Source: Lunularia cruciata (taxonomy: Eukaryota; Streptophyta; Marchantiopsida; Lunulariales; Lunulariaceae). Taken from it: a stretch of DNA of 64,000 nt. The notes beneath the pieces were generated by a model. The model did not search any database and was not told the origin of the DNA. It saw nothing but the letters and a program-made list of their open reading frames with translations. Below, piece after piece: positions 1 to 64,000 of this stretch (within the stretch, counting starts at the first letter, position 1; each line of letters begins with the position of its first letter). The position numbers and the translations under genes were made by a program. The DNA is taken from positions 55,632,841 to 55,696,840 of the forward strand of contig OX419762.1 in the NCBI GenBank assembly GCA_948567375.1, in the 5' to 3' direction.

Positions 1-910
1 AATTCTAATTTTGTCACATCTTTAGTCTGGACTGCAACTGAAATCATGGGTCTATTAATTACTTCCTCCTTTTCTTCTCTAACTTCTTCAGTGATTTCAA
101 ATATCTGACCCAAAGACACTTGCACCCCTACTTCTACTACTTTGCATTTAGGTTCTTCCTTCACACTACTCTGAAGTTTGTCTAATTCTGATTTTACTAA
201 ATCTAATTCAAGACTCACATTGTCTCTTACTTCTAACATCTTATTATCCACCTTCTCTCTCAAATGAATTAACAACTTATTCAGCACAATGTCCTTTGTT
301 TTCTTTTCCTCATCTCTTGCACTAACAATTTCAGTTCATGTGGTCTTGCTTCTTCTATCTTCCCTTTTGCTTCTGTACTCAACATTGCTTTCATTCTTCC
401 AATGATCTCTTTGATTGTTTTTGGTGTATAACCACAAGTTTGCTCCACCTTCAACTCTTCCTAATACATCTACAATTTGACTTTGTTCTTAGCCACCAAC
501 ATCTTCTCCTCCTCTGCATATTGAGCAATCTGGCCTTCTACACTTCTTACTAGACCCTATAGTCTTTTTTCTTCTTGATGTCTAGTTGGCAACTTGCACT
601 ACCATGCTTGATCTTTCTCCACTGCACTCTTCCTCAAACTCTTCAACTCTTGCTCCATTACTGCTACAATGGTGTTTGAGTGTATTAATTTGATGCATGC
701 TTCTCCCACTTTGCTCTTCATCTTCTCAAGCACTACCTTTTGGTCCCTCAACTCTTCAGCCTGATAGTCAAGATCTCTTACGTGCTTCTCAAAATTCTCT
801 TGCAAGTTCTCTAGATTCTTCTTCCAAAGTATTGCATCTACCTAAAGTTCTTTGGCTTCTTCTTCTCTTTGAGTTAACTTCTCCTTCAACTCGCAGGCTT
901 CTTTGCTAAG
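1..910 (-). pseudogene. LTR-A fragment: coiled-coil and C-terminal part of U3 ORF
   Basis: Read on the minus strand, this stretch encodes the charged, heptad-like segment also found in the other LTR-A copies (for example codons reading VMEQELKSLRKS and EKDQAW near 599-805) and, towards position 1, part of the C-terminal domain. It runs off the left edge. Similarity to the copy at 57474-61260 stops at about position 910, where an unrelated sequence begins. Several frameshifts and stops separate the readable pieces, so it is a decayed copy. The function is not known; see the entry for the full copy at 6831-9265 for a description of the protein. Confidence 0.7.
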
Positions 911-3070
911 ATAAGGCTTCTCCCCTCCTAAGAATGTTAGAATCAAGGAGACAATGATGAATGAGCCAAGACCCAATGAAGGGAGACCAATGAGTACCTT
1001 AGGAGCACCATGAGTGCAAAGTATCCCAATGATCCTTGCTCCAACTTGAGATCGTTTGCAAGCAAGTGGAGCTGTGCCGACCTCACCACAAGTTGCACTA
1101 TAGCCCAAGCCATGAAGACAAAGCCTACATCCTCTAAGTAAAGTCAAACCAAAGGTGAAGATGGAATTGCAATCCATCCACAATACTTTGGACAAGGAAT
1201 GAATGACAATTCTTACAATTGTGGAAGACACTTCTAATAAGCTAAAGACCTAAGTGGAATTGGCTATTACAACTCAAGCTCACCAAGTTAAGCTACATGC
1301 ACTGAAGTTGGGGATACACATATTAAAAGCCAAAACTTACTCCACTAAACAATCGATCAAGCTGGAAGAGAAGTTGTGCAAGCATGGTGATGCCAAGTTT
1401 GAAAATGTCTTAAGTAGTATCCCCCACAAATTGAAGTACAACAAACACATCAAGGAGTTGATTATAAGGTATAAAGGTAAAGGACGGTCAAGGAAGTAGA
1501 TTGTGGTGTACAATACTTGTAAAATTGCATAGTTTTGGACCATAAGGATTTGTTCATCATAACACAACCATCAGATGGGGAGTTCATCACGTGGAGGAAT
1601 GTCTCCACATGACAACATATATAGGAATTCTTTGAGTAAATAAGGCTTTGTACATTAAATTGATTCTTTTGTTAATATTTGACTTTTGAGACCATTCTCA
1701 AAAGTGGTATGATTAATATGCACCTCTTTGCAAAGAGGTGCATATTCTCATAGTATTGGTAGAGTGTATAGTATGCACCTCTTTGCAAGTGGTACCATTG
1801 TAGCATTTAACCTAGAATAACCAATTAGGTAGAATAGGGTTAGTCTTAATTCATAGTTATGGGATCATTGCATTGCATAGCCATGGATGCATCCCATCTT
1901 ATTGTAATAAAGAGTATAAGTGGAGTCATCCACACTTTATACAGGTTAAGTTAGCACAAATTGGAATTCCATCTCATACCTAACTATTGAAACTTGTCAA
2001 TGTGCAATCACTTTGCTTTTCAGCTAGCAAATTTGACTCTCTTGTGAAGATGATGCCTAAGGACCTCTTAGACCCTGAGTGTATCAATGTCAACGTGGTG
2101 TATGTTTCATGATCATTGAGTCAAGTAGTGGTTAGAAACTCAAAGTAGGAATGTAAGTGCTGAGGTGTGGGAAGGCAGTCAGGCTTGGAAGTTCTAAAGA
2201 GTTGGGACAACTTATTAAGAGTTGTGATGGCTACAAATGTTGTAAAGTATTACATGTAATGGAAATTTTAGGGCATCAAAACCTGCAATAAAGTGCTAAG
2301 GAGAGCCTTTTGGGTGGGTAGAACTCTCTCATTGGCAATTTGGTGTGCATCATATAGGTAACTACAATGGAAAGACCTTTGGGGCCAATGACCAACATGA
2401 AAAATTGAATCATCACCTTCAAGAGCTCATGTAGTGAGATGTCATTCATGAATGTGATTTAGTGGAATCTTGTTTGTTATAGTATGTCATAGAAGAGTAC
2501 CTTACCCTCTTTTGGGGATTATCTTACTTAAGAGAATAACTACATAACAATTGCCAACTTGTGACAAAGTGACAATTCCCGTCACTCCTAGCCAATTCCA
2601 AACATTATCCTTGTTGGAACAACCTATTATTATTGATAATACTATAAATACATCACATTGGGTTGTCACATACATAATAAATGAACTTCAATTTTATCAT
2701 CTTGGCTTGATTAGTGATTTGATTGTTGATATAAGCTTTGAATGTATTTATGCACAAGTCTATGTGTTCAGCGTTTGCACTTGCAAGACCCTATCTCCAA
2801 TGAGAAATTTCTAGACCATACCCTCCACCATTATCAACCTTGTGAAGATGCATTCCCCATGTACAACCATTAGAGTGTGAGCTCTCCCCTTGTTTAGCCG
2901 TTCTACAATGGGTAGGGAGAAGACTCGACTAAGGAGAGGTATTAGGAAATAGTGAGGCAAGAGAGAGGGAGGCATACTTAGTTAAGAGAGAGGTAGTTAT
3001 TTTGGTCAGAGAGCTGACTTTGGTCTAACAAGAGGATCACTTTGCAACTCAAGAGAGGACAAGAGCAAAG
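911..3070. other. Unassigned, AT-rich stretch with possible retroelement end
   Basis: No convincing gene is visible. A plus ORF at 1254-1499 (81 codons, basic end IIRYKGKGRSRK) could be the tail of a decayed pol ORF. It is followed by a TATA-like ACATATATAGG near 1612-1622 and an AATAAA near 1906-1911, which would suit a degenerate LTR, but I cannot find a second copy to confirm it. A minus ORF at 842-1231 has a hydrophobic middle but no recognisable family. From about 2110 to 3070 I see nothing supportable. Confidence 0.3.
1683..1792. repeat. Hairpin plus 32-bp perfect palindrome and partial third copy
   Basis: Positions 1715-1746 form a perfect 32-bp palindrome whose half is AATATGCACCTCTTTG. 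Just upstream, 1683-1704 is an 8-bp inverted repeat (CTTTTGAG / CTCAAAAG) with a 6-nt spacer. A further direct copy of TATGCACCTCTTTGCAA starts at about 1771. The three lie within 110 bp in otherwise non-coding DNA. The role is unknown; a retroelement U3 or a cruciform-forming site are possibilities. Confidence 0.75.
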
Positions 3071-3642
3071 TGTGGTACCTACACTTTTTGGCTCTGTTAT
3101 ATTTTGAATAAGAAGTGTACAGTCAAAGTTCTATTGAACCTCATTGGTGACAAAATTGTGTCTTTAGGTTGAACCCAAAGTAATTTACTTCATAGTAGGG
3201 AAGAAGAATTTGGATTGGACTTATCAGCGGAGAAATCCAAAGTAAGGAAACTTTGCCTCAAGATGATCAACCAATGTGAAGAAAACATAACAACTTTCCA
3301 TAACTTTCCTTTTGGTTTATCAACCAAGAAAGTACAAGCAAGAAAAAAACTAAGGCGCAAGTGGGCTAAACTTGACAATGCCAGGAGGAACTCATGCAGA
3401 ATGTGTGAATTGAAGGGTGACTATGGAATGACCATGCAAAAAAGAACTATGAAAATCAAGACTTCATCAAAGGGATTTCAAAATTTCACACAAGTATCCT
3501 AAGCCATTGAACCAAAGGAGTGCCTATTACAAAGCCATCTGAGAATTTGATATTTGATAATCTTGAGGGAGTAAGAATCTTGTGTCCAGGAGATGGATGA
3601 ATTATCTTCCAACTACCATGAGTAAGAGATTGCATGATGCCA

Positions 3643-6036
3643 ATGAGGGGTGAGAAGAAGAGTTCCTCACTTGCAATGAGAAATCCTGTGATTTGGAGGT
3701 TAGATGTAACAGCAAGGATCAAAGTCTTGAGCAGACTTTGACTCACTTTTCTGGCCAGAAAACTAGAACTTGAGTTTTCTAGGTTTCATGGCAAAAGCAG
3801 CTGTGAGTGATTGTGAGGAAGGCCCGGAAGAAGAAAGGAAGAGAGGCAATCTAGCTTGATGGATAGAGTCAGATTGGAGATTGGTCCTAGCAAGAGAGGC
3901 TGGTGAGGAAACTGGAGTGACATTCCTTGGGAAGGGAGAATTTGTAGAAGAGAGCAAAGAAATCCAAAATTCCTTTAGTGCTTCACATACAAAGAATAGG
4001 TATAAAGTGGATACCTTTTGCAACCCAATAAGGCAAAGTATTTTTGGGACAATGATTGCACTCTTCAAGCCAGATAGAACCACATACATGATGAAGCACC
4101 AGGCGGTGTTCTTCCACCAAATTTTTGTAGGAGCATCAGTGAATTGGGCAAAGTGTTCTCACTAGCAAACAAGGCAAATGGTCTAGAATTGGAGGGATCA
4201 ATCTCTGCCACATTATCTAGTGGCATCTATAGAGCATTTTTACCTCAGGCTGATTTTGTTGACTATAGAGGAGAGAAAGATGCTGTCACACTTTCATCCA
4301 GACTTGAGAAGAGAAGCAAATGAAGAAGAGCAACAATACATTCTCTAACTCAGGAGGAGCAATGAACACTTTGCAAAGAGATACTAGTATAAGAGAGTAG
4401 AGGTGAAGATTCCAAGGATGAAGAAGAAAAGTCCCAAGGAGATGGTGTCCCAGCACAGCCAAGAAGACAAGAAGACTAGTGCTGAGGCACGAGGTCATAG
4501 TGAGCAATCCATCATCAGCAAAAGAATCAAAAGGAGAAGTTGAGTATAAGTCAAAGGACTTGGCAAATGAAGAAGAGGCAAAAATCACCTTGAAGAGTGG
4601 TGAATCAAGCAGTGGAAGTGATGAAGAACCCGAGGTGCAACAACCAAGGAAGAAATGGCTAAGGAGGAGGATTGGGAGTTTCATGAAGCAATTGATTGCA
4701 TGGAAGGAGAAGATGTGCCGTGTTTAGAGTTGCTTGCGGTGGAGATCAAAGAGCAGAGAGATGGAGAGCTAAGGTTGGTCGTCCTCCAAGGAACAAGAAT
4801 GGAGAAGTTTATGCAAAGCAAAGTTGCAGGTCTAAGTAAAGCACAAAGTGCGGAGGAGGAAGATGCCAACTTGGAGGAGGTTACTCTTAAGGTGAGAAGA
4901 TCAAGTCTTCGGAGTAAGGCACCAATTGAAGAGGCACCAATGCAAGTCATGAGCAAAGGTGAGACAATTTAGAAGAAGAAGATGGTGGTAAAGTTGCATA
5001 CCTATCTAAGATTGTTTGTCCCTTGTTGATAACATTGAGGAAGAAGAAAGTAGAGTTGAGGAGAGATCATTTGGAGGTAAAGGATGAACTCTAGGTTGTG
5101 AGGTATTTGAATGAAGAGATTGTTCAGTTGAGAGAGAAGCTAAATGAAGGTGAGAAGCATGCAAAGGCGCTTTGAGTTGATGAAGTCCTGCAAGAGAAGA
5201 GATTTGGGAACTTGCAGGAGTCTTTTGAGAAGCAAGGAGTTGAGCTTGAAGTGCAAGATGAGGAATTGAGGCAGTATAAGACAGCTTGGGAGAAGTTGAA
5301 GGGAGAATTTGATGAAGCGCACATTGAGGTAATACATTTGAAAGCAATTGCTGCGGTGATGGAGCAAGAGTTGGAGAGTTTGAAGGAAATGGAAGAGTAG
5401 AAGGATGAATCCTAGAAGAGAGAGTTAGAAAGAAGAAATAGAGAAGAAGAGAATTTGTAAGGACTTGTCATCAATGTGAAAGCCCAACTTGCTAGATATG
5501 TGGAGGAGAAGGAAGCATTGAAAGTTGAATTCAAGGATGCAATAAAGATGTACTGTGAAGAGTTGTAGGTAGAGAGAGCTCAAGATCATACATTGGAGGA
5601 AGTAGGAGGAGTATAGAGAAACTAAGTGGAATGTTGAGAGTAGAAGCCAAAGTAAAGATAGAAGAAGTATATCTGCACGAGTTAAAGTTGTTAGCATAGG
5701 AGGCAAAGAAGAGAAAGGCAAAGGAGATGGATCTGAATAATCTTTTTATCTGCCTAAGAGATAGAGTAGATAGAAACTTGGTGAAGTAGGAGAAAATGTT
5801 TGTCTTAGGTTAGAATTAGTGAAATGTGAGTTAGAGCAGATTTGACGTAGTGTGAAGATAGGAACTCAAGCTGAAGTAAGAGAGGTAGGAGTGCAAGTTA
5901 CTTCAGATGAGTTACTTGAGATATAAGAGAGGAGTAGGTCATAAGATAAGAAGATAGATAGAATGCCCATGAGTGCAATTGCAGTTCAGACTAAAGAGAT
6001 TAGAGAAATAGTAGAAGGTGTAGAAGTTGATAGAGC
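3643..6036 (+). pseudogene. U3 ORF of LTR-A copy 2 (coiled-coil protein), broken
   Basis: The ATG at 3643 corresponds to the start seen in other copies (short basic N-terminus, then the IWRLDV..ARIKVLSRL segment). The N-terminal domain follows: motif DWRLVLARE, then NRYKVDTF and HQAVFFHQIF at about 3880-4165. After it come an acidic Ser/Glu-rich linker (about 4400-4720) and a long coiled coil (about 4980-5720). The last codons lie beyond the insert, ending at 9888. There are many stops (for example after GNLA at about 3860) and frameshifts. The family is not one I recognise. The downstream C-terminal pieces match copies at 44.7-45.1 and 45.9-46.4 kb. Confidence 0.7.
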
Positions 6037-9000
6037 TGTGACAACCCGGAAAATATCACTTTTGCGGTAATCGGGTAAGTAAAGTTTGTTCCCGGAGAGA
6101 TACGAGTCAAAATTGGTCAAATACAAAGTCAAATAGTGACATGTATTTCTTCTTGGTTGCGTCTTTAATCTCTCAGGTAGAAACCACACCTAGGAGAGAG
6201 TAAGAAGCATTGATTTGCAATCTTGTCACAAATCAACACTCCTTAATCACAACTCCAACAAATATTTCCAAACAATCTTGATTGTGATGATTCAGGCTCT
6301 CCCAAAAATGGCACTTCACTGCAAAATGACTTTGCCTCAGAATTGTGTTCCACCCCTCCACTGAAGGCACAACTTCCTTGATCAAAATTGCTTCACATCA
6401 ACTTTGCACTGCACTCACAAATGCAAAATACTACCAACACTACAATTCCTCTCAGATTTGTCAAGGCATTGCTTTGATTGCACTTCACTTAGGATCAAAC
6501 ACACAAAATGAAGATCAAGGCTGTGGAATCCAACATCCAACAAACACATTGACTTGCACTTAGAATTTCTTCACACACTCACAAACACAATTGCAAAGTA
6601 GATACTCGGAATCAAGCTCAAGCGACGAGCACTGCTTCACAGCACTTTGCTTTATCTATTCTCAGAAATTATGAGCACTGAACAACAATTCTCTGCAAAT
6701 GACACTCTTAAATAGTGAATCAATCGACAACTCTAACAACTATACCGTTCTACAACAACTCTTCTAACCTGCAGATCGGAAATGACAATGCATCTCTTCA
6801 TATCTGCCTCTTCAAATCTCAAAATTGTTACTAATCCAATCCAATGTCTACTTTGTCATCGGCTTTCAAACCCAAACCCAATATAATTTTACTTCCTACT
6901 ACTTTTTCCTTGGGTCTTGTATCTTCTTCTTCTTCTACTAGATCCAGCAATTCCCTTTCTTGATCTGAAATTCCACTAGTGGGTAATCTATCTAACTCCT
7001 TATCTCCCGACCCACTCTTCTCTAATGTCTCCACTGGTAATTCCAAAGACATTTGTACTCCTACTTCATCTACTTCGGGTTTTGCTCTAACATCCTTCCA
7101 AAGTTTTTCTATCTCTATTTTCACTAAGTCTAATCTAATCGCAATGTTGTCTTCTACTTCTAAGATTTTCCTATCTACACGAGTCCTAAGACTTATCAGC
7201 AGTGCGTTTAAATTTGTATCTTTTGCCTGTCTTTGCCTTGTCTCCTGCACCAACAATTTCAACTCGTGCAATCTCGTTTCTTCAATCCAAACATTGGCCT
7301 CTGTACTCAACATTGCGTTCATCTTGAGGACAATCTCCTCCAATGGCTCCAATTGCATCTTCCTCTCTTGCTCTTGATCTGCAAGCCAGTCCTCCCTGTA
7401 CATCGCCAACTCCGCTTCGAACTCGGCTTTCACCGTCTCCTTCTCCTTCTCCTTCTGTACAACCTTCTCCTCCTGATTACGAAGTAACTCTCATAATCGG
7501 TCTTCTTCTCGGTATCGTGCCACCAACTCTCTTTGTCAGAGTTGCTTCTTCTCCTTGACACTCTCCATCACCCTATCGAGCTCTTGATCCTTTGCTGCTA
7601 CTCTCGCCATATCATGAATTACTTCTACTCTTGAATCAACAAATTGTTGCTTCAAGATTTCATAATCCGCTACTTGTCTCTCCCTTGCTATGTTACTCTT
7701 CTTCAGAAGATCCTCTTGATAACTCACTTCTCTCTTCAGGTCTTCAATTACCTGACTTCTCACCACTGCCTCCGCTTGCAACACTTCCCTTTCCTCCTCA
7801 CCTCGGGTTATACTCTTCTTCAACTCCAAGTTTTCTTCTTCTAATCTGGTCAATACCTGCAATACAGTCTTTACCTCCAGACATGTCAACTGCATTTCCT
7901 TCTTGTATTCCATCTTTATCAGTAGAGGACATACTACATCCTGTAGGTACTCCACTTCATCGCTCGGGGTTACTTCTTCTTGTGTGGCCACTTCTCTTTG
8001 TACTTCTTGTTCATCCGATACTTGCCTTCTTCTCTGTAGTCTTCGTATTGGAATCAAAGCCTCACTTCCCGAGCTTTCACTTACCTCTTCCTTTGCCTTA
8101 CTCGGCTCCGCTTCACACTTTGCCTTACGTCTTGACCAAACTCCTTGCTGTATTGCGATCTTCTTCTCTTTGGGCACAGTTACTTCGTCTTCCAATTGTG
8201 TGTTGTCTTTGGCTTCCATCTTGGCTTGCACTTCCTCTTCGTATTTGTCAGCCACTGGCACTGATGTCATTTCTCCTCCTTCATCACTATTGCTACTCGT
8301 ATCTCCACTCTGCAGCGTTAGCTCAGGCTCCTCCTTGTGTTACGAGTCTTCAGTTTTTAGCTTAGCATCTCTTTTTGAGTCTTTGTCCTCCGACTCAATC
8401 ACCACCATACCTCGCCTCGGGTTGCCTCTCCGTGTCTTCTTAGGTTTCTTTGTGTCTTTGGCGTCATCTTGCCGACCCCTCTTCTTCGTAGTCGGGGTAC
8501 TCACTGCGACCTCCACGTTCCTCTCCGTCTTCGCAAAGTAGTTGTCAGTGCTCCTGATTTGTAGGATGTATTGTTACTCCTCAACGTCGACTTCCTTTTG
8601 CACATCAGGATGGAAGTGCGATACCATCCGAGTCCACTCCGCCGAGTTCAGCAAGTTGAGCTCAAGGTAGAAGTGTGCTACAAACAGCACGATATAGTGT
8701 GGAGGCGACTTATCCCACAAATTCCACACCATCTGCCTTGTTCTCTTGTGAAAACACCGTGCCCAATTGATTGGTTCTCCTGCAAAAAGCTTGTGAAAGA
8801 ACACCGCTTGGTGTTTCATCACATATGTGGTTTGCTCTGGCTTCAGGATAGCCATCAGTGCACTCACGATTCCTCTCTTCACAGGGTCTTTGTAGCTCTC
8901 AACCTTATACCCGTTCTTTGTCCTCTTTGACGAGAAGGCATCTCTCACCTCTTGGATCTCTTGAGCTATATCTCCCTTCTCCAAGAACGTGGCTCCCTGC

Positions 9001-9816
9001 TCCGAGCCTGCTTCCTTCCCGAGTACGAGTCTCCAATCCGACTCTATCCAGCGAGCCGGATTTCCTCTCTTCCTTCTTCCTCATATCCATCGAGACACTT
9101 GCTTTCGATGATTTCTTTCATGAATCCTGGAAAGCTTACATTCTAGTTCCATGCCAGAAATGTGATCCAAAGTCGGCTCGAGACTTTGATCCTCGCTATT
9201 ACATCTAACCTCCAAATTGCATGATTTCTCATTGCGAATTTGGAGTTCTTCTTTCCTCCTCCCATCTCTTCTACCTTCTCACTCTCTCTCAATTTCACTC
9301 TTGCGACTTCTCCTTTGCGCACTAACACAATTCCAACTCTATTTCCCTTCCCATGATCACCTGCAAGACGACTTCTCAAAGGCAAAGGAAAATTACTTGA
9401 CATTTTGTTGTTGCAAGTTTGATCTTTATAGAGTTGCACTTCTTCGCCTTCCATCACTTTGAGTTTCTACCGAGAAATCACACCTCCTGCATGCACCTGT
9501 CATTGTCAATCAACCTTTGTGCATATGGGCCGCCAGTTTTTGAACGGTCCCTTCTTGAATTTCTCGCCCCGACAAAAGGTTGTTAGACTATCTTCGCCTC
9601 GGGTTGAGCTCCTCCCAATACAAAGATAATTTACTTTGGGTTGTGTGCTGACAAGGCATTTCCGAGTACTTTGCATTATGACCCGAAGTCACTTTACTTC
9701 GGGTTTCATCCTGAAGACTCTTTTCTTTGCCTTCTTTGGCCAAACAGGCGCAATACGACTTCTCTATACACTTCTTCTCCTTTATTTTGGAAAAAGCAAA
9801 AAATGTGGGCACCACA
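6037..9816 (-). mobile_element. LTR-A copy 3, complete 3.78-kb solo LTR (minus)
   Basis: On the plus strand the unit starts TGTGACAACCC and ends GGGCACCACA, the reverse of the family termini. The 5-bp direct duplication AGAGC at 6032-6036 and 9817-9821 brackets it exactly, and the flanking U3 ORF of copy 2 resumes on the far side. No pol or second LTR is present, so this is either a solo LTR or a self-contained unit. Length is 3,780 bp, within about 20 bp of the copies at 10236-14005 and 57474-61260. Its TATA equivalent is degenerate (CTTAAATAG near 6707). Confidence 0.85.
6831..9265 (-). pseudogene. U3-encoded coiled-coil protein, best-preserved copy
   Basis: This is the fullest version of the LTR-encoded ORF, about 810 codons from the ATG at 9265 to the stop just below 6831. 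Order: short basic N-terminus; conserved N-terminal domain with NGYKVESYKDP, TYVMKHQAVFFH and INWARCFH (about 8984-8700); basic and acidic Ser/Lys/Glu-rich linker (about 8560-8050); long heptad coiled coil (about 8000-7200); C-terminal domain with GVQMSLELPVETLEKSGSGD and a terminal ..VDIGLD. There are internal stops near 9145 and 9080 and a frameshift before 8984, so it is not translatable as it stands. I know no named family for it. Charged coiled coil plus a globular N-domain suggests a structural or nucleic-acid-packaging role, which is inference only. Confidence 0.7.
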
Positions 9817-10235
9817 AGAGCCAAAGAAGAAGGAGAAAAGGAAGTTACATCCGTTTTGGTAGAAGAGGAAGAAGTAGACATTGGATAAGATTCATAATCG
9901 ATTTGAGATTTGAATTGTCAAATATGAAGATTGGGTTGCAATTTTAGATATGGAGATTGTTAGGGACCGGTTAATTAGTTAGATAACAAGAAAAGTGCTC
10001 AGCCTATTTAAAGGAAGCATTCATAGTGTTGTGTTTTTCAGTATTTATATTTTTGAAGTTGATGAAGTGAAGTGTTGTATCTAAGTGCTCGTCATTTCAA
10101 CTTAATTCCAAGTATCAATCCTATGTGTGTGTTTGTGAGTGTTTGAAGAATTTTGAAGTGCAAGTTAGTGACTGTTGGATGATGGATTCCATAGCATTGA
10201 TCTTCATTTTGTGTGTTTGATCTTGAGTGAAGAGC

Positions 10236-13200
10236 TATGACAACCCAACAAGTATCACTTTTGTGGTTATAAGGTAAATAAAGTTTGCTCCCACAAAGAT
10301 ACGAGTAAGAAATGGTCAAATAACAAAGAAAATAGTATCAATATAGTTCTTCTTGGTTGCATCCTTAATCTCTTAGGTAGAAACCACACCCAAAAGAGAG
10401 TAACAAGCATTGACTCACAATCTTGTCATAATTTACATAGTCATAATCACAATACTATTTAATCTTTCCAAATCAACTTTGATTGTGATGATTTAGATTC
10501 TCACAAAAATGGCTACTTTACTACAAAATGATCTTGTCTCAAAACTGCATTTGACCTCTCCATTGAAGGCACAACTTCTTGATCAAAATTGCTTCACATC
10601 AAACTTGTGATGCACTCACAAATGCAAAATACTCGTGCTGCAAAATACAATCAACACTACAATTCCTCTCAGATTTGTCAAGGCATTGCTTCAATTACAC
10701 TTCCCTCAAGATCAAACACACCAAATGAAGATTAATGTTGTGGAGTCCAACATCCAACAAGCTCACAGACTTGCACTTTGAATTTCTCCAAACACTCACA
10801 AACACAAACATAAGATTGATACTCAAAATTAAGCTTAAATGATGAGCATTGAGATACAACACTTTGCTTTATCTATCTTCAGAAATTATGGATACTAAAC
10901 AACATTTTGCTGCAAATGCCTCCTTTAAATAGGCTAAGCATTTTGATAGTTAATTGACAACTATATTGTTCTAAACAACTTTACCAACCTGTAGATCTAA
11001 AATGACAAAACACCTCTTCATATTTGGCCCTTCAAATCTCAAAGCTATGACTACTTTGCTCCAATGTCAACCTCAACTTTGGCTTCCAAACCCAATGTTC
11101 CTTCAAGAATTTCCCCTTCTTTGGGTCTCTCTTATACTACTCCTACATCTTCTATTTCTTCTATCTCTTCACTACAAATTGCAATTGAACTCATGTCTAA
11201 TCTATCTACATATTCATCTTCTAACCCTCTCTTCTCTAATGTCTTAGGTTATTCACTCAAAGACACTTGCACTCCAATCTTTGTTATTTTGGACTTCTCC
11301 TCCTCCTTCATCTCACTACAAAGTCTATCTAAATCTGATCTTACTAATCTAATCAAAGACTCACGTTATCTCCTACTTCTAACATCTTCCTATCAACTTG
11401 ATCTCTTAGACAAATCAAAAGATTTTTCAATTTAGTATCCTTTGCCTTCCTCTTCCAAGTTTCCTACACAAGCAACTTCAATTTGTGCAGTCTAGGTTCC
11501 TCCAATTTATCTTGGCTTCAGTGCTGAGCATTGCCTTTAACTCCTTCACTACTACTCTTATTGCATCCGACTCCACACTTGTTACTACCTTCTCCTTACT
11601 TCTCTCCACCTCCAATTCATTCCAATACATCATCAACTCATCCTCAAACTTAGCCTTCAATTCTTCCTTGTCTTGTCTATATAGGACGAATTGATCCTTG
11701 ACTCCTTTGAGCAATCATTTCTCCTCCCGACTACACTCTATTAACTCTTATTGCCAAGCTAGGTCCTTCTCTACTGTGCTGTACTAACTCTTGCTTCATC
11801 ACTGCTTCACTCACCTTTGAATGTATAACCTCCACTTGTGCATCAGCAATTTCTCTTTTCATTGTCTTGACTAATGCCATCTTCTCCTTCAATTCATTGC
11901 TACACTTCACAAAGTTCTCCTTCAAGGCATCCAAGCTTTTATTCCAAAGAACTACTTCCACCCAAAGTTCTTTGGCTTCCTTCTCTCCTTGAGTTATGTT
12001 ACTTCTTAACCCCATAGTTTGCTACGACTGTTAATTCATCCCTCACTTCTGGATGATAAATCTTCATCTCCACTTTCTTCTATTGCAAAAGCACCAACAA
12101 AGGATACACAATCTTTGAAAAATACTCAAACCCCTTATATTTTCCTTTGTAGTCTCTTAAGTCTTCCTCTTTGGTAGGTAGTTCTTTGACTGGTGCTTTA
12201 CCCCAAAGATGCAAACTTTGTATCTTCAATGTTTTGCCATCCAAACTCTCCTCTTTGGCTGGAGCCTTGCTTGGTCCAACAATGACCACTTGAGAACTTC
12301 TCTTTCCCCTGGCTGTGCTTGGAAATACCAAGGCACCCTCTTCTTCTTTCTCATACTCAAGCTTGTCTATTGGCAACTCCAAACATGACTTGTCTCCTCC
12401 TTCCTTATGGTCAATTGCCTCATGGAACTCATGCTTGTCCCCTCCAACTATCCCTTCTCTTGATTGAACTTTAGTCTCTCCTCCACTACAGCTACTCAAT
12501 TCTTTGCTCAACGGTGTAGATTCTTCTTTTGCTCTTGAGGCTTCTCCCTTTGACTCAATTTCTCCTTCTAATTCCTCCTCCAAAGTTGATTCCTTCACTT
12601 CTATCCGTGTGAGATTTGGATTGCATTTTTGTAGCTTTTGGGGCTGCTCCAACAAATTTGTCCTTTGGGTCCACTTCTCTTCCTAAGCATGGAGATATCC
12701 ACTACTAGTATCTTCTCCTTTCCACTCTCTAGGTAATAATCATCACCTTCACTAACCTGCTTGATGTAATATTGTTCATCCTCATTTGCTTCTCTTTGTA
12801 GATTGGGGTAGAAGGGGACCACATTTTTCCTCTCTCTTCCTAGCTCAATAGGTTTACCTTGAAGTAGAAGTGAGCCACAAAGGGTATGAAGTAGTGGGGC
12901 TGCATATGCATTCTCCAAACGGTGATCATCTGCCCAACGCATTGGTGCAAACATTTTGCCCAATCCACCGCCTCTCCGACAAACATCTAATGGAAGAACA
13001 TTGCTTGCTGCATTGTTACATAGGTGGTTTTCTTTAGCTTGAACATAGCCATCATTGCACTCACAATCCCTCTCTGCATTGGATCCTTATAACTATCCAT
13101 CTTATACCCATTCTTGGTGCAAGGTCTACTAAAAGAATTCCTCACCTCAATAGTTTCTTTTGAAGCGTCATGCGTTTGATACAAGGTGATACCTCCTACC

Positions 13201-14005
13201 TCTCTTGTTTCTCTTCCTAGGATTAATCTCCAATCCAACTCAGTCCATTGAGCTAAATTTCCTCTCTTCTCTTCATGCTTAGGCCCATCCTTGCAATTGC
13301 TAGTGACAATTTCTGCTATGAACCTTGGAAAACTCAAATTCCAGTTCTAGGCCAGAAATGTGATGTGAACTCTTGACAAGACTTGGATCCTTGCCTCTAC
13401 ATCTAATAAACACATTGCAAGACCTTTAACCACATTCTGCTTATTCCCTTTTGGGGCCATCGTGTGCTTCCTCACTCTTTGCTTATGAAAAATCAAACCC
13501 AAGACTCTAACCCACTCCTCTTGTGTACTCACAGTTTGCATTCCTTTGGGTGGATTTTGAATAGGGATAAGATAGCATCTAGACATTGCAGCGCTTCCTC
13601 TTAGAAATCTCAATTTTATAGTCCTTTGTTGATTGATCATTCTTCAATTGCTTCTTTGTATTACTCATCAATTTTATGAGTTTGTTTCCTGTCACTTTCA
13701 AGAACATATTGGTCCCAAGGTAGGCACTTTCTTCTTGCATACTTTCTTTATTGGCAGACCCTGGGAAAAGGTTCTTTGGATCAATGGCTGCGCCCCCGCC
13801 CCCCTCCCCAAAACGGCAAGCCTTTTGTCATTGTCTTTGTATTTCCATCTGTTCGACCCAAGTCCTTTTGACTTTGATCTAAGGTCTACTTTGGGTTTAT
13901 GCCAAACACACAATTCTTGTATTTCTTCCCCATTTAGCTCTCCTTTGGCTTTACCAATGCACTTCTTCTTTAAAACTCCAAAAAACAAAAAATATGTGTA
14001 CCGCA
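10236..14005 (-). mobile_element. LTR-A copy 4, 3' LTR of a minus-strand element
   Basis: The unit starts TATGACAACCC (family TGTGACAACCC) and ends ..GTGTACCGCA, 17 of 20 bases matching the usual terminus when read on the minus strand. Unlike the other copies it directly abuts a purine-rich tract (14006-14022) and an Athila/Tat-like pol on the same strand, the arrangement expected of a 3' LTR. The TATTTAAAG box is at 10923-10931, about 695 bp from the LTR end. The left flank is AGAGC, but I could not find a matching duplication at the far end of the element. Confidence 0.8.
11052..13460 (-). pseudogene. U3 ORF of LTR-A copy 4, broken
   Basis: The start MAPKGNKQNV at 13460 leads into the conserved N-terminal segment (LLDVEARIQVLSR), then QWTELDWRLILGRE and NGYKMDSYKDP (about 13260-13080), a QQAMFFH motif near 12990, a basic/acidic linker (12650-12100), the coiled coil (12015-11480) and a C-terminal end LGLEAKVEVDIG near 11055. 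Stops and shifts split it into at least six readable pieces. It is the same protein as at 6831-9265 and lies between the LTR's outer end and its promoter-like box, that is in U3. Confidence 0.7.
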
Positions 14006-14022
14006 TACACCCTCCCTCAAAT
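14006..14022 (-). promoter_or_regulatory. Polypurine tract next to LTR-A
   Basis: Read on the minus strand the sequence is TTTGAGGGAGGGTGTA immediately before the LTR start TGCGGTAC. A purine run of this kind at the 3' end of the internal region primes plus-strand DNA synthesis in LTR retrotransposons, and GAGGGAG-type tracts are common in the Athila/Tat group. This site is the main evidence that the 3.78-kb unit is an LTR rather than an independent gene-bearing repeat. Confidence 0.65.
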
Positions 14023-14099
14023 ATGAGCATCCTTGCAAAAATCAACATTGGGTTCTTTATACAAGGCCAAGTCCAACACTTTCTAACTCTCCATCCGTT

Positions 14100-16100
14100 C
14101 ACTTGAGTGGCAAAGGGATTGCACTCTTGGTTTGCAAGTTGAGCAGAGCCACTGTCATAAATGTGCATTGCATGATATGGCTCCATCCACCTTAGATGCA
14201 GCTTGCTTGGAAAAAATATTTGGTGATTTTCATATAACAACACCAAATCGCTCTCTTGAACAGCAATAGGCTTGATGCGCTTGTTGTGCCTAACTTTCTG
14301 CTGGTCTTGTACTCCCTTTGTGGTTCGCATTGCATCGTCTCATTTCTCTTCTAACCACATTAGTTGATGGATCCAAAGATTCTAGCTTTCTTCTTCCAAC
14401 AATCATTCCTCATAGAGAATCCAATATGATAGGACTTCAAATTCAATTGGCAATATGGGATGAAAGCAATATATCAAGAAGTAAGGAATTTTTTTGGTTG
14501 TGATCTTTTCACTCATTCTATATACCCACAAAGCTGTAGGTAACTTCATATCCCAATCGTAGGCATAATTGATTGTCACCTTATTCAAAATTTTGCATAA
14601 CAATATGTTTGCTTTCTCCATTAGTCCATTTGCTTTTGGATTGTAAGGAGTTGTCTTTTGATGTTTAATTTAGAAGTAATTGGTTAATGTTTCCACCATG
14701 GAGTTCAAAAATGGGTCCTCCGATCACTGACCAATTCCACATGACATCTATAATGTGAAATGATGTTTTGGAAGAAAAATTCTATGACTATTTCCTCATT
14801 ATCTCTCCAAGTTGCCTTGGCTTTGACCATCTTGGTAGCATAATCAGTGCACACCAAGATGTATCTCTTCCTTGTTAATTGGGTCACCAGTTGAATCAGA
14901 CCCACAAAATCAATTCCCCATTTCTCAAATCGGGCCAATGGCAAAATTGGTCTCAAAAGCCATTGAGAAGTAGCTGTTGTCTTTCCTATTCATTTGCAAG
15001 CATCACAACTTCATAAATAGGTGTGAGTGTCCTTATACATTGTAGGCCACCAATACCCTAATGAGAGATTATATTTAACAGTATTATTTATGCATAATGT
15101 ACTCTCGATGCTTTGGAGTGTAAGGACTCAATTACTCCTACGACTTCATATGCCTCCAAGCATCTCCAAAGTACTTTGTCTTCACCCATTTTAAATAAAA
15201 TGGTGTTCAACTAGTACAATCCCATCTTCTTGAGGAAGACTGCACTCTACTCCAGGTCCAATCACTTAGGGCAACAACAAGTATGCAAATAATGATATTT
15301 TGCCACATACCTTGTACTTTGCATTGCTATTAAATAATATAACTCTTCATCAAGAAACCAATCATTGATTTCCAAGTCTTGGTCTTGAGTTTCCAACCTA
15401 GGTAAGAAGTCTGCATTTGAATGTGAAGCTTTCTTCCTTACTTGTACAGTGTATGTGAATTCAACAAGATTCACCTTGCAATTTGCCCAGACAAATCTGC
15501 CTTCTTGACCAATTGTCATAGAGCATAATTTTCCACATAGAAGACAAATTTGTATCCCAACAAATAGTGGTGAAACTTCTTGCAAACATACACCATTCCA
15601 AGTGTTTTTGTTTCAATTGCCAAATAGTTATTTTTTTGCAACTAAAAGCTGTTGGTTGGCATAATAAATTGGGTTTTCTTTCTACTTTTTGTTCTTCTGA
15701 CTTAAGACAACTCCAATTTCCATGGATGAAGTGTCCACATACACATAAGATGGGGCATCCCAATTTGGAACCCTCATGATTGGTACTTCAACCAGTTTCT
15801 TTTTTCAACTCTTGGAAAGCTTTTTATTGTTCTACTTCCCACAAATAGTCTTTGGACTTCTTCAAAAGCTTTGTTAGAGGTGCAAAAAGCACAACATAAT
15901 TTGATACAAAGCATTTGTAGTATCTGACATGTCCCAAGAAGGCCCTCAACTCCCAAATTTTTTAGGAGATTCTAGAGCTAAGATAACTTTCACCTTCTTG
16001 ACATTGATTTAAATACCTTGGCTTGAGACCCAATGCCCTAAAATAATTTATTCCTTCATTGCAAAGAAGCATTTCTCTAAGTGTAATGACAAGCTAGCAA
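14100..16100 (-). pseudogene. Athila/Tat-like pol (RT end, RNase H, integrase), decayed
   Basis: Minus-strand pieces in order: RT thumb/connection near 16020-15790 (LRAFLGHVRYYKCFV..); RNase H near 15790-15260 (VYVDTSSMEIGVVLSQ, then HSNADFLPRL); integrase near 15060-14400 with WGIDFVGLIQ, LVSDRRTHF and an MEKANILL segment that keeps the catalytic D, D and E; and a C-terminal segment near 14330-14100 (DLVLLYENHQ, LRWMEPYHA). The WGIDFVG wording and the matching plus-strand copy at 23.9-26.0 kb (FLDGFSGYNQV) point to the Athila/Tat side of plant Ty3/gypsy. Many frameshifts; non-functional. Confidence 0.75.
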
Positions 16101-16527
16101 ATTGACACCTCTCAAAAGTTTGGCAAGGTAATCTAAATGTATGTCTCTTTGCCCAAACACACAAAAATCACATAAGTGCAAGCATGTGTTGTGAAGAGCA
16201 CATTTGCCTATGTAGTGGCACCTTCATTGGTTGGCATTTTTTCTTGTAGGAGAACTTTCCTCAATCATAATGAAATGCATATTCCTATTGGGACCAACGT
16301 TATTATCTGGGTCATTCTATAAAAGTTCTCCGCATGCTTGAGTAATGATTCTCACTACAAATGAGATACCTCATATTGGGTCTAGGAGTTCCTTTTCCTC
16401 CTTTGGTTCCTCTTCTTCCTCAAAAAGGTGGATCTTGTAAGTGTTGGTTGTAGTTATTGTGCTAGGGAATAACATACATAACATGCGTTGTTACTTCTCA
16501 AGGCTCTTGGTGCCTTTCAAGCATTCT

Positions 16528-16570
16528 ACAATTTGCCATTATATGTTTGTATCTTCCACAATGGACACAA
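16528..16570 (-). pseudogene. Gag CCHC zinc knuckle remnant
   Basis: The minus strand reads CVHCGRYKHIMANC, an exact C-x2-C-x4-H-x4-C knuckle as in retroviral and retrotransposon nucleocapsids, where it binds genomic RNA. It sits only about 0.5 kb before the RT remnant on the same strand, so most of gag and the protease have been deleted. It belongs with the pol at 14100-16100. Confidence 0.7.
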
Positions 16571-16710
16571 TAATTTGGACTATCTAGGGTAGCACGCTAA
16601 GCATTAGTGTATCCTTGTCCAAGGCGACATGTACAAGAGATCTCTCCCCTGGCAATAGTGTTCATTGGTTTCAGGCTGCTATGGTAGGTGGAGGTTCTCA
16701 AGTCATTCCA

Positions 16711-19700
16711 ACTTCACCAAATTAAGTTGAAACAATGATCACTAAGCTACAACACTTTGCCTTACTCAACTTCAAAAATATAAATATTAAACACTAAAAC
16801 AATGCAAATGCCTCTTTAAATAGGCAAAGCACTTTGGAATAGTCATCTAACTACAAACCATTTTAATTGCTACTTTACTAACCTGCAAATCCAATATGAC
16901 ATTCCAATTCTTCATATCTACCTCTTCAAATCTCAAATCTATTACTAATCCAATCTAGTTTCTACCTCCACTTTGGCTTCCATGCCCAAATTACCTTCAA
17001 TTGCTTCTTCTACTTTGGGTTCAGCTACAACTTCTTTTATTTTTGTCATATCTTTAGTTTGAATTGCAATTGAAGTCAAAACTATACTATTGACCTTCTT
17101 CTTCTCTAGTCTAACTTCTTCAGTGATCTTGAGTAACTCACCTAAAGACACTTGTACTCCTATCTCACTTACATTGCTTCAAGTTCCTACTTTCACATTA
17201 CTCCAAAGCTCCTCTAATTTGGATTTCACTAAGTCTATCCTAAGACAAATATTGTCTCCTATCTCTAATATCTTCCTATCTATTCTCTTTCTCTTAAGCA
17301 AATCAACAACTTATTCATATCCACTTATTTTTCTTTTGCTTCCTTGTCTACTACACTAATAACTTCAACTCGTGCAATGTTGCTTCCTCCATCTTCACTT
17401 TTGTCTTCTCTCGACCCTGTTTTTTGCTTCCAACTCATTTAGATACATCTTCAACTTGTCCTCAAATTTGGCTTTCAGTGCTTCTTTCTCCTCCATGTAT
17501 TGGACAAGCGGGGTCTCCACACTTCTGAGTGGGGTCTCCACACACTTCACTCCACAGTCCTTGCAACCTCTCCTCTTCTTGATTTTGAACTATCAACTCA
17601 CACTCCCAGGCCCAATCCTTCTCTTCTGCAACCTTTCTTAGGCTCTCTAGTTCTTGCTCCATCACAACTACCATTTCCTTTGAGTGTATTGCCTCCAATT
17701 GTGCATCAATGAATTCATCCTTCAAGTTCTCAAATGCTGCCTTTTGATCCTTCAATTCTTAAGCTTATTGCTTGAGTTCTTTGCCGTGCTTCACAAAGCT
17801 CTCCTATAGATGATCAAAGGTCTTCCTCTAAAGAACAATATCAACCCAAAGTTCTTTGGCTTCTTCCTCTCCCCAGCTTTACTTTTTCCTTAACTCCTAG
17901 ACTTCTTTGTTCAAGAACTTCAATACTTCCAGCTCATCCTTCACTTCAGGATGTACTCTCTTTAGATCCTCCTTCTTGTGCAATTGCAACAACAAAGGAT
18001 AGACAATCTTTATAAGATAGGCTACTCCATTGAACTCTTCTTTGTCTTTTATTTCTTTAGCTTTGATCTTCCTTTCTTTGGCTAGTGCCTTACCCCAAAG
18101 TCTTGATCTCACCTTCAACATCATTTCCTTTGAGTTTTCTTCTTCTTCCTTGGCTTTACTTGGTCCTATAGTTGTGACTTGCAAACTTCTCTTCAATCTC
18201 AAGCCTCTCAAAAACACCAAGGCCAATTCTTCTTCTTGCTCTTCTTCCAACTCCACCGCAGGTAATTCCAAACATGAGGCATCTCCTCCCGCCATACAAT
18301 CAATCACCACATGGAACTCGTCATTCTCTTCTCTAGCCACTTCATCCATCAAGTGTTGGACTTTGGGATCTCTTTCACTCTCATTGATAGACTCTTTACT
18401 TTGCAATGTGAGCTCTTCTTCTTCCTTTGAGTCTTCACACTTTGACTTAGCTTCCCCTTCTGATTCTTCCTTTGATGATAGGTTCTTCACCACCACCATC
18501 TCTTGTTGTGGGTTTAGCCTCCTCTTCTTTTGTGGCTGAACTGGTGACACTCTTTCTTTGGGTCTACCTTGCTTCCTTGGCCTTGAGATATCCACCAATA
18601 ATATCTTCTCCTTCCTTGTCTTGATGTAGTGTTCATCACCTTCATGGAATTTCACTTATAAAATATTGTTCATCCGTATCTGCAACTTTTTGTAAATTGG
18701 GGTGAAAGTGTGACACTATCCTTACTTTCTCCTCCAAGCTGATTAGGTTAGTTCCTAAATAGAAATGTGCCATGAAGGGTACAAAGTAATGGGGTGGTAG
18801 GTCCATTTCCAATTTTTAATCATCTGACCTACTCTCTAATGAAAACACTTGGCCCAATTCATCACTTCTCTTGCAAACATCTGGTGAAAGAACACAACCT
18901 ACTACTTCTTCTAAAAAATCCCACTTCTAATAGAAGATGACTCCTCCTACTTCTCTTGCTTTTCTAATCAAGACTAATCTCCAATCCAACTCAGTCCACC
19001 AAACCAGATTTCCTTTCTTCTCCTCTATCTTGGGGCCATCTTTGCAATTGTTGGTAGCAATTTTTGCCATGAAACCTAGAAAGCTCAAATTCTAGTTCCA
19101 TGACAAAAAAGTGATGCAAAGTGTGCTCAAGACTTTGATTCTTTCCACTATGTCTAATCTATGTATTGCAAGACTCCTCATTAAACTCTACTACCCTTTG
19201 GTGGCAGCATGTGCTTTCTAACTCTTGGTCTCTAAAAGAGAAAACCCTCCCCGAAGCCCAAGATACTAACTCCTTCAGGACAATTATTGAGAAGCATATG
19301 ATGTTGTCATGACATTTCAAAGCTCCCTTGACAAAGCCTCAATCTATAGTTTTTCACTGCATGGTCAATCTTTAGTTGATATTCAATTAACACATAGAGA
19401 TTTTGCATGTCTATTTTCCATCACTCTGACTTGAAGTAGCCATTTTCTTTACCCATACTTTCTTGATTGGCTACACCCAAAGAAAAGTTATTACAGGTTC
19501 TTTGGATTGGGTTGCACATCCCGATGCAAAGTATCCTTACTTTGCATAAGTCTAGCCAGAGTCCTTCTAACTCTAACACAAGGTCAGCTCTTTGGGTCTA
19601 TGCCAGACACACACGATTCTCCTCTTTTCTTCTTCATTAAGCTGCAATTTGGCTTCAATAATACTCTTCTTCTTTAAAAATTGTCAAAAACAAAAAAATG

Positions 19701-19711
19701 TGGGTAACACA
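16711..19711 (-). mobile_element. LTR-A copy 5, truncated on the R-U5 side
   Basis: This copy joins the family at about 16711, inside the region after the ORF, so roughly 600 bp of its R-U5 end are gone. It then includes the TATTTAAAG box (16814-16822), the U3 ORF and the outer terminus ..GTGGGTAACACA at 19711. It could be the 5' LTR of the element whose pol and 3' LTR lie at 10236-16700, with a deletion across the PBS, because orientation and order fit; the flanking bases do not give a clean duplication. Confidence 0.65.
16940..19120 (-). pseudogene. U3 ORF of LTR-A copy 5, broken
   Basis: Readable pieces: the N-terminal region near 19110-18670; a basic/acidic linker and coiled coil in one long piece at 18655-17897 (starts KFHEGDEHYIKTRKEKILL, ends LEVLKFLNKEV); more coil at 17755-17462 (KDQKAAFENLKDEFIDAQLE); and the C-terminal domain at 17151-16945 ending VEVETRLD. 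The N-domain here lacks part of the usual NGYK..FFH stretch (compare 18900-18930), a small internal deletion. Stops and frameshifts throughout. Confidence 0.65.
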
Positions 19712-20830
19712 GTAGAGGAGCAAATGACAAAGATCAAGCTACACAAGTTAAAGTTGTAGGTACAACCCCTTAGTATGAAGAAATTTGAAGACTTATGGAT
19801 GGATGACTTAAATCTAAAACTCAAGGAACATGTAGATAGGAAATTCATTGAGTCCTTGTGGTTCCTTAAAGCTAGAAATAGCTGGCTACAATGAGATGAT
19901 TGAACTTTTGTTTAGAGCAATCAGAGGCAAAGGAAGCTCTTTGTAATAGTATTATTCTTGCATGAACCCTTCAAAGAATAGTTCTTTGTGGTAATAATCT
20001 TTGGAATAAGGAGAAATCCAAAGACAACAAAGTAGGAAGCTTCTTGTGAGAAGAACATCTTTTGAGAACACATGGATTGTTAATATCAGTGTATAGGTAA
20101 TCATGATATGATAAGAAAAAATAAGGAGATAACTAGTGTATAGTAAAGATGATGACAAGTGCAATTTTTATAAAACTTTTCATTGTCTCAACTATTAGAT
20201 CTTCTTTACAAGTGCCACATCAGAATCTTGAGTAACCTTCATCTCCATGTTTTAGTTGGATTGGCCTAATCCAATAGTTGAGGGTATGGGACACTATGGG
20301 AAAGAGGAAATGACAAGATAGTCCTTACGTCACTATCATCAAGATACCATGTGGCTGGCTATGTCAAGGAATGTATATTTTGTAGAAGCTAAAGGGCACA
20401 TAGGTGTGATAGACCTACGAGCCATTTCTAAGTTGTGTTTAAAGGTAAAGCCCTTTCCTTGGTAGAGCCAAGATCACTATGGAAATCATGACCATAATTC
20501 CTCCTTGAACCAAGTGAAAGGCCGATCATGCAAGGACTATCTTGTCCCTTCTTGATTCCCATAGCATCTTGTACCCTCCACAAAAGGAATGGGCCAACCT
20601 ACTAACTTTTTTGGTGCCATGCTGCCTGATATATATGTCCTCTCCACTACTCTATACAACTTTCTCAGGACGTGTTTATTCTACTCCATGCCACAAGGAC
20701 CTTGCATTTTTAAGCCTAGGGGAAGCATTACCTCCCACATTTACAAGTTCTCTGCTAATCTTTAGATTTAACCACTATTGCAAAGAAGGCCTTTCATGGC
20801 AAGCAATTCTGCCCAAAGAAAACCATACAC
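19712..20830. other. Unassigned stretch
   Basis: The first 170 bases read on the plus strand as a short charged segment (KIKLHKLKL, KEHVDRKFIESLWF) faintly like retroelement gag or the LTR-A coil, then coding signal is lost. Apart from the small foldback at 20187-20282 I see no gene, promoter or known repeat. ORFs here are short and without recognisable motifs. Confidence 0.3.
20187..20282. repeat. 96-bp foldback with 14-bp terminal inverted repeats
   Basis: CTCAACTATTAGAT at 20187-20200 pairs with ATCCAATAGTTGAG at 20269-20282 with one mismatch. Near the right end is a second small palindrome, TTGGATT-ggcct-AATCCAA (20256-20274). The size and termini would fit a very short MITE-like foldback, but no clear target duplication is visible and no second copy occurs in the window. 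Confidence 0.4.
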
Positions 20831-20849
20831 ACTAACACCATAGCTTGTG

Positions 20850-21670
20850 GCCACAAAAGTTCCCCCAATGGCAATAACATACATCTTAGCTCCAGTGTTC
20901 CATGCAACTATTGCTACAATTGCATCAACCTTAGGAGGAAACAATTTTATAACCCCTAGAATAGTAATGTTAACCAAGCAAGAAGACTTTAAGGAATTCT
21001 TATATATGTTTCAAAATATCTACATGACATGGAATATCTTGAAGATACCACTAGGGCATGAAAAATTGGCCAATGTTTCATTAGAGTCCTACAACATTGT
21101 TTAGTGGCCTAACCATAGCTACACAAACAAGTTATGTGTTGATATAAGATGAAGAATGATAAGAATACATATTGGCAATGTGGCAAGAACAACTCTAAGA
21201 CAAGATTAATAGGATTTACAAAGGACACAATGAAACCATACAAGCATTTATTTCAAGGTTCCAATGCATATCATCAATGATCACACAAACCCTAGATCCT
21301 ACTATGGCTCTAAATTGGTTTAAGGATGCATTCCCTAAAGATATTCAAAAGTTCCTCATCTATAAAAAAGTTGCAACAAAAGGCCATGGATTCAAAGAAA
21401 TATTATGTTGTGCTCAAACTAACAAGCAAGACATGGCCTTGCTTGACCCTTGCTCTAAAATACCAAGTTTGTAAAGGGATGTAACACATAATCCATATGT
21501 TGCTACATAGAGATTCCATCAGCCCAATAACTTCTATAGAAGAGTTCTTGTAGTTGCACCGGTCCAATACATGGCTCCCATGTAGTACCCATATCTGATC
21601 ATATGTCCACAACCTTACTAGTTCCTATATCTCAATCGGGACTACCAATTCCTATAGCTATCAATGTTCT
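20850..21670 (+). pseudogene. Probable retrotransposon gag remnant
   Basis: Plus-strand pieces (20847-21104 and 21277-21474) include QEDFKEFLYMFQNIYMTWNI and MALNWFKDAFPKDIQKFLIY, the helical pattern and the W-F-x-x-x-L/F-P order seen in Retrotrans_gag proteins of plant Ty3 elements. Stops interrupt it. It precedes an LTR-A tail on the same strand at about 21700-22273, so it may be the gag of an LTR-A element that lost pol and most of its 3' LTR. Confidence 0.4.
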
Positions 21671-21699
21671 TGCGGCAATCATCAAGGTAGAGGACTATT

Positions 21700-22273
21700 C
21701 CAAGTTTCAAACTTGTGTGTGTGTTTGTGAGTGTTCAGAGAAGTTCAAAGTGCAAGTATGAGTGTTAGATATTGGATTCTATAGCTTTGATTTCATTTTG
21801 TGTGCTTGATCCTTAGTGGATCAAAGCAATGCCTTGACAAAATTATGAGGAATCGTAGTTTTGTAGTATTCTACATTGGTGAGTGCAACCCTAGATTGAT
21901 ACTTGGAAGTATCAATCTAGGGTAATTTTGATTGAGGAAGTTGTCTCTTTAATTGAGGGGTGGAACAAAATTCCAAGGCAAAGTCATTTCATGGTAAAGT
22001 AGCCTTCTATGGGAAAATTGAATCATCACAATCAATATCAATTTTAAAAGGATTTGAAGAATTGTGATTATGGGTGTTGTGATTTGTGACAAGATTGCAA
22101 TCTAGTGCTTACTCTCTTTTGCATATGGTTTCTACCCAAGAGACCAAAGACAAAACCAAAAAGAACTGTTTGGTTACTATTTACTTTGTATTTTACAATT
22201 TTTGACCGATATCTTAAAGAAAAAATGATAACTTACTAATTACCGCAAAAGTGAAACTTGTTGGGTTGTCACA
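21700..22273 (+). mobile_element. LTR-A 3' end (R-U5) fragment
   Basis: This matches the last 570 bp of the plus-oriented unit, including the conserved block around AGCAATGCCTTGACAAAATT and TCTTTTGCATATGGTTTCTACC, and ends exactly at ..GGGTTGTCACA (22273). The 5' boundary near 21700 is abrupt and adjoins the gag-like remnant. No ORF is expected in this part of the LTR. Confidence 0.75.
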
Positions 22274-22278
22274 CATTG

Positions 22279-22771
22279 TTTCTTTGGTGAGTGATACAAA
22301 CTAATCCCAAAGATCCTCCAAAATCTTGAGCATCATTGTAATTTTCTTCTCATTCTCCTTGTTACTATAAGGGTTCTATACCTCAATGGTGATTTCTTCT
22401 TGCAATTTCTTCTTGTTGGTGGCCTGCTCCTCCTTCTCCTTCCAAGAACCTCCCACAAGAACTTCAATTTGAGTCCAATCTACTTTTTGTATTCTTCCAT
22501 CATTACTTTTAGTGTGGTATACATACCTTGCTCAATTTCTACTTCCTACGATAGTCAAAAAACCTTTGCAGTTTGGTCATACAATCATCTTTTAACCACA
22601 TTTGGTGTACATAACTTGCAATCCAAAGAACACTCATCTCTTCTTGCAACATTTGGACCTCCTCTTCTTGAACTTTTTTTGCACATTCAAGCACAAAGTC
22701 TCCCTCTTCAACTCCTTTGACTCTTGCAGCAAGGTATCTCCTCTAATAAACTCCTCCTTGTATAGGTTTTG
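22279..22771 (-). pseudogene. LTR-A coiled-coil fragment (minus)
   Basis: On the minus strand the composition and wording match the coiled-coil part of the U3 ORF (Glu/Lys/Leu-rich heptads), with frameshifts. It is bounded on the left by the end of one plus LTR-A piece (22273) and on the right by the start of another (TGTGGTACCC at 22772), so both neighbours may have inserted into or recombined with it. Confidence 0.5.
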
Positions 22772-23690
22772 TGTGGTACCCACATTCTTCATTTTTGATA
22801 ATTTTTAAAGAAGAACTGCATTGTTAAAAACAAAGGAAGGCTAAATGAAGAAGAAACAAGAAGAATCATGTGTCTGGCATAGACCCAAAATCAACCTCAG
22901 ATTAGAGTCAAAAGGACTTGGGATGGACTTAAGGCAATATGGACCCAAAGTAAGAACATTTTTCATCAGGATGTGCAACCTGATTTGAAGAACTTGTAAT
23001 AAATTTTCCTTGGGTCTAACCAATCAAGGAAGTATGTGTAAAAGAAGGGACTACCTTGAGGATCAAGATGATATTGAGAGTGATAAAAAATAAACTTGCA
23101 GAATTGGCGTGTCAATTGAAGATTGACTGAAGAATGACAAATCAATGAAACACTATAAGATTGAGACTTTGTTGAGGAAGTTCTGAAATGTCACAATGAT
23201 ATCCCATGCCTTCCAATAGTTGTCTCAAAGGAGTTAGGATCTTGATTTTTAGGGAGAGTTTGATCTTCAGAGACTGAGAGTGAAGAAGCATATGATGCCA
23301 CCAAAAGGAAGTAAGAAAAATGTGGCGAGGGGTCTTGCAAGTTGTCAATTAGATGTAGTGGCAAGGATCAAATTCTTGAGCGAACTTTGCATCACCTTTC
23401 TAGCATGGAACTAGAATTTGAGCTTTCCATGGTTCATGGCAGAAATTGATGCCAACGATTGTGAAGATGGTCCCAAGATAGAGGTAAAGAGAGGAAATCT
23501 GACTTGATAGACTAAGTCAGATTGGATATTAGTCTTGGGGAGAGAATCAAGGGAAATAGGAGAAGTCACTTTCTATTGGAAGTGTGATTCTTCAAAAGAA
23601 ACTGCCAAGGTGAAGAACTCTTTCAATGTGCCTTGCACCAAGAATGGGTACAAGGTGGATACTTATAGAGACCCAATACAAAGGTTTCCC
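22772..23690 (+). mobile_element. LTR-A 5' end (leader and N-domain), probable 5' LTR remnant
   Basis: It starts TGTGGTACCCACATTC at 22772 and contains the leader and the first part of the U3 ORF, with a start reading MMPPKGSKKNVARG at about 23287 and the N-domain pieces GRESREIGEVTFYWKC and NGYKVDTYRDPIQR up to 23690. The match then stops and gag-pol-like sequence begins. Order suggests the 5' LTR of the plus element whose pol is at 23.85-26.0 kb, with its 3' part and the PBS deleted. Confidence 0.65.
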
Positions 23691-26040
23691 ATCTTGGGGA
23701 AACCACTTCATTTGAAGATGATAATGAATCCCAAGATTCCTCCTCATCTTCCTTTGAGGACTTGGACAATGCAATCCATGTGAATTATCTCAAATGCTGC
23801 AAAGTGGATGTTGAAGAGGAAAACCTAGACAAGGTGTCCTCATGTAGTAGTGACATGGAGGAAGTGTAACAACTTTGCTCAACTCAGCTTAAGCCAAGTC
23901 AGGCATGTGGAAGAAGTTATCAACCCCAATGATTGTCAAGACATAATCTTGGAAGAAGGCAAAGTGCTCAAAATATCCAAGACTATTTTGTTCAAGGAAT
24001 TGGAAGCTTACACTCAGCTGTTTAGAGAATACCAAGACATGTTTTCCTGGTCAATTGAGCAAATGCTAGGAATTCCTAGAAAATTTGGGGAGCATCAAAT
24101 TGATTTGATTGAAGGTGTAGTTCCTATTTGTCAATGGCAATACCATTTCAAACCCAAAGTACTCTCTCCTCATGAAGGATAAAACTGATAAATATTTGGG
24201 AGTTGGAATCATATTCCTAGTCTTGAGTAGTGAATGGGTATCCCCAATTGTCATCATTTTGAAGAAGAAGACATGGAAGATTTAGGGTGTGCCAAGATTT
24301 GTGCAAGTTGAATGCAATTACAAAGAAGGATCATCATCCATTGCCATTTACAAACATGATTTTGGATCAAGTAGCAGGTCATCTTTACTATAGTTTTCTT
24401 GATGGATTTTCTGGATATAACCAAGTGTCCATTCAAGAAGAAAACAAAGACAAGCTACATTTACTACCAATTGGAGCACATATGCATATAATCAGATGCC
24501 TTTTGGGTTATATAATGCTCCAACTATGTTTCAGCAGATGATGAATGCTATTTTTTAAGGACTTCTTGAGGAAGTTTGTGGAAGTGAATACTGATGACTT
24601 TTGTGTGTTTGGAAGAAGGGAAGTACACCTAGATTACCTCCACCAAATGTTTGGTAGGTGTTGCACTGCATGATTTTTTTGACACTTGGAAAAATATTTC
24701 ATTTTGATGACTAAAGAAATCCTATTTGGACATCGGGGTCAAGCCATGGAATTGAGGTTGATGATGAGAATGTTAAGATTTTAAAAGCCTTGGAAACTCC
24801 CAATACTATTTGAGAGCTAAGAGCCTTCACAGATCATATTGGATACTAAAGGTGCTTCGTAGCTGATTATGCGGTGTTGGCTTCACCCTTAACAAAGTTG
24901 CTTAAGAAGTCCAAGGAATATCTACGGGCGCAAAAGCAAGAAGAAGCATTCTACGTATTGAAAACAAGATTGGTAGAAGCACCAATCATGAGGGCTCCAA
25001 ATTAGAATGCTCTTTTTCATGTGTATGTGGATACTTAATTTATGGCAATAGGAGTATTCCTTAGTCAAGAGGACAAGAAGAAGAAGGACTGCAATATATA
25101 TTATGCTAGTAGGCAATTATGAGCTACAAACAGGAATTATACCCCAATGGAACCTTGAGAACTCAAAATGGTGTATACCTGCAAGAAGTTATGGCACTAC
25201 TTGGTGAGTATGAGTTCTTTTCCATGTGGATCAGTATGCATTGCAATACTTAGTAAAGCAATCTGATTTTTTGGGATGGATTGCACCTTGGATTCTCTTA
25301 CTACAAGAAATTCACATATATGGTGTAGGAAAAAAGCTTGTAAATGCAGACTTCCTATCCAATTGGAAATCTAGGAATAAAACCTAGAGATAGATGGTTG
25401 TTTCCGGAGGACAATATGCATTGAAAAACATGGCTCAAAAAATCCTCATGGCTAGATACTGGTGGCCAATCATGTATAAGGATACAAAAGTGCATATCAA
25501 AAAAATATGATGAGTATCAACATATGGAGAAACCTATGTCTACCACTCAATGGCCCTTCAAACCAATTTTGTGGTTGGCTTTATTTGAGAAATGGGGTAT
25601 TGGTTTTGCGGGTTCAATTCAACTAGTTATCCAGTTCACCATAAAATGGTACATTTTGGTATGCTCTTATTATGCAACTAAAATGATGGAGGTTGAAGCA
25701 ACCTAAAAAGATGATGCCAAAAAAGTGGTGGAAATTTTATTTCAAAACATCATCTCAAGATATGGGTGTCCTTTGGAATTAGTTAGTGACCAAAGTACTC
25801 ATTTTTTGAACTCACTCATGGAGGCCTTGACAAAATATTTTCGAATGAAACATCATAAGACAACCCCTTACAACCCAAAGGCAAATGGGTTGACAAAGAA
25901 GGCTAATGGTTTACTTTGTAAGACTTTGAATAAATTACTAGTCAGTTCTGCCTATGATTGGGATACAAAGTTATCCATGGCTTTATGGGTGTATCAAATG
26001 ACTGAAAAGATCACCACCAAGTAGACTCTGAACTACTTAA
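23691..26040 (+). pseudogene. Athila/Tat-like pol of the plus LTR-A element, decayed
   Basis: Plus-strand order: acidic segment (FEDDNESQDSSSSSFEDLDN, 23720-23790); pre-RT (REYQDMFSWSIEQMLGIP, 23850-24180); RT (DLCKLNAITKKDHHPLPF, then FLDGFSGYNQVSIQEENKDK, 24287-24540); RNase H (HVYVDT..MAIGVFLSQEDK, NRNYTPMEP, about 24800-25250); integrase (25530-26024). Integrase catalytic positions have changed: WGIGFAG has G where D is expected, and TKKANG has K where E is expected, while LVSDQSTHF keeps its D. FLDG(Y/F)SGYNQ in RT is characteristic of the Athila/Tat lineages. Multiple stops; dead. Confidence 0.8.
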
Positions 26041-26380
26041 AAAATGCATTGCATCTGATTTTATTAGTCAAATTTTAAGTGCAATCACATTGGGTGCTAT
26101 CCAAGGAACAATTGTCAAAGGAAGAGAGTCAAGAACTTCAACTTCAATAGTTAATGTGGCTGAAAGAGAAGCAAGATGATGCATTGCAAAAAACATGGGA
26201 AATACCAGTGCAACAAAAGGAATGGCATGATAAGAAGTTAAGGCTTGTCAATATTCATGAATTATCCATATGCTGATGGGAATTGGAAATGTATCAACAT
26301 ATGATGCATTTCTGATTCCGGGAATTGGAAATGGAAATCTCCATATGCTGAGGGGAATTGGAAATGCCAAGAAGATATCA
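26041..26380 (+). repeat. Post-pol spacer with repeated GGGAATTGGAAATG motif
   Basis: Between the integrase end and the LTR-A leader lies a short spacer. GGGAATTGGAAATG occurs at about 26278, 26319 and 26353, two of them within a longer duplicated TCCATATGCTGA-GGGAATTGGAAATG unit. Coding signal is weak (EKQDDALQKTWEIPVQQKEW). A polypurine tract would be expected near here but the LTR 5' end is truncated. Confidence 0.5.
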
Positions 26381-27838
26381 TATTCCTCTAAGTAGCTGCA
26401 TGTAGGAATGCAAGTCACAAAACCAATTGAGAGTGAAATATTTTGAAATTCAGAAGGGGTTAGATTGTTGCGTCCAAGAGAGGGGATATTCTTCGAACTT
26501 CAAAGAACTTGTGAGCAGATAATGGCAAAGAAGAGCTCCTCACTAGCAATGAGAAGTATTGCAATTTGGAGACTAGATGTAGTGGCACAAATCAAAGTCC
26601 TAAGTAGACTTCACATTATGTTTTTGGCCTAGAACTAGAATGTTAATTTTCCAAGTTTCATGGTACAGATAACTGCTAGAAATTGTGAGGAAGGCCTTAA
26701 AGTAATGGGGAAGAGAGTGAACCTAGCTCAATGGACCAAGTTGGATTGGAAGTTAATCTTGGAGAAGGAAGTGGGTGATGTAGCCAAAGTCACCTTCTAT
26801 CAGAAGTGTGAAGCTTTGGAAGAGACCGTAGAGGTAAAAAATTTGTTCTTCACTCTGTGGACCAACAACGGCTACAAGGTGGAATCATATTAGGACCCAA
26901 TAAAGTAAATCATTGTTGGGGGTGATTATAGCAATGTTCAAGCCAGAGTGAATGACATATGTAAATACCCAACATGCGGTTTTCTTTCACCAAATGTTTG
27001 CAAGAGAGAAGGTGAATTGGGCAAAGTGCTTCCATTAGAAGACAAGGTAGATGATTGTTAATTGGAGGACAAATTTGCCACCTCAATACTTTGTATAGTT
27101 TCCAACACATTTCTACCTTGCACTAAACATGTTAACAATAGAGGAGAAACATTGGATGGTCCCACGTTTCCATTCTGATCTGCATCGTGAAGCGGATGAT
27201 GAAGAGCAATGATACATCTTGCAACTTCAATCCAACGAAGAACATTTTGCCAGATGGGACAAAGGAAGATTGTGGAAGGAAGAATTCCAAAGATGGAGGA
27301 GGCTAAACATGAAGGAGTAGTGTTACTTCTTTTGGCCGAGAAGACAAGAAGACTAAACCCAAGAAGTAAGGAAGTGGTGATAGATCTATCTTTGAGAACA
27401 ATCTGAAGGTGAGACAGAGTCTAAGAGAGAAGGCTTGGAAGAAGAACCACATTACAAAGTGAGGAGCCTAGCATTGAGGGTGAAGGTGAGGCTGAAGTCT
27501 AGCAATTAGTTGATGTAGGGGCGGGAGAAGATGATGAGAAGTTCCATGCGGTGATCAATCATATGGAAGGAGGAAATGCTCCTTGTTTGGAGTTTCCTAT
27601 GGAGGAGATGGATGAAGAGCCAAAGAAGGTGGTCCAAAAGGGAGTAAGGTAAAAGAGAGGATTGCAAGTTGCACCTACAGGTCCAAGCAAAGTGAAAGAA
27701 GAAGAAGCAATCTTGGAAGAGATGACTTTGAAGGTGTGAAGATCACAACTTTGTAGTAAGGCACCAATGGAAGAAGCACCAATGTGAGCAATATATGAAG
27801 ACCAAGAACGGGCAGGAGAATTTGATGGAGTGGAGTAC

Positions 27839-28576
27839 TGTAATACTCCGAGGACAAGAGAAGAAAGAAAACACAGATTGCACACTCAAACCTTCGATGC
27901 CCCAAGGGAGCACCTTCTCTTTATTATATAGACAAAGAGGATCTCCTCCAAGGAAGCTCCACCATAGGATTAGGGACATAGATAGGTGACATGTCAGCAA
28001 GCTCCACCCTTGGATTACTAACTTGGATGGGTGACATGTCTGGTCTAGGTCCTATCTGGTTGGTCAAACAAGCTTTGACCAGAGGGAATCTTTTAGGGAA
28101 TCTTCTAGTAGGAATCTCAGAATCATGTGAGTAAGGTACCATTGGAAAGCTCTCGACAAGACAAAGCAGGAGGGAGGGAAGGCCAGTCATTTGTGCATTG
28201 GAGGGGAATGTGTACATTTTTGAGGCCTAATTCATTCATTTAGGCCTCCAAAATTGCCTTCAAAGATTTCAGGCATATTTCGGTTCCTACTCTATTAGTA
28301 GAAGTCCCCTTTTGGTGATACCTATTTCTGGTCTATTTAGTCCATCATGTATAACATCCTTCCAGATGTTACCATACCAATTCTCACCTTTAAATCATAT
28401 GTCTAGCTATTGGTTCTAAGGTTCTTAAGTCTATTTCGGTTTCTGCCCTATTTGTAGAAGTACTCTTTTGGTGATATTTCTATTTTATCTATTTTGACCA
28501 TCATGTATAACATCATTCTAGATGTTACCAAACCAAATTTCACATCTAGATCATATGGCTAGCTCTTGGTATTACA
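27839..28576 (-). repeat. Chromovirus 3' LTR
   Basis: TGTAATACTCC at 27839 to GGTATTACA at 28576. A TATATAAT box on the minus strand lies at 27923-27930. U3 holds two imperfect tandem units, 28276-28413 and 28433-28569, each ending CTAGCT(A/C)TTGG, which resemble duplicated upstream promoter segments. Confidence 0.95.
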
Positions 28577-28592
28577 GACCTCCCTCCTTTTA
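28577..28592 (-). promoter_or_regulatory. Chromovirus polypurine tract
   Basis: The minus strand reads TAAAAGGAGGGAGGTC directly before the 3' LTR start. It is the expected primer site for plus-strand synthesis and fixes the orientation of the element. Confidence 0.85.
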
Positions 28593-29672
28593 AGACGTAA
28601 CATCCTCGTTATGCAATTGTTGCTCAAATGCTTGCACCAACACAAGTGCATGTGCCAAATTGGCAGTGGGTTCCCAGGTGGCTTCATAGAGGGGGTAATC
28701 TTTCCATTGTACTAGATAGTCCACCCGTTGATGGCAAGTACCACGCATGCGTTTTTGGAGAATCCACTCCACTTCATATTCCTCTATGCCATCAATGAGT
28801 GTCGGACAAGGTCGAATGTCTTGTGTGGAATGACCCTGGCCTGATCGGGGAGCATATCTGCGTAGTAGGGAGACATGGAACACTAGATGGATCTTCATGT
28901 GTGGTGGTAGCTCAAGGTGATAGGCCACAATGCCGATGCGACGAAGAATCAAGGAAGGCCCAATAAAACGAGGTCTGAGCTTACGAGGTCCCACTAATGT
29001 GAGGTTGGTTGTCAATAGCCACACTTGATCCCCAACATTGAACTCCATGTGCCTATAGTGTGCATCAACATACTGCTTCCGTTGATTTTGTGCAATCTGT
29101 AATCTGTGCTTGGCGCTCTCCATACCTTGTTGGATTCTAGAAACAAATGTGTTAACTGCATCGACCTTGGTAGCCACTGGACGGATCTTCATCAAGCTAG
29201 AAGGTGTGAAGGGATGCTCACCATACATGAGGAAGAATGGAGTGACCTGGGTGGAGGCATTCATTGAATTGTTGTAAGCAAATTCCACCAATGGGAGTAG
29301 GGTGTCCCACCTCTCTTGCTCTTCTAAGGTGAAGCCGCGTAACATGTCTTCAATCGTGCGATTAGCCCGCTCTGTTTGGCCATTTGTTTGTGGGTGGTAA
29401 GCTGTGGACATGGCCAACTTGGTTTTGAAGAAACCAAAGAGTGTTTGCCAAAACAAACTAGTGAATTGGATGCCTCTATCGGTGATGAGTACTCTAGACA
29501 AGCCATGGTCAGCAAAGACTGCATCTAAGTATAATTGAGCTAGTTGTGGAGCAGTCACCTCCTTCGTGGTAGGGCGTATATGCATCATTTTGTTGAGCCG
29601 GTCCACAAAGACCACAATGGAGTCAAACCTTGAGGTGGTCTTAGGTAATTCACAGACGAGATCCATACTCAC
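28590..29672 (-). CDS. Chromovirus integrase core, GPY/F module and chromodomain (open 360-codon piece)
   Basis: This is the longest intact coding piece in the window. It starts just inside the integrase core: MDLVCELP carries the first catalytic Asp, ITDRGIQF the second and TERANRTIED the Glu. A GPY/F-like segment follows (RKLRPRFIGPSLILRRIG, LPPHMKIHLVFHVSLLRRY), then a chromodomain (EYEVEWILQKRMRG, DYLVQWKDYPLYEATWEP) that in this family targets integration through histone marks. The upstream part with the HHCC zinc-binding region (29700-29850) has in-frame stops, so this is part of a broken polyprotein rather than a separate gene. The domain identification is secure; activity is not expected. 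Confidence 0.9.
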   Translation of the reverse strand: MSMDLVCELPKTTSRFDSIVVFVDRLNKMMHIRPTTKEVTAPQLAQLYLDAVFADHGLSRVLITDRGIQFTSLFWQTLFGFFKTKLAMSTAYHPQTNGQTERANRTIEDMLRGFTLEEQERWDTLLPLVEFAYNNSMNASTQVTPFFLMYGEHPFTPSSLMKIRPVATKVDAVNTFVSRIQQGMESAKHRLQIAQNQRKQYVDAHYRHMEFNVGDQVWLLTTNLTLVGPRKLRPRFIGPSLILRRIGIVAYHLELPPHMKIHLVFHVSLLRRYAPRSGQGHSTQDIRPCPTLIDGIEEYEVEWILQKRMRGTCHQRVDYLVQWKDYPLYEATWEPTANLAHALVLVQAFEQQLHNEDVTS

Positions 29673-29989
29673 TTGTTCCCAACGTTGGGTAGGAGTGGGG
29701 AGAGGTTGAAGGAGCCCTGTAGGAGCTTGATTAGAAGCTTTGTTCTATTGACAAAGTAGGCAGCTACGCACATAGTCCATCACATCATTGTTCATCTTGG
29801 GCCAATAGTAATGGCGTTTGACTGCATCCAAGGTCTTGTCCACTCCAACATGAGCTGCAATGGCTGAATCATGACATTCCGCTAAAATGGTGGTACATAA
29901 TTCTGGGACATTTGGGATCCATAATCTGCCATCCCAAAAGGTGAATCCTTGGGTGCTGGTGACACCTTTGGATGATTGTGCTTCTACAA

Positions 29990-31326
29990 TATGTGGATCA
30001 GTTTTTTAGCAGCCAAAATCTCTTGCCAAAATTTAGGGTTAATCTTAGCCTCTGCTACCAAGTTGTTGGCCATTGGCATGCGGGTGAATGCATTTGCAAG
30101 TTGCTTCTTACCTTCCACGTAGGTGATTGTCATGTTGAAGCGTTGTCGCCACTCTGCCCACCGAATTTGGCAACGAGATAGATCCTTTTGCGTCTTGAGG
30201 TAGACTAGAGGTTTGTGGTCTGTCTCTACTACAAATGCCTTCTCGCCTAGGTAGTACTTCCAATGCTTGGTTGCTAGAATGATGGCCAGCTCTTCTCATT
30301 CTGTGGTGTGGTAGTTGTGTTTTGCTGGTAATAAATTTTGAGAGAAATATGCAATTGGATGCCATCCGTCATGCCACTCTTGTTGTAGGACTGCTCCTAT
30401 TGCTACGCCTGATGCATCTGTAGCCAACTTGATTGGACGTTTTGGGTCATACCACTTCAAGATTGGTGCATGTAGCAAGGCGGCCTTCAATTCTTGAAAG
30501 GCCAACTCTTGTGCAGTTCTCCATGTCCACTTCTTCCCCTTGCCAAGTAGTGCCGTTAAAGGCTGTGCAACCTTGGAGAAGTCCTTGACAAATCTACAAT
30601 AGAATCCTATCAACCCCAAGAAGCTCTTAAGTTGAGTCTGATCTTCTGGGGCACTCCATTTTTGAATGACCTCTATTTTATCTGTCAATACTTGAATGCC
30701 CTCTGCACTTACTCTATGCCCTAAGTAGTCTACTTCAGACTTGTCAAACTCACACTTTGAGATTTTGGCATACAATTGATTTTGTCTTAGAATCTAGATG
30801 ACCTCTCATAGATGTTGTTTGTGTTCTGTCATCGTGCTACTATATACTAAGATATCATCCAAGAAGATGATAACAGACTTATTCAAGTATGGTTGAAATA
30901 TGTCATTCATTAGACTCATGAAAGTGGTAGGTGCATTGGTGAGGCCAAAAGGCATCACAAGATACTCAAAGTGGCCATACTTGGTTTGAAAGGCAAGTTT
31001 GTACACATCCTCCTCTGCAATTCGGATTTGATTGTAACCGCTCTGCAAGTCCAATTTGGTGAAGTATCTCGCTCCATAGAGTTGATCAAATAGGTCATCC
31101 CATGCGAGATAAGGGATATTTGTTCTTCACTGTTTGCTGATTGAGACCCCGATAGTCAATGCACATGCGCATTGTACCATCCTTCTTCTTCACAAACAAG
31201 ACAGGGGCCCCATATGGTGATACGCTAGGTTGGATGAACCCTTTCTGCAACATCTCCTCAATTTGAGTCTTACACTCCTCCAACTCATGAGGTGATAGGC
31301 GATATGGGACCTTACAAGGAGGTGTC
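29990..31326 (-). pseudogene. Chromovirus RT (C-terminal part) and RNase H, with shifts
   Basis: Minus-strand order: [18 protein letters not shown] and [17 protein letters not shown] (31283-31140); a frameshift; [11 protein letters not shown] and [12 protein letters not shown]; the catalytic [11 protein letters not shown] (FxDD form) near 30860; then GHRVSAEGIQV, WTWRTAQELAFQEL and RNase H TDASGVAIGAVL (30775-30390) and ETDHKPLVYL (about 30210). Stops occur after KQHL and at YHTTE. The RT N-terminus is on the other side of the nested element at 40311. Confidence 0.9.
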
Positions 31327-31780
31327 TGTCACGCCATTTATAGTGCCGCATCTGGATGCTCAAACACTAGAGTTCCAGTGATAGTAGTTAGAGTTATTTC
31401 AGCAGTTTCTCAAAGACTACTTTCCAACGGTCAGATTTCATGTTTGGGGTACTGACTTCACGGTAGGGCCCACCGTCACTTTGCACCATTTGCACCGTCG
31501 AGTGTGCCGTCAGCGGGACCGTTAGGGTTTCAGAGCTAGCTCAAGTCCAGGGGGTATAGTTTCAAAGTGAGCTCTAGAGAGCTCAATTCTCTGATGTTGA
31601 GCCTTTGAGTTCCCGGCTATGGTGGACAGAGGCCGGCGAGCGTCACCTGGATTCTCTATGCTTGAGTGGAAGTGGCTTGATTGTAATCAGTGCCCAGTTG
31701 TTGGCAGTTTATAGAATGACAGATCAAGTACTGATCTGAGTTGAGTTGAGTTGAGTTGAGAGTGTTAAGTAATCTAATTA
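31327..31780 (+). repeat. Left LTR remnant of the methyltransferase element
   Basis: The first about 23 bases are unique to this end; 31350-31780 aligns with 39776-40204. It contains (GAGTT)n, with five GAG units here against four on the right. The last about 105 bp of the LTR and the PBS seem to be missing, since similarity stops at AATCTAATTA. Confidence 0.85.
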
Positions 31781-33290
31781 CATTAGAGAAGTGAAGTCAT
31801 GGGGAAATCGGGTGCAGGAACTATGAGTGTTGGTGGTATCTCCAAGCTTGGTGGATCTCTGGTAGCTCGATTCAAGTTCAGTGTTTCCCTAGTGTGCAGC
31901 AGCTCAATCAATTGATGCAGATTTGGCAGTTAGGCAGACGGTGTGCGGAAGTGTTGGTCAAATTTTGAGCAAAGAAGGAGCAAATTTTAAGCAGTGGTTG
32001 TGATTTTGAGCTTAGGAGGTGAAAGCATGACCAATTTGCTGCGAGTTGGGCTTTGAAAGTCAAATTGAAGGTGGAGTTGGGAAGCTATTCTCATGAATTT
32101 GTGATTTGGAAAAACCCATGTTGTCAATTTGGCTTGAGTGGAAAGTTAGCGGGGGATTTGGCGGACAACCAACTTTAGGGTTTACGTCAGATTTTGGTTG
32201 GGATTTATGTCAGATTTTGGCCAGATTTGGAGGAGTTTTGCTAGTTTAGAAGACTTTCACAGATTTGGAGAAGTTTTGCCAATTTTGGAGGAGGTTTGAA
32301 GTGGCAAGAAGAAAGGCCTCATTTGGGTATTTAGAGGCTTCGAGGCATAGGGCTGTGGGCTATGAGAGGCTACGGAGGCCTAGAAGGGCCAGAAGAGCCA
32401 GCTTGATGGCGTGAGGCTAGCTAGTTTAGAGTAGATCTGGGTCATTGGTTGGCAAAATCTACCTTTCCTGCTAGATTGTGCACAACAGGGTTTGACCCCT
32501 AGCTCTCTTGTTCCTAGACTGGTGCCCTAACCAACAGGTCCACCCTCACTTGTTGTTCTAGTGACTGTGCCACTGTTATCTATACACATGTAGCTTTGGC
32601 TAGGAGAGGCAGTTTGATCCTATTCTTGGTGATCCTGGTAGATTAGGACTTAGATACGAACTTCTCTTATGTCAAATGCCAAATGGTGGCCGAGTCAGTC
32701 CCGTGTTGTGTTATGAGATGGAGGGCTTTTGTTTAGATTTCTTTTCTTGTGATTGGATCCCCTCCATTCTTTGCTTCCTGTTTTTGCACCACATTTGTGT
32801 GAGGTGCCCTGACTTTTGAGTATTGGTGCTCTGGTGTGCTCTCAGTGGTGAGGCTAGAGTGATGACCAGTCAGACTACCTTTGTTTCTCTCCGGTGAGGC
32901 AGGAAGTGATGACCTGCAGACCGTGAGAGTGCGTGTTATGATGGCAGATTACCGGATGGCAGATTACCGGGTTGCCCTTTCCCCTAGTGTAGTTATCTTG
33001 GTTAGAGTTACATTAGTGGGTGGTGTTTAGTTGGTGTTGGCACGTGGTGGTGTTGGCACTTGGTGGGGCACTTGCGGTTGCAATTGGTGGTTTGGGTTTG
33101 CTGTTGTGGTTACTTTGTAGCGACGGAGTTCTTTGGAGATTCCAAAGGAGTTAGCCCCGCAGTACGCAGTGGGTTTACTCGGAGTGGTGCTTGGTATCAA
33201 CTTGTATCTCAGGTCCCTGTGAGAGAGGAGATTGACTTTGAGTTGGAGTTCAACACAGGAGCTGATTCAGTTGAGAGTGCACTCGGTGTG
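31781..33290 (+). other. 5' leader of the methyltransferase element
   Basis: About 1.5 kb of G/T-rich, mostly non-coding sequence precedes gag. It contains a minus-strand tRNA-like piece at about 32470-32545 and short repeats such as a doubled ATGGCAGATTACCGG at 32941-32970. A TGGTATCAACTTGTATC near 33189 resembles a tRNA-iMet PBS but lies inside readable sequence far from the LTR, so I do not call it. Confidence 0.5.
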
Positions 33291-33309
33291 TCCGCACCGT
33301 TGTTGTGGG

Positions 33310-34395
33310 ACATGGACAAGATTTATAGGGCCTCCAAAGGCCCTAGGCGTTACTCTGGTATAGTGGGTACCATCGATTTGGATGACTTCATTTCGGAGTT
33401 TGACATTTGGTGTGATCTGCAGTAGATGCGGAACTCGACTTTGTTCACACCCTTCATGGCATGGAAGGAGTTGTTCCAACACTTGGAGGGTCCACTGATG
33501 GATGACTACCATGAGTTTAGGAGAGCTCATTTGCAGGAGATTGAGTTATGGAGATAGTATTGGTATTCAAACTATGTCTCTATCACTTCAGGTTTGGTGG
33601 CCAAGAGTAGATAGGTTGTACCTATGAGTTCTAGCTCGAGTAGAGTGGGTGGAGCTAGTGGAGGTGCACTAGCTAGAGATAGTGCTACTACGAGTGGAGG
33701 TACCGCTGCAGGAGGTGGTGTGGTACCGGGGTTTAACCCCATGGTGGAGTTCTTCCTGTGTTTGAGGCATAACTACTAGGGAGTGCGGACTGACAAGCTG
33801 AGGAGCTTGCAGGAGTTCCAGCGGAAGGCTGGAAAGAGCCTACGCAAGGCATACACTCGCATGAGGCGTTTGATCAGTTTCACTCAGGGAGTTACTAAGG
33901 CCCAAGCAGTCTTGTTTTGGTATGGGATAGTGGACAGGGAGTTACAATGTAGAGTTCATGATGCTACATTGTTGCAGGCTACTTCACCCACTTTGGCAGT
34001 AGTCTTTGGTTTGGCTGAGCGTATTGAGCTCAATATGGTGGAGGAGAGAGTGGTGACATCTGGATTTGGTAGGGAGACCTCATCCACAACTGTGACTTCT
34101 TCTAGAGTGCAGCAGAGTGCAGCAGAGTGCACCACGCCCAATTGGTTTTCGAGGATAGGATGGACAACCCAGATCCTATGGAGCGAGTGGAGGGCCTAGT
34201 GGAGTTAGACCCTTACTCTCATTTTTGGATCAGCAGCAGCCAGTGAGTGGTAGTGTTGCTTGTTGGACTTGTGGTGGACCTCACCATTGGAGAGAGTGTA
34301 CTCAGGGCATTGGACCTGATACCTCAGGTGCATCACAGCCAACACAGAGGCAGTGTGAGCACTACCACAGATTTGGTCACACTAGTGACCGGTGT
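33310..34395 (+). pseudogene. gag of the methyltransferase element (capsid region and two zinc knuckles)
   Basis: Capsid-like pieces start at DMDKIYRASKGPRRYSG (33310) and continue with TPFMAWKELFQHLEGP (33450) and LRSLQEFQRKAGKSLRKAY (33795-33855), as in Retrotrans_gag domains. In-frame TAG codons sit at 33423, 33555, 33612 and 33777, and a frameshift follows before 34225. Two knuckles come next: CWTCGGPHHWREC at 34261-34299 (one residue shorter than usual in the middle) and one at 34354-34395 in which the second Cys has become Tyr. Gag packages the element RNA. Confidence 0.85.
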
Positions 34396-35214
34396 TTTGA
34401 CCTACACCAGGAGTTACGGAGTGGTAGGGCTGCTATGGCAAGTAGTAGAGGAGCTCCAATTCATGAAGGACGAGGTGGTAGAGGTGGTGGTAGAGGATCT
34501 ACACCTAGTAGGGGTGCAATACCTACCCTTACTTCTGACACAGCTATGGCTACTCAAATTGAGCAATTGGAGCAAAGATTGGCTAGTATGGCTATTGCTC
34601 AGAGGAGATCAGATTTGGCTGCTAAGGCTTCCACCTCATATGATGGTGATAGAGATGCTTTGGACTTCATGTGCGGAGCAACACAGGTGGATGCATCTGC
34701 AGCAGTGACTAGGAGTGCAATACGTGCTCTAGAGCCTAGAGGAGCATCAATGGAGTTGGACCCACAGAGAGGAGAGGTTGGGAGATAAGTCAGACTTCCT
34801 CAATCTTTCACGCTATCTGAGGCATTGCAAACGACATCCATGGTTCTTAGATGTCCCAGTGCAGGTGTGGTAGGTGGTGATGGAGTACATGATGGACTAC
34901 CTGCTAGTCAGCTACCTGCTACTACACAGATTGAGTCTAGCATGATGTTGGGGACGGCTCAGCTGATTATGCGGTGTCCTTTGTTTTTGGCCAGTAATAT
35001 GTTTACATTGGGATTTTACCTAACTCTAGTGTTCCGGTTGGCTGCCACGTTGTGTGAGAGTGGGGATGGTGCAGTTCCTACTACTAGAGTAGAGGTGGTT
35101 GGTAGTGGAGCTGACTTGGTTGAGGAGCATGGGATCCGTTCAGCGACCAGTGGTTTATGGCAGGCAGCAACGGCTAGACTGGAGGAGTTGCCAGCTAGAC
35201 CAACCTTTGAGAGA

Positions 35215-35690
35215 GTACGGTTTATACCTGGTGTTGTCCTATTGGATAACCAGAGAAGGATTTTTTGTTTGGTGGGACCTTCAGGGAAGGTCTATACACC
35301 ACAAAGAGTCTTGTTAGACTCTGGTGCGTAGCCTCTTATGTTGGAGAAGGCTACAATTGTCGGTATGGAGTTACGGAAGACCAATGTGGAGAGGTGTCCA
35401 TTTCAGATCCAGACATCTCTAGGTGGTGGTTCAACACATTACATCACGCGTAGAGAGCTTGTTGTCTAGGTTCAGCCTGGTCATCCGACTGATAGCTCAG
35501 TGGTGAGAGCTTAGGCTATTGCGACGATAGCTGAGTCATATGATGTGCTAGTTGGGGGAGCAGTGTTATACCCCATGGGTTTCAGCATTGACTATTGGAA
35601 GGAGACAGCCTCTTATAGACCTGGTTGGCAGTCTGGTGAGGGACGGGTATGTTGCCTACCAGTATGCTTTAGTAGTGGAAGTCTTGGCTC
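35215..35690 (+). pseudogene. Aspartic protease of the methyltransferase element
   Basis: The catalytic DSGA is at 35317-35328, directly followed by a TAG where the family would have Gln (35329). Further TAG codons lie at 35467 and 35512. The C-terminal flap-like segment reads YDVLVGGAVLYPMGFSIDYW and TASYRPGWQSGEGR (about 35537-35650). It is fused in the gag-pol frame upstream of the methyltransferase. It would mature the polyprotein; this copy cannot. Confidence 0.8.
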
Positions 35691-35978
35691 ACTATAGTCC
35701 GGGACCATGGCAGCATCAGTTTTAGCTTTTAGTGGTGCAGTTACTTGGCCTGGTGACTTGTTAGAGTGGAACACCCATGCAAAGGATACTCCAGTACCAA
35801 AGGAGATCACTTGGCTTTGGAGTACAAGTGGGATTGTTCCGTCCACCTTGGATATCCCATTGTGGAGTTCAGAGGAGGCATTGTAGTAACATGCAGATCA
35901 GTTGGTGCAGTAGGCTTGGAGTGGAGCCTTTGTACCATCAAGAGATGAGTGTGAGGATGAGCCTCTAGAGACGATTGC

Positions 35979-37011
35979 TTTGACACCTCTAGATACCACA
36001 CACTCATTGCTTGGCAGTATCCAGTAGAGGGGATATGCCTATTGGAGTTGTTTGGTGGGATCAGCACCAGACTAGCTGCGGTGTTACAGGCAGGTATACA
36101 AGTACGGAGGTACTTGTATGTAGAGAGAGATGAGACTACTAGGTGAGTCTCTCTACATCATGTGGTAGACGGCCTATTGGTATCCGTAGTTATTACCGAT
36201 GTCAGCAGTCAAAGGTTACCAGAAGGCCCTATCAGGAGACATTTCCTTACTAGGAGCGTATGACGTAGAGAGACATGGGCCTATTCACTTGGTGATTTGT
36301 GGATGGCCATGTCAAGGACATACACGTGCTGGTAGAGGATTGGGTCTTCAAGATCCTCATTCTGGTGTGTTTTGGGAGATGTTACGGATACTACAACATC
36401 TCCAGGTTCATCAGTCCGTTTCTCCAGCTTACCTTTTGGAGAACATTCCTTTGATGGGTGATTCTCGCACCAGAGTGGTGGCGAGTACACATCAAGTCCA
36501 TTCTTGGATGGGACTTGCTGTATTGTTAGATGCAGCAAGAGTGGGATCACGGGCTCATTGTCTTTGTCTTTGGTGGATGAACCTCTTACCTAGAGAGGTT
36601 CTACAGCGTGCTTATGATGGGATTCAGCAACTGGACCACATTCTTGTTGATGATATCTTGGATGTTAAGCGTGAGTCTCAAATAGTGGTAGTAGCTGATA
36701 GGTCACCTATGGTAGTAGTGAACCTAGTTGGACAGCCTAGAGCCACATTTCCCACACTCATGAGTTTCCCAAGCTCGCATGCTTTTCGAGAGGGAGGACT
36801 TGGACTTGTTTGGGACTCATAGTTACAGCAGTTGGTGGAGCCCAATGCCGATGAGAGAGAGCGGGCGATGGGTTTTCGCACCGGTATTACCGATGTTCTA
36901 GCAATGTCAAAGGTATCCAGGCATTAAGTGGTAGGTCAGGCTATGGACCTGAATTGTTTGACCTGGATTGTGAGCATTGGCTTGGCAGAGCAATGTAGGA
37001 TGCGCTTGATA
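35979..37011 (+). pseudogene. Retrotransposon-borne C5-cytosine DNA methyltransferase (DNMT3-like motif order), decayed
   Basis: Motif I reads CLLELFGGISTRLAAVLQAG (36036-36095; AdoMet binding) and motif II YLYVERD (36111-36131). After a TGA (36144), a frameshift near 36170 and a TAG (36187), one open piece (36199-36819) holds motif IV ICGWPCQGHTRAG with the catalytic Cys codon at 36310, motif VI LLENIPLMG with Glu at 36439, and motif VIII SRAHCLCLWW at about 36547-36573. Two Cys codons there (36559, 36565) stand where Arg is expected. After a TAG (36820), motif IX ERERAMGFRTGITDV (36856-36897) and motif X VVGQAMDLNCLTWIV (36928-36972) follow, with a TAA at 36925 between. The linear I-to-X order and the fit of AHR-type motif VIII and GF..TDV..MS to DNMT3 suggest a DNMT3-like origin (inference). 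It lies between protease and RT in the gag-pol frame, so it would be made as part of the polyprotein and could methylate cytosines in element or host DNA. Confidence 0.85.
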
Positions 37012-37500
37012 GGCATCACCACTCGGACACTTGTGAGCTCTATGCCTATCAAGACAATTCAGGCACATGCTAGGGGCGATGGACCGAGTCGACATGGTAT
37101 TCTTGGGACACATCCAGTAGCTACTAGGGAGAGTGGTCTAAATGGAGTCCATCTAGGTGAGCGTGGGCTACTTGGATTACACCCTTGGTCCACATGGGAT
37201 GCAGCTAGAGTGGAGGGAGTTTTTCACACAGAGGTTGGGACCTCTAGTGGTCGGGAGCATGACATTATTGCTCCCAAGGGCCTAGTGTAGCAGCCAGTCA
37301 ATACGTCTTCCACTCCTACTACAGTTGCAGAGGATACTTGGGAGCCAAATCTTGGATCCAAGCTTATTGGAGAGGAAAGATAGGGGGTTTGGAGGTTCTT
37401 GAGGAGTCATACAAGTTTTTTGCCTTCAGTATGAAGGATTTGGGTGCTCTAAAGGGACCTGGTATATGGATTGAACTAACTAGCAACACACCAGTTTTTT
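37012..37500 (+). pseudogene. Linker between methyltransferase and RT
   Basis: The frame of motif X continues to 37290 with low-complexity Gly/His/Arg-rich sequence (TWDAARVEGVFHTEVG near 37190-37240) and ends in a TAG. A shifted frame then gives LEESYKFFAFSMKDLGALKG (37396-37460), which leads into the RT. I recognise no domain. It may be a spacer or the remains of a chromatin- or nucleic-acid-binding segment. Confidence 0.5.
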
Positions 37501-38951
37501 GATGTCCTTATTGATATAATGAGATGGAGAGGACATTGATTCAGAGCCGGAGTAGTGACCTTTTTGAGGCTGGTTTGGTGGAGATTTCACATGGAGAGTA
37601 TGCATCAGCAACAGTGATGCTAGCCAAGAAGGATATGCATGGCAACTATACAGATAGGCGGATGTGTGGAGATTACCGTCCTGTCAACCAATAGACCAAG
37701 GCTGATCGGTATGCCATGCCTACACCGGAGGAGATTTTTTATGCGATTGGGCATGCAAAGATCTTCAGTCCTTTAGATCTTCGAGCAGGATATCATCAGT
37801 TGCCGATTAGGGAGGAGGATAAGTCCAAGACAACATTTTGGGCTATTGATCCTCACGGAAAGGATGTGTTATATCAGTGGAAGTTCTTACCATTTGGGTT
37901 AAGGAATGCTCCTTTTGAATTCCAAAGGGTCATGGATAGGATCCTAGCTGGATTGGATTTTGCTCGGTGTTATATTGATGACATTTTGGTCTATAGCACT
38001 ACTGTGGAAGAGCATGAGAGACAGTTGTTGGAGGTGTTTGAGAATTTGAGATCCCATGGACTCAAACTACATCTTGGGAAGTGTAAGTTCTTCTACAAGC
38101 AGGTTGAGTATTTGGGTCACACTATCTACCCTGGAGGACTTGGTGTTCAGCAGACCAAGGTGGAGGCTATTGCACGTATTCCTTAGCCTACGGATGTGAG
38201 TAGAATGCGAGTATTCCTTGGGTTGGCAAACTTCTATTGCCGCTATGTTAGAGGATTTAGTACCATTGCCAAGGCCTTGACAAAGCTGACCAAGCTTACA
38301 CAGGAGTGGTCTTGGGAAGATAAGCAAGAGAGAGCTTTTGTAGAGCTCAAGGAGAGGTTGACATCTGCTCCTATTTTGAGGAGACCGATCAGGGGACGAC
38401 CATTTCAGGTTCACACTGATTGGAGTATGTTGGGGCTTGGAGCGGTGCTCATCCAACATGATGATGAGGGGAAGGAGTTTGTGGTGGCCTATGCTAGTCG
38501 CTCCAACAATTCAGCGGAGGCAAAGTATAGTTCATATGAGGGAGAGTGCTTGGCAGCAGTTTGGGCAGTAGCACATTTCCGATGTTACCTATTTGGTAAC
38601 CCCTTCACTCTCATCACTCACCATCAGCCACTAAAGTGGTTGATGGAGTCCGACAAGCTTTCAAGGAAGCTTGCACGATGGGCTCTGATTTTACAAGAGT
38701 ATGATTTCACGGTTGTTCACAGACTTGGAATGGTGAACCGTGATGCAGATAGGTTGAGTAGAAACCCATGTCCCAACCAGCAGGATCAGACCAGAGCACG
38801 TTGGCATGGTGAGACAGATGAAGAGATGGTGCCAGGTTGGCATGCATCGCCCTTTTTGTGTATATTTGCAGAGGCTTTGGTGGTATCTCTCTCAGTGCAT
38901 ACAAGAGGAGTTATTGAGGTCACAGATCCGAGAGTGAAGATATTGGTATAG
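37501..38951 (+). pseudogene. RT and RNase H of the methyltransferase element
   Basis: RT: LIQSRSSDLFEAGLVEIS, RRMCGDYRPVNQ, then LDLRAGYHQLPIREEDKSK, LPFGLRNAPFEFQRVMDRI and the catalytic CYIDDILVYS (YIDD at 37971-37982). RNase H follows after a TAG at 38184: VFLGLANFYCRYVRGF, HTDWSMLGLGAVL (first Asp), YEGECLAAVWAV (Glu), LITHHQPLKWL and VNRDADRLSRNP. In the third motif His replaces the Asp expected in TDHQPL, which would abolish RNase H. A TAG at 37692 also interrupts. The TFWAIDPHGKDVLYQWKFLP block differs from chromovirus and Athila/Tat RTs elsewhere in this window. Confidence 0.9.
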
Positions 38952-38959
38952 TTCAGCAA

Positions 38960-39784
38960 GACATTTATGATGATGTCTTAGTGATGGACTATCTTTGCAC
39001 TGGTGTTGTGGGTGGTACAGTTGGGGCCAAGGAAAGAGACCGTGTTCTTCAGCGAGCCAAACGGTTCAGATTGGAGGGAAGACACTTTTTGTGTGTATGG
39101 GAGGATGGTAGAGTACGAGTAGTACCACTTCCATCCCAGAGACCACAGTTGGTCCGTCATGCTCATGAGGAGCTAGGACATTTTGGAGTAAAGCATACAT
39201 ATAGCTTACTCCAAAGTCATTATTGGTAGTGCGGTATGCAGACCGAGGTACAGCACTTTGTTGCCAGATGTGTGGTTTGTGACCAAGTTAGAGCATCATT
39301 CAATGCTCCTACGCCACAGTTACACCCATTACCTATCATGGGATTGGATTACCGTTGGAGTTTAGACTTTGCCGGACCTTTACTGCTGACTGTGAGACAT
39401 CATTGGTATGTTTTGGTGATGGTAGAGCACTTCTCCAAGTGGATTGAGTTGGTGGCGCTTCATGACAAGTCTAGTGAAGGGACAGCTTACTTGTTCCTAA
39501 ATCAAGTTCTTAGTCATTTTGGTGCACCAGCTGAGGTTTTGACTGATCAGGGTATAGAGTTCTTGGGGGAGTTTCAGGTCTTGTGTGACAAGGCTTTGAT
39601 TGATCATTGTACTACATCCCGAGATCACCCTGAGGCAGATGGCTTAGCAGAGAGAGTGGTTCAGACGGTGAAGAGAGGATTGCAAAAGTATGGTTTGCAG
39701 AGAGGCCACTTGGGAGATTGGGATCTTCAGTTACCTTGGTTGGCCATGGGTTATCGGTTCAGCCGGCAAGCCTCCTGCATCTAG
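38960..39784 (+). pseudogene. Integrase of the methyltransferase element, 3'-truncated
   Basis: The zinc-binding HHCC region is visible as HAHEELGHFG and CVVCDQ (39150-39290, TAG at 39227). The core has SLDFAGPLLL, VLTDQGIEFLGEF and EADGLAERVVQT, keeping D, D and E. It ends at AMGYRFSRQAS and runs straight into the right LTR at about 39776, so the C-terminal integrase region and any chromodomain are missing. The deletion also removed the first bases of the right LTR. Confidence 0.9.
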
Positions 39785-40310
39785 ATGCTCGGACACTAGA
39801 GTTCCAGTGATAATAGTTAGAGTTATTTCAGCAATTTCTCAAAGACTACTTTCTGACGGTCAGATTTCATGTTTGGGGTACTGACTTCATGGTGGGGCCC
39901 ACCATCACTTTGCACCGTTTGCACCATCGAGTGTGCCGTCAGCAGGACCGTTAGGGTTTCAGAGCTAGCTCGATTCTAGGGGGTATAGTTTTGAAGTAAG
40001 CTCCAGAGAGCTCACTTCTTTGATGTTGAGCCTTCGAGTTCTTGGCTATGGTGGACAGAGGCTGGCGAGCGTCACCTAGATTCTCTATGCTTGAATGGGT
40101 GTGGCTTGACTGTAATCAGTGCCCAATTGTTGGTAGTTTATAGAGTGACAAATCAAGTACTGATCTGAGTTGAGTTGAGTTGAGAGTGTTAAGCAATCTG
40201 ATTATTGTGGCACTTTAGAGTCTATGTATGACTTATGTGTGAGTTGTGCTTCTATAGTGTATGATGTTGATAGCAATGTATGTTTTGTAGTGATGTATAT
40301 ACGCACGACA
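39776..40310 (+). repeat. Right LTR remnant of the methyltransferase element
   Basis: 39776-40204 aligns with 31350-31780 of the left LTR, and about 106 additional bases to ..GCACGACA at 40310 complete the 3' end. It lacks the first about 23 bases found on the left. The TGTC duplication at 40311-40314 follows. Confidence 0.85.
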
Positions 40311-40907
40311 TGTCTTCCCCAAAAGTGTCTCTATTTTGTGATCTACTTGTCTTTTTGGTGGTAATCCTGAGGGTAGATCATCGAGAAAGACATCTTGAAA
40401 CTCATCCACCATATCCTTCAATTTCTCAAGAATTTGTCCATCAAGTTGTGCACTCTGGACTTCTCTTATTAGACCCATAAAACATCTATCGGTCTTACAG
40501 ACAGTTGCCATCCCTACGACATATAGAGGCAATTTCTGCCTGTGTGATTTTTCTTTAACCCCAATGATTGACCATTGGTGGGTTCTCACTACTTCCTTCC
40601 TCCAATCCACCATAGGGTTGTAATGCTCCATCCATGGCATGCCTAAAATTGCATCATAACGAGCTAATTGTATCACTCGCCACTCAATTACTTCCTGATA
40701 TTCTCCTACAGAGAGGGTTACTCATCTAGGTAATGATTCAATCCTCTTTGTTTGCCCATTTGGTAACTCTACTTCTTCACTTCCATCTCTCTCTAGATCC
40801 ACTCCCAATCTTATTGCAACAGAGAGAAACAAGAAATTCTCTATTGCTTCCGGATCTATTAATACTCTCACTTGATTACCTTCTAGGATTCCATTCACGA
40901 CAATCAA
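40311..40907 (-). pseudogene. Chromovirus protease and pre-RT region
   Basis: Read on the minus strand: VRVLIDPEAIENFLFLSVAI is the aspartic protease active-site region, but DPEA replaces the expected DSGA/DTGA, so it would be inactive. A stop follows; then YDAILGMPWMEHYNPMVDW, DEFQDVFLDDLPSGLPPKRQ and VDHKIETLLGK lead into RT and are cut at 40311 by the nested element. The sequence resumes at 31326 and below. Confidence 0.85.
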
Positions 40908-41118
40908 TTGTGAGGTTGCCTTTAGGGATCTTTGCGCATTATTCTTCTTCCTTCCCTCGCTTCTTTGCTTCCTTATTGAGCCAGTAAGGCTGTGAGGTAC
41001 ATTTACTGGTGATCTTTGTTTTCCGAAGTGATTTCCACCTCCTCCTCTTCAATATGCCTCTCCATGTTGTTCAAAGATTGCCTGTACAAAGGCCAATGGC
41101 CTTTAGGGAAATGAGTGC

Positions 41119-41171
41119 AATAGTTAGTAGATATGTGCCCAATACGGCCACAATTGTAACAACGACATTGT
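41119..41171 (-). pseudogene. Chromovirus gag zinc knuckle
   Basis: The minus strand reads CYNCGRIGHISTNYC, a C-x2-C-x4-H knuckle with five rather than four residues before the last Cys. It lies downstream of the capsid piece in gag order and is separated from it by frame breaks. Confidence 0.75.
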
Positions 41172-41377
41172 TCTCCTCTAGTCCCTTCTCCTCGTGGGAC
41201 TCCGTCTCTTTGTTCTTCTACCCGTCCCCGCTCGCCTTGAAGCGGTCGTGCTCCTTGATCCCAGAATCAAAGGTTGCCCAATTCCATCGGTACTAGTCCA
41301 CCCATGTGTGGCATTTCTGCCCAATAATGTTGAGGTGGAACTACTCCTTCACCTCCACCTAATGCTCCTGCTATTCT

Positions 41378-41968
41378 CTATGCACAAGCAATGGCTTCAA
41401 ATACCGTGCAAGGATTTTGCACCATGACTTCTTGGCAAATCCGCTCTTTCAACCCTTGTTTGATATTGTCGAGAGCCTCTACTGGACTCATGTCGGTAAT
41501 TGCGACTTGTAGATCCAAAAATGCCTCCACATACTCTTGTACGCTATTCTTTTGTCTCAATCCCCATAGTCGGGTTTGAGCCATCTGCACAAAATCCACC
41601 GATTGGAAATTCTTGAGCAGTCCTTCTTGCATTGCTGTCCATGTGACCTCCCTTCTCTCTGCCAGCATGGATTCTTCCCAAGCATCATACCATGTGAGGG
41701 CTTTATCGGTCAAGTACCGACATGCAAACACGCCTACATCATGCTCTGTGACCTCTGTTGAGAACAATTGGAAATATCGATTCATTCTCAAGATCCAATT
41801 TTCCACTACTCCCATCGTATGTTGCCCCTTGTAAGGCTCAATGTTGCAGGTCTTCTTCATCCGGAGTAGCAATGTGGCTTCATTGTTGATAGGGTTTGTA
41901 GGCACGGGTGCCTCTCCAAGTACTTCAGTCGCAAGTACTGGGTTTTGAGACGGCTCTTCTTCTTGCAT
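41378..41968 (-). CDS. Chromovirus gag capsid region (open 196-codon piece)
   Basis: Retrotrans_gag-type domain: an acidic N-terminus, then IEPYKGQHTMGVVENWILRM, VFACRYLTDKALTWYDAWEE, WTAMQEGLLKNFQSVDFVQM, LWGLRQKNSVQEYVEAFLDL and EALDNIKQGLKERIC. The helical pattern and the W-Y-D-A-W and L-x-x-L-x-Q motifs are typical of plant chromovirus capsids, which assemble the virus-like particle. It ends in a stop at 41378; the rest of gag is in another frame. Start chosen at 41968 because it is the first ATG before the acidic segment. Confidence 0.85.
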   Translation of the reverse strand: MQEEEPSQNPVLATEVLGEAPVPTNPINNEATLLLRMKKTCNIEPYKGQHTMGVVENWILRMNRYFQLFSTEVTEHDVGVFACRYLTDKALTWYDAWEESMLAERREVTWTAMQEGLLKNFQSVDFVQMAQTRLWGLRQKNSVQEYVEAFLDLQVAITDMSPVEALDNIKQGLKERICQEVMVQNPCTVFEAIACA

Positions 41969-42124
41969 GGCTTGATTGTTCCTGAGGATCTACACTTGAC
42001 TTTGTAATGTCTCCATGGTCATCTTAATCTCTCAAAATTCATTCAATGTCCCTTGCATTCCTTGCACCAGCTCTTGCAATTGCAGATCCATGGTTCCTGC
42101 AACACTCAATTGCTAATGTCTACT

Positions 42125-42560
42125 TCAATACAAAGTCAATATAATCACTCTGGAAGGCGCACGAACTATCAAAACTACCATTGGGACCTCGAAAGCTATC
42201 ACTCGTTGATAATACTCCTCACCAAAATTCCTAACCACAAAATCTCTAAACATCACTTTCGGCCTCACTACATAACGGATTTCCATTTGAGTGTTGAAAG
42301 GGAGAGGATTTGGGACATTCATATCCATTTTATCATAATAGAATGTAGATTGCCAAATCCCACTCTCTGTCATATATCACCACAGGTAGAACACCGAGTT
42401 TGGTGAATTCATCACTCTGTCCATGAATTCTGCACCAAAATGATAAATTAGCGATACCCTCATCTGCTCACGCTGGATGTACATAACCTTGATGTGGAAT
42501 GGGTTTGAGAATGGAAAGCTAGGTGCGGGAAATTGTGCTCCCGGCGCATCCATCCCATCT
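42125..42560 (-). pseudogene. Unidentified coding-like segment in the chromovirus leader
   Basis: Between the PBS and gag the minus strand has about 145 codons of one frame with a single TGA: FPFSNPFHIKVMYIQREQ, FGAEFMDRVMNSPNSVFYLW, then after the stop TESGIWQSTFYYDKMDMNVP, NPLPFNTQMEIRYVVRPKV and FGEEYYQRVIAFEVPMVVLI. The amino-acid composition is that of a folded protein, not of gag. I do not recognise the family. It may be a captured host gene fragment or an extra element ORF. Confidence 0.5.
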
Positions 42561-42681
42561 GCTCTCTAAAGTCATTCCTAAGTCTAGCGATTACTCTATG
42601 TTCTCCACCTCAAATTACTCAGTTTTAGTAGTTCATGCTATTCCAAGAGGGCTGATCCACTCTCTTGGACTAGAACACTCT

Positions 42682-42692
42682 CTCTGATACCA
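42682..42692 (-). promoter_or_regulatory. Primer-binding site, tRNA-iMet type
   Basis: The minus strand reads TGGTATCAGAG one base after the 5' LTR end. This is complementary to the 3' end of plant initiator tRNA-Met, the usual primer for chromovirus minus-strand synthesis. Confidence 0.9.
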
Positions 42693-42693
42693 T

Positions 42694-43419
42694 TTTAATA
42701 CTCCAAGGACAAGAGAAGAGAGAAAACTCAGATTGCACACTCAAACCTTCGATGCTCCAAGGGAGCACCTTCTTTTTATTATATATACAAAGAGGATCTC
42801 CTCCAAGGAAGCTCCACCATAGGATTAGGGACAAAGATAGGTGACATGTCAGCAAGCTCCACCCTTGAATTACTTACTTGGATGGGTGACATGTCTGGTC
42901 TAGGTCCTATTTGGTTGGTCAAACAAGCTTTGACTAGAGGGAATCTTTTAAGGAATCTTCTTGTAGGAATCTCAGAATCACGTGAGTAAGGTACCACTAG
43001 AAAGATCTCGACGAGACAAAGCAAGGGGGAGAGAAGGATAAATTTTCCTCCATTGGGGGGAAATCTGCACATTTTTGAGGTCTAATTCATTTGTTTAGGC
43101 CTCCAAAATTGCCTTCAAAGATTTCAAGCATATTTCAGTTCCGACTCTATTAGTAGAAGTCCCCTTTTGGTGATACCTCTTTCTGATCTTTTTATTCCAT
43201 CATGTATAACATCCTTCCAGATGTTACCAAACCAATTCTCACCTTTAAATCATATGTCTAGCTATTGGTTCTAAGGTTCTCAAGTCTATTTTGGTTTCTG
43301 CCCTATTAGTAGAAGTACTCTTTTGGTGATACTTCTATCTTATCTATTTTGACCATCATTCTAGATGTTACCAAACCAAATTTCACATCTACATCATATG
43401 GCTAGCTCTTGGTATTACA
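42694..43419 (-). repeat. Chromovirus 5' LTR
   Basis: It aligns along its length with 27839-28576. The terminal G of TGTAATAC has changed to T here (TTTAATAC at 42694). It carries the same TATA-type TATATATAATAA (42775-42787, minus) and the same tandem U3 units at about 43133-43271 and 43291-43412, the second with a deletion of about 14 bp. Confidence 0.95.
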
Positions 43420-43957
43420 AGTACTTATCAAAGATTTTGTGTCCATTGCTGTTGTGGTTGAAGTAGACAAAGGAGGAAATATAGAAAGATCATCTAGAGG
43501 TGAAGCACAAGTTGTAGGTTATGAAGTATTTTCTCAAAGAAACACAAAAATTGAAGGAAAGGATAACCAGAAGGGAAGAAAAAGCCAAAGAACTTTAGGT
43601 GGATGCAATCTTGAAGAAGTAGACTTTAGAAAACTTGCAAGAGAGTCTCTTCCTTGCCTCTCAAACTAAAGAGTTGAAGAACTAGAAGGCAATAGTTGAG
43701 AAGATGAAAAGCGGAGTAGGACAAGCTCAAATTGAAGTGATACATGTAAAGGCAACTGAAGTTGTGATGGAGCATGAGTTAGAAAGTTTGAAGAAGAGCA
43801 CAGTAGAGAAAGATCAAGCATGGCAGCAAGAATTGACAATCAGGTACCAAGAAGAAGAAGGACTGCAAATTCTACTAAGAAGTGCAAAAAGTCAGATTGA
43901 CCAATATCTCAAGGAGAAGAAGATGCAGGCAGCTGAGTACAAAGACAAGTTGAAGAT

Positions 43958-45860
43958 TGTGGTACCCACATTTTTCATTTTGGATGAGTTTTGAAGAAGA
44001 AGTGCCTTGCTGAAACCAAATTGAAACCAAATGGAGAAGAAATGAGGAGAAACTTTTGTTTTGATCAAGCTCAAGGAAGTCAACTTTGTGTTGGAGGTAG
44101 AAGGACTCAGATTGGATCAGACCCAAAGAAGCTTACTTTTTGTTAGAGGAAGAGGAAGAAGGAGGTCAGACGCCATAGGAGGGTTTCTTTGCATTGAAAT
44201 GGAGGTTACAAGTCAGGATTATTGCAGGAGCCTTATCTCAATGATGAAAAGTCCAAATCATTCATTTTTTACTTTTTTGGAAGCATCTCATTCATGGCTT
44301 TCCATTGCTACCAACATCGCATAGTTTGGAGGTTTGTAGAAGAAGTTACAAGCATTTGAAGTTTTGGGAGTAGATGTATAGAGTAGTTGAGTGTCTTCGA
44401 GTTGGTGACTTTGTGTCTATACAATTTTGGACTTATATGACTTTGGGGTTTACAAGACTTTGGGTCTAAAGACTTTGCCTCAAGACAAATATGATTCAAC
44501 CCAAGGTAGTTAGACATCAGATGTGGGAGTCTTTGGGTCAAATATCTAAAGCGTTTGAAATAGATAGGAAAGATAGTTAGGATATCCATGATTTCAATTT
44601 CAGTTCTAATTGAAGATGGGATAGAAATCAAAGGAGAAATAGTAGTAGTGAAGGAACCCAAAGTGCAAGATTAGACAATAAGTGTCTTTGGGTTAATAAT
44701 ATGAGCAATTAGGGAAAAGTAGGTTACAAATTGAAGGCGTTACAAAGTTAGTGTACCCATGCTTTCAATCACAATTCTTAATGAGGATATAGTAGAATCA
44801 GCAAAGGAATTGATCATAGTTAGATCTAAAGGTGCAAAAGTAGGAGTGCAGGTGTCTTTGGAGTTGTCATCTAAGACTTTAGAGAAGAGTGGATCGGAAG
44901 ATAAAGAGTTAGATAAAGTACCCACTAGTGTAATTGTAGTTCAGGGTGAAGAAGTAGTAGAAATAGTGAAGGACTTGGTAGAATTAGATATACCCAAATA
45001 AGGAGAAGTGATAGGCAGAGCATTGGGTTTGGAAGCCAAAGTTGAAGTAGACATCAGATTGGAGTAGTGACAGTTTTGAGATTTGAAGACGCAGATATGA
45101 AGAGGTGGTTTGTCATTTTGGATATGCGGGTAGGAAGAGTTGTTATAAAATGGTATAGTTGTTAGTAAGTGTCAATTGCTTTATTATTCAAAGGGAGCAT
45201 TTACAGTGTTATGTTGTTGAATATTCATAATTTCTGAAGATAAATAAAGTGAAGTGCTGATTTTAGTGCTCGTTGCTTGAGCTTGATTTCAAGTATCAAT
45301 GTTGTGTTTTTGTTTGTGAGTGTGTGAAGAATTCTGAAGAGCAATTTAGTGTGCTTGTTGGATGTTGGATTCCACAGCCTTGATCTTCATTCTATGTGTT
45401 TGAGTGAAGTGCAATCGCAGCAATGCCTTGACAAATCTGAGAGGAATTGTAGTGTTTGTAGTATTCTATAGTTGTGAGTGCAGTATAGTGTTGATGTGAA
45501 GCAATTTCAATCAAGGAACTTATGCCTTCAGTGGAGGGGTAGAACACAATTCTGAGGTGAAGTTGTTTTGCAATGAAGTGCCGTCTTTGAGAGAATCTGA
45601 ATCATCATAATCAAGATTTATTTAGACAAAAATTTGTTATATTGTGATTATGAGTGTGTGAACTTGTGACAAGTTGTCTAGATTGAGTGCTTGTTACTCT
45701 CTTTTGGGTGTGGTTTCTACCTGAGAGATTAAAGACGCAACCAAGAAGAACTACTTGTTATTGTTTGACTTTGTATTTGACCAATTTTGACCAATATCTT
45801 TGTGGGAACAAACTTTACTTACCTGATTATCACAAAAGTGATCTTTTCCGGGTTGTCACA
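43958..45860 (+). mobile_element. Short LTR-A unit (ORF-deleted solo LTR), 1.9 kb
   Basis: It runs from TGTGGTACCCACA at 43958 to GGGTTGTCACA at 45860, with the AAGAT duplication at 43953-43957 and 45861-45865, inserted in the coiled-coil codons of copy 6. It keeps the family leader, the C-terminal part of the U3 ORF (44759-45069, ending VEVDIRLE) and the R-U5 part, but lacks the N-domain and coil. The same internal deletion type occurs at 55243-56989, so this may be a propagating non-coding variant. Confidence 0.85.
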
Positions 45861-47229
45861 AAGATTTATCATGAAGAGTTGAAGGTGGAATGCTCTTCTA
45901 GGTATACATCAGAATCAGTAGGAGAGATAGTTGAGAGAATAAGAGCAATGTTGAGCACAAAAGCTGAAGGGAAGATAGAAGAAGTGAGGATGCATGAATT
46001 GAAATTACTTGTGCTAGAAACTTGGGAAAGGAAGGCAAAGGACATAAACATGAATAGTTTTTTGATTTTTTTGAAAGATCAAGTAGGTAGGAAGATGTCA
46101 GAGATAGGAGACAATATGAGTCTCAGATAAGATTTAGTAAAATCAGAATTAGATAAATTTTGGAGTAGTGTGAACAAAGATATTAAGTCCAAAGTTGTAG
46201 AAGTAGGAGTGCAAGTGTCTTTGGGTAAGTTACCTAAGACATTAGAGAAGAGTGGATTAGTTGATAAAGGAGTAGATAAATTACCCATGACTTCAATTGT
46301 AGTTCAGATTGAAGAGATAGTAGACATCATGGATGAAGAAGTAATATTAGATAGACCCGTAGAAGGAGAAATACTTGAAGGAACCTTGGGTTTGGAAGCC
46401 ACAATCAAGGTTGACATTGGATTGGAGTAGTAGCAGATTTGAGATATGGAGAGGCAGATATGAAGATGTGGTTTGCCATTTTTGATCTGTAGGTTGATAA
46501 ATTTGTTATGGAATAGTATATTGGTTATATTATTATCAAGTGCAAAGCCTATTTAAAGGAAACATTCATAGTGTATTGTTGTTCAGTATTCATATTTTTG
46601 AAGTTGAGTAAAGCAAAGTGTTGTAACTCAATGCTTGTTTTTATAGCTTTATTCCAAGTATCAATCTTGTGTGTGTGTGTTTGTAAGTGTTTGTAGAATT
46701 TCAAAGTGCAAGTTAGTGAGCGTGTTAGATGTTGGATTCTACATCTCTGATTGCATGTTGTGTGTTTGTTCTTGAGTGGATAGCAATTGAAGCAATGCCT
46801 TGATACATCTGTGAGGAACTATAGTGTTGGTAGTATTTTGCATTGGTAAGCGCAATACAAGGTTGATGCAAAGCAATTTTGATTGAGGAAGTTGTGCCTT
46901 CAATGGAGGGGTGGAACACAATTCTGAGGCAAAGTTATTTCATAGTGAAGTAGCCTTCTTTGGGAGGAATTGAATCATCATAATCAAGCTTTGTTTGGAA
47001 AGATTTGATGATATTGTGATTATGAGTGCAATTTGTTGTGATGAGATTGTGATTACTGCTTGTTACTCTCTTCTAGGTGTGGTTTTTACCTAAGAGACTA
47101 AAGATGCAACCAACAAGAACTGATTTGTTATTATTTTACTTTGTATTTGACACTTTCTGAATTGTATCTCTGTGGGAATGAACTTTACTTACTGATTAAT
47201 GCAAAAGTGATATTTGCCAAGTTGTCACA

Positions 47230-47511
47230 CCAAGGTAGACACTTTCTTTATATGTACATTCTTGATTAGCTAAACCCAAGGAAAAGTTGTTATAGGTCCT
47301 TTGGATTGGGTTGCATGTCCTGATACAAAGTCCTCTATCTTTGACTTCGTGCTTTTTTCTGTCCAACCCGAGTCCTTCTGACTCTGACCCAAGGTTGACT
47401 TTGGTTCTATGCCAAACTTCTTATTTCTTCCCCATTTAGCCTTCCTTTGGCTTTAACAACTCACTTCTTCTTTAAAAATTGTTAAAAATAAATAAAAATA
47501 TGGGCACCACG
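47230..47511 (-). mobile_element. LTR-A outer-end fragment (minus leader)
   Basis: This matches the first about 280 bp of the unit read on the minus strand and ends ..TGGGCACCACG, the degenerate outer terminus. It directly follows the end of copy 6, so the two were probably joined by insertion or recombination. Confidence 0.65.
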
Positions 47512-47539
47512 TTAGCCTTATGACTCCCAACATCCTCCT

Positions 47540-48840
47540 ACAAGTTGAAGTTCCATTTTTGCTTTGAGATCAAGAAGTCCTCCATCCCCAACTTCTTCCT
47601 TGGAGTCTTTGTTGTTGATGGTTTTGAAGTGCTAGTGCAAGTGCTCCTAAAAGGCATAGGAGTATCCTTGCTAGGAGTAAATCCTTCAAAAGAGTGTACA
47701 TCCTTTGCAAAACAAGCTCTCTTCTTCTCTTGTGCCAAAACATCTAAATTAAGATCTTTGAAGTTTGAGCACTCCCCCTTCTCATACCTGCACTCAACCA
47801 CATCTATGGATGCTATCTCCTTACCTTTGTTTGGATTAGGAGCAACTTGGGTTTCACTTCCTCCCTTGTGCCTTCTATTGGCTCCCCCATAATCCCTTTC
47901 ATGGTAAGTGGAATTTGGGCAATTCCTTTGGATGTGACCTCTTCCTCCAACCAATTTCAACTATCATTGAAATTGTTGGTTGGTTGGCCTCCTCTATATA
48001 GATATTTTCCATAACTCCTAGGCCCTCTCCCTACATTTTGATCCACTTCTCTCTTCTCCCATAGTTGCACTACATTAATCTTGAAATCTGCAAGTTGTTA
48101 TGTGATGGTTTGAAGTGGATCTCTAGTAGAGGTGTAAGAATTGGGGCAACTACTAGTTGTGGTGCAACCCTTGCCACAAAAGTATCAAATTTTCCAACAT
48201 ACTTGTAGTTGTGAGAGGGATTCATAATCTCTTTCACCACCAAATCACTCTCATTCCCTTCCAAAATCTACTCTATACAAATTGTAATCTTGATAGCTTC
48301 AACCTTGGAAGAAGGTTTCTCATATCTCACCTTGCTTCTAATTTGTGGTCTCAACACTCCCACAAAATTCTTGGTGAGTATGGCTCCCATGCCAATCATA
48401 GAAGTCTACACATCATCCCCATCCTTCCTTAGCACTATGCAAAATTTGGACTCTAGCTTCTCCACTCTTTCTACATAGACTCTCACTTTCTCTCCATGTG
48501 GTGTATGTTTTTAGATCTTCTCAACACTCTCTTCAAATCCTATTCTAAACTCTTTTTTTCTCAAATCCACCCCTACTATCACCTTAAACCCTTGGGGAAT
48601 CTTCCATAGCCTCAATTTCCACTCTTGGTGACCCTCCATGCTCCCAAGATGAGTCTAAACACTCAAACATGCTTTTGGTTGTTCTCACACTCCTCATGCA
48701 TGAGATCTCAACTCTCCAAAATTGACCACTCCTAATGTCACTCAATGCTCTCAATTGGTCTATTGCAATCCTTTGAAATTTTTTACACTTGATCAAAACT
48801 CCAAGGCATCCTTTCCTATAGTATTTTAGATCTTTTCATC
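47540..48840 (-). pseudogene. Gag of a further Ty3/gypsy element
   Basis: Minus-strand order: RVYVERVEKLESKFCIVLRK, MGAILTKNFVGVLRPQIRSK and EAIKITICIE (48500-48270) resemble the later capsid helices of plant gag proteins; then MEGNESDLVVKEIMNPSHNY (48264); then a degenerate knuckle in which only GHIQRNCPN is left (about 47925) and a Lys/Thr/Ser-rich tail ending ISKQKWNFNL (47540). The pieces are in different frames. No pol accompanies it. It differs in wording from the gag pieces at 20.9-21.7 and 33.3-34.4 kb. Confidence 0.6.
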
Positions 48841-49422
48841 AAGCAATTTGGCCTATACATTGTTCTATTCAGCACACATATTTCAGATTTGGTCTTAAAA
48901 TCACCCCCTTTAAAAATTCATAACTATGTGTGCTAAAACAAACTCTTTCTAATTCTTAAGCCAAAAGGTAGATTGAAAGGCACTTAATTCTCATTGAAGT
49001 TTCAAAAAAATCCATTTTAAACTGAAGAAATGGCAGACTCTGTACAAATTTCAAGAGAGCATGCAATTTAAGGAGCAATTTACCCTATTAACTTTCAAAA
49101 ATTATAGGTTAGTTTGTGTACTAGATTTCATAATAATTTAAAGTGCTCTAATTGAAAGACAACCTAGGCCATCATGTGTAGAAATTTCAAGTCCAGATCT
49201 AAAACTTGAGATTTTTCCCAAAATCACAATCCTCAAAATCTGCAATCCACCTCACACAATCTCTCCAAATTCTCTCATGTGTACAAGATGTACAATATCA
49301 TTGTAAAAGACTGAGCCCAAGGGGAGGTATAGGAGAATGTAAACTCACATTGGGACACTTGAATGTGAGAAAACTCAGAATGTGTGAAAACTCCAAATGC
49401 CTAGCATGAGCTTTGGCTTTGG

Positions 49423-49430
49423 TATTTATA
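49423..49430 (-). promoter_or_regulatory. TATA box (TATAAATA)
   Basis: CTATAAATACC on the minus strand is a near-ideal plant TATA box. It would start transcription towards the gag remnant at 48840. The heat-shock-like cluster begins about 22 bp upstream. Confidence 0.6.
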
Positions 49431-49451
49431 GGTAGCATACAAGACCCTTGA

Positions 49452-49639
49452 GAAGCTTCTCCAGAAGCTTCTTTGAGCCGCTTTCTTAGAGTACAAGCCA
49501 AGTTAACCAGGAAGTTTCTCAAGAAACTTCCTTCTAGAAGTTGCCTACTTGGTGTGCAAGCTAAGCTAGTTGGAAGCTTCTAGAAGCTACCTACTTGGGG
49601 TGCAAGTTAAGCTAGTCGTGAAGCCTCCCAAGAAGCTTC
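49452..49639 (-). promoter_or_regulatory. Cluster of GAAnnTTC heat-shock-element-like sites
   Basis: Palindromes GAAnnTTC or TTCnnGAA occur at 49452, 49464, 49511, 49523, 49532, 49573 and 49632. The one at 49573-49585 is an exact three-unit element, GAAgcTTCtaGAA. The spacing matches binding by plant heat-shock factors for the three-unit site; the others are two-unit sites. Position directly upstream of TATA suggests heat-inducible transcription, which is inference. Confidence 0.55.
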
Positions 49640-49701
49640 CTAGATGCTTTTGGAATATTTTGGGCTAATTGGCTTATTCTCTACTTTGTTAGCTTTACTA
49701 A

Positions 49702-49941
49702 CTACGTCGCTAAACTCCATATTGTTACAATCACCTCAAAGATATCATAATGAAGTATAGGGTATACAAATGGATTTTGGTCCTCTAACATAACTTCAAC
49801 TCTCTCTTCCCTTAATGTTCTCTCTAAGTGAGCTCTCATAGCCTCCTTCTGTCTAATATAGAATTGCACGATGAACATTATCTTGTCTTCTAAAGAGGTC
49901 CCAACAACGGAACCAAAAATGTGAGTTGTCTTGTCTCTCAC
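49702..49941 (-). pseudogene. PBS-like site and short gag-like ORF of another element
   Basis: The minus strand reads ..CTCACATTTT then TGGTTCCGTTGTTGGGACC (about 49899-49917), close to the tRNA-Asp-type PBS TGGCGCCGTTGCCGGGG of Athila/Tat elements, and then a reading frame through DKIMFIVQFYIRQKEAMRAH and LEDQNPFVYPILHYDIFEV. This would be an LTR end, PBS and the gag start of a minus-strand element truncated at about 49702. Its LTR should lie above 49920, but I cannot bound it. Confidence 0.5.
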
Positions 49942-50133
49942 TCAAGATGAACCTCTGATGGCTATTATGGTAACGCAACATGGACTAAGAAGGCAAGGAA
50001 CCACAACTCCATCATACTCTTCCAAGGCTAACACTCCAAGACTCAAACCATTGCTCACTAGAGAACTCAATGAGAGAGATAGTTGTACTACTTTGCACCT
50101 AATCTCATGTGTGTGATAGATGATTGCAAGCCA

Positions 50134-50206
50134 TCCTAGGAGATCATATTCCCATTTTGTTTAGGCACTCCACATCTTTGTATCATGGGAATATGATCTC
50201 CTAGGA
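50134..50206. repeat. 22-bp perfect inverted repeat with 29-nt loop
   Basis: 50134-50155 and 50185-50206 are exact reverse complements (core CCTAGGAGATCATATTCCC). The right arm and loop also occur at 62563-62617, where the left arm is absent and replaced by unrelated sequence. The hairpin in this copy was therefore created by a local inverted duplication or strand switch. Confidence 0.9.
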
Positions 50207-50760
50207 ATCAGCACTTCTTACAAACAACACTTTCAACCGTTTTGTTTGGACTATTTACATGAAGAAAAACCTCAACAAACAACAAAAAACCACAAGGGCT
50301 CATAACAGAGCAGGTTGTGACACATACTCCACAGTTGTCTTACTGGCTCTGGCTAATTCTAAAGTCATTTTTTATGATGCTTGATTTTTGCAATCCTCTC
50401 CTTGAATTTAAATTCCTCAACTTTTGTATCTTTCCTCAGCCTCTACTTTACCTTGAGTTCTTTTTTATTTTAGTGGCTCTGAGAGCATCAATCTGGGCTA
50501 ACTGACATCTTTCTCTTGCTACCATCAATTTAGTCCTCAATTTGGCATGGATGTCCATGTCTTGAGCAAAAGTATTTAGTGTAGGGCAATTCTTTGGATT
50601 TCTTTTTGATAACTTCCTCCTCTTGCATGATTCTCTTTGGCGCTTATCCAGCACATCTACTCCGTCCTTTTCACCTTTCTCTATTGCCTCCAGAATATGA
50701 CTTCAGAAGTAGTAACTTCTGAAGACATATTCTTTGTTTTTGCATGCATATCTTGTGTTG
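50150..50760. repeat. Dispersed repeat R, copy 1
   Basis: Aligns along about 600 bp with 62550-63120 (same blocks: TTTAGGCACTCCACATCTTT, GGTTGTGACACATACTCCA, GACATATTCTTTGTTTTTGC). On the minus strand a short ORF is shared (50654-50448; LDKRQRESCKRRKLS, and Q(I)DALRA near its end). A perfect 10-bp stem with a 4-nt loop, CTTCAGAAGT-AGTA-ACTTCTGAAG, is at 50701-50724 and is degenerate in the other copy. The class is unknown; it may be an LTR or leader of another retroelement. Confidence 0.7.
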
Positions 50761-52138
50761 CTCGTAAACCCTCCTCACTTCCATCAATCTCCTCATGTGC
50801 TCTTGCTCTTGTGTCTCATTGTGTAGTTATGATATCCTCCTCTTCATAAGCTTAAATGGCTCATTTGGTGCATATTCATATTCGCACTATGTGAACTCAA
50901 GTGTACTCTCCTCTTGTGTACTTGGAATGCTTGTTGGTGGTCATATTGATTCATGGAGGTCAAAAGCTTGTGAAATCCCCAATAGAAGAGTACCCACCCA
51001 TTCAAAGAGATTCAATTCACTCCCCATCCCAAAATTTACAAGGGCACTAGGAGATATATTAGCTCTACCCAATACAGCATATCCATGCTCAAATAATAAG
51101 GACACATATTATTTAGTTTATGCTCGATCCTTGTTTAATATCCTTATCGGTGAGTCCTTTGCCAGTGGATTTGTCCTTCCAATTATGAGCAGTTTTGTAA
51201 GACTTCAAAAACCTGGCACATTTTCTTAGTCCCGCCGGAGAATTTACAGAACATGTCCCATAGCGGCCCGTATCTTCCAGAACTGAAACCCCGTAATGTG
51301 TCCAATGGAGTAGTACAATCACTAATGTGCAGACTAGTTTGAACAGAACATTTGCTCAGGACTGGCATTTGCTCAGGTTTTCTTTCAAGACGCCGTGAGA
51401 ACTAGAATTGTGAAAATGTAAACTCTCTTGAAGACTCTCATGCAAGTGTTCGCTTAATTAATTTATTCGTGAACATATCCGGATTCTCAAAAGAATAGGA
51501 AAGATAATTCGGCAGAGTAAACTTTATTCCAGTTCTGAAAGACATCACATAAGCGCTATCCCACCCTTCTTAGTGACAGAACCGAACTGCTCCTCGAGGT
51601 GTACCGAGGAAGCAGCATTCAGGCACCCGTTCGAGCAAACTTATTTAAACGTATGGTTACACATGCGCCATGTGATCATCGAATTCTACGAATAGCGTTT
51701 TGCAGGTAGTTATCTTGGCTCATCGAAGAGTCATGAGCTTAACGCTTATATCATTTCGAATTTCAGTGTACTGTTGAGCACGGAGGACATTGCTACCTTC
51801 GGTCATCCACGCGGGTGATGCCAGTTTTTGTCGGAGAGCCGGAACTCATAGAAAGGCAAATCTGCAGACAGATCCAAGCTCTTGTAGCCACCAGCACAGC
51901 ACTGAAACGCAAATTTAGATTCGGACTGGTAAACTTTAACCAGTCAACCGCGAGAGCCGGGACGCTCTTCTAAGAAAGTCAACCAATGTGCGGACGAGTT
52001 AAGCAATAAGGCGTCCGCATCAGGCTATCTACAAATATGAGACGGCTGATGATCATCCCAGGTATGCAGTAGAACCCTTGCAGAATTGTCAGCAGAGTCT
52101 TTGAAGTCTCAGCTTGACAGGCCAACATACATTACGGA
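50761..52138. other. Low-repeat-looking stretch without a clear gene
   Basis: ORFs are short and not convincing (50795-51229 is the longest on plus and has no recognisable domain). From about 51220 the base composition becomes less AT-rich and no LTR-A or gypsy similarity is visible. The part below 52139 may be 3' untranslated sequence of the proline-rich gene; AATAAA occurs on the minus strand at 51523-51528 and 51462-51467. Confidence 0.35.
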
Positions 52139-52618
52139 TGATCATCCCTTATGAGGACTGGGAGCCGTGGCAGAATGGTGAGGAGGAGACGCATTGTGTG
52201 GAGGAGGAGGGGAGTTTGGGGTTTCGTGAGGAGGAGGAGACTCTCTGTGTGGAGGAGGAGGAGACTTTGTATGTGGACGAAGTGGAAATCTGGAGGGGAA
52301 TGGGACGGAAGGGAAAGAGGGTAGATGGGAAGGAGGTGCACTGGGAAGCCGAAAAATATCGGGTAGAGGAGGCACTGTGGGGATAGGAGGATGGGAACTG
52401 GACGATGGGAAAGGGGAAGCGGGAGGTGGACTCGATCTAGGTAAGCTGGGGAAGAAGCTCCATAAGTTAAAGTTGTGAGAGGCTGGTGGTGCTGCTGATG
52501 GAGTATCTGCCATGAGAGTGCGGGATGCCATTGCTGTGGGCAATACCATTCCGCCGATCCATACACAACATACCAGTACCATACAGAAGCCAGCGGTCGA
52601 GTGATTCATCTTCCCCAT
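52139..52618 (-). CDS. Putative secreted proline-rich protein
   Basis: An open minus-strand frame of 159 codons from the ATG at 52618 to a TGA at 52139. It has a signal peptide (MNHSTAGFCMVLVCCVWIGG, cleavage likely after ..PTAMA near residue 31), then a Pro/Ser-rich chain with SPPP and PPPP runs (SFFPSLPRSSPPPASPF, TKSPPPPHRESPPPHETPNS), ending PSPHKG. Such proteins are usually cell-wall or extracellular hydroxyproline-rich proteins. I cannot name a family. The start at 52618 is preferred over the upstream in-frame ATG at 52669 because it places the hydrophobic stretch at the N-terminus and a TATATATA box 94 bp upstream. It is the only intact non-transposon ORF I would call. A small intergenic ORF by chance is possible given the low complexity. 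Confidence 0.5.
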
Positions 52619-52711
52619 GTTGGCAATTCTCCCACTTCTGCAAATCCTGTGTCTACAATCTTCACTCAAACTATGATAAGGCTATACTGGCTGTTAACTG
52701 GAACTATGCAG

Positions 52712-52719
52712 TATATATA
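52712..52719 (-). promoter_or_regulatory. TATA box of the proline-rich gene
   Basis: GTATATATAC is palindromic, so it can serve the minus strand. It sits 94 bp upstream of the chosen ATG, leaving a 5' leader of about 60 nt, a usual plant distance. Confidence 0.45.
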
Positions 52720-52799
52720 CCTCTGAAGCAGCACTACCATTCTGTTACCAGCTAGCTAGCTAGCGTGCTTGTGAGATTTGGCGTGTTTTGGTAACTACA

Positions 52800-53245
52800 T
52801 CATGTCTATGGTTGGTTGACTCACAGATAGGAATGAGCATCACCTACCTTAAAAAAAATCTTAAAAGTAGGAATTTGGTAATCTTAATTACTCAGACCAT
52901 TCTTAACTTTTTCTCGTTTTTACCAAACTCTATAGCTCAACTCGTATCTTCTATGAAATCCACAACATTATTAGTTCATTTGACATTGTTGTTGATTCCA
53001 GGATTGCTTGTAATTGATTCTTGATGTTGAACGCTGCGAGTATCGATTGGTAATTACTTAAGAGAAAAACCATTCGTTTCAAGATAAAATATGATTGTGA
53101 AGTAAAGAAACCTGATATTTCTTTATCATCGTCGATTATCGATATTTCTAATAGTTATTCAGAGTGTACAAGTTCTGTTTAAGTAATTTGGAATTTTTAG
53201 AGAACACATGCACTGCAACTTTTTTTAATTTTTTTAGTTCAATTT
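52800..53245. other. AT-rich unassigned stretch
   Basis: Strongly AT-rich with A and T runs near 52851 and 53220-53250. No gene, repeat family or regulatory signal that I can support. It ends where the truncated LTR-A copy begins. Confidence 0.4.
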
Positions 53246-53249
53246 TTTT

Positions 53250-55034
53250 AGTTTACTCCTCAATGATCCTTCTTCAACTCCGCGTTCTTTCACTATAGCT
53301 GCACCAACAAAGGACAAATGATCTTCAATAGATATTCAACTCAAGCATATATTTCTTCATCATTTTCCACATCTTTGTCTTGGGTCAGCACTTCTTTGGC
53401 TAGTGCTTTACTCCAAAGGTGCGATCTTTGTACCTTCAACATTACTCCATGTGAGCTTTCTCCTTCTTCTTCAACTTTGCTCAAACTTGCAACTACAACT
53501 TGCACACTTCTCTTTGATCTTGCTGACCTCGGAAATACCAAGCCAACCTCTCCTAATTTTTCATCTTCTAACTCAGCTAGAGGCAACTCCAAACAAGGCT
53601 TTTCTTCACACTTTGACTTGGTTTCTCCTTCCAATTCGTCCTCCAAAGATTTTTCCTTCACTACTACCGGCATTGGCTTAGGATTTAGCCTTCTTATCTT
53701 TTGTGGTTGTATCAATGTTATTCTCCCTTTGGGTCTACTTCTCTTTCTTGGCATGGGTATGTCTACTAACACTATCCTCTCCTTTGTGCTCTTGAGGTAG
53801 AGGTCATTTTCTTCTTGAACCCGCTTTATGTAATATTGCTCATCTGCATCTGCTTCTCTTCATAAGTCGGGATGAAAGTGGGACACCATCCTTCTCCTCT
53901 CCTCCAAGCTAAGTAAGTTTAATCCAAAGTAGAAGTGGGCTCAATGGGTATGAGGTAATGGGGTGGCATACTTATTTTCCAACTAGTAATCATTTTGCCT
54001 ACACGTTGGTACAAACACCTCGCCCAATCTACCGCCTCTCTTGTAAATATCCGGTGAAAGAACACTCCCTGCTACATCATTACATAGATGGTTTGCTCTA
54101 GCTTAAACATAGCCATCATTGCACTGAAAATCCCTCTTTGTATTGGGTCCTTATAACTATCCACCTTGTACTCATTCTTGGTAGGAGGCCTATTGAAAGA
54201 ATTCTTCACCTCGATAGTTCCTTTTGAAGACTCACACTTCCAATAGAAGGTGACTCCCCCTACTTCCATGCTTCTCTCCCAAAGACTTATCTCCAATCTG
54301 ACCAGTCCATCAAGACAAATTTCCTCTCTTCCCTTTTGCCTTGGGACCATCCTTGCAGTTGTTGGTAGCAATTTCTGCCATGAACCTTGGAAAACTCAAA
54401 TTCCAATGCCATGCTAGAAAGGTAATGCAAAGTCTGTTCAAGACTTTGATCTTGCCACTACATCTAATTGATAAATTGCAAGACTCCTCACTCCATTCTG
54501 CTTATTTACTTTTGGGGCCATCATGTGCTTCTTCACTCTTGGTCTCTAAAAAATCAAACCCTCCCCAAAACCTAAGATTCTAACTCCCCCATACAACTAT
54601 TAAGAGGCACAAGATATTTTCGTGACATTGCAAAATGCCCTCAACAAAGTCTCAATTTTATAGTCTTTTGTTGATTGGTCATTCTTCATGCAATCTTCAA
54701 TTGACATGATAATTATGCATGTATGTTTCTATCACTCTCAATGTCATCTTGACCTGGAGGTAGTCACTGTCTTTACACATACTTTCTTGATTTGCTAAAC
54801 CCAAGGAAATGTTGTTATAGGTTCTTTGGATTGTGTTGCGCATCCCAATACAAAGTACCCTATCTTTGGCTCCATATTTTCATCCATCCAACCCAAGTCC
54901 TTCTAACTCTGACCTAAGGTCAACTTTGGATCTATGCCAAACACACGATTCTTCTTGTTTCTTCCCCATTTAGCATTCCTTTGGCTTTATCAATGCACTT
55001 CTTCTTTAAAACTCATCAAAAAAACAAAAAATGT
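53250..55034 (-). mobile_element. LTR-A copy 7, half unit (coil start, N-domain, leader)
   Basis: From about 53250 the minus strand holds the start of the coil, the linker and N-domain, and the leader, ending at the outer terminus ..GGGTACCACG near 55034. The C-terminal, promoter and R-U5 half is missing. U3 ORF pieces: a start region reading LAWHWNLSFPRFMAEIATNN near 54415-54360, where most other copies have a stop; EVKNSFNRPPTKNEYKVDSY (54200); and the linker 53772-53341 (MLVDIPMPRKRSRPKGRITL). Confidence 0.7.
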
Positions 55035-55242
55035 GGGTACCACGCTCATCATGGCCCAAGATAGTCATCTCTTGTGCTTCTTGAGCTAGGGCTATCATTA
55101 TTATTATTGTTGGTTAGAGCTATGGTTTCAACAATGACATCACCCTTGTTCACTTGTCCTTCATGTATTAGGCTTAATAGGATTTTTCACTAGAGTCTTG
55201 TTGGGCTTTGGCAAGATTTCCTTGCCTTGTTGTCATTGGTGT
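55035..55242. other. Short spacer between LTR-A copies
   Basis: About 200 bp with an ATT microsatellite (about 55098-55110) and no coding signal. It may be part of the older sequence into which both neighbouring LTR-A copies inserted. Confidence 0.4.
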
Positions 55243-56989
55243 TGTTGTACCCACATTTTTTTGGTTTTGATGTGTTTTGAAGAAAAAATGTACAATCAAG
55301 GCGGAATTGAACCCGAATGGAGACAAAAGAAGAAGAATCGAGTCTTCAAGTCAAACCTAAAGAAGCTTACTTCATGTCCAAGGAAGAAGGACTCAGATTG
55401 GGTCGGACCCAAAGAAGCTTACTTTTGTCAGAGGAAGAAAGACTCAGATCGGACTGAAGGAGGGCAGATCCAAAGAGGAATAGAAGTTGCAAGTCAAGAT
55501 TCTTGCAGGGGTTTTATCTCATTGAAGACATGTCCAAATTGTGCATGCTATATTTCGTTGGAAGTGTTTCTTCCATTGCTTTCTCTTGGCACCAAAATCG
55601 TTGAGTTTGGAGGTCTGTAGCAAAAGTTAGAATCATTTGAAGTTTCACTTGTAGTAGGTGTATAGAGTAGTTGAGTCCCTTCAAGTTGAGGTTCTTTGGG
55701 TCTATTTTCTTTGGATGGAGAGACTTTTGGTTTATATGACTTTAGGTTAGAAGCTTCTTTGCCTCAGGATGAAGGTGACCAGATTTGAGGTAGTCAGACC
55801 TTGGAGTGTAGTGAAGGTGACTTCGAGGGTCTTGCGAGAGGCATGAGAGGAAATTAGAGTAGGGAAAGAAGATACTTAGGATACCCCTAACTCCAATTCC
55901 AGTTTAGATTGAAGATGGAATAGAAATTGAAGTAAAAGTAGCAATAGTGAACTAACTCAAGGTGCAAGATCAAATAGTATGTGTCTTTGGATCAATTGTT
56001 TGAGACATTAGAGAGGAGTGGGTCAAGAGATAAAGATATAGACAGATCAGATATGGGTGCAATTGTAGTTTAGAGTGAAGAAGTAATAGAAATAGCAAAG
56101 ATATTAATAGTATTAGATAGACCCAAAGACAGAGAAGTGCAAGAAGTTACTTTAGGTTTAGAAGATGAAGTAGAACTAGACATTGGATTGGATTCATAGC
56201 TGATTTTAGATAGGAATTGACAGATTTGAAGAAGTGGGTTGTCATTTCAGATCTAGAGATTGTTAGGAACCTGTTTAGAAGTTAGTTAAATGCTAAAGTG
56301 ATCTACCTATTTAAAGGAGGCCTTCATAGTAAAAAAAAAATTTAGTGCTCATAATCTTGAGTATAGATAAAGTGAAGTGTTGTGAAGCAGTGCTCATTGC
56401 TTGAGCATAATTCTTAGTATCAATTCTATGTTTGTGTTTGTGAGTGTTGAGATAAATTTGAAGTGCAAGTCAATGTGCTTATTGGATGTTGGATTCTGTA
56501 GCCTTGATCTTCATTCTATGTGATTGATCTTGAGTGAAGTGCAATCGAAGTAATGCCTTGACAGATATGAGAGGATTTGTAATGTTGGTAGTATTTTGCA
56601 TTTGTGAGTGCAGTGGAGAGTTGATGTGAAGCAATTTTTGATTGAGGAAATTGTGCCTTCAATGGAGTGGTGGAACACAATTTTGAGGTAAAGTTGTTTT
56701 ACAGTGAAGTAGCCATATTTGGGAGAGATTGAATCATCACAATCGAGTTTGTTTGGACAAAATTGAATGATTTGTGATTATGGATGACAAATTGGTGTGA
56801 TGAGACTGCAAGTCAAGGCTTGTTATTCTCCTTTGGATGTAGTTGCTACTTGAGAGATTAAGGATGCAATCAAGAAGAACTACATTGTAACTATTTGCTT
56901 TGTATTTGGATATTTCTGAATTGTATCTCTGCAGGAACAAACTTTGCTTACTTGATTACCACAAAACTGATATATTTTAGGTTGTCATA
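55243..56989 (+). mobile_element. Short LTR-A unit (ORF-deleted), 1.75 kb
   Basis: It runs from TGTTGTACCCACA at 55243 to GGTTGTCATA at 56989, flanked by GGTGT/GGTGC (four of five bases equal). The layout is as in 43958-45860: leader, directly followed by the C-terminal remnant of the U3 ORF (about 55870-56200), the TATTTAAAG box (56308-56316) and R-U5. The N-domain and coil are absent. Confidence 0.75.
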
Positions 56990-57126
56990 GGTGCTTTTGA
57001 CAATATCTGCCACTAGACAAGTTTGTTTTGTTCTCTATTTCATCTTATAATGCAAAGCTTCCCCCAACATGAAGAGTGGAACTATGGTTAGAGGGATGGA
57101 TTCTATAGCTATATTCATTTCCTTGC

Positions 57127-57473
57127 TTATTGTATGTGTTTCCTTTTTGTTAGGTGGGGGTGATGATTGGTCCTACTTTGTTCTTGTCCACTACAAGAGA
57201 CAAGATTCATTTGAAATGACTCCTTGCTCCTAGACTTTACAATTTCAGCAACTTTGGCATTTTGTTTGTGTGCCACCTCTTTTCCTTGTGGTGGACATCC
57301 CTCTTGAGTCAATTTGTATAATGTTGTTTTACTCTTATTATCTTTTGACAAAGATTCCAACTCTTGAGGCCATTTTTACTGAATTTTTGCACAAGGTACT
57401 AGAGTCTTTTCTCATATCATAATGGAGTTGTGTCTCTCCACTACTTGCATGAACTTCCTGGTTTAGGCATATT
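57127..57473 (-). pseudogene. Minus coding remnant, continuation of 61261-61917
   Basis: MESLSKDNKSKTTLYKLTQE and GKEVAHKQNAKVAEIVKSRS (57360-57130) read on the minus strand. Since the solo LTR at 57474-61260 has a perfect ATATT duplication, this region was once contiguous with 61261 onward, so it is probably the downstream part of that divergent ORF. Confidence 0.45.
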
Positions 57474-60400
57474 TGTGACAACCTGGAAAATATCACTTTT
57501 GCAATAATTAGTAAGTAAAGTTTGTTTCTAGAGAGATACAAGTAAAAAATGGTCAAATATGAAGTCAAAGTAACACTTTAGTTCTTCTTGAGTTCTTCTT
57601 TAGTCTCTCAGGTAGAAACCATATCTAAAAGAGAGTAACAAGCATTGATCACAATCTTCTCACAAATTAATAAATAACACCCATAATCACAACTTCATCA
57701 AATCTTTCCTAAATATCTCAATTGTGATGATTCAGTTATTCCCAAAGAAGACTACTTCACTACAAAATGAGTTTGCCTCAGAATTATGTTCCACCCCTCC
57801 ATTGAAGGCACAACTTCCTCAATCAAAGCTACTTTGTCTCAACCCCATATTGCACTCCCCAATGCAAAACACTACCAACACTATACTTCCTCTCAGATTT
57901 TTCAAGGCATTGCTTTGATTGCTATCCACTTAGGATCAAACACATAGAATGAAATCATAGCTAAGGAATCTAACATCCAACAAGCTCACTGACTTGCACT
58001 CCAAAATTCTCCAAACACTCACAAACACATACACAAGATTGATACTTTGAATTATGCTGACATGACAAGCACTGAGTTACATCACTTTTCCTTACTCAAC
58101 TTTGAAAATATAAATATTGAACAAGACAATAATGTGAATGCTTCCTTTAAATAGGCAGAGCACTTCAACAATTATTAAGTAATATACCATTCTACAACAA
58201 CTTTACCAACCTATAGATCCAAAATGACAAATCACCTTTTCATATCTTAAACTGTTACTTCTCCAATCCAATGTCAAATCAACTTTGGCTTCTAAACCCA
58301 AAGTTACTTCAAGTATTTCTCCCTCTTTGGGTTTATCTAATACCACTTCTTCCTCCACTATTTCTACAATATCTTCAGTTGGAACTGAAATTGGAATGAT
58401 AGCTAACCTATCTGCATTCTCATATGCAAACCCACTCTCTTCTAATATCTTAGGCAACTCACCCAAAGACACTTTTATTCCTACTTCTATGACTTTGAAC
58501 TTAACATCTACCTTCACATTACTCCAAAGTTTTTCTAATTCTGAGCTTACTAAATGTAATTTAAGACAAACATTGTCTCCTACTTCTATCATTTTCCTAT
58601 CTACTTGATCTCTCATGCAAATCAACAAACTAAAAGAATAGAACAAAGAGGAAGGCAAATCCTTTGCCTTCCTCTTCCAAGTTTCCTACACAAGCAATTC
58701 TGATTCATGCAGTATTGCTTTTTTTAACGTCCCTTCAGCTTTTGTGTTCAGCATCACCTTCATTCTCTCAATGATCTCTCCTACCCCCAAGAGTGGTCCA
58801 CCTTTAACTCCTTGTGATACATCTTCAACTCGTCTTTGTTCTTAGCCCCAAGCATCTTCTTCTCTTTTGCATATTGGGCAATCAGACTTTTAGCACTTCT
58901 TACTAGACCTTGCAATCTTTCTTCTTCTTGGTGTCAAATCATCAATTCCTGCTGCCATGCTTGATCCTTCTTTGCCACGCTCTTCTTCAGACTTTCTAAC
59001 TCCTGCTCTATCACTACTGCAATCATCTTCAGGTGTATTACTTCAATGCAAGCTTCACCCACTTCACTTTTTGTCTTCTTGACTATTGCCTTCGGGTTCT
59101 TCAAATCTTTGGCTTGACAATCCAAATCTCTTCCTCGCCTCTCAAAACTCTCTTGCAAGTTCTCTAATGTCTTTTTCTTTAAGACTACATTCACCTAAAG
59201 TTCTTTAGCTTCTTCTTCCCTTTGGGTTAACCTTTCCTTCAATTTGTGCATTTCTTTGAGCAAATACTTCATCACCTCCAGCTTGTTCTTCACCTCCAAA
59301 TCCTCTTTTTGCATCTCCTTCTTCTACTTTAACTACAGCAACAACGGACACACAATTGTTGACAAGTACTTCATAAAATTCTTCTTCCCCTTCTTGGTCT
59401 TTGTACTTGGCCTCCATTGGTGCTTTTTCAACAAGGTCCTTACCCCAAAGTCATGATCTTTGCACCTTCAAAGTCATCTTCTTTGAGCTTTCTTCTTCTT
59501 CCTTCACTTGGCTTGGACATGCAGGTAGAGCCTACACTAATCTCTTTGACCTCACTCCCTTCTGGGCCACCTTCTTTAGCTCTTCATCCATCTCCTCAAT
59601 AGGCAACTCCAAATAAGGAGCATCTCCACCTTCCATATGATAGACTGCCGCATGAAACTCCTCATCATCTTCTCCCATCCTTGCATCAATTGACTGTTGG
59701 ACTTCATCCTCATTGCTAGATTCCTTGCTCTGCAATGTGAGTTCTTCTTCTTCTGAGCCCTCTCTCTTTGACTTTGTGTCCCCTTCAAACTTTGTTCCCA
59801 AAGACTGGTCCATCACTGCTTCCTTACCCCTCGGGTTTAGTCTTTTTGTCTTTTGTGGCGGGAGAGGTAACACTACTCCTTTGGGTTTAGCCCACTTCTT
59901 TGTCTTTGGACTTCTTCCTTCCATGATCTTCCTCTATCCCATCCTAGCAAAATGTTCATCATTGGACCAAAGTTGCAAGATGTATTGTTGCTCCTTGTCA
60001 TCCGCTTCACAACATAGATCAGGATGGAAATGTGAGACCATCTAATGCTTCTCCTCCATTTTCATCAAGTTTAGCCCAAGGTAGAAATGAGCTGCAAATA
60101 GTACAAAGTAGTGAGGCAATGAATTTGTCCTCTAATTAGCAACCATGTGCCTTGTTCTCTCATGGAAGCACTTCACCCAATTCACCTTCTCTTGTGCAAA
60201 CATTTGGTGGAAGAGAACCACTTGCTGCATATTAACATACGTCATTTGCTTTGGCTTGAACATTGCTATCAGCACCCCTGGAATGCTTTGCTTTATTAGG
60301 TCTTGATAGAACTCTACCTTGTAGCCATTGTTGGTCCGTGGAGCAAAGAACAAATTCTTGATCTCTAGGGTCTCTTCTGAAGCTTCACACTTTCAATAGA

Positions 60401-61260
60401 AGGTGACTCCGGTTGCATCTCCCACTTCCTTCTCCAAGGCTAACTTCCAATTCAACTCAGTCACATCAAGCCAAATTCTCTCTCTTCCTCATTACTTTGG
60501 GGCCTTCTTCACAATTACTATCAGCTATCTATGCCATGAAACTTGGAAAACTCACATTCTAGTTCCAAGCCACGAACATAATACAAAGTCTACTTAGGAC
60601 TTCAATTTGTGCTACTACATTTAATCACCAAATTGCAAGACTCCTCACTACAAGTGAATTTGTTTTGCTCTTCCTTGCCATTATCTGCTCACAAGTTCTT
60701 TGGAGTTAGAAGATTATCTCCTCTCCTAGATGTGAAACTCTAATCCCTCCTAAATTTCAGAAAATTTCCCTTTCAATTGGCTTTGTGACTTGCATTCCTG
60801 TCGGACAACTACTCAAAGGAACAAGATATCTTCTTGAAGTTTCTAATTCCTCTTAGTGCAATCTTAATTTTATAGTGCTTTGAGATGCAGTCATTCTTCA
60901 ATTGATTTTAAAATCGATTCTCACTTCTTCTACATGTTTGTTTCTTGTCACTCTTAAAGCATTCTTCTCCGGCCTCAGCCATTTCTTTAATTGTACTTTC
61001 TTGGCTGGCCTGCCCCAAAGAAAAGTTCTTACAACTTCTTTGTATTGGGCTGAACTTCCCGCTCCAAAGATACCCTTCTTTTGGTTGGTTCCTTTGTAAG
61101 TTCCTTCCAAGTACTTCCTCTTCTGACCCAAACTTAACTTCTTTGGTTTTACTTTGTAGACACATAAGTCTATTCTATTCTTCTTCCTTCAGCTGCAATT
61201 TGGTTTCCACAATGAACTTCTTTTTAAAAACTCATCAAATTGAAAAATGTGGGTACCACA
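57474..61260 (-). mobile_element. LTR-A copy 8, complete 3.79-kb solo LTR (minus)
   Basis: It runs from TGTGACAACCT at 57474 to GGGTACCACA at 61260, 3,787 bp, with the perfect 5-bp duplication ATATT at 57469-57473 and 61261-61265. The TATTTAAAG box is at 58145-58153, 679 bp from the R-U5 end. No internal region accompanies it. Together with 6037-9816 this defines the unit ends without ambiguity. Confidence 0.9.
58262..60681 (-). pseudogene. U3 ORF of LTR-A copy 8, broken
   Basis: The start MARKSKTNSLVVRSLAIW at 60681 is followed by the N-domain (TNNGYKVEFYQDLIKQSIPG, TYVNMQQVVLFHQMF, 60350-60150), the linker (KKWAKPKGVVLPLPPQKTKR, 59924-59530), the coil (59417-58934; KTLENLQESFERRGRDLDCQ) and the C-terminal domain (58658-58262; IKVSLGELPKILEESGF). 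It has stops near 60630 and 60540 and a one-base shift in the final codons, so the usual terminal VDIGLE is lost. Confidence 0.7.
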
Positions 61261-61917
61261 ATATTCTTTGTCCACCTCATGGTACTTGGTGATCTCCTTT
61301 AACAAGTCAGGGTCTCTATTAAAGTAGGCTAGATGATGTAAGTGGGATGAGAACTTCTCCTTGTCCGACAAGGGGTTCATTGCAATGTAGAAGTGGACAA
61401 TGAAGGGTGCTGTAATGGTGGTAGAACCTTCCATCTGTCCTCCAAGAGTTTGATGACATGCTCACAAAACATCCTGGCCCAAATAATTGGTTTTGCTCAT
61501 GTACAAGCTGGAAAAAAATTGCTTGATTCTGGTTGATGTAATTTGGGTCTACTTCAAATAAATCAATTGCATTATTGTGTTTGTGATTGTGCAGCAAGTG
61601 AGGTCCTTCATATCTTTGATTTTGTACCCATTTGTAGATTTTCCCCCAACAAATGAGTCATTGATTCCTTGCTTCAATCATTTGTTGGGTCAAATGTGTG
61701 GGGTATCAAGGTGAATTTCCCCAAACAAGGAGCAAATTGTGCCCAACACCCTTGCTAGTGATCCTTTGTCGACATTGTGTGACATCCTTGTAAGGATTTC
61801 CCACTCAAGTTTTTGGTATTGTTGTAAATTTCCTGCACCATGGCTCCATCTGTGAGATACCAATCCCACTACAAGAAGTCCATTTTCTGCTCCTTGGTGC
61901 GACAATATAGTTGCCAT
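61261..61917 (-). pseudogene. Divergent homologue of the LTR-A N-terminal domain
   Basis: The minus strand reads from MATILSHQGAENGLLVVG (61917) through QKLEWEILTRM, NDSFVGGKSTNGYKIKDM, RIKQFFSSLYMSKTNYLGQD and APFIVHFYIAMNPLSDKEKF to KYHEVDKEY at 61261. The order W-x-x-L, NGYK, QFF/FFH, then (A/P)-HFY(I/L) matches the N-domain of the LTR-A ORF, but the sequence is clearly different, so a second family carries the domain. There are stops at about 61660-61690 and later. It was interrupted by copy 8 and continues at 57473. Confidence 0.55.
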
Positions 61918-62216
61918 TCAGAAATCTCCAGTGGTTTGCTCAAGATTTCTACCATCTCGCCCTTCTTCACTTTGACTCTTATCTTGGTAGTTTGTTCTAT
62001 CATGATTGAAAACTCCACTTTTCATAGTGTGATCCTACTTTTTTTATGATTTTGCATCTTGTCTCCGATAGTATTGACAAAATTTTCCAAGAAGTGTTTG
62101 CACAATGTCATAAGAGATGGCAGTCAAGGAAAGAGAAATGCAACAAGAAAAAAGTGAGAAGTGAAATCAAAAAGTGAAATTGCATAAAGAGGCGCCTCAT
62201 GGGGTGTAGTTGGCTC

Positions 62217-62224
62217 CTTTTATA
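62217..62224 (-). promoter_or_regulatory. TATA box upstream of the divergent ORF
   Basis: ACTATAAAAGG on the minus strand, about 300 bp upstream of the ATG at 61917 and on the same strand. A plausible promoter for the second-family ORF, or the TATA box of an LTR that contains it. Confidence 0.4.
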
Positions 62225-62550
62225 GTCCCAATGGATGAGGTTTGTCTTTCTTCCATCATGGTAGTTGGGGAAGGCTTGCAATCATCCATCACACATGTGA
62301 GATCTGGTGCAAAATAGTTGTCTTGCTTCTTTGGTGTCACGGGCATCTTTTTGAGTGATCTTGAAATGGTGGTGGAAATTGGTGGAGTTACATATTTGTC
62401 AAAAAGTTATCACGGCCTCCATTGTTCCACAACACCTCAAGGTTTTGAAGCTTCCTTGTATTGGAGTGGTTTGTTTCATTGGGAAATCCTCTTCTTAAGC
62501 CATATGGAACCAAAACAAAATGATTTTCGTGCCATTCTTGTTGGGTAGCC
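62225..62550. other. Unassigned spacer
   Basis: No convincing coding region; short ORFs on both strands (62318-62548 plus) have no recognisable motif. It lies between the possible promoter at 62217 and dispersed repeat R. Confidence 0.35.
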
Positions 62551-63120
62551 ATGGATAGTCCATTTTGTTTAGGCACTCCACATCTTTTTATCATGGGAAT
62601 ATGATCTCCTAGGAATTAGCACTTCCTACAAAAAACACTTCCAACCCTTTTCTTTGGACTATTTACATGAAGAAAAACAACAAAAAAACAACAAAAAACC
62701 AAGGCTCATGACAAAGTGGGTTGTGACACATACTCCATAGTTGTCTTACTGGCCCTGGCTAATTCTAAAGTCATTTTTTTATTGATGCTTGGTTTTTGCA
62801 ATCCTCTCCTTAAATTTAAATTTTTTTATTGATGCTTGGCTTTGAGAGCATCAATCTGGCTAGCTGACATCTCTTTCTTGCTTCCATCAATGTAGTCCTC
62901 AATTTGACATGGATGGCAATGTCTTGAGTAGAAGTATTTAGTGTAGGGCAATTCTTTGTATCTCTTTAATGATAACCTCCTCCTCCTGCATGATTCTCTT
63001 TGGTGCTCATCCAACACATCTACTCCATCCTTTTCACCTTTCTCTCTTGCCTTCAGATTATGTCTTCAAAAGTAGGACTTCTAAAGACATATTCTTTGTT
63101 TTTGCATGCATATCCTCTAT
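62550..63120. repeat. Dispersed repeat R, copy 2
   Basis: Same repeat as 50150-50760, in the same orientation, with about 40 bp re-duplicated near 62790-62850 (TTTTATTGATGCTTGG twice). A minus ORF (63017-62826, LDEHQRESCRRRRLSLKRY) corresponds to that at 50654-50448. It is cut at 63135 by the next LTR-A unit. Confidence 0.7.
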
Positions 63121-63135
63121 TGATCCTAAATCCTC

Positions 63136-64000
63136 TATGACAACCCTGCAAATATCATTTTTGTGGTAATTAGGTAAGTAAAGTTCAATCCCGCAAAGAT
63201 ACAAGTCAAAAATGTTCAAATAAAAAGTCAAATAGTAACAAGCATAGTTTGCCTTGAGTTCTTCTTTAATCTCTTGGGTAGAAACCACACCCAAAAAGGA
63301 GGAACAAGCACTAAATTTCAATCTTGTCACAAAGTAGTACTTCTTAATCACAAATCCATCAAATCTTTCCAAACAATCTTGATTGTGATGATTTAGTCTA
63401 TCCCAAAAATGGCTACTTTGCTGTAAAAAAATTTTCCTAGAATTGTGTTTCATCCATCCATTGAAGGCACAACTTCCTTGATCCAAATTGCTTTATATCA
63501 ACTCAGTACTACACTCACAAATGCAAAATATTACCAACACTACAATTCCTCTTAGATCTGTCAAGGCATTGCTCCAACTACACTTCACTCAAGATCAAAC
63601 ACATAGAATGAAGACCAGCGTTGTGGAATCCAACATCCAACAAGCACATTGACTTGCACTTTGAAGTTCTCTCAACATTCATAAACACATAAACACCAAG
63701 CAACGAGCAATGAGATCAGCACTTTGCTTTATCTATTCTTAGAAAAATGAATACTGAACAACATTTTACTACAAAGGCCTCCTTTACATATTTAGAGCTC
63801 TTGATAGTTATCTAGCTTCCTAAACCAATTCATAATAGCTTTACCAACCTACAGGTCCAAAATGACAATGCACCTATTCATATCTACCTCTTTCCTATCT
63901 CAAAAGATATCCTAATCCGATCCGATGCCTACCTCAACTTTGGCTCCTAAACCCGATGATCCTCCAAATATTTATCCTTCTTTGGGTCTATCTAATTCTA
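63136..64000 (-). mobile_element. LTR-A copy 9, runs off the right edge
   Basis: It starts TATGACAACCC at 63136 and follows the R-U5 part and the promoter region. From about 63890 to the edge it enters the C-terminal end of the U3 ORF on the minus strand (codons for GLGAKVEVGIGS-type wording). The rest lies outside the window. Left flank TCCTC. Confidence 0.75.

Follow-up and report, generated by a model that had tools for sequence, protein, structure and literature searches.

Retrotransposons are main targets of DNA methylation, and one that brings a de novo enzyme reverses the usual picture. Such a case is raised by a window of 64,000 nucleotides from Lunularia cruciata (contig OX419762.1), the whole stretch of DNA that was analysed and to whose first base all coordinates refer. 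The original prediction, made from the letters of the sequence, placed a DNA cytosine methyltransferase at 35979..37011, embedded in the polyprotein of a plant Ty3/gypsy element. Does this enzyme belong to the retrotransposon, and what could it do there? The locus is a decayed Ty3/gypsy LTR retrotransposon carrying a DNMT3-type cytosine-5 methyltransferase domain between the protease and the reverse transcriptase (RT).

Structure of the nested element

The window consists mostly of nested repeats. An older chromovirus on the - strand (27841-43419), recognised by Pfam and by its LTRs (27841-28576 and 42696-43419, 91.5% identical), is split by the methyltransferase element. It retains gag at 41381-41989, an RNase H found by Pfam, and an integrase-chromodomain region at 28593-29744, the integrase being accompanied by an SH3 domain and a chromodomain. 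The closest named relative of this region among the best 120 of 937 matches comes from Calypogeia fissa (58%), and no vascular plant is named among the same 120. The insertion appears clean: by eye, the frame of the outer chromovirus halts on one side and resumes on the other, and TGTCT is present at both flanks.

The inserted element occupies 31327-40310 on the + strand, with all its domains on that strand, inside a target-site duplication TGTC(T) whose 5 identical bases lie at 31323-31327 and 40311-40315. If the duplication counts 4 bases, the first base of the element is 31327 (TGTCACGCC...) and the last 40310 (...ACGACA), which gives the usual TG...CA ends. The LTR remnants expected to bound it were found: the 5′ LTR remnant (31327-31780) and the 3′ LTR (39777-40310, about the first 21 bases missing) are 90.3% identical over 31348-31780 and 39777-40204; across 428 columns, transitions number 34 and transversions 3 (K2P 0.094). 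About 106 bases at the end of the 3′ LTR lack a counterpart in the 5′ LTR, the rightmost 112 bases occur only once in the element, and both element ends carry deletions. Both LTRs look damaged at their inner edges; the one of the 5′ LTR remnant is not recognisable, and neither a primer-binding site nor a polypurine tract was recognised by eye.

Along the + strand the domains follow in the order gag with CCHC knuckles, protease, C5-methyltransferase, RT, RNase H and truncated integrase. Gag and protease were assigned by kinship with the Marchantia protein P0061 (1278 aa); Pfam finds no gag or protease family there, with no match on 34159-34785 (CCHC region) or 34789-35328 (protease region). In tblastn, P0061 aligns with gag at 33312-34127 (58.8% over 272 columns) and then collinearly with CCHC, protease and methyltransferase over 34111-37260 (47.7% over 1085 columns), which supports the original prediction that the methyltransferase is embedded in the element. 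The stop-broken gag (33312-34127) is 63% identical to P0061 residues 1-262, the two CCHC zinc knuckles (34261-34299 and 34354-34395) are evident in the sequence and collinear with P0061, and the aspartic protease (35209-35604, LLDSGA at 35311-35328) is 55% identical to residues 601-735. The methyltransferase comes in two pieces, one holding motif I and the following strand (36000-36164, 73% to P0061 over 55 residues) and the other motifs IV, VI, VIII, IX and X (36181-36993, 67%), followed by the C-terminal tail of the gag-protease-methyltransferase frame (36994-37290, stop at 37288-37290). The P0061 alignment reaches 37260, seven residues before the C-terminus of that protein. The predicted span does hold the methyltransferase, with its limits displaced, as homology starts near 36000 and the frame runs to the stop at 37288-37290.

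The RT (37476-38159, YIDD at 37971-37982; PF00078 2.7e-29 on 37695-38183; 73% to Marchantia P0069) lies in another frame than the methyltransferase, open from 37263, and the proposed position of the enzyme between a DSGA protease and a YIDD reverse transcriptase is correct. RNase H (38160-38948; PF17917 5e-36, PF17919 2.8e-33) is 79% identical to P0069, and the truncated integrase with its H2C2 and core parts (38960-39775; PF17921 1.6e-7, PF00665 1.1e-11) is 75% identical to Sphagnum P0097. In tblastn, P0069 covers RT and RNase H, while P0097 and P0126 cover the integrase, the latter at 53% over 277 columns. The remaining identities to P0061 are 51% for the CCHC region, 49% for the linker and 53% for the second linker, between protease and methyltransferase. 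Judged by these per-domain identities, the methyltransferase (73% and 67%) has been conserved almost as strictly as the polymerase domains, and more strictly than gag, the protease or the linkers.

Elsewhere in the window, tblastn also detected fragments of gypsy RT, RNase H and integrase at 24290-25934 (+) and 14415-16116 (-). A repeat of 0.6-1.3 kb occurs in both orientations, in copies 74-83% identical, at 6036-6875, 10228-11489, 44825-47229, 56003-58784 and 63127-64000. Pfam gave no match for seven further sizeable ORFs, some of which lie near this repeat and look coiled-coil-like by eye, and scanning the window with Rfam and for tRNAs found nothing.

Identity and decay of the methyltransferase domain

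The peptides LELFGGIST (36042-36068), GWPCQG (36301-36318), LENIP (36436-36450) and GSRAHCLCLWW (36544-36576) represent motifs I, IV, VI and VIII, and ERERAMGFRTGITDVLAMSK (36853-36912) and VVGQAMDLNCLTW (36928-36966) motifs IX/X. Their starts (36042, 36301, 36436, 36544, 36853 and 36928) ascend along the + strand, a linear order unlike that of DRM. The motif series that had been read from the sequence therefore stands as to its order I, IV, VI, VIII, IX/X, with the reservation that motif VIII is degenerate. Pfam DNA_methylase (PF00145) is matched on 36190-36819, the stop-free part of the second piece, at 4e-6, scoring 26.9 bits where the cut-off is 22; the relative P0061 reaches 35.6 bits. 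The likeness to P0061 in tblastn (58% over 343 columns, E 2e-140, and 73% over 55) is far greater than chance would give.

When the family profile (A1) was compared with the PDB, the best of the solved C5-methyltransferases was DNMT3A (8.3e-24), which is also the best match for the second piece. It was followed by 4onj (9e-12), an entry entitled only 'DNA methyltransferase' that we assume to be the tobacco DRM, and by DRM2 (1.2e-8), tRNA C38 methyltransferase (2.6e-8), DNMT2 (4.7e-8), HaeIII (1.4e-7) and HhaI (7.7e-7). Neither DNMT1 nor CMT appears by name among the 55 matches up to 0.1. Fold comparison in the PDB likewise ranks DNMT3A/3B first. Because the profile is best on DNMT3A (8e-24 versus 1e-8 for DRM2) and the motif order is linear, the domain is, on sequence grounds, DNMT3-like, as originally proposed. 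It differs from DNMT3A in motif IV, which reads PCN in alignments of that enzyme and PCQ in the element family. Animal DNMT3s also carry PWWP and ADD domains, according to the available part of PMC12344493 (2025), whereas Pfam found no match to either in the seven relatives scanned.

The copy in the window is dead and cannot encode a working enzyme, because it has suffered a frameshift, stops, loss of the motif VIII arginines and a transition-heavy decay. The frameshift lies between 36164 and 36181, leaving the two methyltransferase pieces in two frames; of four in-frame stops, the first piece has one and the second piece the other three. Both arginine positions of motif VIII, which matter for a working copy though not for kinship, are occupied by cysteine, which is read as decay. 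All aligned domains together hold 20 in-frame stops, 14 of them opposite Q or R in the relative, but only 10 of the 20 can be reached by one C-to-T change (TAA/TAG from Q, TGA from R). The observed/expected CpG ratio is 0.26 in the window and 0.34 in the element. Stops, transitions and CpG fit the decay of methylated DNA, although low CpG is window-wide and not specific to the element. The copy was probably methylated in the past and then eroded by C-to-T change.

Relatives in bryophytes and two architectures

The translated methyltransferase was searched against protein databases, and relatives with the same domain neighbours were found. With a 210-residue piece as query, 60 of 415 candidates passed E 0.01, and the five rows that name an organism are all bryophytes (Sphagnum troendelagicum, Calypogeia fissa, Marchantia polymorpha, M. 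paleacea and Riccia sorocarpa). A second search, using P0001 as query against proteins of about 524-1666 residues, gave at least 80 relatives among 7991 scored candidates, the scoring being confined to proteins with the most shared words; an organism is named in 24 of 80 rows, again always a bryophyte (20 M. polymorpha, 2 Calypogeia fissa, 1 Sphagnum troendelagicum and 1 S. fallax). The land-plant lineage first suggested for the element is supported by these names, while its suggested gymnosperm origin is not: gymnosperms, ferns and flowering plants are absent from the organisms named for the 60 and at least 80 methyltransferase relatives and for the best 120 of 937 chromovirus matches. Both searches, made with the methyltransferase, sampled those gypsy elements of the clade that carry the domain. 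No match to the element was found in IMG/VR, and the 16 stretches of GTDB contigs that matched a pattern include no relative.

Locus tags place the M. polymorpha relatives on chromosomes 1, 2, 4, 6, 7 and 8, a spread that makes contamination less likely. In the M. polymorpha, Calypogeia and Sphagnum rows that are long enough, the methyltransferase has protease or RT as a neighbour; in the Riccia row (P0046) the methyltransferase continues into the start of the RT, and the M. paleacea row is a fragment of 199 residues. In near-full relatives (57 of 140), GWPCQ is retained in 51, EN[VI] in 49 and motif VIII as GS.AHR.R in 47, these being predicted proteins whose plant gene models may splice round stops or damage. 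The S. fallax protein P0097 is without motif IV. Databases already label some of the relatives as DNA methyltransferases.

Protease and methyltransferase are joined in one protein in 48 of 80 long relatives, and the methyltransferase stands alone in 8. The 80 belong mainly to two architectures. In class A the domain follows the protease and precedes the RT (26 rows with gag, protease and methyltransferase, 13 with protease and methyltransferase, others reaching the RT). In class B, RNase H precedes it and the integrase follows, as in P0109, P0124, P0130-P0132, P0126 and P0107; Pfam positions show this for the last two, and P0107 was labelled by them because its domain range is otherwise too wide. 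In the 21 measured of the 39 rows with protease and methyltransferase but without RT, the protein ends 57-141 residues past the methyltransferase, two of the 21 being partial records (P0066, P0068) and single ORFs of more than 1666 residues lying outside the search. P0105 and P0126 hold methyltransferase and RT in one protein.

A careful methyltransferase tree was built from 44 hand-picked rows, 43 library proteins and the window piece, leaving out P0140, DNMT3A, P0126, P0125 and P0133. One branch (support 100/99) parts classes A and B, with 2 of the 22 class A rows (P0001 and P0006, without protease or RT of their own) labelled by similarity. The window piece falls in a set of 15 rows (100/98) with every named bryophyte row and five more, its sister being, weakly, Riccia (87/76). 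A quick tree of 47 hand-picked library proteins out of 140, the window piece and DNMT3A, with P0140 and DNMT3A as outgroups and long branches for P0140, DNMT3A, P0126, P0125 and P0133, recovers the A/B split with an SH-aLRT of 88 and the 15-row set with 99. In a quick RT tree of 21 rows, a single branch (99) sets class A apart, and the window RT groups with Marchantia and Sphagnum (96), with 44% of the columns filled for the window RT and 13% for P0097. When rooted on its single outgroup, the RT tree does not show class B as a clade. Since the A/B split is alike in both trees, RT and methyltransferase have travelled together within these classes.

A host DNMT3 gene or pseudogene that came by chance to lie beside, or inserted into, an unrelated gypsy element might account for a broken copy around which the frames change. 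This explanation is scarcely credible for a family in which P0061 is collinear over 272 and then 1085 columns (58.8% and 47.7%), in which 48 of 80 long relatives join protease and methyltransferase in one protein, and in which the same classes part in methyltransferase and RT trees. Collinear relatives, found in Marchantia polymorpha, Riccia, Calypogeia and Sphagnum with the same neighbours, together with the agreeing trees, contradict a separate insertion, and such an event was ruled out.

PHD fingers were seen after the integrase in P0106, P0107, P0126 and P0181, that is in methyltransferase-carrying elements and a Haematococcus chromovirus; none is left behind the truncated integrase of the window copy. 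As a guess, the finger perhaps reads histone marks and guides integration.

Possible roles and known systems

As the original prediction rightly said, retrotransposon-borne methyltransferases have precedents among charophytes and dinoflagellates. KnitGypsy-Dnmt3 was described from the charophyte Klebsormidium nitens by De Mendoza and colleagues (2018, PMC5890265, here and below in the available part of its text). It too is a Ty3/gypsy LTR element, and the DNMT3 domain within its polyprotein is not rearranged and has kept the catalytic residues. It differs in its host, a charophyte alga, whereas the relatives described here are from land plants; the two are likened by description, with no common origin implied, and K. 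nitens does not figure among the organisms named for the 60 and at least 80 relatives. KnitGypsy-Dnmt3 has DIRS-like repeats, in contrast to the direct LTR repeats and target duplication of the window element, in which a DIRS-like structure was sought and not found, with deletions at both ends. In many long relatives here the methyltransferase closes the gag-protease ORF, which also differs from KnitGypsy-Dnmt3. When tested in yeast, the KnitGypsy-Dnmt3 domain produced no methylation, a result called inconclusive because human DNMT3B failed too (PMC5890265).

Cellular plant DNMT3s, including those of gymnosperms, share the DNMT3-type catalytic domain but are host genes with a C-terminal DUF3444 (PMC6453930, as far as its accessible text goes), whereas protease and RT adjoin the domain here. 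In its available part, PMC6338049 (2019) describes transposon-encoded DNA methylases as missing from land plants. The literature searched, with most subscription papers and all bioRxiv preprints outside its scope, yielded no land-plant report of such elements, a silence that argues weakly for novelty.

The reading we prefer, and to which we give an even chance, is that of one copy of a family with long predicted proteins in liverworts and peat mosses, carrying a DNMT3-type domain whose predicted task is to methylate DNA newly made by the element itself. In the window, the stop of the methyltransferase frame (37288-37290) is close to the end of P0061 and the RT frame opens at 37263; from this we infer that the gag-protease product would include the enzyme, but not universally (P0105, P0126). 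Because it would end the gag-protease frame, with the RT in another frame, it would be translated with Gag in Gag-like amounts. It could then be packed in the virus-like particle and place CG methylation on the double-stranded cDNA before or at integration. A host maintenance enzyme would copy the mark, so that the new copy would enter the genome already resembling host heterochromatin; the cDNA could be shielded and the element's own expression damped. A wider version, in which a streptophyte-wide gypsy lineage has had a working de novo methyltransferase since before land plants diversified, made at Gag level, packed in particles and premethylating the copies found today in liverworts and mosses, is a tentative proposal that we consider rather doubtful.

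The same enzyme might instead silence the inserted copies of the element and so spare the host. Plants read promoter methylation as silencing, which favours such self-restraint, as does the decay of the window copy amid a CpG-poor setting; a gene that silences itself would, however, cut its own spread unless the host gained much. Methylation of cDNA, protection and slowed transposition, the last to the benefit of the host, are all among the roles proposed in PMC5890265. Present measurements do not tell self-restraint and cDNA protection apart, and we regard self-restraint as possible, if on the unlikely side. A target in RNA, whether the genomic RNA or the tRNA primer in a DNMT2-like manner, was raised for the LINE-borne enzyme (PMC5890265), and Gag-linked enzymes do encounter RNA in the particle. 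The profile, however, favours DNMT3A (8.3e-24) over DNMT2 (4.7e-8), and the fold ranking puts DNMT3A/3B first, which makes RNA methylation improbable. Even less probable is an early loss of catalysis, after which the domain would have stayed as a DNMT3L-like part with a structural or nucleic-acid-binding role: the window copy has a degenerate motif VIII and GWPCQ is missing in 6 of the 57 near-full relatives, but the PCQ cysteine is kept in 51, the ENV/ENI glutamate in 49 and motif VIII in 47.

For the preferred role in methylating new copies, the domain's two places, behind the protease or flanked by RNase H and integrase, turn the question of when methylation would occur relative to reverse transcription and integration into a testable one. 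Marchantia polymorpha is a genetic model, and its long predicted relatives would let genetics ask why a transposon wants methylated DNA.

In dinoflagellates, SymbioDIRS-Dnmt3 and SymbioLINE-Dnmt of Symbiodinium (PMC5890265, available part) share with the present family a retrotransposon-borne DNMT, but belong to other retrotransposon classes and were independently acquired according to that paper. The SymbioDIRS-Dnmt3 enzymes showed de novo CG methylation in yeast (PMC5890265). Among the library proteins, P0140 (1278 aa) has a C5-methyltransferase near its C-terminus with a weak likeness to the family (E 2.7e-3), and may, as a guess, be a dinoflagellate DIRS-type element.
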